From Lichina pygmaea (Eukaryota; Ascomycota; Lichinomycetes; Lichinales; Lichinaceae): DNA of 64,000 nucleotides. This document shows positions 1 to 64,000 of this stretch, piece after piece. The notes under the pieces were generated by a model, which was not told the origin of the DNA, ran no database searches, and saw only the letters and a list, made by a program, of their open reading frames with translations. Made by a program: the position numbers and the translations under genes. Where the stretch lies: positions 3,224,001 through 3,288,000 of the forward strand of contig OY730169.1 in NCBI GenBank assembly GCA_963422465.1, read 5' to 3'. Within the stretch, counting starts at the first letter, position 1, and each line of letters starts with the position of its first letter.

Positions 1-1772
1 TAGATCCACTTGTGTGGTGATGTCTCTGACCTGTGTGATGCTGAGAGTATTGTCAACCTATCATGACACTTATATCTCCCCTATTTCTGATAGGGTTGTA
101 TCCTGTTGTCAAAGGACAGATTTGTCAGGGACTGGTGGTGGCTTAGTTTTCTTGTCATCAACCAGTTCCTCTATGTAGCTGGTTGTGTCAAACTTGGAGA
201 TCAGGTCTTCCTCCCAGTGGATTCCATCAATCTTTCTTTGGACCTGGTTGAGGTGATCCAAAGTTTCCTGAAGCATGTTCTCAAGTTGTTCAGTGTGTTG
301 TCAGAGGTCATCCTCCTCTCTGAGGAGTGCCACCTCAGGGTGATTGTGGGGCAGTGTGTCTTGGGGAGCTCTCTGGGGCTTCTCTATTTCCTTGCCTTTC
401 CAGGCACTTGTGGTGTTCAACTGCTTCCCTTTGCCCTTCTTGTTCTTCTTCTTACTCCTGCAGTTTACCACAAGTTAGCCCACTTTCTGACAGTTGTAAC
501 ACTTCTGTGTCTCCTTTTTTTGTGGTTCTGTCATGTTGATTTCCATGGGTACCAAGCTGTAGTTATCTTTGGCAGGTGTTGGCTTTTTCTTTACCCATGG
601 TTTTGTCTGCTTGCCTCACTTCTCAAGCTCTCTCTCAAACTGTCAATCATCAATATAGGCTGCAGTCTTGATCATTTCATAGAGCTTGGTGGGTTGGTCT
701 CCTCACACAATGTCATCTTTGACTTGTTCCTTAAGGCCTTGGTAGAATAGTGCTGTTAGTGCACTATCCCCCCACTGAGTCCTTACTGCTAGTTGTTGGA
801 ACTTCACCGCAAATTCTGATGCCAATCCTGTTTGCCGCAGAGCTTGGAGCTTTTGTTCCACATCTCTTTCCTTATCAAGGAATCTGAACATCTTCCTTAT
901 AGCTGTCTTAAAGATCTTCAAGCTCCCCATAACCTGTCAGGTATTATCTTCTTGCTTCTTGGGGTCTACTTGATTGTCAAGATAACCTCTCAAGTAGATG
1001 TTAAACTATGCGAAGGCCAGTCCTTCCAGGTAGGAAGCTGCAAACAGCACCTTCTCCTGGTCTGTTGGGAACTGGGCTGTGTTGAACCCATAGTAGAGCT
1101 CCAATTGTGAGAAGAACAACTCCAGTCCTCCCCTGGATCTATTGTACCTCTTCAGCACTCCTAACTTCAGAAGTTTGGGTGGTAGGTTGACAATAGGTGC
1201 TGCCTGGACAGCCTGGGCCTGAGCTGCCTGAGCTGCCTGGGCTTGAGCTGTCTGAGAAGAGGTAGAGCTTTGTGGATCCACCATCATATCAAGTCAGTGT
1301 TCTGTATGTTAGAGGCTGAAACTGTTAAAGGCTAGACCAGGTTCACACAGAAACTGGTACAGTCTGTTGCTTTGCAGGGTGGATTCTGGACAGGGACTTG
1401 ATAGATAAATAGACAGGTCAGTAACTCTCCCTGTACTATTAGTCTTGTATGATGTGTGTTCAGCCTGGAGAACTAATGTCTCCGGGCCCTTGGGGTGGTC
1501 TTTATACAGATGCCCCAGGGGGGGGTCTTCCTTGAGGAGTATCATTCTTTTGTGTGGACAAGCTCCTTGCTTAGCTTCTGCTTGTGCACTGGTCAAGCTC
1601 CTCGCTTAGCTCCTGCTTGTCCACCGGTCAAGCTCCTCACTTAGCTTCTGCTTGTCCACCGGTCAAGCTACTCACTTAGCTCCTGCTTGTCCACCGGGTC
1701 AGTCGGATGTTGTTCTGTATGACTAACACACCTCTCTCACTTACCCAGACTGTTCCGGCCTAGGCCTTAACA
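1..1772 (-). mobile_element. Ty3/gypsy chromovirus, family 2, partial (gag and 5' LTR)
   Basis: This is the 5' end of a minus-strand gypsy element that continues beyond the left edge of the window. The gag region (about 1-1290) matches the gag of the fuller copy at 46750-48030, including an Ala/Gln-rich start and a retroviral-type zinc knuckle near 440-500. The 5' LTR is 1323-1772 and begins TGTTAAAG and ends CCTTAACA. The copy is broken in several places and is AT-richer than its relative, so it is not young. It was inserted into the older family-1 gypsy that resumes at 1773; the matching target duplication would lie outside the window. Confidence 0.85.
1323..1772 (-). repeat. 5' LTR of the left-edge family-2 gypsy
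   Basis: A 450-bp LTR with TG...CA ends. It contains four tandem units of about 35 bp (about 1558-1698), where the full-length family-2 copy has five. Predicted sense direction is minus, with a TATA-like element (TATAAAG on the minus strand) near 1500. Confidence 0.85.
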
Positions 1773-3725
1773 TTGAGTTGGCCACTCAGGATATCTACTT
1801 AGAGATACCTTGGCTAAAGAAGCATAACCCAGTTGTCAACTGGAAGACAGGAGTACTCACATTTAGGAACTGCACTAACAACACAGCTCAGACCTGTTAC
1901 CAGCCACAGAAGGTGTGGACAGATAAGAGAAGAAGTCCTCAGTGGAACCTCACTGACAGAAAGGATGACTCTCAAGAGAAGAGGTCCACCTTGACAGGCA
2001 CACCCCAGAACCAGATGGCCAAACAGTCAGAGATGAAGAGAGAGGAAGTTGTTAACCCTCTGGAGATCTCTGAAGAGTACTGACCTGGGTATAATAACCT
2101 CTTTCAGGAAGAGATAATAACAGCAGTGTTACCTAAGCACTAATCTTGGGATTATGAGATCAAGTTACAACCAGGGACAGAGCCAGGATTTAGACTAATC
2201 TATCAGTTATCAGAAAAAAAGCTCTAAGTACTTTGCGAGTACCTGGAGAAGAATCTGAAAAAGGGGTTCATTCAAGAATCTTAATCACCAGGAGGATACC
2301 TGATACTATTTGCACTAAAGGAAGACAGAAGTCTTCAACTTTGCATGGACTACAGGAAACTCAACAATATTACCATCAAAAACTGATATCTGTTGCCAAA
2401 TACAAACAAATTACAAGACAGGATCAGCCAAGCTACAATCTTCACCAAGCTGGACTTGAAAGAAGTATACAACCTGATACACATGAAAAAAGAAGAAGAA
2501 TAGAAGACAGCTTTCAGAACCTGATACAGACACTACAAGTATCTGGTTGTGCTATTCAGACTCACAAACACACCAGCAACATGTCAAGCCTTGATCAACA
2601 ATGTTATCAGAGCACACCTGGACTAAACAGCTATCACCTACCTGGACAACATTCTTGTCTACTCAAACACATAACAGGAACATACCAAACATGTGAAGGA
2701 TGTTCGATGATGTCTACAAGAGGCAGAGCTCAAGCTCAACCTGAAGAAATACAAGTTCAACAAACTGGAAGTTGAATTCCTCAGATACATCATAGGGATT
2801 GAAGAGATCAAGATCAACCCTGAAAAGATCAAAGTGATTCAGCAATAGCTAACACTAACATTAGTTAAGGAAGTACAAGTCTTCCTAGGATTTGCCAACT
2901 TTAATCAACAGTTCATCAAGAACTACTCACAGATAGCAACACCACTGACAGAACTCACAAAGAAGAACATGGAGTACTGGTGGACGGAGAGATAACAAAA
3001 AGTATTCTAGCAGCTCAAGAATGCTTGCACCAAGGAACCAGTTCTTCTTAACTTCAAGACAGGCCAGCTGACACAAATCAAAACAGACACTTCAGACCAA
3101 GCAGTGGGAATATGCCTATGCCAGCAAGCAGATGGCAAGTGGCACCCAGTTGCCTACTACTCACGCAAAATGTCACAAGTGGAACAAAACTATAATATCC
3201 ACAACAAAGAGCTACTGGCAGTTGTCAACACACTTGAACATTGGAGAGTGTATGTGGAAAGTAGTTCTGAACTCACTATCCTCACAGACCACAAGAATCT
3301 GATAATGTTCACAACAACCAAGAAGCTGAACAGACAACAAGTTAGATAGGCTGAACTTCTGGGGTAACACAAGTTCAAGATCATGTACACCCCCAGACAG
3401 GATAATAGAAGAGCAGACACACTAAGCTGACAAAAAGACTACATGCAAGATGATGAATGTCAAGGAACAATCTTACAGCAGGGCCAGCAAGGAAACCTGG
3501 TGCCTTAACCACAGATCAACAAGCTCACAGCAGAAGATACTGAAGAACTGATAAGGAACTACCATGACAACCCAGCACATGGTTACCCAGGAATCACCAA
3601 GACTACAGACCTTATCCAACAGGCAGGAAACAATGTTATCAACCTCTGACAACATGTCACAAGCTACATCAACAAGTGCCTACCATGCCAGAAAAATAAA
3701 CATGGAAGACACAAGCTATATGGAG

Positions 3726-4269
3726 TGTTGCGGTCCGTACCGTACCGTCCTATCTGAGTATAGGATTAGGGCGAGAGGTGGAAGGCGGGTTGGTTCTCGC
3801 AGGAGAGGAGTGTCAAGGAGCGCGAAGGGGTTTGGTGGAACGTGGTGGTGGTGACACCTGATCAACAGCTTTGTACAAAAGGATTGTATTGAAGTAGATC
3901 TAGTTGTCTGGATCACAACATGAGTTGAAGACGATCATTCCATAGGGGAACTATCGCCTGGCTATATAGTGCCCAGTTTGTGAGCAGAGTGAGCTCTGCT
4001 CACTTTGCTCACTTTTCATGCACGCTGCGGTGAGCAGGGTGAGCTCTGCTCACTTTGCTCACTTTTCATGCACGCTGCGGCGAGCTGGGTGAGCTCTGCT
4101 CACTTTGCTCACTTTTCCGTGCATATGCATGCTGCGGCGAGCACCCCCTGGTTTGTCTCGCCGGTCACGTGACCGGTTCCCGTGTCACGCTGTCTGGTAC
4201 TTCTGTCCAGTATCCTGTCTGCTGCTTTCTGTGAGTATATAAAGACTGTGTTCCTCCTGGGTCGTAACA
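3726..4269 (-). repeat. 3' LTR of the young family-1 gypsy
   Basis: A 544-bp LTR with TG...CA ends. It contains three tandem units of about 50 bp (3981-4030, 4031-4080, 4081-4137) with the palindrome GAGCTC in each. It carries two TATA-like elements in opposite directions: CTATATAG around 3963 serving the element's own direction (minus), and TATATAAAG at 4236-4244 pointing toward the antisense gene at 4313. Confidence 0.93.
4236..4244 (+). promoter_or_regulatory. TATA box for the antisense gene, inside the LTR
   Basis: TATATAAAG lies 26 bp before the LTR end and 69 bp before the ATG at 4313. Transcription starting about 30 nt downstream would begin right at the LTR/internal boundary. The older family-1 variant at 51689 has TATAAAT (52253-52259) in the equivalent place, so the position is conserved between subfamilies. 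An out-of-frame upstream ATG (4300) opens a 13-codon reading frame that overlaps the main start, which could dampen translation. Promoter activity is inferred. Confidence 0.55.
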
Positions 4270-4312
4270 CTATCCTCCTCTCCATCTTTCATCATCCCGA
4301 TGAAATCTGGTC

Positions 4313-4717
4313 ATGCCTCCAAAGTCACGTGCGACTGTTAGCCGAACTCAGCTGGCTGCTCAAATCTGCGATCAGGGTTTTGTTTCGCGTACGCCCTGCG
4401 ACTTTTGTGTTCTCCGTGGTCGTCCGTGCTTCCAGATGCCGGGAGAAGACGATAAGTTGAAATGTGCTACGTGCACTCGGCGCGGAAGGTCTTGTGTCTC
4501 TGTGTCCTGGGAATCTTTGAACATGTCCCGGGACAACCTCTGTGAGGATGTTGCCGCTGACGAGGCAACACGTGATGCACTCTTTGAACAACTTGCCACA
4601 GTGCAGGCTTGTCTGTCTCGGAAGCGAAAGGTGTTGGAGGGCGCCGAGGTCTGTGCGAGGCAGAAGCTTCAGTGCTTGGTGAAAGAGATGGAGTCGGATG
4701 GCGAGGATTTGACTTGA
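4313..4717 (+). CDS. Antisense Zn2Cys6-type cysteine-cluster protein carried by gypsy
   Basis: A 134-residue reading frame that runs opposite to the retrotransposon containing it, placed between the pol stop (4755) and the 3' LTR. Residues 29-61 have the spacing C-x2-C-x6-C-x11-C-x2-C-x6-C, which fits the fungal Zn(II)2Cys6 binuclear cluster used for DNA binding. A basic run (TRRGR) precedes the last cysteine. Residues about 70-130 are charged and helical, with a basic patch (SRKRK) and a likely coiled coil, as in dimerising Zn2Cys6 factors. The gene and pol converge with a gap of about 37 bp. Homologous decayed frames lie at the same place in the other family-1 copies, and a diverged intact one lies in family 2 (42796-43305), which argues for function. 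The role is unknown; a DNA-binding regulator of the element is my inference. Confidence 0.75.
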   Translation: MPPKSRATVSRTQLAAQICDQGFVSRTPCDFCVLRGRPCFQMPGEDDKLKCATCTRRGRSCVSVSWESLNMSRDNLCEDVAADEATRDALFEQLATVQACLSRKRKVLEGAEVCARQKLQCLVKEMESDGEDLT

Positions 4718-7700
4718 TCAGTCATTGACACGTCCCTCCTGCAGGCCGAGCTGTTCAGTCCTGCTCCTGCCGAAACTGTCGCAGAAGAAGCTGGCAGTTC
4801 ACGAGGTTCTTGAGTGGTTCCCAGGTATTTTCTGAGTCTGGGTATCCTTTCCACTTGACGAGGTATTGCTGACCTTTCCTAGCCAGGATCTGTTCAACCT
4901 CAAACTCTTGTTCTTCTTCGGGTTGGTAATGGAATGTTTCCTGCAAGGGTGTGCTTTGGTCGGCTGGTTCAATCATTGATATATGAAAGTTTGGATGGAC
5001 TCTGGCATCCCTTGGTAATCGCAGTCTGACGTTGACTGGTCCAGTTCTTTCTTCAACTGAAAATGGTCTGACCTTAACATGGTCCAGTTTCTTTGTTCTT
5101 GGTTTCTTCGTTTTCCAATTTCTTGTGAGGAGGTAGACTTTATCCCCCTTCTTTAGCTGAGGTGCCATTTTCGATTTCTTGTCCATCTGACGTTGCATTT
5201 TTTCTGAGGTCTCTTGAAGGTAGTGCCTCATCATCGTGTGTGTTTGTCGTAGGAGCTTATCGTGTTGGAGTGCTTTCTCCGTGTTTGGTGAAGCTCTGCT
5301 TGGCATCCCGATGTTTGCATGTCGTCCAAAATTGGCAAAAAATAGCGATTCCTTTGTTGAGTCTGATCTGTGCTGGTTGATTGCCAGCTGTGCCACCGGT
5401 AATAACTGTACCCAATTGCTGTGGGTTTTGTTGATGTAATGCTGTAGGTAAGTCTCCAGGACTTGGTTCGCTTGCTCCGTCTGGCCGTCGGTTCGTGGGT
5501 GATAGGCTGTAGACATTTTGGGTTTTGTTCCTATGGCTGCACTGATTGTCTTCCAGTAGTTGGATGTGAAGAGTTTATCTCTGTCTGTAATGATCGTGAT
5601 TGGAACTCCGTGGTCTCTGACTAGTCTGTCCAGTAAGAGGTGTCCCAACTGTTCTGCTGTGTGGGTCTCCTTGAATAGTACTGTTATTAGATATTTTGTG
5701 AATCTGTCCACTATCACCATAATCAAGTTGTAGGTGATTCCTGTGACTGGGTCTTTGGACTTGGGTAGCTTTGTGATGAAGTCCATTGACACGTCTTCCC
5801 ACGGGCCTCTCGGTATCGTGTTCGGATGTTCTTCTCCGTATGGCTTGTGTCTTCTATATTTGTTTTTCTGGCATAGTAGACACTTGCTGATGTAGTTTGT
5901 GACATGTTGTCGGAGATTAATGACATTGTTCCCTGCCTGTTGGATGAGGTCTGTGGTCTTGGAGATTCCTGGGTGACCATGTGCTGGATTGTCGTGGTAG
6001 TTCCTTATTAGTTCTTCAGTGTCTTCTGCCGTGAGCTTGTTGATCTGTGGCTGGGGCACCAGGTTTCCTTGCTGGTCCTGCTGTAAGATCGTTCCTTGGC
6101 GTTCATCATCTTCCATGTGGTCTTTTCGTCGGCTTAGTGCGTCTGCTCTCCCATTGTCTTGTCCAGGGGTGTACAAGATCTTGAACTTGTGTTGCCCTAG
6201 GAGTTCAGCCCATCTGACTTGCCGTCTGTTCAGCTTCTTGGTTGTCGTGAATGTTGTCAGATTCTTGTGGTCTGTGAGAATGGTGAGTTCGGAACTGCTT
6301 TCCGCGTACACTCTCCAGTGTTCGAGTGCGTTGACGACTGCCAGTAGCTCTTTATCGTGGATATCATAGTTTTGTTCCGCTTGTGTCATCTTTTGTGAGT
6401 AGTAGGCAACTGGGTGCCACTTGCCGTCTGCCTGTTGGCATAGACATGCTCCCACTGCCTGATCTGAAGCGTCTGTCTTGATTCGTGTCGGTTGGCCTGT
6501 CTTGAAGTTGAGGAGAACTGGTTCCTTGGCGCAAGCGTCCTTGAGCTGTTGGAATGCTTTTTGTTGTCTCTCCGTCCACCGGTACTCCACGTCCTTCTTT
6601 GTGAGTTCTGTCAGTGGAGTTGCCATCTGTGAGTAGTTCTTGATGAACTGTCAGTTGAAGTTGGCAAATCCTAGGAAGGCTTGTACTTCCTTAACTGATG
6701 TTGGTGTTGGCCATTGCTGAATCGCTTTGATTTTCTCAGGGTCAATCTTGATCTCTTCGATCCCTATGATGTATCCGAGGAATTCAACTTCCGGTTTGTT
6801 GAACTCGCATTTCTTTGGGTTGAGCTTGAGCCCTGCCTCTTGTAGGCATCGTAGAACATCCTTCACATGTTTGGTATGTTCCTGTTGCGTGTTCGAGTAG
6901 ACAAGAATGTCGTCCAGGTAGGCGATAGCTGTTTGGTCCAGGTGTGCTCTGATGATGTTGTTGATCAATGCTTGACATGTTGCTAGTGTGTTTGTGAGTC
7001 CGAATGGCATAACCAGATACTCGTAGTGTCCGTATCGGGTTCTGAAGGCTGTCTTCCATTCTTCTCCTTTTTTCATGCGTATCAGGTTGTATGCTCCTTT
7101 CAAGTCCAGCTTGGTAAAGATTGTAGCTTGGCTGATCCTGTCTCGCAATTCGTTCGCATTTGGCAACGGATATCAGTTCTTGATGGTAATGTCGTTGAGT
7201 TTCCTGTAGTCCACACAAAGTCGAAGACTTCCGTCTTTCTTTGGTGCAAATAGTATCGGGTATCCTGCTGGTGATTGAGATTCTTGAATGAAACCCTTTT
7301 TCAGGTTTTCCTCCAGGTACTCGCGAAGTACTTGGAGCTTTTTCTCTGATAACTGGTAAATTGGTCCAAATCCTGGCTCCGTCCCTGGTTGCAACTTGAT
7401 CTCATGATCCCAAGGTTGGTGCTTAGGCAACACTGCTGTTGTTGTCTCTTCCTGAAAGAGGTTATCATACCCAGGTCAGTACTCTTCAGGGATCTCCAGA
7501 GGGTTAACAACTTCCTCTCTCTTCATCTCTGACTGTTTGGCCACCTGGTTCCGGGGTGTGCCTGTCGAGGTGGACCTCTTCTTTTGAGAGTTGTCCTTTC
7601 TGTCAGTGAGGTTCCACTGAGGACTCCTTCCCTCATCTGTCCACGCCTTCTGCGGCTGGTAACAGGTCTGAGCTGCGTTGTTAGTGCAGTTCCTAAACAT

Positions 7701-8092
7701 GAGTACTCCTGTCTTCCAGTTAACAACTGGGTTGTGCTTCTTTAGCCAAGGCATCCCCAAGTAGATATCCTGAGTGGCCAACTCGACAATATCAAGGTGG
7801 ATCCTTTCAGCATAGTGTCCGGTAACCATTTCCATTGGCTGCGTCTTATAGCAGACTAGCTCTGTCTGTCCATTTGCCATCGCGAGCTGATAGGGCTGCT
7901 GCTTGCGTCTCCTTCCAGTGCTGAGGGTGTCGTAAAGTTGTCTCGAGATGTAGTTTCCACTGGCTCCAGAGTCAACAAGTGCGTATGTCCGTACTGGCGT
8001 GTTGGTGTATAGTGACACAGGCAATCGCAGGTGCTTTGTGTTGCTAGGGGTCATGTTGTTGAGCTCCCGATGTCGCCCCTTGACAAGGGAGT

Positions 8093-8659
8093 TCAGTCTT
8101 TTCCTGATCGAAGTGTCTTTCCACTGACTGGGCAATGGGTCCAGCCATTCCCATCAGTCCTGAGGAATCCGTTCATGAATTTGTCTTGCTGATGCTTGTC
8201 ACATCCAGGCTTGAGGCAGTACTGCCAATTGTCAACGTAGCAGTTGTAGTTGTTGCCTTGCTGTAGGAACATGAGGCGTTCGTGCCAATCATGTGTGTGC
8301 CCGGGGAATGCGGTGTGTTGGCGTTTGTCCCAAAGATGGATCTCACATGCATCCTTCTCGCAATTGACCCAATGTTTGTGGCAGGTGGCGTGGTAGGGTG
8401 AATGTCCTCCGTACCTTTGTAGTTGTTCGTGGTAGGTGCAGTAGTGCTTCGTGCAAAACCTCCACTGTAGTTCGCCGTGCCGTAGATTTCGTGGGTCCAT
8501 GCTGTAAGCATAGCTTCCTTGTGGTATTTCTTCTTTGATAGACGTGGGTTTGTCTCGGTCCCTATCAGAGGTGGTTAAGGGCTCCTGTCCCTTGTCCTGA
8601 CCTGTTAGTTCTGGTAGGTCCTTGCCTCCTGATGTTGCCAGTTGGTGGGCTGCTTCCAA
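8093..8659 (-). other. Three W-x2-C-x4-C-x2-H repeats between gag and protease (young family 1)
   Basis: This part of the gypsy polyprotein region lies between the gag zinc knuckle and the retropepsin. It contains three copies of the pattern W-x2-C-x4-C-x2-H (WRFCTKHYCTYH, WVNCEKDACEIH, WQYCLKPGCDKH), 30-50 residues apart, with additional His and Trp between them. The spacing suggests three small zinc-binding modules. The retroviral CCHC knuckle is separate and lies upstream, near 8780-8830. The related element at 51689-58228 has the same three repeats (56112-56678); the family-2 elements lack them. The function is unknown; nucleic-acid binding is plausible. Confidence 0.7.
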
Positions 8660-9600
8660 TATCTGATCGTAGTTGTCCTATTGTTCGAGGGATAGCTGAG
8701 CCTCTCCTGGTGGGTCCTCTGGCTCGATGACATTCCAGTCTCTGTCGAGCGTATTAAGTTGCTGTCGGTGCACCTTGTTCTTTGAACGACAGTCTTTCGC
8801 CATGTGGCCTAGCTTGCCACAGGCATAGCACTTCAGTGCTTTCCCCTTTTTGTTGTTCCTTCCCTTCGTGAACCTTCCCTTGTGGTGGACTGCATCCAGT
8901 TCCATGGGTGCATAGCCATATGGGTCATGTGGTGGTGCCTTGTTAGGCGGCTTGTAGTGGTTGCTCACATGCCATGCGGGGTGGCTGTATCCTCTGTCGT
9001 GGTGTTTCTCCATCGCTCGCTCGAATAGTTTGTCATCAATGTTGATTGCTTGTGCGATGAGTTTGTCCAGTGTGTCGACTGCTCGTCCGTCAAAGGTGAT
9101 TTCATCCTTCACGTTTTCCTTGAGTCCACGTCAGTACATGACCATCAGGGCGTCGTTGTCCCAGTCGGTCAGTACTGAGTATTGTTTGAACTGCGTGGTG
9201 TACTCTGCGGCTGAGCATTGTTGTTTGATGTGCTGGATCATTCGTATAGCCACTTTGTCTTTGTTAGATGGTCCAAGGATCCTTTTGATCTTGTCCTTGA
9301 ATCACGTCCATTTTGTCATCCATTCCGTTGTGCCGTCGTGGTCTCCGTTTCCTGAGAGATGTTTGTTGACGTAGGGCTTGATCCATCGATAAGTATTGCC
9401 TCTCATGTAAGTGGTTGCGAAGAGGGGCCACTTCTCCTTAGGCAGCTTTGTCTCTGGTTGGAATTGAAAGTAGACTTGGAGTTGCATGAGCCAATCATCG
9501 ACCTTGTTCCTTTCACTGTAGAACAGGTCTGGCTTGGCGACGCTAATCTTTCCATCTGGGAAGTTGGGGTTGGTTGCTCCTGAGGTACTCATCCTTGAGG

Positions 9601-9608
9601 GTCTTCAA
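9601..9608 (-). other. Primer-binding site core, self-priming type
   Basis: Read on the minus strand, the bases directly after the 5' LTR contain TTGAAGAC. The exact complement, GTCTTCAA, occurs in the LTR at 9810-9817, about 36 nt downstream of the sense TATA element, where the transcript should start. This is the arrangement of Tf1/sushi-group elements, in which the 5' end of the mRNA folds back as the primer. The gag ATG follows within about 20 nt. Confidence 0.65.
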
Positions 9609-9610
9609 AG

Positions 9611-10154
9611 TGTTGCGGTCTGTACTGTACTGTCCTATCCAAGTATAGGATTAGGGCGAGAGGTGGAAGGCGGGTTGGTTCTCGCAGGAGAGGAGTGTCA
9701 AGGAGCGCGAAGGGGTTTGGTGGAACGTGGTGGTGGTGACACCTGATCAACGGCTTTGTACAAAAGGATTGTATTGAAGTAGATCTAGTTGTCTGGATCA
9801 CAACATGAGTTGAAGACGATCGTTCCATAGGGGAACTATCGCCTGGCTATATAGTGCCCAGTTTGTGAGCAGAGTGAGCTCTGCTCACTTTGCTCACTTT
9901 TCATGCACGCTGCGGTGAGCAGGGTGAGCTCTGCTCACTTTGCTCACTTTTCATGCACGCTGCGGCGAGCTGGGTGAGCTCTGCTCACTTTGCTCACTTT
10001 TCCGTGCATATGCATGCTGCGGCGAGCACCCCCTGGTTTGTCTCGCCAGTCACGTGACCGGTTCCCGTGTCACGCCGTCTGGTACTTCTGTCCAGTATCC
10101 TGTCTGCTGCTTTCTGTGAGTATATAAAGACCGTGTTCCTCCTGGGTCGTAACA
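9611..10154 (-). repeat. 5' LTR of the young family-1 gypsy
   Basis: A 544-bp LTR, about 98% identical by eye to the one at 3726-4269, with the same three 50-bp tandem units. It is followed at 10155-10159 by the target duplication TGGAG. Confidence 0.93.
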
Positions 10155-11239
10155 TGGAGAAGGACACCTGAACACAATACCAAGAGACTCTTGGGAAGAT
10201 GTCTTAATAGACTTCATCACAAAGTTACCCAAGTCCATAGACCCAGTCACAGGAATCACCTACAATTCAATTATGGTGATAGTGGACAGATTCATAAAAT
10301 ACCTAATAACAGTACTATTCAAGAAGACCCACACAGCAGAACAATTAGGATACCTCTTACTGGACAGATTGGTCAGAGACCACAGAGTTCCAATCATGAT
10401 CATTACAGACAGAGATAAACTCTTCACATCCAACTACTGGAAGACAATCAGTGCAGCCATGGGAACAAAATCCAAAATGTCTACAGCCTATCACCCACAG
10501 ACTGATGGCCAGATGGAGCAAGCAAACCAAGTCCTGGAGACTTACTTGCAGCATTACATCAACCAGACCCACAGCAATTGGGTATAACTATTACCAGTGG
10601 CATAGCTGGTAATCAACCAGCACAGATCAGACTTGACAAAGGAATCACTATTCTTTGCCAATTTTGGACAACATGTGAATATCGGAATGCCAAGCAGAGC
10701 TTCACCAAACATGGAGAAAGTACTCCAATATAACAAGCTCCTACAACAAACACACATGATGATGAGACACTACCTTCAACAGACCTCAGAGAGAATGCAG
10801 CGCTAAATGGACAAAAAATTGAAAATAGCACCTCAGCTAAGAAAGGGGGATAAAGTCTACCTCCTCACAAAGAATTGGAAAACAAAAAAGCCAAAGACAA
10901 AAAAACTTGACAACATCAAGGTCAGACTATTTTTGGTTGAAGAGAAAACAGGACCAGTCAACATCAAGATACAACTACCAAGGGATGCCAGAGTCCATCT
11001 AAACTTTCATATCTTAATGATTAAACCAGCCGACCAGAGCACACCCTTGCAGGAAACATTTCATTACCAGCCTGAAGAAGAGTAGGAGTTCGAAGTCAAA
11101 CAAATCCTGGCTAAGAAAGGTCAGCAACACCTTGTTAAGTGGAAAGGATACCTGGACTCGGAAAATACCTGGAAACCACTCAAGAACCTTGTGAACTGCC
11201 AGCTCCTTCTGTGACAGTTCCACCAGGGGTAGGACTGAA

Positions 11240-11670
11240 CAGCTCAGCCTGCAGCGCGGATACATCAATGACTGTTGCCGACAAGTCCTCACCCTCTGCC
11301 TCCATTTCAGCGACAAGGCACTGGAGTTTCTTCTTTGCTCAACCCTCAGCTCCTTCGAGAACCTTCCGCTTTCAGGACACATAAGCCTGCAGCTTGGCAA
11401 GCTGCTCAACAAGAGCATCCTGCTTGGCCTCATCAACAGCCAGATCATCGCAAAGGTTATCCTGAGTCATGTTCAGTGACTCCCAAGAAAGCAACACACA
11501 GGACTTCCCATGACAAGTGTATTCAGCGCACTTCAACTTATCGTTGTTGTCAGACATTCAGAAACAAGGCTTGCAGTTCAAGGTACAGAAGTTACACGGA
11601 GCAAGTGACAGGAAGTTGCGATCACGAATCTGGGCTGCCAGTTGCTTTCGGTAAACAGAGGCATGTGATT
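11240..11670 (-). pseudogene. Decayed antisense cysteine-cluster gene (older family 1)
   Basis: This is the homologue of the gene at 4313-4717, opposite to its plus-strand host element and just inside the 3' LTR. The cysteine cluster and the helical tail are both recognisable. The copy is broken, in line with the rest of the element. Confidence 0.7.
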
Positions 11671-11724
11671 TCGCAGGCATACTCAAGAATTCATCAAGAC
11701 GATGAATGAAGGGGAGGAAGGTAG

Positions 11725-12247
11725 TGTTACGATCTCTGGGAAGAGGAGCCACTCATTTATACAGGCATCGGGCCTTGGGCTGGACAAGAGACCACCGTGG
11801 AGTCAAGTGACCAACCAACAAAAGGTCACGTGACTATCAAGACAAACACGTGTGGCTTGACACAGCATGCATGACACATCGAGACAATCTCACCAGTCTC
11901 AATGCAGGATGCATGAAGAGTTGAGACAATCTCACCTGTCTCGACACAGGATGCATGACATGGTGGGACTGTCAAGACAATCTTGATTGTCTTGACAGGC
12001 CAGTACTATATAGCCAAGCGATAGTTCCCTTATGGAACGATCGTCTTCAACTCATGTTGTGATCCAGACAACTAGATCTACTTCAATACAATCTTTGTAC
12101 GAAGCTATTGATCAGGTGTCACCACCACCACGTTCCACCAAACCCCTTCGCGCTCCTTGACACTCCTCTCCTGCGAGAACCAACCTGCCTTCCGCATCTC
12201 GCCCTCATCCTATACTCGGATAGGACGGCACAGTACAGACTGCAACA
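11725..12247 (+). repeat. 3' LTR of the older family-1 gypsy
   Basis: A 523-bp LTR, starting TGTTACGA and ending TGCAACA. Its U3 holds units of about 42 bp (motif GAGACAATCTCACC...GATGCATGA) instead of the 50-bp units of the young copy, so it belongs to the same U3 type as the element at 51689-58228. Confidence 0.9.
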
Positions 12248-13160
12248 TGTTCCTTATAAGAGAGGGTGACACTGGCTTGGAGATCTTATCTGAAGACACC
12301 AACAAATTCAAGGTAGCCACCAATATTGTCTCAGCCCCACCCCTATCATACTGAATTTGCAAGGAAGTTTTTGCCTCAGGGAACACACTACACACCCACC
12401 TGCACACATCCAACTGCCTGGTCTCTAGAGTGGCACTCCAGAGTCTGCTGTCACTGAACACCAACAGAACAATTGACTGAAAGTCTATGACAGTACAGCC
12501 ACCTAGTGGCAAGACTGCAGCAGGATCTAGGCAGGCAGAAGAGAACCTGAAATTGCCAGCCCAAGACCCAAGCACCACAGGTGACAGTGTGGTGCAGGAA
12601 AATAAGGATGTTGGCTCTGCAGTCATCAAGTTGTCAGCAGAGCCTGTGAAAGAAGATAGCTTCATGTTCAGAGGATAGTCCTACATAGTGGCCAAGGTGT
12701 GGTTCAGCAAGAAAGGAACTGAGGAGGATGTCTGTATGGACTCCAGCTGTGTGATGTCAGTTATCAACAAAAGATTCCTGCAACAGGTAGCCCCAGGTGC
12801 AGCTGTCCAGCACCCCAAAACCACGATCTACATGAGAGGTCTCAGAGTGAAAAAACACACATCTAATAAGTATGTGGTACTTGACCTCTTCCCAGTGGAG
12901 ATGCAAGGAAAGCTCTTGCTGGCCCAGATCACACAAGAGTTCCACCTAGTTGATCAGCTTGACATGAACATACTTGTCAGAATGGATGTTCAGAGCCCTG
13001 AAGGCATCCTGCTCAATTGCCTTGAGGGCACCATCACATTCCAAAAGACTGACAACACTGTCACAAAGGCCATGACAGAGACTCAAGCAGCAAGACCTGT
13101 CAAAGCACTTGTCAGAACCAAAGGTGTGACTAGGCTGCAGTCTAGGACTGTCACAAACAT
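12248..13160 (+). mobile_element. Old gypsy fragment with retropepsin-like domain, left part
   Basis: Plus-strand sequence unrelated in detail to families 1 and 2. The frame at 12688-13157 resembles the retropepsin domain of fungal gypsy elements: an Asp followed by small residues and MSVI, then a Leu-rich beta pattern with VVLDLF. The fragment resumes at 15334 after a LINE insertion. It is a degraded fossil and appears to be the oldest layer of the left nest, because both the older family-1 element and the LINE lie in it. Confidence 0.6.
13147..13160. repeat. 14-bp target-site duplication of LINE (left copy)
   Basis: The 14-mer ACTGTCACAAACAT occurs here and again, exactly, at 15320-15333. 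It brackets the LINE at 13161-15319 and so defines both ends of that insertion. Confidence 0.95.
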
Positions 13161-15319
13161 TTTATTTTATTTTATTTTATTTGATTCTTACACTGGTAGT
13201 AGCTTTACAGCCATGCAGATCTTCTAGCTAATAGTGAACTCCTTCAGAAAACCTTTGAAGAGATAAAAACTGAAGGCAGGGTGTGACTAGGGAATGTAAC
13301 AAAAGAAATCTTGAAGTTTCTGGTAAGAGAAGAGAATCTAGGTATTGGATTGGGAATAGTGGAGTTTGAAAGCTAGATTAAACTGGTTTAGTCTTTTCAA
13401 AGACATAAACCAGTACAAGAACTTCTGTAGTAGCTCTGGGTTTGAAATAATAGTGGTGAAGTCTTGGGGATTAAAAGAGACTTGTTGTCTTTGTCTTGAA
13501 TAAAGAGAGCATGAAGAGGTGATATGTTTTGCAGTTTCTTCTGCTTGGCCACACACACATAGTGGGGTAGGGAAGTCAGGAGCTCCAGCTCTGAAAAGAA
13601 AACTTGCCAGACCAATTCTTCCAGTCCTGATTTGCAGTAGCAGACTTGCCTCAGCTTTCTGTAACTCTTTGTAGAGCTTCAGATTGTTTTTGTGTGGCTT
13701 TTGACAGAAAGTCTGCCAGCCTGGATAGCTTCTTCTTTTCTTCTCTTCCCATTGGTCTTCCCACTCTTTAGTAAAGAGCTTTTGTAGTTCTTTCTTTGAA
13801 CTAGCCTGGTTAGTAGTTATTTGACTTAACCAAGTGAATTTCCACTTAGGAGAGATAGTTGAGGATTCCTTTAAAGGTTTCTTCAAGAGAGAGGCATAGC
13901 TGGAAATAGTGGAAAAGATACTGTCAAGAAAGTATTTGAGAGGGGAGTTTTGAATAGAAGAAAGAAAACAGGCAGTGCGAAATTTAAAGTATAGGTCTAG
14001 AGGTAGAAGAAAAAGCTCACTCTCTAATAGAAAAGAAGGAGTGGCTTTGAAGGCACCCCCAATAAGTCTTAGGCATCTGTTTTGAAATGAAACAAGAGAA
14101 GAGATATTGGAGGATTTTCTTAGAGGGTTAAACCAGATCCCCACTGCATAGCTCAGTAGAGATCTCAGTATAGCAGTGTACACCAGACGTGATGTGTGAA
14201 CTGGAAAGCCCCAAGTAGAATAGGAAGTTCTAGAAAGAGAAGAGAGTGCTTTCTGTGCTTTTTGAAGAATAATCCTCTGGTGTTTGTGCCAGTGGAGCTT
14301 TGCATCTAGGTACACTCCAAGTACTCGCACTTCTTCTTTTGGTTTGAGAATCACATTCCCCAGTCTGAGCTTGAGCTGAAGATTGTCTGATCTTCTTCTG
14401 GAAAAATGAAGTATTTCATATTTCTCAGGTGAGAAGACCATTCCATGTCTTGCAGCCCAGGATAGACATTTGTGGTGTGTGTTCTTTAACTTCAGAAGGT
14501 TACTTTTCAAGGAGTGACCAAAAGCAAGCAGATTTGTATCATCTGCAAACCCCAGGGCAGATACACCAGAAGAGGGAGTATGCACAGTCTCATGCAATTC
14601 AGAAATGTAGAATAGAAAAAGAATAGAGGATAATGGAGAACCTTGAGGAACTCCACAATGAATAGGAATAGAATAAGACTCAGAATCATCAAAGACAAGA
14701 GTGGTAGAGCGCTTATCACAGAAGGAGTAGATCCAGGAAGCTAGCCAGGCAGGTATTTCCTTTTCTTTTCAGAATTTGCTGTAGTATCTTGGGGAGAACT
14801 CTGTCATAGGCTCCTGAGATATCCAGTGAGAGTAGGGATGCAACCATGCCTTCCTTCCAGACTTTTTCCACTTGGGAGGTTAGAAGGAAAAGTGCTGCTT
14901 CTGTGGATCTTCCTTTCCTAAAGCCCATCTGGATATCTGGCAATAGTCCAGCTTCTTCTGCTATCTTGCTTAGTCTGGCTGCAGCAATAGCTTCCATCAG
15001 CTTGCCTGTTGTGTTTAGCAGAGCTATAGGGCGCCAGGCTTTAGCTTGATTGTAGGTTCCCTTGCCAGGTTTCCTCAAGCAGACTGTTTTTGCACTCTTA
15101 AATCTTTCAGGGAAGTACTCCAGTTTCCAGCATGTTGAAGTCAGAATAGCTAGAGCTTGGCAGAACCTAGGCCCCAGAGCTCTCAGAAATCCATTTGGCA
15201 GCTTATCTCTCCCTCCTGCTGTGAAAGGTTTCTTCTTGGCCAGAATTTGCTCCACTTCTTCACATGTTACCTCCTGGGAGAGCTGTATCTCAGAGATAGT
15301 CTGGGAGCTTTCTGAGCCT
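13161..15319 (-). mobile_element. 5'-truncated LINE with 14-bp target duplication
   Basis: A minus-strand non-LTR retrotransposon copy of 2.16 kb. It ends at 13161 with an A-rich (AAATA)n tail preceded by GTAAGAATCAAAT, and is 5'-truncated within ORF2 at 15319. It contains reverse transcriptase and the C-terminal region of ORF2. The closest relative in the window is the LINE spanning 42016-60033, and the two are nearly identical over long stretches, so the insertion is fairly recent. Truncation, A-rich tail and variable-length duplication are the marks of target-primed reverse transcription. Confidence 0.95.
13338..15319 (-). pseudogene. LINE ORF2 fragment (reverse transcriptase and C-terminus)
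   Basis: Two reading frames cover the fragment. 15319-14716 carries the first RT motifs (RPIALLNTTGKLMEA, GFRKGRST, LSLDISGAYD). 14597-13338 carries the catalytic motif FADDTNLLAF and the C-terminal region, including a cysteine/histidine stretch (CVCGQAEETAKHITSSC). They are in different frames because of a net +1 shift near 14760, in the run that reads AAAAGGAAATACC on the minus strand. The other LINE at 58430-58450 has exactly the same run and shift. The fragment has no endonuclease domain and cannot be autonomous. Confidence 0.9.
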
Positions 15320-15333
15320 ACTGTCACAAACAT

Positions 15334-16010
15334 ACCTATTCAACACCCAAAGAGTCTCCCCAACCAAGACCTGCTTTTCAGTCTGGAAATAAGAGTGTCA
15401 GACAGACTTGCAAAAGGACACTGACTGAATTCAGGCACTCAAGGCACAGATTGGCTTCAGAACAACAGTGGTATTGCAAGCCACATTATTGACAGCAGTT
15501 TCACCTATGTTCAGGTGTGGAATGTGAACAACACCATGATAAATCTGCTGACTGGCACAGTGATGGGAATCATGTCAGAATGTGAGTTTAGTGGCTGCTA
15601 TCATGTGTCAGCAGAGACTCTAGAACTGTTGATGGTGGGGATCAAGGACAAAGCCATGCCTCTGATTCTTCAAGATGTTAGACAGGATCAGCTGACTAGC
15701 ATACAGACTAGAGCTACCCACCTGCTGGAAGATCCACCCAGTGATATCAATAACACACTTTGAGCTGGCTTCAGAGAACTCTTTTCTACACCCCACTCAG
15801 GAACAGGCAGAGGCTGTCCAGATTGACAGCCAAGAAGAATAGACAATAGACTGCATCACAACCCACCAGCAATTTGGAAGAACCAAGGCCTTGTGTTATA
15901 GAGTCAGGTGGCTTGGATGGGGCCCGGAGCATGACACATGGGAGCTACAGGAGAATCTCCAGAAGACCTCTGCCTTGGCTGAGTATGAAGAGGCGCACAA
16001 TCTGGGCTAG
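15334..16010 (+). mobile_element. Old gypsy fragment, right part with chromodomain-like end
   Basis: The sequence continues from 13160 after the LINE and its target duplication. About 15515-15760 resembles the stretch that follows the protease in fungal gypsy polyproteins. About 15895-16008 reads as a chromodomain-like end (VRWLGWGPEHDTWE), the typical terminus of chromoviral integrase. Little of the region expected between them is recognisable. It is a broken fossil; the two pieces could also come from different elements. Confidence 0.5.
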
Positions 16011-17095
16011 CTACCACCATGACAAGGACACCATGGCTTTTTTCAAGGCCGGTGATTGTTAGAGTGCCTACTGTGCCCTTGCCCAAGCCCACCTACTGGC
16101 TCACCTCAGATCCCACCCCGGCAGGGTGGCAGAGTGGCTAGATCACTTGCCTCACTTATCTCTCACTATATAGACTATCTGATAGCTAGACTTAGCAAGG
16201 CAATCACTTTTTCACATCGTACATACGTCTATATCTGCTTCAGCCATGACAACTGGGCTGACATCACCACATCTACATCTCACCAGGCCAGGTGTGACAC
16301 TGCTGGGCCAAGTCAATCCTCTGGCCCCAGTGGCCACTGGAATCCACCAAGGGGTCCCTGGGCGTGCCCCCATGGGCTGACAGCCACCCCGCAGTCACTC
16401 CACCCCCAGGCACCCCCCCATGAACAGTCTGGCAGGCCCACCTGCTATCAGAGCAATGGTGCTGGGAGAGATGGCATGAGCTCCACAGTGGGCCCCCACC
16501 ACAAATCCAGCTGCTGGACCCAGATCCTGGAGGGGGAGACAACTGGAAGCCGGACAGGATGCTGTACCAGGCATCTCTCCAGCTTTGCGCTGGCCTATCC
16601 AAGACCCAAAGCAGCATCTTAACACAGATGTGCACAGGTAAGATCAGGCTGGTAGCCTTCCTCTGCAGACAACAAGTCCCCAGCTTCCTGACACCAGCTT
16701 GTTGCTGCAGAGCGCAGTGGGAGACTGCCAAGCATGTTGTTCTGGAGTGCCCACACCTGCAGTGAGTACACCGCAGTCTTTACACTGCAGCTGCTACTAC
16801 TGACTACCAGGTGATGATCTCACACCCGCGGCCCGCCACCACCCTCACCTTGTGGATCCTACGCCACGAAGTTCTCCCCCAGTTCTCCTGGGCCCAGGAG
16901 CAGCTGGATACTGGTTACTAACCAGTCACCCCCCACGTTCTGTAGATTACTCGAGAGGATAGCGCTGCCCGAGGCGCTGCAGGGAGAGGTTTTTTACTCG
17001 GTTGAGTTTTCCTAGCCTAATTCTATAGTTGACCCAGCGTAGCCTAGATACACTAGCGCTAGAATGGTGTAGGAATTCAATCAATCAATCAACCT
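16011..17095 (+). mobile_element. 3' end of a second LINE family with (AATC)n tail
   Basis: The frame at 16559-16765 matches the C-terminal portion of fungal LINE ORF2: KTQSSILTQMCTGKIRLVAFL followed by a Cys/His stretch (CCCRAQWETAKHVVLEC), the counterpart of ETAKHITSSC in the other LINEs here. The 3' end is marked by a short (AATC)n array at about 17075-17092, unlike the AAATA tail of the main LINE family. The left boundary is uncertain: 16011-16550 gives no clear coding match. No target duplication is visible. It is 5'-truncated and degraded. Confidence 0.55.
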
Positions 17096-17718
17096 GGCTG
17101 TTGGTTTGGAGATGTTTTATTCCCGTCCATCGAAAAACCTCTGTGTGCATCGTCACATGATTTGATGGGTATACACTCCCCTCTCTTCCTGCCCTGTCTT
17201 GTCTTGTCCTGACCTGCCCTGCCCTGCCTTGCCCTGCCTTGTCTTGCTCTGCCTTGCCCATGCCCACCTCCACCTTTCAGCTTCTCCTGTGACTAGCGGG
17301 TTATCTTGTGACTGGCCGGGTTTCCAAAGCATTCGTTTCAATGCCGAAAGGAGAGGTATCCGTCGATCGACAGACATCGATGCTGCAGCAGCGTCGTTAC
17401 ATCCCCGTCGTGACAGCCTGTCGCTCAAGCCAGTCGCAACACTTGACAACGACTCGTCGGTCGATTGGGGGAGGAAAAAAACTCGGCACTCTTTCCACCG
17501 GCACCTGCTCCAGCTAAAGCAGGTCCGTCGGCCTCCGAACCTCTATGGCGAGACGAGAGGGGAAGAAGCGCAAACATGGGGGGGGGGGGGAGGAAACATC
17601 TTCGTCGGAGTGAAATTCCTTTTTTTTTTTGAAGAAGTAGACCAGCAGGAAGAAAGACGTCAACCCGGCAAGAAGACAAAAAAACAAAAACAAAAGATTT
17701 GTCCGTCGTGGAAACGTG
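17096..17718. other. Host DNA with low-complexity runs, no clear gene
   Basis: This is the boundary between repeats and the host island. It contains a pyrimidine-rich stretch of CCTTG/CCCTG units (about 17190-17270), a run of ten G (about 17580) and a run of ten T (about 17620). It lies downstream of the gene ending at 17719 and may include its 3' UTR. I see no convincing coding sequence. Confidence 0.5.
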
Positions 17719-18774
17719 TCATGGTACTCCCAAGGGACGAAACACTCCTGCGCCGGGCGCCGCACCTGGAGTGACGCCGTCTTGTCTGTTGCTTCCTCCT
17801 CCTCCTCCTCCGCCTCCGAACAGAGAACGCTGCATGTTCCGAAGTATGTTTTGGCCGACGCGGGAGGCACCGTCGTAGAGCTGCCCGGCACTCGGTAACG
17901 TAAAGGCCGAGAAGCCTTTCCCGTACCTGTTCTTCCTCCTTGTCCTCTTGTCCTTCTTGTCCTTCTTGTCCTTCCTCTTCAGAATCTCCAACGGATCCGC
18001 TCTCGATGGATCCAACGAACGTTGTTGCGCTCCCTGCGGCGCCTGTTTCGGAGTCCTGACTTTTTGGTCCTTCGCGCTGCAGCGATACTTTGAGACCTCT
18101 TCCGTCCACCCCCCAACCCACGCGTCCTTCGTCGCGGTTCGAGGGTCATCCACCGGGAAATCTTCAACGACCGATTGCGCGTACCCTGGCAAATGTTCCT
18201 GCAGGACGACTCTCAGTTCCCTTGAACATTCCCTGAGACAAGCGGCTTGGGTGCGAAATCGGAACGCGCTCTGTTGCATCGCAGACAAAGTCAGTCGCTG
18301 GCAGAAAGCGCCGGGGCCCTTACGCCGGGCTTGAGCTCGTGAACATGACCAAGGGGCCGAAAAGGGTAATAGACCAGGCCAACACCCCGAGTGGTCGGGA
18401 AACATTTCCTTCCTCCTCCCACTCGTGGGCTGTAACAAAAGGAACCCAGCATGGGGATCTGTTCCGACGGAACACGTGGCAAAGGAGAAGTCACTCACAA
18501 CACGTCTCGCAACACGGTAGGTCACGAATAGAACTCTATTGTCTCGATCTGCCAGTAGGTACTGAGCTTCGTCAGGATTGACGCAGAAATCCATACAAAG
18601 CCTGCAAAAGAATTCCTGGTTGGTCTGACAAAAGCCCTTGAGGATCTGTTGCCAACCATAAGCATCGATTCGTTCACTCTCGCCGCCATAACCATCGCCG
18701 GGAGGTGGGAGGAAGACTGCCTCGAGCAAAGCGGGAGCGATGCCGAGGAAACATAGAAGTCTGGTCACACGCAT
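17719..18774 (-). CDS. Putative secreted basic, Cys-containing protein (unknown function)
   Basis: A 351-codon frame whose first about 20 residues (MRVTRLLCFLGIAPALLEAV) look like a signal peptide. The middle contains a cysteine-rich part (FCQ..FFCRLCMDFC, later ACLREC). Then come a lysine-rich block (KRKDKKDKKDKRTRRK), eight glycines in a row and a Pro/Gly-rich end. A candidate 69-nt intron with good signals lies inside (18430-18498, GTGAGT...TTACAG on the minus strand); it keeps the frame, so use is undecided. In 18330-18420 a second frame also looks protein-like, so the exon structure or a frameshift there is unresolved. I do not recognise a family. A secreted or cell-wall protein is an inference from the signal peptide only. 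Confidence 0.5.
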   Translation of the reverse strand: MRVTRLLCFLGIAPALLEAVFLPPPGDGYGGESERIDAYGWQQILKGFCQTNQEFFCRLCMDFCVNPDEAQYLLADRDNRVLFVTYRVARRVVSDFSFATCSVGTDPHAGFLLLQPTSGRRKEMFPDHSGCWPGLLPFSAPWSCSRAQARRKGPGAFCQRLTLSAMQQSAFRFRTQAACLRECSRELRVVLQEHLPGYAQSVVEDFPVDDPRTATKDAWVGGWTEEVSKYRCSAKDQKVRTPKQAPQGAQQRSLDPSRADPLEILKRKDKKDKKDKRTRRKNRYGKGFSAFTLPSAGQLYDGASRVGQNILRNMQRSLFGGGGGGGGSNRQDGVTPGAAPGAGVFRPLGVP

Positions 18775-21700
18775 CTTCCCAGCATGAAGTCTCTTGGACC
18801 GCTGTGATAAGCGGGTGCCGAAGGCGGAGACAGGGTGTCAATACGCATCCCAGGTGTATGCTGTAGCAAGGTGCTTGGAGGATTAGCCTCAAGATATGAG
18901 GTTCAGAGAAGAACATTGAGCCACTTGCCGTCGAGCTTGGCGTACCAGTATACAGCAGCACCGCAAGCTGTATACGATGGCAGAGACACCCACGCCCGTC
19001 TCCAGAAAGCGTTGAGAGAGCTCGGGTCGTCTTCTAAGACAGCCGAGCGTGGCACGCAACGCGGATCATGTGCAAGATACGATCGTTATCGCAACTGGAA
19101 TTTTGAGTCCGACGGTGGGCAAGGTAGCACACTCTGTGAGGGAACGGAGCTCCTCAGGGTTTTCCTGCTCCTAAGCTCCGGCGCGATGATAGCGGATTCC
19201 CGCCTGAGACATTTTCGCCTGATACGAGCTAAAGAGCCTTAACCCTGTCAACCCGTCAAGATTGAAAGTCCAAGTTGATAGTGCAGCTGGGGTACGAGGT
19301 ACGAATTGCAGCACCATCGCATGAAGCTTGCATCATGCCGCAAGCTTCGAGATGCTCTCTCATGCATGGAGAAACTGGATCGAGACTGAGCAGGTGGTAA
19401 ACTGGCTGCACGGCACAGGAGTGAAGGCCCAAACCGGAACGGTTCCATTCTAGGAGAACCGGCAAGATCTCCTGGTTCCGGTCTGCAGAGCTGTTCAACA
19501 GCGGACTCGGCAGCACTATCCTCCGACATCTTGTCGTGACCAGGCTCGACATCACGTAAGATGCAGGAAGAGGGTTCGTGTTATGCACAGCACTTCATCC
19601 CGTAGCTAAGATCCCACATCTGCCAGCAGGTTGCTCCGGCTGAAGAGCGTACGTAGTTCAGCCAGCCAGCATCAACCAAGCCGTGTATCTTTCCGTAAAG
19701 CAAAAGTCTCTTCTTTCCGGCAGACGAAGAGAATCAACATTACGGATCTTAACTCCGTCCCTCCTCACGCTTCCCACGTTCTCGACGGCACCATGTAGCG
19801 CAGGGTCCTAGCGCGGGGTCCTAGCGCGGGGTCCGGGCACGCCGGCGTCCGTACTGTAAAATGTAAACCCAGTGATTACCGTACCGTAAGTAGTTTCCGA
19901 CACATACGGTAAGGGAAAGACGAGCGAGCGAGAGCCAGAGACAGAGAGAGAGCCAGGGAGAGGAACAGCCTTCGAGAAAGAAGAACAAGTCTCCGAGGAC
20001 AAAATCCTCCGCTCTAATGAGACGCACCCGTTTGAGTTCTGGGAGCGGGTGCGAAGATCGTAGGCCTGAATCGTAGACATGTTAAGATACGCGTGTTCGG
20101 CCGGCTAAATGTTTACAGTACGGTACGTGGCACGTGCGTGGGTACCTTTGTACCTCCCACCTCCGTACTTCCGTACATGCGAATGAAGCGCGTACGTAGC
20201 TTGTGTCGTGATGATAAGAAGAACGAGAAAGGCAGGCCGGAGATGGACAGCCTAGTCGATAACCGTGCCCCGCGCGCATGACTCCCGCTTGTGGGCAGAG
20301 AGAGATGCGGTCAGGACACCGATTCTGGGAGCAGAGATTCGATGTTCTCTTCTCCTTTCCACGAAAGTAGATAGAGCTAGAGCAGTGGTCCGGAGAGATG
20401 CCATGTTCGACTCCGGAGACACGGCAGAAGGAACATGTTGCATCGTTGGATGAAGAGGACTAGCTACGGTAAGGGTTCAGCGACTACCCTAAACACAGGG
20501 GGGAAGAGCAACATGTGACGGTGTTAGGGGCTGGGGCTAGGGCTCTACGCCCGACCCTTCACGCCTACAACGTCCATTTCCTAGCCATGCCAGAAAGCTC
20601 AACGTAAATCACAGGCGCAAGACAAATCTCCCCCTGTCCCTACCGTACAGATCTACGTTCAAGCCACTGCAGATATCAGCGATTTGATTCATAAGATCAT
20701 CTGAATCTTGCAGGGGAAATCGAGGACTGGACCCAAGACGTGCGGTACCGTACCGTACCATACAAAGACCCCAAGAGTGAAAAGACCCTCGACCACACGC
20801 AAGCTCCACACCACCGACCTTGCAGAACCCGTTCGACTCAAGACACAAGTAGAAAGTCCCGTTGATTCCCTCTCACCCACTCGATTCTTGACTTGGATAA
20901 TTCCATCGTCGAGGGCACGTCCGGGTCTCGTTCGATGCCAGATCTACGATGGCGAAGGTAATCCCCGTTGAGCCTGTCGTTCGGGTTGAGCTATCCGACA
21001 CCCAAGGGAAAGGATCCGGCTCTTGCGGCACGAGCACGGTAGTCACCACAAACTCAACCGAGGCTCACGTCGAGGAGGGTGTTTGATTGCAGGTAGACTT
21101 GCGCGGCTCCACGGTAGCTCTGTGGCTCTAGCTGCTCGAGGTGACGGGAGTAGCCTCGGCTATATATGCTGCGCGTGCTTCTGGTGCTGCTACAATCGCC
21201 GGCGCTGCCCTGTTCTTCTCGCCGTGCCTGCTCCTGGTGCTGTACCTGCTTCTAGTGGTAATTACTGCTCGCTCGTCCCTGGTGGCGTAGATGTCTGGCC
21301 TCAGCTCTCGGCGCGTTCCTGGCCATCTCCTCGGCTCTCTGCCTCGTGGGGGCCACGCCGTGCTCCTAGCCCCCTGCCACGCACGACTCTGTGGCTGGGG
21401 CATCGGTGGCGGCATTTTCAATAGCCCACCATTTGCTCTTGGACAAATGCCAGGTCCCGTTGTGAGAGCAGATCACACTCGTCGCCACGTTCTTATCAGG
21501 TGACTGCTGAAACGTAAAAAAACTTTTGATTTGCAATCTGAGTGATACCGTAGTGTAGAGCTAATGCCGTTCAAAACCGACAAGGACTATTCAGGCTGGT
21601 GAGCTAGCAGAAGAAAAGACGAGCAATAATTCCCTCCAACCATCCTCACTTGTGCCACGTCGATGCCTCTTGCCAAGGTCCTCAAACCTTCCGATGGGAG

Positions 21701-22008
21701 ATCTTGATCCCAGCGTCTAGCGACAGTCCATGTCCACAGTGTCCTGCGGTTTCACCTGTTGATGGTCCTTGCCCGGGGCAGCGACCTCCAAGCAAGTGAC
21801 GGATCCATGCCCTTTCGACCAAACTGGCTCTTTGCCTCCTGTGTAAATGAAATTCGAATCAAGGCGAAGCCTATAAATACCCGCTGCCCGCGGCAAAAGT
21901 GATCGTCGCTGTTCCTATCAAGACCTTCTGCGGAGCCATCCATGTGTCGTAGAGTTGAGCAAGAGGTGACGGGACAGACCAGGTTGATCGACGCCACAAG
22001 TTGGCTTT
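18775..22008. other. Intergenic host region, no confident gene
   Basis: This 3.2-kb GC-rich stretch has only short or poorly supported frames. The least bad are 18835-19242 (plus, 135 codons, divergent from the gene ending at 18774) and a plus-strand region at 20949-21503, where frames encode an Ala/Leu-rich hydrophobic stretch (ALFFSPCLLLVLYLLLVVITA-like) that would need splicing. Neither shows a recognisable domain. Several short runs of the type GTACCGTACCGTACC or TACGGTACG occur (19860-19890, 20115-20125, 20740-20760). A purine-rich block lies at 19915-19990. No RNA gene is evident. Confidence 0.4.
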
Positions 22009-25000
22009 CTAAAAGACATCCTTGAGGCGCTCTGCCTCCTCATCGATGAGCGCACACAGTTCCCTAGCGGCTTGATGTTCGACCTCTTGACCGTCCCGTC
22101 CTATGAGGATCGCGGAGTTCTCGTTCATCTTATTCTTCAGATGGCCGACGCGGCGGAAATGTGTGTCGGCGATGGTCAGCCAGCGTATACGAAACGGCCC
22201 CGACGGTTTCCAGAAGAGACTGGTGGCCCACGAAGGAGGTCTGGCCGTGCCGGGAGCGGACTCCATAAGGGCCTGAGACGGCGTTAGCGGCCGACGCCTC
22301 TTCATTTGCCGCGCTCACTCCCCTTGGAGCGGTCTTACATATCCTTGAAAGTGCATGCTCTTGTTCACCGAGAAGAACAGGATCACGCGACGACAGGTGT
22401 TGTACGCCTCGAGCAGAACGGCCGAGTTCTTGTCCTGGGTCACCCAGATGTTCTATCACCCTCGTCGTCAGCAACAGATACTCGGGTGCTCTAGCGGACC
22501 TCTCACTTCATCTTGGGCGATCTGGACATTCTCGTAATTGAAGCTCTTCATGATGAAGTACCTGATGCCTTTTTCCCGATCGTCAGCAGGGCAGCGCGCA
22601 GGTAGAGCGGTCTCCGAGGACTGACCACCTCGCATCAGGTCCGGACCCTGAGCCCCTGCCATCGTCTGCTTCAGGTACGCGTAGTTGTGGTTGTAAACTC
22701 GGTGGTCGTGCCTGTAGGAAGCACCAAACGTGCCCCGGGCTCTGCCACGGCCTCTTCCGGAGGGTGAGTGTGGATGATTGCCGATGCCGGGTCGAGGCTG
22801 AAAGCCCCCTCTGTTGTCGTCGAAGGACCTCCCTTCGGACAAGCCATCTTGAGCATACGCCCGCGGCGGACCTTGGCTCGTGCTTGGTCGGGCCGGCAGA
22901 CCCCCCTGAGGCTTTCTCGGAGGCGTGATATCGCGTGGATATCCCGCTTGGCCACGCGGCATCTCGTTCTGATGGCCTTTGGCCTTGTCCTCCTCAGGTC
23001 GGTAGGTCCTGAATGCCGTCGCTTCTCTGGCCGCTCGATGCTGCGGCGTCAGCGTTCTAGGCGGCTCACGCGCGACCGAGGCTGGCGGCTGAGCGTCGCG
23101 GCCACGTTGTTGCATCGGCTCCTTGTGAGGTCGCTGAGCTCCTTCCTGGACCCGAAGCTTTCCGAGCTCGGCCTTGAAGGGCCTTTCGCTACCTTTGTCT
23201 GCTTCACGGACCCGGCGGTCCTCACGGTCGTCTCCTTGATAAGTCCTAAGCGGGCGCTGAGAGGAGACATCTTCGTCTCCGCGCGCCGTAGCTCGGCCGT
23301 ATGAGCCGACCCGAACGAGTTTCTCCGATGGCCTGCGATCGATATCCTCGTCGTCGCTGTGGTGCCGACGCTTTAGAGTACCACTTCCGGCCTGGTAGGT
23401 AGGCGAGTCCGCATACTGCACACGTCCGCTCTCATCATCGCGGTACTTGGCTGAGTGTGTATATGCCGCTTTCGAACTTACCTTGGCCGCAGAGGCCGAG
23501 CCGGTGCGTTCCAAGCGGCCTGTCAGTTCGCGCTCCTCCCGAGCCGGGATGGGCGGGGGCGGCATCTCAATCACGGACGACGATCGCACGTTCCGCGGCA
23601 GTGTGGACACGCGTGGGGCTCCAGTCGTCGGATCCTCTCGCGGCTGCACAGAGGCGCCCCTGGTCTTGTACGCTCGTTCTTCTTGAGCGGCCTGAGATTC
23701 TCGTGCTAACAGGGCCTTCCTGAAATCTAGCTCGAGCATCTCCTTGTGTCTTCGGAGCGTGTCCCTGCGATATGTCCGATCGTGGTAGCCCGTGTACTCC
23801 AGCCACTCCTCCAAGTCAGCCCAGTATGCATCTGACAAGTGGATCACCGACGTCCGAGGTTGCTCCTCGACATATTTTCGCACAAAGGTTTCTTTTGGCT
23901 CTGGAGGCGCTCTGACCAACGACGATTCAAGGACGTTGCCATCGTCATCGATCTCGATAACGCGTCGTGCCGAGTATGATCGTCGCATCGCCATGCCTTT
24001 GTCTGCTTCCTTTGAGTTCCGCGGAAGATAAGTGTCCCGTAGCCTCAGCGAACCATCGGCGCTGGGTCTTCTAGAATCTCCATCATAGGCTGGCTGCGGT
24101 TCTTTGAGTCGACCGTAATTCTCTGAGCCATGATGGGATACGGCTGAATCGGACGCCTTTCGCATCGGACGGTTGGACCATTCTCTTTCATGCTCCCGTG
24201 GCTCCGACTTGGAAACACTCCTAAGACTTGTATAAGAGGTGCCGAAGGAATCCCGGCGCGCGTCAATTCTGCCTTCGATCCGAGCAGCCACCTCGCGCGG
24301 TTGCAAATGCGGGACGCGTTCGCGCCGTTCACCGCTACCAACCGCAGACGGCGTGCTGGTGGCCCCCTTCCTCCCATCAGGTTTCGTCACAGGACTTCTG
24401 AAAGGGACGTCCAGATCATCGACTATCTCTCCCTGCTCGGAGGGACCGGGAGAGAGATGATTTAGTCCGTTGAGTGATCGTGTCGGCTCTCTGCGCTCGC
24501 CATCCATTCTATTTTTCGGACTGTTTTCGCGGCCCTCCACTGCACGGCTCTCGTGATGATGGTGGTGGTGCTGACGCTGGTAGCTTGATGAATGGATAGA
24601 ATCAATGGCCTTTGACCTGTTCGGTCCATTCTCCACGGTCGTGCCGATGCCAGAGTTCGTCTCCTTGGCCGCGGCAGCAGCTTTGCCCTCCGCGAGTAGG
24701 TCGTCAATGTCCGTGCGCGAGTCTTTTCTCTGAGTCGGGCTTAGTATATTCGAGCCCCGACGGTCGTCGTCGATCTTGGAAGTCGGCTCCGAGTCACCCG
24801 TCCCGACAGTAGCTTTGCCCGGACCCGAAAGATCTCTCGTTGGTGTGCTGGAGTTGGCATCTCGGCGCTTGGGGAGCGTGGCCAGAACTTTGGCTCTCAG
24901 GTCTGGCAGTTCCTCGGCGGCAGCACCACCTGGTTTAACGGGCGGTCTATTCTCATGTGACTGTGCTGTTGGATTCAGTTCGAGCGCCTTTGCTGCAGAG

Positions 25001-25399
25001 AACCGGTTTATTCGAGCTTTCCCGTTCGGGTCTTCGCCCTGACGGCCTGCGGAGCGATCGTTCTACGAGAATGGTCAGCACATGAACAAGGGATCGAAGC
25101 AGAAAAAGCGTTTCAGGCCATACAGTTCCATCGAGACTAGGTCTGGCTGACTGTCGCTGTTGAGAAGCGGTGCCACTTTCCTGAGCGACGGACGTCTTGT
25201 GCCTGTCATCGGGCCCACGTACGACATCGAGACGTGCCCCTGGAGTAGATTGCTCAACTTTGTCGTCGTAAGAATGTTTGTCTTGATTGTCCTGCCGACT
25301 ATAGGGTCGGTCGGTGTAGCTCGACTGTGCTGCTCGGCCACTCTTGAAGCCCAAATCATCATAATGACAGACACGGTCGTCTGCCCGCTTTGCCGACAT
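22009..25399 (-). CDS. YTH-domain protein, YTHDC1-like m6A RNA reader (four exons)
   Basis: The minus-strand exons are 25124-25399, 22507-25062, 22339-22452 and 22009-22272, giving about 1069 residues. The introns are 61, 54 and 66 nt, all GT-AG and phase 0, with branch-like GCTGAC or CTAAC. Residues about 1-920 are disordered and rich in Arg, Ser, Pro and Glu, with a His run near 257 and a conserved-looking block near 505-545 (LEEWLEYTGYHDRTYRR). The C-terminal YTH domain (about 925-1045) starts IRYFIMKSFNYENVQIAQ, continues NIWVTQDKN, RRVILFFSVNKS and FQGY, and ends with FRIRW and IGRDGQEVE. Trp947 and Trp1013 match the positions of two aromatic-cage residues that hold N6-methyladenosine in YTHDC1. 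The nuclear role in mRNA processing or decay is inferred from the family. All key residues I can see are present. Confidence 0.88.
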
Positions 25400-26458
25400 G
25401 GTATTCTCTTTCCAATTCAGACGCAGTCCAGCGTGACAGCAGCAATGATTGTATTGAAAACCCTTCGTACTCAGAAACCGCGTCTCTGCAGATCCGAAAA
25501 CTCAATTGAGTGAGCGGGAACTCCAACGATCACCCAGTCGCGCCAGTTTCAACGGCTCCGACAAGGCCTGGGTCGATTGCGGGATCGGGTTTCTGGGCCT
25601 CAGTCTTTGATCTCGGCCAAAAAAATCTGTCGGGCGAGAAGTGTGAGATGAGTGAAGGGACTGTGAGATGGTTCGTTGTAGATTTTTGAATCTTTAGCCT
25701 TCCCCCAGCAAGGGAGCCGTCAATTGGTGGGAACAATCGGTCTGGTGTCTCCGGCAACGTGCTGCTTGTAAAGCCCGATAAAGCTGGCAGGTAGCGATAC
25801 TCTTGAAACACGTCCCTGTCCGACCAGCACACAGGCACGCCAAGAGGCGGAGACCGGTTGCCAGGGTAGTGCACACGGCTGACCTGCTTCGTAGAAGCTT
25901 CGTAAAAGATCGAGGCAATGAGCGATGTCGTGGAAAGGGCCGGCAGATCCTTTTTGTCGGCCAGTGCCAAAGCACGCCAAGTAGCTACCGTATTGTTGAG
26001 GCCCCAAGACCAAACAGCCAGCAAGATGTTGCGTAGTGAGGAACGAGTGACTCGCCGTCCAAGGATCGACTAGTTATAGTACTGTACAGGGATTGTTGCA
26101 CATCCCACAATGGCTCGGAACGGAGATTGTGGTGCGTGTTGTGGTGGAGGAAGACGTGACCAAGAAGAGAAAATTTTTTATGCTCCGTTGCGGGCTAGAT
26201 TTGGGTGTCAAGCCGCCGAGGCGGAAGGAAGGTCCGGGCGCACCTGGCGGCCGAGCGGGTGAGAGAAGACGGAGGCAGAGTATGAGTGTCGTCCACCACT
26301 CTTCAAGTGGTTGGAGTGGATGTCATTTCAGAGGGAGACCTGATGTCGTGGATGTGGAGATTTTGCGTTGCTGAAACACAGCAGTCTGGGGATACTCCTA
26401 GGCCTCGGTTTGTTCACAGTACGTAACGTAAGTAACGTACGTAACGTACAGTACGGTG
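25400..26458. other. Region upstream of the YTH gene, no confident gene
   Basis: It contains the promoter and 5' UTR of the divergently read YTH gene and then host DNA up to the copia LTR. A minus-strand frame of 164 codons (25530-26024) and a plus-strand frame of 93 codons (26093-26374) exist, but I recognise neither. The last 50 bp before the LTR are a small array of GTAACGTACGTAACGTA-like repeats (26419-26456). Confidence 0.4.
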
Positions 26459-26650
26459 TGTTGAAGTTGGGCGATCTGCAACGTCATACCACGTGACTTA
26501 CAGAAGGGCGCTAACCCTAGATTGGGAAGAAGGGTTTTCTCATTTTTCATTGTAGACGAATGTCTTAGTACATCCTATTGAATACAAGATCCTATTGTCT
26601 TCGAAGTGCCTCGTCATTCTGAAGTGTCACCGACACCGATTATCCCAACA
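26459..26650 (+). repeat. Copia 5' LTR
   Basis: A 192-bp LTR, starting TGTTGAAG and ending TCCCAACA. Where it aligns to the 362-bp LTR at 34862-35223 I count one difference. No matching 5-bp flanks are seen: CGGTG stands before this LTR, and CATCT follows the other when read in element sense. Confidence 0.88.
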
Positions 26651-26662
26651 GGTTATGAGCCC
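26651..26662 (+). other. Primer-binding site complementary to initiator tRNA-Met anticodon arm
   Basis: GGTTATGAGCCC directly follows the LTR. It is the exact complement of GGGCTCATAACC, the conserved anticodon stem-loop of eukaryotic initiator tRNA-Met. Drosophila copia uses this same internal 'half-tRNA' as primer, so the same priming is likely here. Confidence 0.85.
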
Positions 26663-29048
26663 GGGAATCCCGCTGACAAGGTTGAATCGACTGTGAAGAA
26701 GTCGAAGAAGAAGAGGAGAAGAAGAGCCTAGAGGAAAAGGCTGCAAAGAAGGGCCTAGAGGAAAAGGCCGTAAGGAAGGGCTAGCCACGACGTTAGCAGA
26801 AGGCAAGCCAATAGGATGGAAGACAAGAAGGAACAGGGCAGGAAGGTCCTGCTCCGGGGCCCAGAGAACTATGAAGACTGGGCACAAGTTATCAGGATGC
26901 GGCTATTGGCCGCAAGAGTCTGGCACACTGTCCTTGTAGAGCCAGAAGAGTCAGAGATGAAGCCTGCCCAAACGTCAGCAACAGGATCCAAAGGTCAACG
27001 GATCGAGGCCACAAAGGAGTGGCAGGATAGCAAGGCAGAAGAAGGAAAGGCAGCAGACATCATACTGTCGTCAATTAGTGAAGAGCAGCAAAAACACGTC
27101 AGACGGATCAAGCACCCCTACCACATCTGGAAGACCCTGAAAGGGATCCACGAACGGCCGAACAACGAGAAGCTGCACAACACGATGGTACAGCTGTTTT
27201 CGAAGGACCTCGGCCGAACAATCGAAGAGAGAGGGTCGAGGATCCGTGTGCTCAATGCTGAAATAGAGAGCTACGACTCGACACTGAAACTGCCGGAAAA
27301 GACATTAGTGATCCTGCTCCTAGAGTCGTTGACGCCAGAATACGACACCATGAAGAAGATCCTCATAACGACAGATCAGATCGACGAACTGGACAAGGTC
27401 CTGCAGAAGTTAGCAGGAGAAGAGGCACGGATTGTCAAGGGAGAAGTGGAGCAGGCACTGGCTGTCCGTAAAGAGGGCAAAGGACGGAGCAAGGGCTGAC
27501 GAGACGGAAAGGACATGAAGTGCTTCCGGTGTGACCGGACAGGGCACAGGAAGTCTGAATGTTTCGCGACACAGTCAGCAGACGGAACCCCATTGGAGGA
27601 CAAACCCCTGGTGAAACCCAGGAAGAGAGGGGAGAAGGCAAGAGCGGCAACGTACCGGGAGGATGAGGAAGGAGAGAAGACCTACCTCACTTGCCTTGTA
27701 CCGGAGCTGGTGATCGGGGAACCACGGACGAGTGATTGCATTGTTGACAGCGGTGCGACCCGACACATGAGCTGGGATCTCGGACTATTCGTTGAGTTGA
27801 AACCCATGGGAGGCCACCTGTCAGTAGCCAACGGAGACAGGCTTGCGATCAAAGGTGTAGGAACTGTACAGACCCGGTTCAACCAGCAGAGCGGTGTTGC
27901 GACAGTCACAGGAGTGCTGTACGTACCTGGATTGACTGCCAACTTGATGTCAGTTTCAGATCTGGACAAGAAGGGGTTCGAGACAACAACAAAGAATGGG
28001 GAGATGGCCATAATAAAGAATGGCAGAAGAAGGGTAACGGCCAGAAGAGAAAAGGGCACGTACCACTTGAAGGCAAATGGCGAGGTAGTCCTCGCGACGG
28101 GACAGGAGAGCCCGACCGGCGGGGCAGGACAGGAGAGTCCTGCAGACGCGAAGAAGAAGACCTGGCACCGGAGGCTAGGGCATGCAAGCAAGGCTGTCAT
28201 GAAGAGGGCAGCACTCACCGGCAAACTCGAAGGGTTCGAGTACGATGAGGAGGAAGTCGAGAACTGTGAGGACTGCATATTAGCCAAAATGCAGAAGACT
28301 CCGGAAGAAGGCTGAAGCAACAACGACAAGAAAGCTTGAACTGGTGCACACCAATGTGTGCGGACCTCTGCAAGATGAAGGGTACGACGGATCACGGTAC
28401 CTGCTGACGATGATTGATGACTGGACCCGGATGACGTGGGTGTATCCCATGAAGCTCAGGAGTGAGCTACCCGTCACTTTTGGCAGCTGGAAAGCCATGG
28501 TGGAACGGGAATCCGGCGAGAAGCTGTGCAGGATACGGTGTGACAACGCCAAAGAATACATCAGTCAGTACTTGAAGCGTCTGAAGCCAGAGGGAGTAAG
28601 AGAAGAACCCACCGTGCCGTACAACCCACAGCAAAACGGGGTTGCCGAGCGGTATAACCGAACGATTATCGGTTGGGTGAAAGCGATGTTGGCGGACGCG
28701 GAGCTGCCGATGCAGCTGTGGCCCGTAGCAGCCCAGACGTCAGCGTACCTGGACAACAAGCTGCCACACGGGGACAGGAAGGACTTGCCGGAAGGAGAAT
28801 GGACAGGACGGACTGTCAACGCAGGCCATCTGAGAGCCTTTGGGTGTGTCGCATACGTGCATATACTGAAGGAGAAGAGGAAGAAGTTAGATCAACTGGC
28901 CTGGAAAGGAGTAATGGTGGGGTACCGGGGTAATCACATTTACCTGGTATGGAACCCGGAGACAAAGAAGATTGCGGCTGCAGCGTCCGTACAATTCATG
29001 GAAGAGATCGTGGGACAACGAGCGCAGGTGTGACCTAAGGAGAAGGTC

Positions 29049-29139
29049 AGCATTGAGGGGGGGTGGCCACGGGTCACCTCAGGGCCCGAGCACAGCATTG
29101 AGGGGGGGGTGGCCACAGGTCACCTCAGTGCCCGAGCAA
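29049..29139. repeat. Two tandem units of about 45 bp in the copia element
   Basis: AGCATTGAGGGGGG followed by GTGGCCAC and GGTCACCTCA occurs twice in a row (starting at 29049 and 29094) with a few differences. Confidence 0.8.
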
Positions 29140-29691
29140 AGGAGAGAGAGACAGGTGCAAGGTGTACCTGATCAGTCGGACGAACCAGACAAAGAAGACA
29201 GTGACGAAGAGTCAGTAAGATACGACGCGGAAGGGACGGAAGACTCACCTTGGCAGCCCCGACAAGGAGTGGCTGAAGGACCAGCTGAAGCACCTGAGGA
29301 AGGAGCTCAGGAGTCGAACAAGTCCGAAGGAAGAGGTCGTGTGGAGCCTGAAAGAAGTCCACAAGAGAACAGGGCCACAGACAAGGCCACGAAGGAAGGG
29401 TCTGAAAGGGCACAGGAAACAGAGCCAGCGAGGCGGAGTACGCGGATCCGCAAGGCAACAGGGAAGGCAAAGGAAGGTGCCTTTGCAACAGAAGAGCGAG
29501 GTGCTGTGGCGCCCGTACCGACGATTCCGGGGTCGTACGAAGAAGTGGTGAACGACACGGTTTTCGGACACAAATGGAGGAAAGCTACTGAGAAGGAATT
29601 GAGTCAGTTAGCAAGCTTCAAGACGTGGAGACTTGAAGACCTACCTGCTGGAAAGAACCTGGTTAGTTCCAGGTGGGTATTTGACCTGAAG

Positions 29692-30807
29692 GCCTGCAAC
29701 GACTCGAACCTCCACGTGGTGCAGGCTGGGAACCTCGGGGCAGTCGATGGCGGGCGGCTTCCCAGGCTGCTCGTAGTCGCTGCACCAAGAGCTAATCAAG
29801 TCACCGGTCGAGCTGCTGGTGTTGCGGAGCGACGGGCCACCGGAGGTGTCGCGCAGGCACCCTGGATGCCCCCGTGAAACACCTACAGCAGAACAGAGGA
29901 CTGCGACCAAGCTTGGGAGAGGAAAACCACCCGACAGACGACTACCGTGTACGCTACGGCCCGAAGCCAGCCCCACAGCTGGTGGATGTGAAGTCTAGGT
30001 GTCTGATAGGGCACCTCTGGAGTAGTCGAGAGGAGTTCTCGTCACGTCACCCTCCTAGCAGAGTCTCCAGCTAACGCGTGAGGATCTGCTAGGGGGGGAG
30101 TGGCCTTGGCACCGCGGCGTTGTTAATCGAACAGGGACCACCTGTTAAAGAAGGAGAGTGGTCGTACGAGGAGACGTCACCGCTCCAGTGCCTAAGGGCC
30201 GTGTGATAGCCAAAGTGCTGGCTTGATGGTTTTGCCTAAGGCCTTGCCACGAAGTCTCTTCGTACAATCCACAATCTGGGGCCAGGGGACTGGGTTATCC
30301 AGTGGGCCAACAGGTGCAACCGGGGCTCCACAGGTGACAGTGGACCAAGGAGAACTCCTCCCTACTTGGTTAGTGGGCTGGAAAGGCGGCCCTGCAGGTG
30401 CTGGCACGGCCTGCAGGATCTGTAAGGCCTGCGAGGCATGGTCAGCCTTCGTACGAGAGATCTGCGAAGGTAACACAAAACAGTTAACAACTGCGAGGCG
30501 TGGCATATAATGGCAGTGACGGAGGTAGGGCCTGGGCCTACTACGAGACTGTCTATATGGCCCGAGAGGACGGATGCGCATACCGGTTCATACGGAGTGC
30601 AGGCTTAGGCTGCAAACGACAAGCTCAGGGAGCAAACTACAGTTGGAGCGTGGGCTCTGGGCTGGTGACCCAGCGCTCCGAAGCAGGATCCCAGGGGTGA
30701 GCACGTACGGCGGAGTGCAAGAGACCTCGGGACTGTGGGAAAGCGTGGTAGAGACCCTGTGGGGGGGTGCCAACTCTACACTATGTTCTGGCATAGTACG
30801 ACTGTGG
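29692..30807. other. Unidentified 1.1-kb segment between copia and LINE
   Basis: GC-rich sequence without a recognisable domain. A polypurine run (TAGGGGGGGAG, about 30090) resembles a retroelement polypurine tract, but no LTR pair is visible. It begins right after the 12-mer TTTGACCTGAAG and leads without a clear break into LINE sequence at about 30808. The best frames (29874-30074 plus, 30192-30581 minus) match nothing I know. Confidence 0.4.
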
Positions 30808-31226
30808 CCCCAAGGTTCCCCTTTATCTCCTATTCTGTTTCTATTTTATGTTTCTGAACTTCATGAAACTGTACACTCTCCTTCCACTGGTGTTTCTGCT
30901 CTGGGATTTGCAGATGATACAAATCTGCTTGCATTTGGACACTCTAAAAAGCAACCTTCTGAAGTTGAAGAACACACCTCAAATGTCTATCATGGGCTGC
31001 AAGACATGGAATGGTCTTCTCTCCTGAGAAATATGAAATACTTCATTTTTCCAGAAGAAGATCAGACAATTTTCAGCTTAAGCTCAGACTGGGGAATGTG
31101 ATTCTAAGACCAAAAGAAGAAGTGCGAGTATTAGGAGTGTACCTGGATGCAAAACTCCACTGGCATAAGCACCAGAGAATTATTCTTCAAAAAGCTCAGA
31201 AAGCACTTTCCTCTCTTTCTAGAACT

Positions 31227-31243
31227 TCATATTCTACTTGGGG
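31227..31243. repeat. 17-bp target duplication of the SINE (left copy)
   Basis: TCATATTCTACTTGGGG occurs here and again, exactly, at 31687-31703, on either side of the SINE. Confidence 0.97.
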
Positions 31244-31686
31244 CGGCATGGTGTAGCGGGAAGCTGGTGAGAGTTTCCCACTACGTGGCACCCATGACCC
31301 GGAACTAGTGGTGTCAGGCCTGGAGAACCTGACTAAACTAGTCGTCAGTTCGAATCTGACCCACCCCACATTCTGCCACAAAAACCCCGAGATTCATAGA
31401 ACTTGTCTAAGATGTACTCCTCGCAAGATGTATGAAAACCCTCAAGAAATAGCTCACCCAATATCCGTCAAGATCCACAAAACCCTCATTACTGTGGTTT
31501 TCCTATTTCCCCTACGAGGTTTGGGGTTTTCCCACAGTACGTGCACTACAAACCACGGGGTGTACGGTAAATGCGTGAGGTCCCCGAGTCAAGTCTACCA
31601 GAGACAAAAATTCTTCAAGAAGTTCTGCATGGCTTAACAGCCGAATCAGTGTAAGAATCAAATCAAATCAAATCAAAAAAAAAAAA
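31244..31686 (+). mobile_element. tRNA-derived SINE inserted in a LINE
   Basis: A 443-bp element bounded by a perfect 17-bp duplication. Its head has RNA polymerase III control signals: an A-box-like TGTAGCGGGAAGC (31252-31264) and a good B box GTTCGAATCTGAC (31348-31360). The longer than usual distance between them resembles tRNAs with a long variable arm. The body shows no similarity to other sequence here. The last about 40 bp (GCATGGCT...CAGTGTAAGAATCAAAT, 31627-31663) match the 3' end of the LINEs in this window, followed by an (ATCAA)n and poly-A tail. This suggests that the SINE borrows the LINE's reverse transcriptase by sharing its 3' end. Confidence 0.92.
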
Positions 31687-32779
31687 TCATATTCTACTTG
31701 GGGTTTCCCAGTCCTCACATCACGTCTTGTGTACACTGCAATACTCAGATCTTTACTGAGTTATACTGTGGGGATCTGGTTCAATCCTCTAAGAAAATCT
31801 TCTAATATCTCTTCTCTTAGCACATTCCAGAACAAATGCCTAAGACTTATTGGAGGTGCCTTCAAAGCCACTCCATCTTTCTTATTAGAGAGTGAGCTTT
31901 TTCTTTTACCTCTAGATCTCTATTTCAAATTTCGCACAGCCTGTTTTCTCTCTTCTATTCAAACCTCCTCACTGAAAACACTTCTGGACAATATCTTTTC
32001 CAATATCTCCCACTGCCTCTTCTGTGAAGAAACCTTTAAAGGAATCCTCAACTATCTCCCCCTATTGGAAGTTCACTTGGTTAAACCAATTAACTACTAA
32101 CCAGGCTAGTTCAAAGAAAGAACTACAGAAACTCTTTGTTAAAGAGTGGGAAAACCAATGGGAGGAGAAGAAAAGAAGAAGCTACTCTGGGTGGCAGGTG
32201 TTTTGTCAAAAGCCTCACCACAACAACCTGAAGCTCTACAAAAAGCTACAGAAAGCTGAGGCAAGTCTACTACTACAAACCAGAACTGGGAGAATTGGCC
32301 TGGCAAGTTTTCTATTCAGAGCTGGAGTTCCAGATTTTCCTACCCCTTTGTGTCTGTGGTCAAGCAGAAGAGACTGAAACATATCACCTCTTCATGCTCT
32401 CTTTATTCAAGTCAAAGACAGCAAGCTCCTTTTAATTCTCAAGATTTCACTTCTATTATTTCAAACCCAGAGCTTCTACAGAAGTTTCTATACTGGTTCA
32501 TGTCTTTGAAAAGACTGAACCAGTTTAATCTGGCTTTCAAACTCCACTATTCACACTCTAATATCTAGAAGTCTTCTTTCTACCAGTCACTACAAGATTT
32601 CCTTTTGCTACATCCTCTAGTCACCCCCAGTCTTCAGTTTTTATTCCTCTAAAGGTTTTCTGAAGAAAATCACTCTTAGCTAGAAGATCTGCATGGCTGA
32701 AAAGCTACTATCAGTGTAAGAATCAAATAAAAAATAAAATAAAAAATACTGCACAGTGCTGTGGAAAGAAGCGACAGAC

Positions 32780-32782
<3 letters not shown>

Positions 32783-32864
<82 letters not shown>
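32783..32864. repeat. (AG)n microsatellite, about 82 bp
   Basis: A nearly perfect dinucleotide array placed a few bases beyond the stop codon of the carotenoid oxygenase gene (32872), so it probably lies in its 3' UTR as (CT)n. Confidence 0.97.
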
Positions 32865-32866
<2 letters not shown>

Positions 32867-32871
32867 AGAGA

Positions 32872-34729
32872 CTATACATCGCAAGCTCTGAGACCGCCCG
32901 CGGTGGCCGTCGGAACGTGCGTGCCATGAAAGTCAAAGGCGACGACGCCGTCGAGCGAGGCCCGGCCGAGCTCGCGCATGTGCCTGGCGTCGAGGCAGAC
33001 GAGGTAGCTGTGTGCGTTGGGCCCGTCGAGCACGACGCTGATGAGGACGCCTTCGTCCTCGTCGTAGCCGGCCGGGTCCGGGATGAAGATGGGCTCGCCC
33101 GGGCTGTGGCCGTGGCGCTCCCAGTACAGCGGCGTCTGCGTGTGCGTGTCGAGCTGGACGAGCCCGTCGCAGAAGGTCGACTTGCCGCGGTCGGCGACGC
33201 CGTAGACAAACCGGTGCGGGCCCGTGCGGTAGCCCGGGTTGATGACCGGCAGCTCGGGCGACGCCGCCCGCGGCGTGGCCCACTGCCGGTCCGCTCGCCG
33301 GTATTGTTGTTGTTGTTGTTGTTGTTGTTGTCGCGTGCCTTGCGTGCCCGCCTCGGCTTTGGACGTGACCGAGCTCAGCCGCCACCGCGTGAGCTGCGGT
33401 CGGCTCGAGTTGCCCTTCTCGCCCATGTAGCCCCTCGAGCCCGGCCCCGTCGACAGAAGGTTGTCGTAGTAGAATCACTTCAGGACGTCGATGTTCTCGT
33501 ACGCGACCAGCTCGGCGATGATGTCGACGGCGTCCGGCTCCTCCGAAGATTCCGACAGCTCCTCCCAGGCGTTGACGGTATGGAAGCAGAAGAACGGATC
33601 GGACGTGTAGGTGGCGACAACGCCGCCGCCATCCTTGTCGATGACGTACCACCTGGCCGGCTTCGTCGGATCAAAGGGCGCGAGCGCGTCCAGGGTGTTC
33701 TTCTCCACGAGTATCTTGAGGCCGTAGTAGGCGTACTGGCCACCCCACACGCAGAGCACAACGTGGTTCCGCGTGATCATGATAGAGTGGAGGTACGCCG
33801 CTTCGGTGTCGGTGATCGTGGCCAGGATGTCCGTCTCGCCCGTCTCGCCCGAGACGCGGAAGACGCGGTACGTCGCCCGGGCGCCTATCTCGAGGTTGTA
33901 GTTGAAGACGTCGCCTGTGTAGGGATCCGACTTGGCGTGGGAAGCCGAGAGTGTGCCCGTGAGGTCGGGATGCAGCACTTCCTGGGTGGCGATCCCCAGC
34001 GGTTCAAGCGTCTCCGGGTCGATCTGCTTGATGACGCTGCCGTCGCTCTTGGCCCACAGACTCCGGACCTCGGACGTGTGCCGTTGGTTCCGACCGTCGA
34101 CCGACCCGTCGTCCGAGCCGGCGTCCGAGCCGGCGTCCGGCGTGAGGCCAGGCGGGTTCACCGACAGCGTAACACCGATGTTCACGTCGACATGGACGGC
34201 GCGGCTGAAGGTGGACATGACCTTCTTGAAGAAGCTCGAGCACGGGTCCCGCTTCTGGCCGAAGGTGAGCTGGTCGATGGCGCCGGTGGCGCGGATATGC
34301 TCGACCAGCTTGTCGACCGTCGTGCGACAGTTGTACAGCACCGTCGTGGGTCTGTCGGCTGCCGCCGGAGCGAGGATCTGAAAGCGGTGCACCTGGGAGA
34401 AGCCATCAAACCAGTGCGAGCAGGAGAAGGTCGTGCCTTTGTCTGTCTTGAGCTGATACCCGCCGGGTCCGGTTCGATAAAGCGTTCCAGCGGAGTACGA
34501 AGGGATAGTGCCGGTTACCGCAAGCTCGATCGGGTCCTCGTAGTCTCTACCCCCGAGCCACTGTGACGGTGGTCAGCCCGATAAGGCAGTACGCTTGAAG
34601 ATGACAGCGCATTACCCCCGCGTCGTTCGGCCAGTCGTTGTAAGGATCGAGCTTCGTCGGCGCCGATGTCTTCTTGGATGGCTCTGCCTCGCCGGCAGGA
34701 CCGAGGGCTTGCGGCACGAGGGAGGGCAT
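32872..34729 (-). pseudogene. Carotenoid oxygenase, CarT/CAO-2-like, with one in-frame stop
   Basis: Exons 34616-34729 and 32872-34560 are separated by a 55-nt GT-AG intron with branch GCTGACC; together they give about 600 codons, normal for fungal torulene dioxygenases. The family signature HWFDGFSQVHRF is at residues 87-98. The four iron-binding histidines appear to be present, near 246 (SASHAKSDP), 296 (YLHSIMIT), 365 (FFCFHTVNA) and 583 (FDFHGTHVP). Codon 400 is TGA (33475-33477) and the frame continues well-conserved beyond it, so it is probably a point change from CGA. It would remove the fourth histidine. A run of nine Gln lies near 450. A copia LTR lies 132 bp upstream of the ATG. The product would cleave a carotenoid such as torulene; substrate is by family only. 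Confidence 0.88.
33303..33332. repeat. (TTG)n trinucleotide repeat in coding sequence
   Basis: About nine TTG units encode the Gln run of the carotenoid oxygenase on the minus strand. It lies between conserved blocks, so length variation could be tolerated. Confidence 0.9.
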
Positions 34730-34861
34730 TGTGGTCGAGTCGATGCTGCTGAATCCGTCCGAGCGGGGAAGTGTTGAATGCTGACGGGGCGCAGGGCGCT
34801 GCAGATCGTGGGATAGTCGGGATCTCAGTCGGACCAGCTCTCAGAGCATGGATATCAGATG

Positions 34862-35223
34862 TGTTGGGATAATCGGTGTCGGTGACACTTCAGAATGACG
34901 AGGCACTTAGAAGACAATAGGATCTTGTATTCAATAGGATGTACTAAGACATTCGTCTACAATGAAAAATGAGAAAACCCTTCTTCCCAATCTAGGGTTT
35001 GTTAGGATTGCAACACTGCCAAGGTCCAATCTCGGGAAGGACACGGCGGGCTGCAGAATAGAGGCTGAATAGGGAACTGAGCAGGGGTTGAATTCGTGTA
35101 TATAGCGAGTGCTTTTTCCCTAAAGAAATTGATAACGGCTCTTCCCTGCCTCCCAGCTCCAACAGGGTTAGCGCCCTTCTGTAAGTCACGTGGTATGACG
35201 TTGCAGATCGCCCAACTTCAACA
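34862..35223 (-). repeat. Copia 3' LTR, upstream of the carotenoid oxygenase
   Basis: A 362-bp LTR with TG...CA ends. It is nearly identical to 26459-26650 over the shared parts. It lies 132 bp before the start codon of the oxygenase gene and both read on the minus strand, so transcription from this LTR would enter the gene. Confidence 0.9.
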
Positions 35224-36738
35224 CCCCCCCTCGAGCTGCACCTCCACTCGAGCTGCACCTCCACTTTGCAATTTAGCTCTCCAAGGTGAGTATGTAGGCC
35301 CACCGTCCTCTGCTGCTTCCGTTAGCTGACATCTCGTCTACTGTGTCAGACCAAGTCCCTGCAGCTTCTCCTTCCGTGCCTGAGCGCTGAGTGGCTTCGT
35401 GAGCTCGTCCGCGAGCAATTCCGCAGAAGGCACGTATTCAACCTGCACTTTATCCGAGGCAACCTGCTCACGAATATAGTGGTATTGGACATCGATGTGC
35501 TTGGTCCGTGCGTGGAATTCCGGGTTCTTCGTCATCTGGATTGTTGATTGATTGTCCATGTCAATCCTTGTGGGTCCTGTCTGCTTTATCCCAAGCTCCG
35601 CTAACTGTCGCGATACCCAGGCTTCTTCTCGTGCTGCTGCCGTTGCAGCCATATACTCGGCCTCCGTACTCGATAGGGCGACAACGGGGGTCTTTTTGCT
35701 TGCCCAGGTGATTGCACCTCCGTTCAGCAGGAAAACGTATGCTGCAGTCGACTTCCTTTCGATCAGGTCATCCGCGAAACTGCTGTCTGACGCTCCTGTG
35801 AGTCCTTCTTCCTTCCCAAATTGAATCCCTCGCTCAGTTGACCCTTTCAGGTATCGGAACACTCGTTTGGCGGCCTTCCAATGCACATCCGTTGGATTTT
35901 GACAATAACGGCTGAGTCTTCCCACTGCATACACAATGTCTGGTCTCGTACTGACCATCAAGTGCATTAGTGACCCAATTGCCTCTTGATATCGAGTCTT
36001 GTCCACTTTTGATTCCACCGGTGAGTCTTTCACCTCCTTATACGCCCTGTCTAACACCTTTATTGCTCCAGGTTCCATTGGCATTGCCACTGGGTGGCAA
36101 TCCGTCATGCCAAACCTCTCGAGAACCTTCCTGGTGTATCCGGGTTGTGACAAGGTGAGTTGTCTCTTCTTCCGGTCCCTCGTTACCTGCATGTTGAGGA
36201 TCGTCTTTGCCTCGCCGAGGTCTTTGATTCTGAACTCACTGGCTAACAGCTTCTTGACCCAGTTGATCTGCTCCATATGTGGACTGATAAATAGCAAGTC
36301 ATCCACATAGATCAGTATCGTGAGTCCTTCCTTCATCCCCCCCTTCGTGAGGATACTGAAGTCTGTTGACAGCTGTCGGAAACCATGTTTCAATAGGAAA
36401 CTGGTAAGTCTCCTATTCCAGAGCCGGGCTGACTGCTTCAGTCCGTACAGTCCCCTCAGCACCCTGCAGACCTTCCCTCTGGTCTCCACCCCTCCCGGTG
36501 GTTCCATGAAGATCTCCTCGTCAAGATCTGCAGCCAGGTAAGCGCTCTCAACATCACCCTGGTGGATCTCAAGGTCCTCCGTTGCGGCAATTGCTAATAG
36601 CATCCGCAGGGAGTTGTACTTCGCAGTCGGGGCAAACATCTCGATGTAATCGATTCCCTTCTTTTGTGAGAAACCCCGTGCGACCAGTCTTGCTTTGAAT
36701 TTGGTGACCTCCCCTTGCTGATTCTTCTTCAGATCAAA
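34862..36738 (-). mobile_element. Ty1/copia element, 3' portion (RT, RNase H, LTR)
   Basis: The minus-strand part of the same copia family as 26459-29691. It runs from reverse transcriptase (about 36738-35900, with YVDDLLF) through RNase H (SSTEAEYMA, about 35660) to the 3' LTR (34862-35223). A polypurine tract (read GAGGGGGGG on the minus strand) lies at 35224-35232, immediately before the LTR. Its long coding frame is largely open. It contains the domains missing from the 5' portion and hardly overlaps it, so the two may be parts of one insertion separated by rearrangement. Confidence 0.9.
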
Positions 36739-37110
36739 TTTTGATTTTATTTTTTTTGATTTGATTCTTACACTGTTTGTAGCTTTACAGCCATGCAGAT
36801 CTTCCAGCTAATAGTGAACTTCTTCAGAAAACCTTTAAAGGAATAAAAACTGAAGACAGGGAGGTGACTAGAAAGTGTAGCAAAAGAAAATCTTGTAGTG
36901 TCTGGTAGGAAAAGCTTCTAGATGTTGGAGTGTGAATAGTGAAGTTTGAAAGCCAGATTAAATTGGTTTAGTCCTTTCAAAGACATAAACCAGTACAGAA
37001 ACTTCTGTAGAAACTCTGGGTTTGAAAAAATAGTAGTGAAATCTTGGGGGTTAAAGAGAGCATGTTGTCTTTGACTTGAGTAGAGAGCATGAAGAGGTAA
37101 TATGCTTTAC
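36739..37110 (-). mobile_element. LINE 3'-end fragment
   Basis: The last about 370 bp of a main-family LINE, minus strand, with its A-rich tail at 36739-36768 next to the copia portion. It is cut off at about 37110, where the 5' UTR of a plus-strand LINE begins. It forms an inverted pair with the LINE tail at 32700-32746. Confidence 0.85.
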
Positions 37111-37797
37111 TGAAAAAACTCTTCCCAGTACCACATCGTCAAAGGACCATCACTTTTGACAATCAGCGGATTTTGTCATAAGTCCTGGAAACCAGTCGTG
37201 AACCTTGCTGAAACCACCCACTTCCCAAGAGTGAAAACCCATCACTTTTCTGAATCAGGCCTATTGGTCAAAAGTTGTGATCCCAGAACTCACGTCTTCT
37301 TGCTTCAACTACCAACCACCCAGCCACAACAAGAGTGAGAGGGACCAGAGGTATTCTGAAGGACTGGGCAAAGCTCTACCTACCTTGGAACAATCAGCCC
37401 TGAGACTAAAACTCAGGATTAAGCCAGCACTCCCAGTCTATCAGAGATAAAACACCAAACCTCTCCTAAAAGTGAGAAACATCCACCAACAAGGAGATCA
37501 GGGCTCCCAGGATAAGAGGAATAGTTTAGAGCTTGCCTCTAGTGCTGGTAGAGTTGAAAAACTCTAGGAAAGCTCAGGCAGGGGGTGTGGTCCCTAGCTT
37601 GAGTTAATACAACCAGATTTCCCTAGTCTAGTTCGAAAAGACTGCCCAGGAAAGTACAGTCTTGGGGAGTGGTCCCAGGATTGGGCAACTACTGCTAGGA
37701 ACCAGGTGACTCTTTGCGAACAACTGGAAGAAGCCTCCAAAAGAGCCTCACCAATCCCAGCCAAAAAGAACTGCTGGAAGACACCTAAAATCACATA

Positions 37798-39141
37798 ATG
37801 TCAAAGAAAAAACCAGAGAAAGAGAAAGAAAACCAGTCTTCTCCAAGCTCCCAGCAACCCCCAGTGGCTAACTCCCTGACAGACCAATCCCAGACTCAAG
37901 AAAAAGAAGAAGAGAAGGGGCTGACACCTCCCCAGCTAGTGGAAGAATAGCTTATCCACACAAAAGCTCCCCAACACATCAAAAAAGCATGGGATAGTAT
38001 TCTGTCCAAAGTGGCAGAAGCTCTGGACAAAGATGTCCCCACTCACTCACCTAACTCCCGGAGTCTCCAGAAGATACTTGAGAGACTAGACAGTATTGAG
38101 AAACAAGTCCAAAAACAAAACACCAAGCCAACATATACCCAGGCAGCCCAGAAAACAGTAGGACAGGAAATCCCTGTTCCAACCAGAATCCACAGTGAAA
38201 TCACTATCAGACCTGGAACTCAGACTGGCCAGCTAGCAAACAGAACACCAGCCCAGCTTATGGAAGCTCTCAAGAAGAAAACACCACTCTCCTACCAAAA
38301 AGAAATAAGAGCAGCCAGAAAACTACCCTCAGGAGATATTATAATCTCTCTGGAAACTCCTTAAGCCAAGACTCAGCTAGAGGAAAACAAGGACTGGATC
38401 CCAGCTGTCTTTACAGCAGAGGCCAAGATATCACCCAGAATCTTTCCAGTGCTAGTCCATGGGGTGCAGACAAAAGACTTCAAGCCAGAAAACCTGGAGG
38501 AAACAAAAAAGGCAATCTTCTCCCAAAACTCTGAGATGGAAAGTAAAGTCAACATCCTAAGAACCTACTGGTCCAGAAAAGCCAAACTCCTCCAGAAGCC
38601 AGTCACATCTCTACATCTGGATCTAGCCACCCCAGAGCAAGCAAACCTCCTAATTAAGAAAGGAGTAGTTCTAGGATACACTCTACATGAAGTAGAACCA
38701 GCCCTGCTAGCAACATCAGTCTCCCAGTGCTACTAATGTGCTAGGTTTGGACACCAAGCACGCACTTGCCAAGCCCAAGCCCAGTGCACAGCCTGTGGAG
38801 GAAAGCATGCCAGAAGAGACTGCCAGACTTCTCCAGAAACTCTAACACCAAAATGTGCAAACTGCAAGGGAAACCACCCAGCCTGGTCAAAGTCCTGCCA
38901 GAAAAAACAGGAAGCAATCCAGAAAGTAAGAGAGGTATGGCTAGCAAGACCAGGGAGGTACACAATAGCTTCCAGACTAGCTCTACCTCAGACTCTCTCA
39001 ACACAAGAAAAAGGGCCAAGTCTACAAGACAGACAAGAAGCTAAGAAAAGAAAACAAGGGGAAGTACTAAGAGTATGCTCAAGCTCAAGACTGAACACTC
39101 AGCTCCCCACTTTCCCACTTGCACAGAACTCAGAGTTCTAA
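37798..39141 (+). pseudogene. LINE copy 1 ORF1 (zinc-knuckle RNA-binding protein)
   Basis: A frame of 448 codons starting MSKKKPEKEKENQ, with three in-frame stops (TAG 37948, TAA 38362, TAA 38734). The C-terminal part has three cysteine knuckles, matching the intact ORF1 at 48683-50074 (CARFGHQARTC, CTACGGKHARRDC, CANCKGNHPAWSKSC). ORF1 proteins of this type coat the LINE RNA. ORF2 follows after 59 bp, unlike the overlapping arrangement in copy 2. Confidence 0.85.
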
Positions 39142-39200
39142 ATCAACATACCCAGAAAAAAAGCTACTGAGATCTTGGAAGACTCTAGCCAAGAGGATTA

Positions 39201-42015
39201 ATGAGTTACTCCACACTTAACCTTCTCCAGTACAATGTCCAGAAAAGCCAGACATGCCAAGAACTTCTACTGGCAAACCCTAGACTACAGGAAGTGGACA
39301 TCATCACTCTGCAAGAACCCTGGAAAAACCCCCACCAAGAATCAAGTATCTCTACAACATTCTCAGCCTTCTACCCTTTACAAAGCCGGAAGCTAGGGAG
39401 AACACTTGTTCTTGTTAACAGAAGAATTTTGCAGTCATCTATAAGCCTAATTTTCTGGAGTAAAGATCTAGTCTCCTTGGAGATAAGAGTTCAAACAAAG
39501 TCATTCTGGATCCACAACCTCTATTTCACACCCACAAGCCAAAGGAACTATAGAGAGTCAGCTCAGACTCTTCTAGACCTACTGGAACAAGCTATCTAAA
39601 AAGAGGGTGAACATATCCTCCTGACAGACTCAAATCTCCACCACCCAAGTTGGTCAAAGTCAAGCCAGCTATACTCAGAACTGGCCTTATCCTTCAAGGA
39701 CCTAACAGACAAATAGGGACTAGAGCTGGCAATAGCTCCCTACACACCAACAAGAGCAAGAACTCTTCTAGAACCACCTTCATCAGCAATTGATCTTTCT
39801 TTTATTTCAAGTTCTTTACTTAATTCTCTTATTTACTCACAAATTAACATGAGATTCCACACAGGGTCAGACCACAGACCAGTGCACACAATTCTCAGTC
39901 TGGAGACTCCAAGAAAAACCAGAACAGACAAAAAGAACTGGAGAACTCTGGATGCTAGTCAAGCAAGACAAGAAGCTGATAACCTACCACCTATTCCACC
40001 TCTAACTAGCAAGAAAGAAGTGGATGATTACCTGGAAAGACTGGACAAAACTCTCCAAGAAATTGCAAACAAGACAACCCAACCTTGCAAAGAGTCCAGG
40101 TATGCAGTACTATAGTGGAACCAGGAAATCAAAGAAATAATCCAGGAGGAAAGAAAAGTAAGAAGAAAAGCACTCCAAGGCCAAGAGGAAACCACCAGAC
40201 TAGAGGAGATAACTAAAAAGAAAAGAGTCTGATCAGACAAGCCAAAAGAAAGATATTCAGAACACATCTCCACCAGCTAGCAGAAACTCAGGACTACTGG
40301 AGAATTGCCAAATAGGGAAAAGAAAAAGCTGGCAAATTTCCTGACCTACCAATAGTCCCAGAACTTATAGGACAACAAGGACAGCTGGCAAAGTCTTTTG
40401 AAGAGAAAACAGAAGCTTTCAGGACTCAATTCTTCCTTCTTCCCCTACAGCCAGAGCCAGAGGAACAGGACCTGCCAGAAGAAACCCAGGAATAGCAACT
40501 ATCCCAAGAAGTCTCCAAGGAAGAAGTACAAGAGGTTCTAAAGAAGAAAAAACCTCTCTCAGCACCAGGCCAAGATACTCTACCAAATGGATTTCTAAGA
40601 GCACTGGGAGCCTCTTTCAACAAAAGAATTGCTAAGATTTTGGAGGCTTGCTGGAGACTGGAATACTTTCCAGACAGGTACAAGTCAGCCAAGACAATCT
40701 GCATAAGGAAACCTGGCAAGGGATCCTACTGTCAAGCAAAAGCATGGCGCCCTATAGCTTTCCTGAATACAATTGGGAAGCTAATGGAAGCTATTGCAGC
40801 TGCAAGACTAAGTGAACTAGCTGAGAAAGGAAATCTCTTGCCAGAAATCCAGATGGGATTCAGAAAAGAAAGATCAACAGAATCAGCACTTTTTCTTCTG
40901 ACCTCCCAGGTAGAAAAGATCTGGAAAAAAGGAATGGTTGCTAGTCTTCTCTCTCTAGACATCTCTGGAGCCTATGACAGAGTCTTGCCAGAAGTTCTCA
41001 GAAAGATCCTGATTAAGAGAAAGATTCCGAAGTGGTTTGTATCCTGGATCTTTTCCTTCACTACTTCACGTACTACCTCTGTGGTGTTTGATGACTCAGA
41101 ATCCCCCCAGTTCTCTATATACTGTGGAGTCTCTCAAGGATCACTTTTCTCTCCTATTCTATTTCTTTTCTATATCTCAGAACTGCACAATACTGTACAC
41201 ACCCCTGAGAAAGGAGTTTCAGCACTTGGTTTTGCAGATGACACTAATCTTCTTGCATTCTCCTCTTCCTTGAAAAGCAACCTTCTCAAGTTGAAGTCTA
41301 CACATTCCAAATGTCAGGACTGGGCAAGAAAACATAGTATGAAGTTTGCACCTGAAAAGTATGAACTTCTCCATTTTTCTAGAAGAAGAAAAAACAATCT
41401 TCAGCTCAGTCTAAGACTTGGAGAAGTGGTACTTCAACCAAAAGAAGAAGTGCACATCTTGGGACTTTACTTTGACTCAAAACTTGTCTGGAAAAAAACA
41501 CCAAAAAATCATGTCACAGAAAACTTCCAAATATTTCTCAGCTTTATCCAGAACAACCTACTCTACTTGGGGACTACCAGTCCTAACAGCACATCATGTC
41601 TACACTGCTATACTAAGATCTCTTCTTAGTTATGCAGTAGGAGTCTGGTTCAATTCCCAAAAGAAACTCTCTAATATTATTTCATTATCTACTTTCCAAA
41701 ATAAATGTTTAAGAACTATAGGAGGTGTCTTTAAAGCCACTCCTATTTTCCTACTTGAATCAGAACTATTTCTACCCTCTCTAGACTTATACTTCAAGCT
41801 GAGAACAGCATGTTTTCTTTCATCTTTCTATTCAAACACACTACCCAACTCTCCTTCTACACTTCTCCACAAACTACACAGTCAAATTTCTCTCTATGTT
41901 TCTTCTCTCAGAACTACACCAAAGTCTCTGACAACTATTTCTCTAAACTGGAGAACAGTCTGGCTGGAACAACTAACTACTAACCAAGACTTCTCAAAGA
42001 AAAGTCTCAACCAGA
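39201..42015 (+). pseudogene. LINE copy 1 ORF2 (endonuclease and reverse transcriptase)
   Basis: It begins MSYSTLNLLQYNVQKSQ, the start of an APE-type endonuclease (LQEPWKNP near residue 35), followed by reverse transcriptase with GFRKERSTES, LSLDISGAYD and FADDTNLLAF (about 41230). Several stops and at least two frame changes (between 40115 and 40640, and near 41500) break it. The 3' third of the C-terminal region is missing. Confidence 0.85.
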
Positions 42016-42177
42016 GAGAGAGTCTCAGGATAAGAGGAATAGTTAGAGTCTGACTGACTCTGGAGCTAGCAGAGTCTTTGGCTCAAGGAAAGTCTAGATA
42101 GGGGGTCTGGTCCCTAGTCTAGGTTAATACTTCTAGCTTTGCCCAGAGCTTAGTTGGAAAAAGCTGCCCAGGAAAGT

Positions 42178-42671
42178 TGTTAAAGGCCGGGCCGGGTTCA
42201 CACAGAAACCGGTACGGTCTGTTGCTTTGTGGGCGGATTCTAGGACAGGGGCTCAGTAGAGGAATAGACAGGTGGGGTAACTCTCCTGTACTATTGTCTC
42301 CGTACGATGGGTTTGTATTGTGTTCAGCCTGGAGAGCTAATCCCTCCGGGCTCTTTGGGGGTCTTTATACAGATGCCCCAAGGGGGGGGGTCTTCTCGAG
42401 GGGTATCATCCTTTTGTGTGGACAAGCTCCTCGCTTAGCTCCTGCTCGTCCACCGGACAAGCTCCTCGCTTAGCTCTTGCTCGTCCACCGGACAAGCTCC
42501 TCGCTTAGCTCCTGCTTGTCCACCGGACAAGCTCCTCGCTTAGCTCTTGCTTGTCCACCAGACAAGCTCCTTGCTTAGCTCTTGCTTGTCCACCGGATCG
42601 GTCGGATGTTGTTCCGCATGACTAACACTCCTCCCTCGCTTACCTGGGCTGTTCCGGCCTAGGCCTTAACA
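42178..42671 (-). repeat. 3' LTR of family-2 gypsy
   Basis: A 494-bp LTR with TG...CA ends. It contains five exact-length 35-bp units (42421-42595; unit GACAAGCTCCTCGCTTAGC and 16 further bases). Confidence 0.93.
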
Positions 42672-42795
42672 CTATCCCCTCCCTCCAAGGGTTCTGTCCC
42701 CAGATCCTTTTCGTTCCTGCTCCTCTTTTGCCATGAACCAAAGCCAGACAACTTGAACTCGTCGCCGTGGTTTTCTCTCTTGTCATGTTGGCAAA

Positions 42796-43305
42796 ATGGG
42801 CAAGGAATCAAAGATCACATGCGGTGCTTGTCGTCGCGACCACGCCAAGTGTGTCGTGAGTTCCGCATCGTCTTTTTGTCGTCGGTGCATCAAGAAGGGT
42901 CATCACTGTGACCTTCATCTCTCAGAATCAGAATGGAAGAAGATGGAGCTTGAGCGTGAGCAGCTCGAGGCTCAGCTGCGGGAGACTGATGACCAACTGT
43001 CAAAGCTGCTTCCCCGGCAGATCCACCTCCGCCGGCAGCTGGGTCGTCTCTCACAGAAGGAGGCTGATGCCATCTGTCGTGAGCTGTCAGCCATCAAGGA
43101 TCAAGAGTCCCTTGATGCTCAGGAACAAGAGGCCCTCCGCGTTATCCACGAACGGGAGGCCTGTCAAGCTGCTGCTCCACTGTCCTTTGAGGACGTCTTC
43201 TCTTCGGAGGCTTTGGCTTCTCTCAAGCTGTTGTCTCTGTCAGACCTGGTCACTGCGGATTTGCTTGGTGGTAATCCACCAGTTTCTGGTTCATCGCAGA
43301 GCTGA
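42796..43305 (+). CDS. Antisense Zn2Cys6-type cysteine-cluster protein, family-2 gypsy
   Basis: An open frame of 169 residues, opposite in direction to the retrotransposon holding it. Residues 9-38 read C-x2-C-x6-C-x8-C-x2-C-x6-C with basic residues between, the spacing of the fungal Zn(II)2Cys6 DNA-binding cluster. Residues about 42-120 are strongly heptad-like and charged (ESEWKKMELEREQLEAQL), a likely coiled coil for dimerisation. An acidic/leucine-rich end follows (LSFEDVFSSEALASLKLL), which could be an interaction surface. Its 3' end overlaps the end of pol by about 55 bp, on the opposite strand. It shares position, orientation and architecture with the family-1 gene at 4313-4717, though the sequences are much diverged. 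Partner and function are unknown. No TATA box is seen close to its start. Confidence 0.75.
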   Translation: MGKESKITCGACRRDHAKCVVSSASSFCRRCIKKGHHCDLHLSESEWKKMELEREQLEAQLRETDDQLSKLLPRQIHLRRQLGRLSQKEADAICRELSAIKDQESLDAQEQEALRVIHEREACQAAAPLSFEDVFSSEALASLKLLSLSDLVTADLLGGNPPVSGSSQS

Positions 43306-46300
43306 AGTTCTCGGTTGGTTCCCACGAATTCTCCTCTTCGTCAAATCCTAACCACTTCACCAGGTACTCAGTTTTCCGTCTGTTTCTTCGACTATCCAGG
43401 ATTCTTTCAACATCATACTCTTCTTTGTCGTCCTCAAAGTTCCATTCTGTTTCGACCTCCGCGTCGCTGGGTGCTGGTTCAAGCAGCGAGACATGGAATA
43501 CTCAGTGTATCCTTGCTTTTCGTGGCAGTCTCAGTTGATAGTTGACCTTCCCAGTGCGCTTCTCAATTTCGAATAGTCTGATTCGTACATAGTCCAGCTT
43601 TTTGCTCAGTCACTTCGAGCGCAGGTTTTTTGTTGATAGGTAGACCTTATCCCCCCTTTCCAGGGTTGGTCCCTTCAACCTTTTGTCATGTAATCAGTGG
43701 GCGGTGGTGTTCTGGGCACAGTTGATTGTTGTTTTCAGCATCTCGTGCATAGCAGTGAGTTTGCTAACATCGACAACATTGCCTCCTGCTGTTGCCTGCC
43801 ATCGGGGGTTTCTTCCATAGTTCGCAAAGAATAGTGTTGTCCCTGTCACGCTGTGTTGCTGGTCGTTGTACACAAACTGGGCTATTGGTAGCAGTTCCAC
43901 CTAGTTGTCCTGCTGGTGGTTGACGTAGTGTTGTAGATACTGCTCCATTGTCTGGTTTGTCCACTCAGTTTGTCTGTCGGTTTGTGGGTGGTAGGCTGTT
44001 GACATCCTTGTATCAATGCCAAGTTGCCTTGTCCATGTGTTCCAGAATTTCGAGGTGAAGAGTTTGTCTTGATCTGAGATGATTGTCTTTGGTAGCCCTC
44101 GGTGGCTTACCAGCTCTCTGAGTAGAACACTCGTGAGTTTGTTCGTGGTTCCTGACTCTTTCCACGGGACCAGGTGGGTGTATTTGGTGAGTTTGTCAAC
44201 AACCACCAAAATACTATCATATACCACCTTTGTTGCTGGGTCTGTTGACTTTGGCAACTTGACCACAAAATCCATCGTGATAGTTTCCCATGGTGCCTTG
44301 GGTAGGTCCATCTGCTGTGCCTGCCCGTAGGGCTTATGCCCTGATGGTTTGTTCTTCGCGCACTGTTTGCAGTTGCAGATGAACTCCGTCACCTTGCGCT
44401 TCATTCCGTCAAAGTGGTAGTTCCTTTGGATTTTCTCCAAGGTTTTATCTCACCCGGGGTGTCCATGCAAAGGCCTGTCATGGTGCCTCCGGATCACCTC
44501 CTCTTGTGCTCTTCCTGGCACAGTTTCCTTTTTGTTTGCCGTCTTGTGGCCAAGGGTAAGGAGTGGACCCTTTGTTTCTGTTGTTGCCAATTGGGGTTGG
44601 GCATAGACCAAGGTTTGTCCTTTTGTCGCTAGGATTGGGTGTTCCTCTGTTGTTTTCTCATCTATCAGGTCTGGTCACCTGCTGAGGGTGTCCGCTCAAG
44701 CATTTTCAGTGCTCTTCCGGTAGAGGATTTGGAAGTTGTATGATGCTAACAACTCTGCCCATCAAACTTGTTGTCAGTTTAGCTTCTTCATTGTTGTGAA
44801 GTAAGCTAAGTTTTTGTGGTCTGAGTACATATCTATCGTGTATTTTGCCCTCTCCAAATAAGGCCTCCATTCTTGGAATGTGTCGACGATTGCTAACTAC
44901 TCTTTGTCGTGAACATCGTACCTCAGTTCTGGGCCAGAGAACTTTCTCGATCGGTACGCGACAGGGTGTAAGCGGTTGTCGGCGTCTGGTTGACACAAGC
45001 AGGATCCCAGTGCTTGGTCTGAGGCATCAGTCTCCAAAATGATCCTCTTCTCAGAATCAAATGATGCCAAAATAGGTGCGGAGATGAATTTATCCTTCAA
45101 CTCCTGGAAGGCTGCTTGTTGGCTCTCCCCCCACCTGAAAGATTTGTTCTTTCTGGTTAACTCTGTCAAGGCTGCTGCTGTTCTTGAGTAGTCCTTGATG
45201 AATCGTCAGTAGAAGTTTGCAAACCCTAGGAAGGATTGTACTTCTTTGAGGTTTTTGGGTGTTGGCCAGTCTTGTACTGCTGCTGTCTTTGTGTCGTCCA
45301 TTCAGATTCCTTCTGTTGTCAGGATCAACCCCAAATATTCCACTTCCTTTGTGTGGAAAACACTTTTATCCAGGTGTAACCTCATCCCTGCTCTCTGAAG
45401 CGCATGTAGGATCTTTTTGACATGCTGTTTGTGCTCCTCCAAGGTTCCATTGGTGTATACCAAGACGTCGTCAATATAAGCGGTGACAAATATGTCCAGG
45501 TATTGTCGGAGGACAGCGTTAATAAGTGATTGGAATGTCGCCGGTGCATTCGTAAGGCTGAATGGCATCACAGTATACTTGTAGTGCCTGTACCTCGTAC
45601 GAAAGACTGTCTTCCATTCTTCACCGTCTTTCATCCTAACCAGGTTGAAAGCACCTCGAATGTTGAACTTGGTAAACTATTTGGCTCCTTGGATCCGGTC
45701 TTGGATTTCTGATATCAATGGCAGCGGGTAGCAGTTTTTCACTGTAATCGCATTTAGCCACCGATAATCAACACACAGTCAAAGTTTGCCGTCTTTCTTT
45801 AGCACAAACAATATCAGGTATCCAGCCGGTGATGTTGAAGGTCTTATGAACTCTTTCACTAGGTTCTCGTCCAGGTAGTCTCTCAGGGCCTCAAGCTCTT
45901 TTGCTGACAGAGTGTAGATAGGGCTGTGTGTGGGTTTTTTTCTGTCTTCCAGCGGAATCTTGTGGTCCCACTCCTGATGTTCTGGTAGTGTCGCAATCGC
46001 TGTTTCTTCGAACATCTCCTGGTATTCTTTATACTCACTTGGCAACTGCGGTGCCTGAGTCTCGCCCACGGCGTCTTGCGTGGTGCAAAGTTGTTGTGTT
46101 CGGGGTTTCATCCAGACCACACAGGCCTCCCCGCACTGGTGGTATTTCTTCCACCGTGTCAGTGAGATTTCTTTAATCATCACCCCTGGTTCTGACGTGA
46201 CCAGTGTCTCATCTGGAAGGACTAGTTGCCTTCTTTTCCAGTCAATCCTTGGGTTTTGTTTTTCCAACCACAGAAGTCCCAATATAACTTCATGTGGTAT

Positions 46301-48055
46301 CTGGACCAAGTCGAATTCTTCTGTTCTGATCGTCGTGCTATAGACACTCAGTCTCAGGCTCTTGGTCTCCTTCGTCACTTGTCTCTTGTCTTTGGAGAGT
46401 GGTGTTCCGTCCACTACCGTCAACTGGTAGGGGTCTCTCTTGCCTTGGACTGGAACCTTGTTTCTTCTGGCAAAGCTTTCTGACATGAAGTTGCCAGTCG
46501 CACCAGAGTCAATCATGGCCTTAGCCAACCACCCATTGACCCTGATCTTGATGCGAAAGTGTGGGCTGCAGGCTGTTGCGTCAAGACTCAGCTTGACTCC
46601 TTCCTCCCGGGGTGTTGTCTTGCCTGCTCTTCCGACCCCAGTTTTGAAGAGCGCTGCTAGTTTTTTGAGCCGCCTAGGCCCTGGGCCTGACGCTCTACCA
46701 TGTGTTGTTTGCATCGTGTGGTGGTGCATCGTTCCCCCAGGTCTTGGTTGCAATCATCAGCAATATCTCTGACCTGTATGATGCTGAGGGTATTGTCGAC
46801 CCATCGTGACGCTTGCGTCTCCCCTATTTCTGATAGGGTTGTGTCCTGTTGTTGAAGGACAGGTTTGTCAGGGACTGGTGGTGGCTGGGCTTCCTTGTCG
46901 TCAACCTGTTCCTCCATATAGCCGGTTGTGTCAAACTCAGAGATCAGGTTGTCCTCCCAGTGGATTCCGTCGACCTTCCTTCAGACCTTGTCAAGGCAGT
47001 CCAAGGTTTCTTGGAGCATGTTCTCGAGTTTTTCGGCGTGTTGTCGGAGGTTGTCCTCCTCTCTGAGGAGTGCTGCCTCAGGGTGATTGTGGGGCAGTGT
47101 GCCTTGGGGGGCCCTCTGGGGCTCCTCCATCTCCCTGCCTTTCCAGGCGCTTGTGGTGTTCAACTGCTTCCCTTTGCCCTCCTTGTTCTTCTTCTTGCTC
47201 CTGCAGTTTACCGCGAGGTGGCCCACTTTCTGACAGTTGTAACACTTCCGTGTCTCCTTCTTTTGTAGTTCTGCTGTGTTGATTTCCATAGGTACCAAGC
47301 CGTAGTTATCTTTGGCAGGTGTTGGCTTTTTCTTCACCTATGGTTTTGTCTGCTTGCCTCACTTCTCAAGCTCTCTCTTGAACTGTCAGTCATCGATGCG
47401 AGCCGCAGTCTCAATCATTTTGTAGAGCTCGGTTGGTCAGTCTCCTCGCACGATGTTGTCCTTGACTTGTTCCTTGAGGCCTTGGTAGAATAGTGCTGTT
47501 AGTGCACTGTCCCCCCACTGGGTCCTCACTGCTAGTTGTTGGAACTTCACTGCGAATTCCGATGCCGATCCAGTTTGCCGCAGTGCTTGGAGCTTTCATT
47601 CCACATCCCTTTCCTCATCAAGAATCCCAAACGTCTTTCTCATGGCTGTCTTAAAAGTTTTCAAGCTTCCCATGACCTGTTGGGTATTGTCTTCTTGCTC
47701 CTTGGGGTCTGCCTGATTGTCTAGGTAATCTCTTAAGTAGATGTTGAACCAAGCAAAGGCTGGTCCTTCCAGGTAGGAGGCTGCAAATAGCACCTTCTCC
47801 TGGTCTGTTGGGAACTGGGCTGTGTTGAACCCATAGTAGAGCTCCAGTTGTGAGAAGAACAACTCCAGTCCTCCCCTGGATCCATCGTACCTCTTCAGGG
47901 CACCTACCTTCAAGGGCTTCGGGGGTAGGTTAACAATAGGTGCCGCCTGGACAGCCTGGGCCTGAGCTGCCTGAACAGCCTGGGCTTGGGCTGCCTGAGA
48001 AGGGGTAGAGCTTTGTGGATCCATCATCGTATCGAGTCAGTGTCCTGTACGTTAG

Positions 48056-48063
48056 AGGCTGAA
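48056..48063 (-). other. Primer-binding site core, self-priming type (family 2)
   Basis: On the minus strand the bases after the 5' LTR contain TTCAGCCT. Its complement AGGCTGAA lies in the LTR at 48211-48218 (minus-strand reading), about 39 nt after TATAAAG, that is, near the predicted mRNA 5' end. The distance matches family 1 although the sequence is different. Confidence 0.6.
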
Positions 48064-48065
48064 AC

Positions 48066-48559
48066 TGTTAAAAGCTGGGCCGGGTTCACACAGAAACCAG
48101 TACAGTCTGTTGCTTCGTGGGCGGATTCTAAAACAGGGGCTCAGTAGAGGAATAGACAGGTGGGGTAACTCTCCTGTACTATTGTCTCTGTACAATGGGT
48201 TTGTATTGTGTTCAGCCTGGAGAGCTAATCCCTCTGGGCTCTTTGGGGGTCTTTATACAGATGCCCCAAGGGGGGGGGTCTCCTCAAGGGGTATCATCCT
48301 TTTGCGTGGACGAGCTCCTCACTTAGCTCCTGCTTGTCCACCGGACAAGCTCCTCGCTTAGCTCTTGCTCGTCCACCAGACAAGCTCCTCGCTTAGCTCC
48401 TGCTCATCCACCGGACGAGCTCCTCACTTAGCTCTTGCTCATCCACCGGACAAGCTCCTCGCTTAGCTCTTGCTTGTCCACCGGATCAGTCGGATGTTGT
48501 TCCGCATGACTAACACTCCTCCCTCGCTTACCTGGGCTGTTCCGGCCTAGGCCTTAACA
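48066..48559 (-). repeat. 5' LTR of family-2 gypsy
   Basis: A 494-bp LTR with five 35-bp tandem units (48308-48482). A TATA-like element (TATAAAG on the minus strand) lies near 48250. The LTR is followed by the AAAGT duplication. Confidence 0.93.
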
Positions 48560-48682
48560 AAAGTCTAGTCTTGGGGATTGGTCCCAGGACTAGATTATTA
48601 CTGCTGGGAAACCAGGTGACTCTTCTTTCTGGCAGTACTCTGCAGACAGGAAACACCCAACCAGTGCCAAACAATCTCTAAC

Positions 48683-50074
48683 ATGGCTCCAAAGAAGAAA
48701 AAACTCACCTTTTCAGAAAGTAACACCAGAGCTACACCAGCTATACTCTCCCAACCAGCTCCCAGTCTGGCTAGCACCCAGTCCAGCTCTCCTACCCCCC
48801 AACCAGCTCCCCAGAGTGACTACAAGCTAGTAGACTCCTGGATCAAAACTCAACCAGTCCCAGAATCCATTCTGAAAAGCTGGGAAAATATCAAAAAGAA
48901 CTCCTTCCCTACAGAAGCCCAGTCTAGCTCTACTGGCCTCACCAACAGAATCTTCCAGGAGCTGGAGAATATCAACAAGCGGCTGGACAAACAAGAAGCC
49001 AAGCCATCATATGCCCAGACTGTCCAAAAATCTATTCCAGCACAAATCCCTCTACCTGCAAGAATTCTCAAAGAAGTTCTTGTACATCCTGGTATCCAGC
49101 CACCTGACATGGCTAATAGAACTCACATCCAGCTTTTCCAAGCTCTTCAAGACAGACTACCCAGCCTCTACAACAAGCAGGTCAGAGCAGTAAGGAAACT
49201 TCTTTCAGGGGATATCCTTATTAACACAGAAAGCCAAGAGACTAAAGTCTTCCTAGAGAAAAACCCTGCCTGGGTATCAGCTATCTTCACAAAGGAAGCA
49301 ACCATCCAGCCCAAGAGATTCCCAGTTCTGATCCATGGAGTCAGAACAGAAGATATCCAACCTGAAGACCTGGAGAAAACCTGCCAGATAATCCAGAACA
49401 GCAACCTATCTCTGAGCAAACAAATCACCATCCTGAGAGCCTACTGGTCTAAGAAGGCTATAGCTCAAAAGAAGCCAGTTACCTCTCTCCACCTGGATCT
49501 GGCTACCCCTGAACAAGCCAATCTTTTGATTGAGAGTGGGCTAGTGCTGGGGCACAGGATGCATGAAGCAGAACCTTTTCTGGCAGACACAGTTATTGCA
49601 CAATGTTTCAAGTGCTTTGGCTATGGGCACCAAGCACGCTTCTGCAAGAACAAAGCTGTGTGTGGTGCCTGTGGAGGCCAGCATGAAAGGAGAGCCTGCC
49701 AAGTTCCTGAACAGCTTCTCAAGCCAAAATGCTGCAACTGCAGAGGAGCTCACCCAGCCTGGGCCAGTGTCTGTCCAGTACGCCAGGAAGCAGCCAAGAA
49801 GGCAAGAGAAGTATGGAACACACGCCCAGGAAAATATGAGATCCCAACAGCTACCTCTGTTCCAGCTCTACAACCCCCCCCAGTTATGTCTTTCCCTCTT
49901 TCTCAGTCTCTACCAGGGGGGAAAAAACATAAAACAGCTGAGCCAAGCAGAAGCTCAGAGAGACTCAGAGGTGCACTCCCAGAAGTGCAAATTCTTTCTT
50001 CAAGATCAGCCAACTCTGGAGGAAAGCTACCAGCTAACTCCTTCAAGATCTTTGATGCTGAGATGTCTGCATGA
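48683..50074 (+). CDS. LINE copy 2 ORF1 (zinc-knuckle RNA-binding protein), open
   Basis: A 463-residue open frame. The N-terminal part is Ser/Pro/Gln-rich and the middle is charged. Three cysteine knuckles lie near residues 310-365: CFKCFGYGHQARFC (the retroviral C-x2-C-x4-H-x4-C spacing), CGACGGQHERRAC and CCNCRGAHPAWASVC. It would bind the LINE RNA and form the retrotransposition particle together with the ORF2 product. The stop codon overlaps the ORF2 start as ATGA (50071-50074), which fits termination-reinitiation. It is the only open LINE ORF1 in the window. Confidence 0.9.
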   Translation: MAPKKKKLTFSESNTRATPAILSQPAPSLASTQSSSPTPQPAPQSDYKLVDSWIKTQPVPESILKSWENIKKNSFPTEAQSSSTGLTNRIFQELENINKRLDKQEAKPSYAQTVQKSIPAQIPLPARILKEVLVHPGIQPPDMANRTHIQLFQALQDRLPSLYNKQVRAVRKLLSGDILINTESQETKVFLEKNPAWVSAIFTKEATIQPKRFPVLIHGVRTEDIQPEDLEKTCQIIQNSNLSLSKQITILRAYWSKKAIAQKKPVTSLHLDLATPEQANLLIESGLVLGHRMHEAEPFLADTVIAQCFKCFGYGHQARFCKNKAVCGACGGQHERRACQVPEQLLKPKCCNCRGAHPAWASVCPVRQEAAKKAREVWNTRPGKYEIPTATSVPALQPPPVMSFPLSQSLPGGKKHKTAEPSRSSERLRGALPEVQILSSRSANSGGKLPANSFKIFDAEMSA

Positions 50075-51688
50075 AAGACACAAAGCTGACACTTCTCCAG
50101 TATAATGTGCAAAAAAGCCAATCAGTCCAAGAGCTACTGCTAGCAACCTCAGCTCTCCAAGAGGTGGACATTATTGCACTTCAAGAGCCCTGGAAAAACC
50201 CTCACCTAGAAACAAGCACTTCAACTGTTTTCTCTTCCTTTCTTCCTCTCTACTGTTCAGAGATTGGCAGAACACTTTTTCTTATTAATAAAAATCTGAA
50301 ACTCTCTTCTCTTCATCCTACCTTCTGGAATAAAGACTTTGTTTCTCTTGAAATCTACTTGGAAAACTCTCCTACTTCTCTTTGGGTACATAATCTCTAC
50401 TTCACCCCATCAAGTCAAGAAAACTACACAGAGGCATCAGAAGCTCTTCTCTGTTTACTCCAAAATACTTTACAAGAACAAGGACAACATATTCTTCTCA
50501 CAGACTCAAATCTTCACCACCCAGACTGGTCAAAGAAAAGAAGACTGTACTCTGAGACTGCAAACAAGTTTCAAGACCTAATGAAAGATTTAAATCTGGA
50601 TTTAGCTATTGCACCTTTCACCCCTACCAGAGCAAGATCTCTTTCTGAAAAACCATGTTCTGCTATTTATCTGTCTTTTATTTCTTCTTCTCTTTCTAAC
50701 TCTCTGATTTTCTCTAAAGTGGCTCTTCAGTTCTTTCATGGGTCTGACCACAGACCTGTACTAACCTGCCTGGACCTGGATCCTCCAAGGAAAATCTGGA
50801 AACCAGAGAGAAACTGGAGAACACTGGACTCAAACCTTGCAAGAGTAGAGTGTGAGAAGCTACACCTGCCCTTCCACTTCCAAGATAAGTATAAAGTGGA
50901 TGAGTACTTGGAGTATCTTGACAACTTTCTCCAAGAAATAGCAAGCAAATCCACACAGCTCCAGAAGCAATCTGGCCACTCAGTCCCCTGGTGGAATCAA
51001 GAGATCCAAAACAAGGTTAAAGAGGAAAGAAGAGTAAGAAGAAAAGTGCAAAAAAGACAAGCAAGTCAAGAGGAACTTGAGCAAGCAACTAAGCTCAAGA
51101 AAAAGGCAGTCAGAGATGGAAAACAGAACACTTTCAGACACCAAATCCATGAGCTGGCCAGCTCTTCAAAGTTCTGGAAGCTTGCAAAGTGGGGAAAGTC
51201 CAAAGCCAACAAGACTTCTGATCTTCCTCTGGTTCCTGACCTGGAAACACAAGAAGGAATAGCCAAAACCTTTGAGGAAAAGACTAAAGCCTTCTCACAA
51301 CAGTTCTTTCCAAAAGCTCTAGTTCCAGAACCAGGCTCAGAAAGCTCCCAGACTATCTCTGAGATACAGCTCTCCCAGGAGGTAACATGTGAAGAAGTGG
51401 AGCAAATTCTGGCCAAGAAGAAACCTTTCACAGCAGGAGGGAGAGATAAGCTGCCAAATGGATTTCTGAGAGCTCTGGGGCCTAGGTTCTGCCAAGCTCT
51501 AGCTATTCTGACTTCAACATGCTGGAAACTGGAGTACTTCCCTGAAAGATTTAAGAGTGCAAAAACAGTCTGCTTGAGGAAACCTGGCAAGGGAACCTAC
51601 AATCAAGCTAAAGCCTGGCGCCCTATAGCTCTGCTAAACACAACAGGCAAGCTGATGGAAGCTATTGCTGCAGCCAGACTAAGCAAGA

Positions 51689-52287
51689 TGTTGCGGTCCG
51701 TACTGTACCGTCCTATCCGAGTATAGGATTAGGGCAAGAGGTGGAAGGCAGGTTGGTTCTCGCAGGAGAGGAGTGTCAAGGAGCGCGAAGAGGTTTGGTG
51801 GAATGTGGTGGTGGTGACACCTGATCAATGGCTTTGTACAAAGGATTGTATTGAAGTAGATCTAGTTGTCTGGATCACAACATGAGTTGAAGATGATTGT
51901 TCCATAAGGGAACTATCGCCAGACTATATAGTGCTGGCCTGTCGAGACAATCAAGATTGTCTTGACAGTCTCAACGTCAAGACGGGTGAGATTGTCTTGA
52001 CAGTCCCACCATGTTATGCACCCTGCGTCAAGACTGGTGAGATTGTCTCGATGCTTCATGCATCATGTGTCAAGACTGGTGAGATTGTCTTGATGCTTCA
52101 TGCATCATGTGTCGAGACTGGTGAGATTGTCTTGATACTTTATGCATCATGCGTCAAGACTCCTGTGTGTGTCTTGACAGTCATGTGACCCCTTGTTGGT
52201 TGGTCACTTGACTTCCATGGTGTCCTCTTGCCTGGCCCACGGCCTGATTGCCTATAAATGAGTGGCTCCCATCCCTGGGTCGTAACA
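51689..52287 (-). repeat. 3' LTR of second family-1 gypsy
   Basis: A 599-bp LTR. It has three tandem units of about 42 bp (about 52027-52150, motif GTCAAGACTGGTGAGATTGT) plus related flanking pieces. It has TATA-like elements in both directions: TATATAG near 51925 for the element itself, and TATAAAT at 52253-52259 toward the antisense gene. Confidence 0.92.
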
Positions 52288-52331
52288 CTACCCTCCTCTC
52301 CTTCATTCATTGTCCTGATGAATTCTTGAGT

Positions 52332-52832
52332 ATGTCTGCAAAATCATGTGCCTCTGCTTACCGAAACCAACTGGCAGCCCAGATCTGTGATCATAACTTT
52401 GTGTCGCTTGCTCCGTGTGACTTCTGTGTTTTGAACCACAAGCCCTGCTTCTGAATGTCTGACAACAACGATAAGTTGAAGTGCGCTGAGTGCACTCGTC
52501 AGGGAAAGTTCTGTGTGTCACTTTCTTGGGAGTCGCTGAACATGACTCAGGATAACCTTCGCAAGGATTTGGCTGTTGATGAGGCCAAGCGGGATGCTCT
52601 TGTCAAGCAGCTTGCCGAGCTGCAGGCTCATGTGTCCCGAAAGCGAAAGGTTCTTGAGGGTGCTGAGGGTCAAGCAAAGAAGAAGCTCCAGTGCCTTGTT
52701 GCTGAAATGGAGGTGGATGGTGAAGACTTGTTGGTGACAGTCATTGATGCGTCCGCACTGCAGGCCAAGCTGTTCAGTCCTGCTCCTGCCAGAACTGCTG
52801 CAGGAGGAGCTGGCAGTTTGCGAAGTTCCTGA
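52332..52832 (+). pseudogene. Decayed antisense cysteine-cluster gene (second family-1 copy)
   Basis: The homologue of 4313-4717 in the same relative position. The cysteine cluster (CDFC, CAECTRQGKFC) and the basic/helical tail are both recognisable. It is broken. The C-terminal extension beyond the homologue's end runs toward the pol stop. Confidence 0.75.
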
Positions 52833-55800
52833 GTGGCTCCCAGGTATTTTCCGAGTCTGGGTAGTCTTTCCACTTGACAAGGTATCGCTGACCTTTTCTC
52901 TTCAGGATCTGTTCAGCCTCAAATTCCTGTTCTTCCTCTGGTTGGTAATGAAATGTTTCCTGCAAGGGTGTGCTCTGGTTGGCTAATTTGATCATTGAGA
53001 TGTGAAAGTTTGGGTGTACCCAAGCGTCTCTCAGTAGTCGCAGTCTGACATTGACTGGTCTGGCTTTTTCTTTGACTGAAAATAGTCTGACCTTGACATG
53101 GTCCAGTTTCTTTGTTCTTGGTTTCTTTGTTTTCCAATTTCTTGTGAGGAGGTAGACTTTATCCCCCTTCTTTAGCTGAAGTGCCATTTTTGATTTCTTG
53201 TCCATTTGACATTGCATTCTTTCTGAGGTCTCTTGAAGGTAGTGCCTCATCATCGTGTGTGTTTGTCGTAGGAGCTTGTCGTGTTGGAGTGCTTTCTCCG
53301 TGTTTGGTGAAGCTCTGCTTGGCATCCCGATGTTCGCATGTTGTCCAAAATTGGCAAAAAATGGCGATTCCTTTGTTGAGTCTGATCTGTGCTGGTTGAT
53401 TGCCAGCTGTGCCACCGGTAATAACTGTGCCCAATTGCTATGGGTCTTGTTGATGTAATGCTGTAAGTAAGTCTCCAGGACTTGGTTCACTCACTCTGTC
53501 TGGCTGTCAGTTCGTGGATGATAGGCCGTAGACATTTTGAGTTTTGTTCCCATGGCTGCACTGATTGTCTTCCAGTAGTTGGATGTGAAGAGTTTATCTC
53601 TGTCTGTAATGATCATGATCAGAACTCCGTGGTCTCTGACCAATCTGTCCAGTAAGAGGTGTCCCAACTGTTCTGCTGTGTGGGTTTCCTTGAATAGTAC
53701 CACTATTAGATATTTTGTGAATCTGTCCACTATCACCATAATCAAGTCGTAGGTGATTCCTGTGACTGGGTCTTTGGACTTGGGTAGCTTTGTGATGAAG
53801 TCCATTGACATGTCTTCCCACAGGCCTTTCGGTATCGTGTTCGGGTGTCCTTCTCCGTATAGCTTATGTCTTCCATGTTTGTTTTTCTGGCATAGTAGAC
53901 ACTTGCTGATGTAGTTTGTGACATGTTGTCAGAGGTTAATGACATTGTTCCCTGCCTGTTGGATAAGGTCTGTGGTCTTGGAGATTCCTGGGTGACTGTG
54001 TGCTGGGTTATCATGGTAGTTCCTTATTAGTTCTTCAGTGTCTTCTGCCATAAGCTTGTTGATCTGTGGTTGAGGCACCAGGTTTCCTTGCTGGTCCTGC
54101 TGTAAGATCGTTCCTTGGTGTTCATCATCTTCCATGTGGTCTTTTCGTCAGCTTAGTGTGTCTGCTCTCCTATTGTCTTGTCCAGGGGTGTACAAGATCT
54201 TGAACTTGTGTTGCCCTAGGAGTTCAGCCCATCTGACTTACTGTCTGTTCAGCTTCTTGGTTGTCGTGAATATTGTCAGATTCTTGTGGTCTGTGAGAAT
54301 GGTGAGTTCAGAACTGCTTTCCGCGTACACTCTCCAGTGTTTGAGTGCATTGACAACTGCCAGTAGCTCTTTATCGTGGATATCATAGTTTTGTTCTGCT
54401 TGTGTCATTTTTCGTGAGTAGTAGGCAACTGGGTGCCACTTGCTGTCTGCCTGTTGGCATAGACATGCTCCCACTGCCTGATCTGAAGCGTCTGTCTTGA
54501 TTCACGTTGGTTGGCCTGTCTTGAAGTTGAGGAGAACTGGTTCCTTGGCGCAAGTGTCCTTGAGCTGTTGGAATGCTTTTTGTTGTCTCTCCGTCCACCA
54601 GTACTCCACATCCTTCTTTGTGAGTTCTGTCAGTGGTGTTGCCATCTGTGAGTAGTTCTTGATGAACTGTCGGTTGAAGTTGGCAAATCCTAGGAAGGCT
54701 TGTACTTCCTTAACTGATGTTGGTGTTGGCCATTGCTGAATCGCTTTGATTTTCTCAGAGTCAATCTTGATCCTTTCAATCCCTATGATGTATCTGAGGA
54801 ATTCAACTTCCAGTTTGTTGAACTCGCATTTCTTCAGGTTGAGCTTGAGCCCTGCCTCTTGTAGGCATCATAGAACATCCTTCACATGTTTGGTATGTTC
54901 TTGTTGCGTGTTCGAGTAGACAAGAATGTCATCCAGGTAGGCGATAGCTGTTTGGTCCAGGTGTGCTCTGATGACGTTGTTGATCAATGCTTGACATGTT
55001 GCTGGTGTGTTTGTGAGTCCGAATAGCATAACCAGATACTTGTAGTGTCCGTATCAGGTTCTGAAGGCTGTCTTCCATTCTTCTTCTTTTTTCATGTGTA
55101 TCAGGTTGTATGCTCCTTTCAAGTCCAGCTTGGTAAAGATTGTAGCTTGGCTGATCCTGTCTCGCAATTTGTTCACATTTGGCAGCGGATATCAATTCTT
55201 GATGGTAATGTTGTTGAGTTTCCTGTAATCCACACAAAGTCGAAGACTTCCGTCTTTCTTTGGTGCAAATAGTATCGGGTATCCTGCTGGCGATTGAGAT
55301 TCTCGAATAAAACTCTTTTTCAGGTTTTCCTCCAGGTACTCGCGAAGTACTTGGAGCTCTTTCTCTGATAACTGGTAAATTGGTCCAAATCCTGGCTCTG
55401 TCCCTGGTTGCAACTTGATCTCATGATCCCAAGGTTGGTGCTTAGACAACACTGCTGTTGTTGTCTCTTCCTGAAAGAGGTTATCATACCCAGGTCAGTA
55501 CTCTTCAGGGATCTCCAGAGGGTTAACAACTTTCTCTCTCTTCATCTCTGACTGTTTGGCCACCTGGTTCCGGGGTGTGCCTGTCAAGGTGGACCTCTTC
55601 TCTTGAGAGTTGTCCTTTCTATCGGTGAGGTTCCACTGAGGACTCCTTCCCTCATCTGTCCACGCCTTCTGTGGCTGGTAACAGGTCTGAGCTGTGTTGT
55701 TAGTGCAGTTCCTAAACGTGAGTACTCCTGTCTTCCAGTTAACAACTGGGTTGTGCTTCTTTAGCCAAGGCATCCCCAAATAGATATCCTGAGTGGCCAA

Positions 55801-57629
55801 CTTGACAATATCAAGGTAGATCCTTTCAGCATGGTGTCCGGTAACTATTTCCATTGGCTGCGTCTCATGGCAGACTAGCTCTGTCTGTCCATTTGCCATC
55901 GTAAGCTGATAGGGCTGCTGCTTGTGTCTCCTTCCAGTGCCGAGAGTATCGTAAAGTTGTCTTGAGATGTAGTTTCCACTGGCTCCAGAGTCAACAAGTG
56001 CGTATGTCTGTACTGGCGTGTTGGCATGTAGTGACACAGGCAATCACAGGTGCTTTGTGTTGCTAGGGGTCATGTTGTTGAGCTCCTGATGTCACCCCTT
56101 GACAAGGGAGTTCAGTCTTTTCCTGATTGAAGTGTCTTTCCACTGACTAGGCAATAGGTCCAGCCATTCCCATCAGTCCTGAGGAATCTGTTCATGAATT
56201 TGTCTTGCTGATGCTTGTCACATCCAGGCTTGAGGCAGTACTGCCAATTGTTGACGTAGCAGTTGTGGTTGTTGCCTTGCTGTAGGAACATGAGGTGTTT
56301 GTGCCAATCATGTGTGTGCCCGGGGAATGCAGTGTGTTGGCGTTTGTCCCAAAGGTAGATCTCACACACATCCTTCTTGCAATTGACCCAATGTTTGTGG
56401 CAGGTGGTGTGGTAGAGTGAATGTCCTCCGTACCTTCGTAGTTGTTCGTGGTAGGTGCAGTAGTGCTTTGTGCAAAACCTCCACTGTAGTTCGCCGTGCC
56501 GTAGATTTCGTGAGTCCATGCTGTAAGCATAGCTTTCTTGTGGTATTTCTTCTTTGATAGACATGGGTTTGTCTCGGTCCCCATCAGAGGTGGTTAAGAG
56601 CTCCTGTCCCTTGTCCTGACCTGTTAGTTCTGGTAGGTCCTTGCCTCCTGATGTTACCAGTTGGTGGGCTGCTTCCAATATCTGATCGTAGTTGTCCCAT
56701 TGTTCAAGGGATAGCTGAGTCTCTCCTAGTGGGTTCTCTGGCTTGATGACATTCCAGTCTCCGTCAAGTGTATTAAGTTGCTGTCAGTGCACCTTGTTCT
56801 TTGAACAACAGTCTTTCGCCATGTGGCCTAGCTTGCCACAGGCATAGCACTTCAGTGCTTTCCTCTTTTTGCTGTTCCTTCCCTTCGTGAACCTTCCCTT
56901 GTGGTGGACTGCATCCAGTTCCATGGGTGCATAGCTATATGGATCATGTGGTGGTGCCTTGTTAGGCGGCTTGTAGTGGTTGCTCACATGCCATGCGGGG
57001 TGGCTGTATCCTCTGTCGTGGTGTTTCTCCATCGCTCGCTCAAATAGTTTGTCATCAATGTCGATTGCTTGTGCGATGAGTTCATCCAGTGTGTCGACCA
57101 CTCGTCCGTCGAAGGTGATTTCATCCTTCACATTTTCCTTGAGTCCACGTCAGTACATGACTATCAGGGTGTCGTCATCCCAGTCAGTCAGTACTGAGTA
57201 TTGTTTGAACTGCGTGGTGTACTCTGCGGCTGAGCGTTGTTGTTTGATGTGCTGGATCATTCGTATAGCCACTTTATCTTCGTTAGATAGTCCAAGGATC
57301 CTTTTGATCTTATCCTTGAATTGCGTCCATTTTGTCATCCATTCTGTTGTGCTGTCGTGGTCTCTGTTCCCTGAGAGGTGTTTGTTGACGTAGGGTTTAA
57401 TCCATCAATAAGCATTACCTCTCATGTAAGTGGTTGCAAAGAGGGGCCACTTTTCCTTAGGCAGCTTCGTCTCTGGTTGGAATTGAAAGTAGACTTGGAG
57501 TTGCATAAGCCAGTCGTCAACCTTGTTTCTTTCGCCGTAGAACAGGTCTGGCTTGGCGACGCTAATCTTTCCATCTGGGAAGTTGGGGTTGGTTGCTCCT
57601 GAGGTACTCATCCTTGAGGATCTTCAAAG

Positions 57630-58228
57630 TGTTGCGGTCTGTACTGTACTGTCCTATCCGAGTATAGGATTAGGGCGAGAGGTGGAAGGCAGGTTGGTTC
57701 TTGCAGGAGAGGAGTGTCAAGGAGTGCGAAGGGGTTTGGTGGAATGTGGTGGTGGTGACACCTGATCAATGGCTTTGTACAAAGGATTGTATTGAAGTAG
57801 ATCTAGTTGTCTGGATCACAACATGAGTTGAAGACGATCATTCCATAAGGGAACTATCACCGGACTATATAGTGCTGGCCTGTCAAGATGATCAAGATTG
57901 TCTTGACAGTCTCGACGTCAAGACGGGTGAGATTGTCTTGACAGTCCCACTATGTTATGCACCCTGTGTCAAGACTGGTGAGATTGTCTCGATGCTTCAT
58001 GCATCATGCGTCAAGACTGGTGAGATTGTCTTGATGCTTCATGCATCATGCGTCAAGACTGATGAGATTGTCTTGATGCTTCATGCATCATGTGTCGAGA
58101 CTCCCGTGTGTGTCTTGACAGTCATGTGACCCCTTGTTGGTTGGTCACTTGACTTCCATGGTGTCCTCTTGCCTGGCCCGCAGCCTGATTGCCTATAAAT
58201 GAGTGGCTCCCATCCCTGGGTTGTAACA
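57630..58228 (-). repeat. 5' LTR of second family-1 gypsy
   Basis: A 599-bp LTR, paired with 51689-52287. The presumed primer-binding site lies immediately inside, at 57620-57629, and again complements a stretch near 57829-57836 in the LTR, with one wobble. Confidence 0.92.
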
Positions 58229-60033
58229 CAAGATAGCAGAAGAAGCTGGACTATTGCCAGATATCCAGATGGGCTTTAGGAAAGGAAGATCCACAGAAGC
58301 AGCACTTTTCCTTCTAACCTCCCAAGTGGAAAAAGTCTGGAAGGAAGGCATGGTTGCATCCCTACTCTCACTGGATATCTCAGGAGCCTATGACAGAGTT
58401 CTCCCCAAGATACTACAGCAAATTCTGAAAAGAAAAGGAAATACCTGCCTGGCTAGCTTCCTGGATCTACTCCTTCTGTGATAAGCGCTCTACCACTCTT
58501 GTCTTTGATGATTTTGAGTCTTATTCTATTCCTATTCATTGTGGAGTTCCTCAAGGTTCTCCATTATCCCCTATTCTTTTTCTATTCTACATTTCTGAAT
58601 TGCATGAGACTGTGCATACTCCCTCTTCTGGTGTATCTGCCCTGGGGTTTGCAGATGATACAAATCTGCTTGCTTTTGGTCACTCCTTGAAAAGTAACCT
58701 TCTGAAGTTAAAGAACACACACCACAAATGTCTATCCTGGGCTGCAAGACATGGAATAGTCTTCTCACCTGAGAAATATGAAATACTTCATTTTTCCAGA
58801 AGAAGATCAGACAATCTTCAGCTCAAGCTCAGACTGGGGAATGTGATTCTCAAACCAAAAGAAGAAGTGCAAGTACTTGGAGTGTACCTAGATGCAAAGC
58901 TCCACTGGCACAAACACCAGAGGATTATTCTTCAAAAAGTACAGAAAGCACTCTCTTCTCTTTCTAGAACTTCCTATTCTACTTGGGGCTTTCCAGTTCA
59001 CACATCATGTCTGGTGTACACTGCTATACTGAGATCTCTACTGAGCTATGCAGTGGGGATCTGGTTTAACTCTAAGAAAATCCTCCAATATCTCTTCTCT
59101 TGTTTTATTTCAAAACAGATGCCTAAGACTTATTGGGGGTGCTTTCAAAGCCACTCCTTCTTTTCTATTAGAGAGTGAGCTTTTTCTTCTACCTCTAGAC
59201 CTCTACTTTAAATTTCACACTGCCTGTTTTCTTTCTTCTATTCAAAACTCCCCTCTCAAATACTTTCTTGACAGTATCTTTTCCACTATTTCCAGCTATG
59301 CCTCTCTCTTGAAGAAACCTTTAAAGGAATCCCCAACTATCTCTCCTAAGTGGAAATTCACTTGGTTAAGTCAAATAACTACTAACCAGACTAGTTCAAA
59401 GAAAGAACTACAAAAGCTTTTTACTAAAGAGTGGGAAGACCAATGGGAAGAGAAGAAAAGAAGAAGCTATCCAGGCTGGCAGACTTTCTGTCAAAAGCCA
59501 CACAAAAACAATCTGAAGCTCTACAAAGAGTTACAGAAAGCTGAGGTAAGTCTGCTACTGCAAATCAGGACTGGAAGAATTGGTCTGGCAAGTTTTCTTT
59601 TCAGAGCTGGAGTTCCTGACTTCCCTACCCCACTATGTGTGTGTGGCCAAGCAGAAGAAACTGCAAAACATATCACCTCTTCATGCTCTCTTTATTCAAG
59701 ACAAAGACAACAAGTCTCTTTTAATCCCCAAGACTTCACCACTATTATTTCAAACCCAGAGCTACTACAGAAGTTCTTGTACTGGTTTATGTCTTTGAAA
59801 AGACTAAACCAGTTTAATCTAGCTTTCAAACTCCACTATTCCCAATCCAATACCTAGATTCTCTTCTCTTACCAGAAACTTCAAGATTTCTTTTGTTACA
59901 TTCCCTAGTCACACCCTGCTTTCAGTTTTTATCCCTTCAAAGGTTTTCTGAAGGAGTTCACTATTAGCTAGAAGATCTGCATGGCTGTAAAGCTACTACC
60001 AGTGTAAGAATCAAATAAAAATAAAAATAAAAA

Positions 60034-60910
60034 ATTGCGTCCATTTTGTCATCCATTCTGATGTGCTATTGTAGTCTCTGTTTCCTGAGAGATGTTTGTT
60101 GACGTAGGGCTTGATCTATTGATAAGTATTACCTCTCATGTAAGTGGTTGCAAAGAGAGGCCACTTCTCCTTAGGCAGCTTCATCTCTGGTTGGAATTGA
60201 AAGTAGACTTGGAGTTGCATAAGCCAGTTGTCAACCTTGTTTCTTTCACTGTAGAACAGGTCTGGCTTGGCAACACTAATCTTTCCATCTGGGAATCCAG
60301 GGTTGGTTACTCCTAAGGTACTTATCCTTGAGGGTCTTCAAAGTGTTGCAGTCTGTACTGTGCTATCCTAACTGAGTATAGGATTAAGGGCAAGATGTGG
60401 AAGGCAGGTTGGTTCTCGCAGGAGAGGAGTGTCAAGGAGTGTGAAGGGGTTTGGTGGAATGTGGTGGTGGTGACACCTGATCAATGGCTTTGTACAAAAG
60501 GATTGTATTGAAGTAGATCTAGTTGTCTGGATCACAACATGAGTTGAAGATGATTGTTCTATAAGGGAACTATCACCGGACTATATAGTGCTGGCCTGTC
60601 AAGACAGGTGAGATTGTCTCAACTGTCCCACCATGTTATGCACCCTGCGTCAAGACTGGTGAGATTGTCTTGATGCTTTCTGCATACTGTGTCAAGACTG
60701 GTGAGATTGTCTCAATACTTCATGCATGCTGTGTCAAGACTGGTGAGATTGTCTTGATACTTCATGCATGCTGTGTCAAGCCACCTGTGTGTGTCTTGAC
60801 AGTCATGTGACCCCTTGTTGGTTGGTCACTTGACTTCCATAGTGTCTTCTTGCCTGGCCTGTGGCCTGATTGCCTATAAGTAAGTGGCTCCTATCCCAGG
60901 GGTCGTAACA
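60034..60910 (-). mobile_element. Gypsy family-1 fragment (start of gag and 5' LTR)
   Basis: The gag start (60034-60330) and a 567-bp LTR (60344-60910) of a third family-1 element with the 42-bp type of U3. It was inserted into the family-2 fragment that continues at 60911. Everything beyond the first part of gag is replaced by the LINE tail at 60033. It is broken and CpG-poor. Confidence 0.88.
60344..60910 (-). repeat. 5' LTR of the gypsy family-1 fragment
   Basis: A 567-bp LTR, starting TGTTGCAG and ending GTCGTAACA, with several 42-bp units (about 60645-60780). Confidence 0.9.
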
Positions 60911-61805
60911 GTTGACAAGCTCACCAAATACACTCACCTGGTCCTGTGGAAAGAGTCAGGAACCACAAACAAACTTGCGAACATTCTACTCAAAGAGCTG
61001 GTAAGCCACTGAGGGCTACTAAAAATAATCATCTCAGATCAAGACAAACTCTTCACCTCAAAATTCTGGAACATGTGGACAAGGCAACTTGGCATTGATA
61101 CAAGGATGTCAACAGCCTACCACCCACAAACTAACAGACAAACTGAGCAGACAAACCAGATGATAGAGCAGTATCTACAACACTACGTCAACCACCAGCA
61201 GGATAACTGGGTGGAACTGCTACCAATAGCACAGTTTGCGTACAACAACCAGCAACACAATGTGACAGGGACAACACTGTTCTTTGTGAACTACAGAAGA
61301 AACCTGTGATAGCAGGCAACAGCAGAAGGCAATGTTGTCAATATTGATAAACTTGCTGCTATGCACAAGATGATGAAAACAACAATCAACCATGCTCAGA
61401 ACACCACTGCCTGCTGATTACACAACAAAAGTTTGAAGAGACCAACTCTGGAAAGAGAGGATAAGGTCTACCTATCAACAAAAAACCTGCACTCAAAGTG
61501 ACTGAGCAAAAAGCTGGACTATGTACAAATCAGACTATTCAAAATCAAGAAGTGCACTGGGAAAGTCAACTATTGACTGAGACTACCACAAAAAGCAAGG
61601 ATACACTGAGTATTCCACATCTTGCTGCTCAAACCAGTACCCAGCAACACAGAGATCAAGACAGAATGGAACTTTGAGGATGATGAAAAAGAGTATGATG
61701 TTGAAAGGATTCTGGATAGTCGGAGAAACAGACAGAAAACTGAGTACCTGGTGAAGTGGTTAGGTTTTGATGAAGAGGAGAATTTGTGGAAACTAACTGA
61801 GAACT

Positions 61806-62330
61806 TCAGCCCTGCGATGAACCAGAAGCTGGTGGATTACCACCAAGCAAACCTGCAGTGACCAGGTCTGATAGTGACAACAGCTTGAGAGAAGCCAAAG
61901 TCTCTGAGGAGAAGACATCCTCAAAGGACAGTGGAGTAGTAGCCTGACTGGCCTCCTGTTCACGAATAACACAGAGAGTCTCCAGCTTCTGAGCATCAAG
62001 AGACTCTTGATCCTTGATGGCTGACAGCTCACGACAGATGGCATCAGTCTCTTTCTGAGAGAGACAACCCAGCTGCTGGCAGAGGTGGATCTGCTGGGGA
62101 AGCAACTTTGACAATTGGTTATCAGTCTCTCGCAGCTGAGCCTTGAGCTGCTCACACTCAAGTTCCATCTTCTTCCATTCTGATTCTGAGAGATGAAGAT
62201 TGCAGCAACAACTCTTCTCAACACACCGACAACAAAAAGATAATGCAGAGCTCACAACACACTTGGTGTGATTGCAACAACAAGCACCGCATGCAATTTT
62301 CGATTTCTTGCCTATTTTGCCAATGTGACA
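61806..62330 (-). pseudogene. Decayed antisense cysteine-cluster gene (family-2 fragment)
   Basis: A close relative of 42796-43305, on the strand opposite its host element. The coiled-coil part is well conserved (ESEWKKMELECEQLKAQL). It is broken in the N-terminal part. Confidence 0.75.
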
Positions 62331-62439
62331 AGAAAGAGAACTGCGACAACAAGTTTGAGTTGTCTGATCTCAGTTCATGACAAAAGAGGAGCAGGAACAA
62401 AAAGGATCTGGGGACAGAACCCTTGGAGGGAGAGGATAG

Positions 62440-62863
62440 TGTTAAGGCCTAGGCCGGAACAGCCCAGGTAAGTGAGGGAGGAGTGTTAGTCATACAGAAC
62501 AACATCCAACTGATCTGGTGGACAAGCAAGAGCTAAGTGAGAAGCTTGTCTGGTGGACAAGCAGGAGCTAAGCAAGGAGCTTGTCTGGTGGACAAGCAGT
62601 CTCTAAGTGAGGAGCTTGTCCACGCAAAAGAATGATACCTCTTGAGAAGACCCCCCCCCTCAGGGCATCTGTATAAAGACTCCCCAAAGGGCCCGGAGAG
62701 ATTAGCTCTCCAGGCTGAACACACATGCACACATTGTACTGAGACAATAGCACAGGAGAGTTACCCCACCTGTCTATTCCTCTACCGAGTCTCTGTCTAG
62801 AATCCACTCTGCGAAGCAACAGACTGTACTGGCTTCTGTGTGAACCCAGCCCAGCTTTTAACA
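62440..62863 (+). repeat. 3' LTR of the family-2 fragment
   Basis: A 424-bp LTR with TG...CA ends and three 35-bp tandem units, where 494-bp family members have five. Confidence 0.88.
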
Positions 62864-64000
62864 TAGGAGGCCAGTCAGACTGCTGCTCCACTGTCCTTTG
62901 AGGATGTCTTCTGTTCAGAGACTTTGGCTTCTCTCAAGCTGTTGTCCCTGTCAGACCTGGTTGCTGCAGGTTTGCTTGGTGGTAATCCACCAGCTTCTGG
63001 TTCATCGCAGGGCTGAAGTTCTTGGTTGGTTCTCACAAATTCTCTTCTTTGTCAAACTCTAACCACTTCACCAGGTACTTGGTTTTCTGTCTGTTTCTTT
63101 GACTATCCAGAATTCTTTTGACATCGTACTCTTCTTTGTTGTTCTTGAAGTTCTATTCTGTCTTGATCTCTGTGTCACTGGGTACTGGTTTGAGTAGCAA
63201 GACGTGGAATACTCAGTGTATCCTTGCTTTTTGTGGTAGTCTCAGTTGATAGTTGACTTCCCCAGTACACTTCTTGATTTTGAATAGTCTGATTTGTACA
63301 TAGTCCAGTTTTTTGCTCAGTCACTTTGAGTGCAGGTTTTTTGTTGATAGGTAGACCTTATCCCCTTTTTCCAGGGTTGGTCCCTTCAACCTTTTGTTGT
63401 GTAATCAGTGGGTGGTGGTGTTCTAGGCATGGTTGATTATTGTTTTCATCTTCTCATACATAGCAGTGAGTTTGTTAACATCAAAAATATTACTTCCTGC
63501 TGTTGCCTGCCATTGGGGGTTTCTTCCATAGTTCACAAAGAACAGTGTTGTCCCTGTCACACTGTGTTGCTGGTTGTTGTACACAAACTGGGCTATTGGT
63601 AGCAGTTCTACCCAGTTATCCTGCTGGTGGTTGATGTAGTGTTGTAGATACTACTCCATTGTCTGGTTTGTCCACTCAGTTTGTCTGTCAGTTTGTGGAT
63701 GGTAGGCTGTTGACATCCTTTTGTCAATGCCAAGTTGCCTTGTCTATATGTTCCAGAATTTTAAGGTGAAGAGTTTGTCTTGATCTGAGATGATTGTTTT
63801 TGGTAGCTCTTAGTGGCTTACCAACTCTTTGAGTAGGACACTCACAAGTTTGTTCGCAGTTCCTGATTCTTTCCACAGGACCAGGTGAGTGTATTTGGTG
63901 AGCTTGTCAACAACCACCAAAATGCTATTGTATACCACCTTTGTTACTGGGTCTGTTGACTTTGGCAACTTGACCACAAAATCCATCATGATAGTTTTCC
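62864..64000 (-). mobile_element. Gypsy family-2 element running off the right edge
   Basis: A minus-strand element. The end of its antisense gene (62864-63016, plus strand) is followed by the chromodomain and integrase C-terminus (about 63020-63200) and by integrase core sequence to the window edge. It closely follows the layout of 43180-44280. It is broken and AT-rich. The preceding fragment was inserted into its antisense gene. Confidence 0.85.

Follow-up and report, generated by a model that had tools for sequence, protein, structure and literature searches.

Why should a retrotransposon carry a gene on its opposite strand, between the end of pol and the 3' LTR, and what could the product of such a gene do? 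The question is raised by an open frame of 134 codons in a stretch of 64,000 nucleotides from Lichina pygmaea, which is called the window below. The original prediction had placed this frame opposite to gag-pol, in the interval from the pol stop to the 3' LTR, and the list of frames together with the LTR and pol positions confirms the placement. The host, E1, is a Ty3/gypsy element of 6.4 kb on the minus strand. Its exact LTR ends were set by eye from the DNA and the alignment of the LTR pair, and its parts are these:

3721..3725, no strand: target-site duplication TGGAG, read from the sequence, with its second copy at 10155-10159
3726..4269, minus strand: 3' LTR of E1, 98.2% identical to its partner, the 5' LTR at 9611-10154
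4270..4287, minus strand: purine-rich tract beside the 3' LTR, by inference the likely polypurine tract
4313..4717, plus strand: antisense gene of type F1 in a shortened copy, a listed open frame with an ATG start, 134 aa
4755..9592, minus strand: gag-pol of E1, broken in this copy and split into several frames

The ATG of the antisense frame lies 43 nt past the LTR edge. A domain search of the pol piece at 4755-6626 (minus strand) found RNase H, integrase, SH3 and Chromo domains, and since the chromodomain (PF00385, residues 575-620 of 623, E 4.7e-16) sits at the C terminus of the integrase, E1 is a chromovirus. The element had been described as decayed, which is true of its broken gag-pol, but the decay of this copy is partial, its LTRs being 98% alike.

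Two further whole elements with an antisense gene were found in the window, E2 at 51689-58228 and E3 at 42178-48559, and there is also the gene of another copy, E4:

51689..52287, minus strand: 3' LTR of E2, cassette type F2, from the LTR comparison
52332..52832, plus strand: antisense gene of E2, type F2, interrupted in this copy and open from 52455
42178..42671, minus strand: 3' LTR of E3, type B, from the LTR comparison
42733..43305, plus strand: antisense gene of E3, type B, open in this copy from 42796, 169 aa
61806..62255, minus strand: antisense gene of E4, a further copy of type B

Type B genes have two in-frame starts, giving 190 and 169 aa, and a stop lies between the two in 8 of the 14 copies read (loci L031-L045), the window copy included. 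The search for copies covered 32.5 Mb of genome in 8 contigs. It gave at least 150 matches to type F1, with none of those listed below 80% identity, and at least 150 to type B, none of those listed below 77%; 41 stop-free F1 copies are among the 150 matches listed. The query P0015 also had at least 150 matches, and among those listed about 130 belong to a second type, F2, and about 20 to F1, a split that was read from the frame lengths. The fourth type, C, is present in 61 copies with 85-94% identity to P0091, and 53 of them are without a stop.

We made comparisons between the types in samples of such loci. For F1 and F2 these were 30 loci each, the best 30 of 150 matches, and as the loci were chosen by similarity to the query gene, better-kept copies are favoured. 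L069 and L075 each hold two anchor matches, of which one was kept per locus, and the kept copy in L075 is cut off upstream and is alone in having no U3 match. The comparison of types B and C drew on 14 of the 15 B loci and 7 of the 11 C stretches (L096 was kept separate and three misfitted the anchor); type C contributed eight gene copies and one LTR stretch, compared in U3 and gene. Relatives had been said to persist at the same place in other copies, and this is borne out: pol lies beside the gene in 60 of 60 F1/F2 loci and a typed U3 on the opposite side in 59 of 60, a count for loci chosen by their gene and not a survey of all elements. Stop codons in the 60 copies are of one C-to-T type in 84 of 88 cases, as decay after insertion would leave them, the mechanism being putative.

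The antisense frame is a real gene under purifying selection. The median dN/dS between F1 and F2 is 0.11 (0.06-0.16, 900 pairs), a rough value because the synonymous sites are near saturation (pS 0.71), and the codon-position bias would seem the firmer sign of selection, with 15.0, 7.1 and 28.8 transversions per pair at positions 1, 2 and 3. Between B and C the ratio is 0.27 (98 pairs). Within types it is higher, 0.44-0.46 for F1 and F2, 0.36 for B and 0.58 for C, as expected where copies decay after insertion. The comparison of dN/dS proposed with the original prediction has turned out in favour of a gene, the values being far below 1 between types and 0.36-0.58 within them. The last 18 codons of the gene overlap pol, and they follow the pol frame (w 0.16 as against 0.90 in the antisense frame).

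The other five frames gave 1.26, 1.62, 1.04, 0.22 and 1.97 between F1 and F2. The low value of 0.22 belongs to a reverse frame, the matching reverse frame is at 0.38 between B and C (the remaining frames there at 1.07-1.75), and this could be taken to mean that the antisense frame is a chance opening or the shadow of a gene on the sense strand. The reverse frame has its third codon position in common with the antisense frame, however, it carries stops in 60 of 60 F1/F2 copies, and its second codon position is more variable than its first, and the antisense frame is the one kept in the relatives. Such an origin, ruled out for F1 and F2 by these frame tests (dN/dS and the reverse-frame stops), is extremely improbable. 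It has also to be considered that the antisense transcript acts rather than a protein, by way of double-stranded RNA and silencing. Passages of PMC7264820 discuss such roles, but a protein frame held by purifying selection, at a dN/dS well below 1, speaks for a protein, and we find an action of the transcript alone very improbable.

The frame in the window is a conserved gene, as its dN/dS of 0.11 between types indicates, but it is not a full-length one, since the family product, of about 166 aa, extends into an overlap with pol. The stop that ends the window frame is absent in 7 of 30 sampled F1 copies, in 30 of 30 sampled F2 copies and in the long relatives, which have a V-I-D motif beyond it in common; the window frame is therefore a shortened form. 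Shortened frames without the tail occur in 23 of the 30 F1 copies. We also considered the 134-aa form as a selected variant; the shortened state is scattered on the tree (5 changes, with 43 of 500 shuffles as low) and may be recurrent decay.

What kind of protein does the gene encode? The cysteines of the window protein are at residues 29, 32, 39, 51, 54 and 61, which is the spacing C-x2-C-x6-C-x11-C-x2-C-x6-C that had been read from it, and the relative P0001 has the same cysteine numbering. Zn2Cys6 proteins are defined by C-x2-C-x6-C-x(5-12)-C-x2-C-x(6-8)-C. The window protein has this spacing, as have 57 of 190 retrieved proteins, with a loop of 8, 10 or 11; many of the others are fragments. 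Homologues were indeed present in the public protein data, 24 with the F1 query and 70 with the type B query, and a profile of the F1 relatives had 272 matches (120 among the matches listed), which are proteins and not species. When 33 relatives were aligned the cluster was spanned by 26, and 24 of these have all six cysteines; in alignment A3 it is 9 of 11 spanning rows. P0135 and P0140 are relatives with about 50% identity on contigs of about 1.3 kb, and P0173, labelled as a Watsoniomyces obsoletus MAG, is a partial relative too short for a cysteine count.

The window protein has no match to Pfam PF00172 (Zn_clus), the type B window protein reaches 17.6 bits, below the cut-off of 21, and the relatives match weakly. 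Because the PF00172 cut-off is not reached, we call the protein Zn2Cys6-like and do not file it as a Zn2Cys6 member. A sequence search of solved structures found no significant match and NCBIfam gave weak matches, all far under the cut-offs. PF04195 found no match in the window proteins, with E allowed up to 1 for that of type F1 and up to 10 for two of type B and one of type F2.

The cysteine region is kept in the structure model, with short helices at each CxxC, but at low confidence (head pLDDT 50-65). It is followed by a predicted helix of 83 residues, 66-148, with pLDDT near 98, which agrees with the helical part that had been noted after the cysteines. In a Foldseek search of the PDB 17 of the 23 matches are Zn2Cys6 proteins, and they occupy ranks 1-14 unbroken, at E 0.47 or worse; among them we count 6gys_B, which we take to be Cep3, and 1cld, presumably LAC9. 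The type B model has GAL4 as its first match, E 3.6. The last 45 residues form an acidic tail, net charge -3 to -8, in 6 of 6 proteins examined. The models suggest, with low confidence, a zinc-cluster-like head on a long helix.

As to the origin of these proteins, a comparison of F and B gave no demonstration of common ancestry, and the cysteine regions of types B and C are alike. DUF3716 (PF12511) was considered as source of the antisense gene. The cysteine region of P0001, a relative of F1, matches it weakly, at 13.8 bits where 22 are required; frames at nine places in the genome score above this threshold and are a possible source.

The antisense gene and the U3 half of the LTR are inherited as one exchangeable cassette, and most of gag-pol and R-U5 is shared between types. 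Across the 60 copies the similarity between F1 and F2 equals that inside a type for R-U5 (0.96) and for pol past about 5073 (0.93-0.95), but it drops in U3 (0.53-0.55), in the gene (0.64-0.72) and at the pol end (0.82-0.87). The window pair E1 and E2 has the same pattern of shared and divergent regions: beyond 5126 in E1 coordinates the gag-pol of E2 is 90-98% identical to that of E1 per 200-nt step, and the divergence of cassette types starts at about 3940-3960 in the E1 LTR. The U3 type agrees with the gene type in 59 of 59 classifiable copies, the sixtieth being cut off upstream. With IQ-TREE one change of the F1/F2 label is needed for U3, one for the gene and seven for pol 5100-6050, a region in which a single F1 clade is rejected marginally (AU p 0.04). 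With FastTree the counts were 1 for the cassette, 5 for pol and 15 for R-U5, which has low signal.

In reverse transcription the 3' end of the RNA supplies the U3 of both new LTRs and the 5' end their U5, so that one template switch at the pol end would give the cassette pattern, and we infer that a single switch near that point is the source of the exchange. Such a switch would carry the regulator and its sites into a new element, where the new U3 enters both LTRs, and would leave gag-pol and R-U5 behind; the two would move together because U3 and gene lie side by side at the 3' end of the genomic RNA. The lack of mismatched copies is weak evidence of a functional tie, since adjacency alone could hold gene and U3 together.

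The U3 sequences examined contain tandem arrays with dyad symmetry, a different one in each type, and candidate promoter boxes lie around the arrays of F1 and F2:

3980..4129, no strand: U3 array of E1, three 50-bp tandem units with inverted arms GTGAGC...GCTCAC, also at 9865-10002 in the 5' LTR
51941..52185, no strand: U3 array of E2, repeated GTCAAGAC-N10-GTCTTGAC-like units, from the repeat analysis
42420..42597, no strand: U3 array of E3, 35-bp units with GCTTGTCC-ACC-GGACAAGC, from the repeat analysis
3963..3968, minus strand: TATATA box, palindromic and taken as the sense box by its position
4236..4243, plus strand: antisense TATA box TATATAAA in the E1 LTR
52253..52258, plus strand: antisense TATAAA of E2, 79 nt before the ATG

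The type C array, seen in one LTR stretch, has 17-nt arms and a 12-nt spacer. Among 1000 dinucleotide shuffles, none was as good as the dyad of F1, of the first F2 unit or of C, 5 were as good as that of B, and 62 as good as that of a later F2 unit. The F1 pattern is present in 30 of 30 F1 and 0 of 30 F2 stretches, and the F2 pattern in 29 of 30 F2 and 0 of 30 F1 stretches. Type B is less tidy: all 14 loci have the GCTTGTCC-type arm, but the GGACAAGC-type arm is present in 8 of them. The half-site GGACAAGC is common to B and C and occurs three times in the one C stretch; the LTRs of these two types align through about the first 10 nt of the arrays, the first half-site included, and the remainder of the arrays is unalignable. 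TRF lists 11 rows with a period of 35-50 for the window, and by our reading 10 of them fall inside LTRs of these elements. The distance from the antisense TATAAA to the ATG is 75 nt in 30 of 30 F1 copies and 79-80 nt in 29 of 30 F2 copies; in both types the array lies between this box and the sense TATA (assigned by position). In type B there is no equivalent antisense TATA in any of 14 loci.

Taken with the fold, the arrays suggest that the antisense protein is a regulator, of either sign, of its own U3, to which we give a probability of roughly 0.6. An antisense promoter in the 3' LTR would drive the gene, and its product of about 166 aa would have a zinc-cluster-like head at the N-terminal end, a long helix and an acidic tail. 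It is conceivable that the head holds zinc, and the helix probably pairs as a coiled coil, so that a dimer would bind the inverted-repeat units in the U3 of its own family. Lying between the sense and antisense TATA boxes, the F1 and F2 sites could place both promoters under its control. The original prediction had offered two targets for such a protein, its own LTR and the chromatin of the host. Circumstantial evidence, the co-inheritance with U3 and the inverted-repeat arrays, speaks for the first, and nothing points to the second.

If the protein does regulate U3, activation would be somewhat favoured, because the arrays lie upstream of the sense box and the tail is acidic, and repression would have a smaller though appreciable chance. 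As a repressor bound to the U3 sites, the protein would silence the sense promoter and control copy number, in the manner of the antisense HBZ of HTLV-1 or of a phage repressor. The F1 array starts at a distance of just 12 nt from TATATA, the presumed sense box, and the tail-less frames of 23 in 30 F1 copies could act as inhibitors; but the acidic tail and the location of the arrays upstream of the sense box would rather suggest an activator, and the scattered shortened state (5 changes; 43 of 500 shuffles as low) may be recurrent decay. Copy-number control by repression seems unlikely on the whole.

It may also be that the gene travels with U3 simply by being its neighbour, that the protein serves some other purpose, as a nucleic-acid chaperone, in import of the integration complex or in RNA export, and that host factors bind the U3 repeats. 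The gap of just 43 nt between LTR and gene agrees with this, and so does crapaud of Podospora, where variation is mostly limited to U3, R-U5 is shared and there is little tie to the internal region, and where co-packaging and template switching are discussed (passages of PMC10787394). The likeness to our elements lies in U3-limited variation with exchange and shared R-U5; the difference is that the term antisense is absent from that text (PMC10787394). A merely passive linkage is possible but doubtful, as the fold matches are DNA-binding domains, the dyads are type-specific, and a half-site is common to B and C.

Returning to a regulator of U3, the cassettes might be compared to immunity modules. 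By one template switch a shared gag-pol would swap its control system and escape control by resident copies, like heteroimmune phages. In the comparison with a regulator-plus-operator unit of the phage type, co-inheritance and type-specific dyads are found, and the pairing of regulator and site is putative. We put this forward tentatively and think it somewhat unlikely; if it is true, each cassette has its own regulatory specificity that does not cross-react with the others.

HBZ of HTLV-1 is encoded by an antisense gene near the 3' LTR and is a nuclear regulator of the bZIP class. The likeness to the present gene is that of an antisense regulator gene near a 3' LTR; the protein differs in being bZIP, and no homology is claimed. 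The fungal Zn2Cys6 regulators Put3, Hap1, Leu3 and Gal4 share the cysteine spacing, the helix after the head and inverted-repeat sites, which here are candidates, whereas our protein is very short, is carried by a mobile element and has a weak Pfam match or none. HBZ is also named in PMC11963269, passages of which deal with the antisense TRP28 proteins of Retand, predicted to bind DNA and proposed to have a regulatory role; gene23 of Grande is another antisense gene of a plant element (passages of PMC7264820). As described there, these genes resemble ours in being antisense, in the interval between pol and the 3' LTR, in their presence in most copies, in a predicted DNA-binding or nuclear product and in the regulatory proposal. 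Here, in contrast, the protein is a different one, without PF04195 and with a cysteine cluster and a long helix, the interval is short, the LTR holds a candidate promoter, and U3 holds the candidate sites.

Extra antisense genes had been mentioned from plant elements, to which they are not restricted. Between pol and the 3' LTR they are described from plant elements and from Boty of Botrytis, with functions called unknown (passages of PMC7264820), and the antisense gene of Boty, brtn, is ascribed to Sclerotinia as well as to Botrytis cinerea (Zhao et al. 2011, as quoted in PMC8365987, PMC7264820, PMC4227169 and PMC5987419). Boty resembles E1 as a fungal gypsy element with a chromodomain and an antisense gene between pol and the 3' LTR; the passages describe no function, and the two are likened by description and not by sequence. 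Antisense accessory genes are thus already known from Retand, Grande and Boty brtn, and what is added here is the zinc-cluster-like form and the co-inheritance with U3. In titles and the opening parts of abstracts, a literature search found neither a zinc-cluster antisense gene in a fungal LTR element nor co-inheritance of such a gene with U3, and the words zinc, antisense, chromodomain and gag-pol are absent from the text of a paper on Blastomyces LTR elements (PMC11540331).

An antisense protein from the interval between pol and the 3' LTR now has a plausible fold, candidate sites, a candidate promoter and an evolutionary tie between gene and sites, which reduces the function of antisense genes to a simple question of binding and reporter activity. 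If U3 regulation is true, it would explain the placement of such genes beside the 3' LTR. It would also imply that high-copy fungal elements bring along transcription factors of their own, whose action may extend to host genes near the LTRs.

It was also possible to observe other elements in the window. At 10156-12256 and 60340-60900 there are more fragments of the E1/E2 group, matching the E1/E2 3' ends in inverted orientation, and such fragments contain arrays of 42 bp at 11860-11960 and 60638-60796. With these extra inverted fragments and 42-bp arrays, the window is a nest of insertions of this group. The first 1775 nucleotides (1-1775) hold LTR and gag from the 5' end of one more B-like element; its gag has 87% identity to the E3 gag, and its 3' end is outside the window. 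This element was considered as partner of an upstream type C gene and rejected, the LTRs matching over part only, at 72%. Pieces at 26816-29877 and 35338-36639 on opposite strands were read as copia-like, and those at 13338-15333, 38011-42053, 48683-51726 and 58600-59857 as non-LTR (LINE-like); one of the latter was apparently cut at 51684-51688 by the insertion of E2, with the duplication CAAGA.
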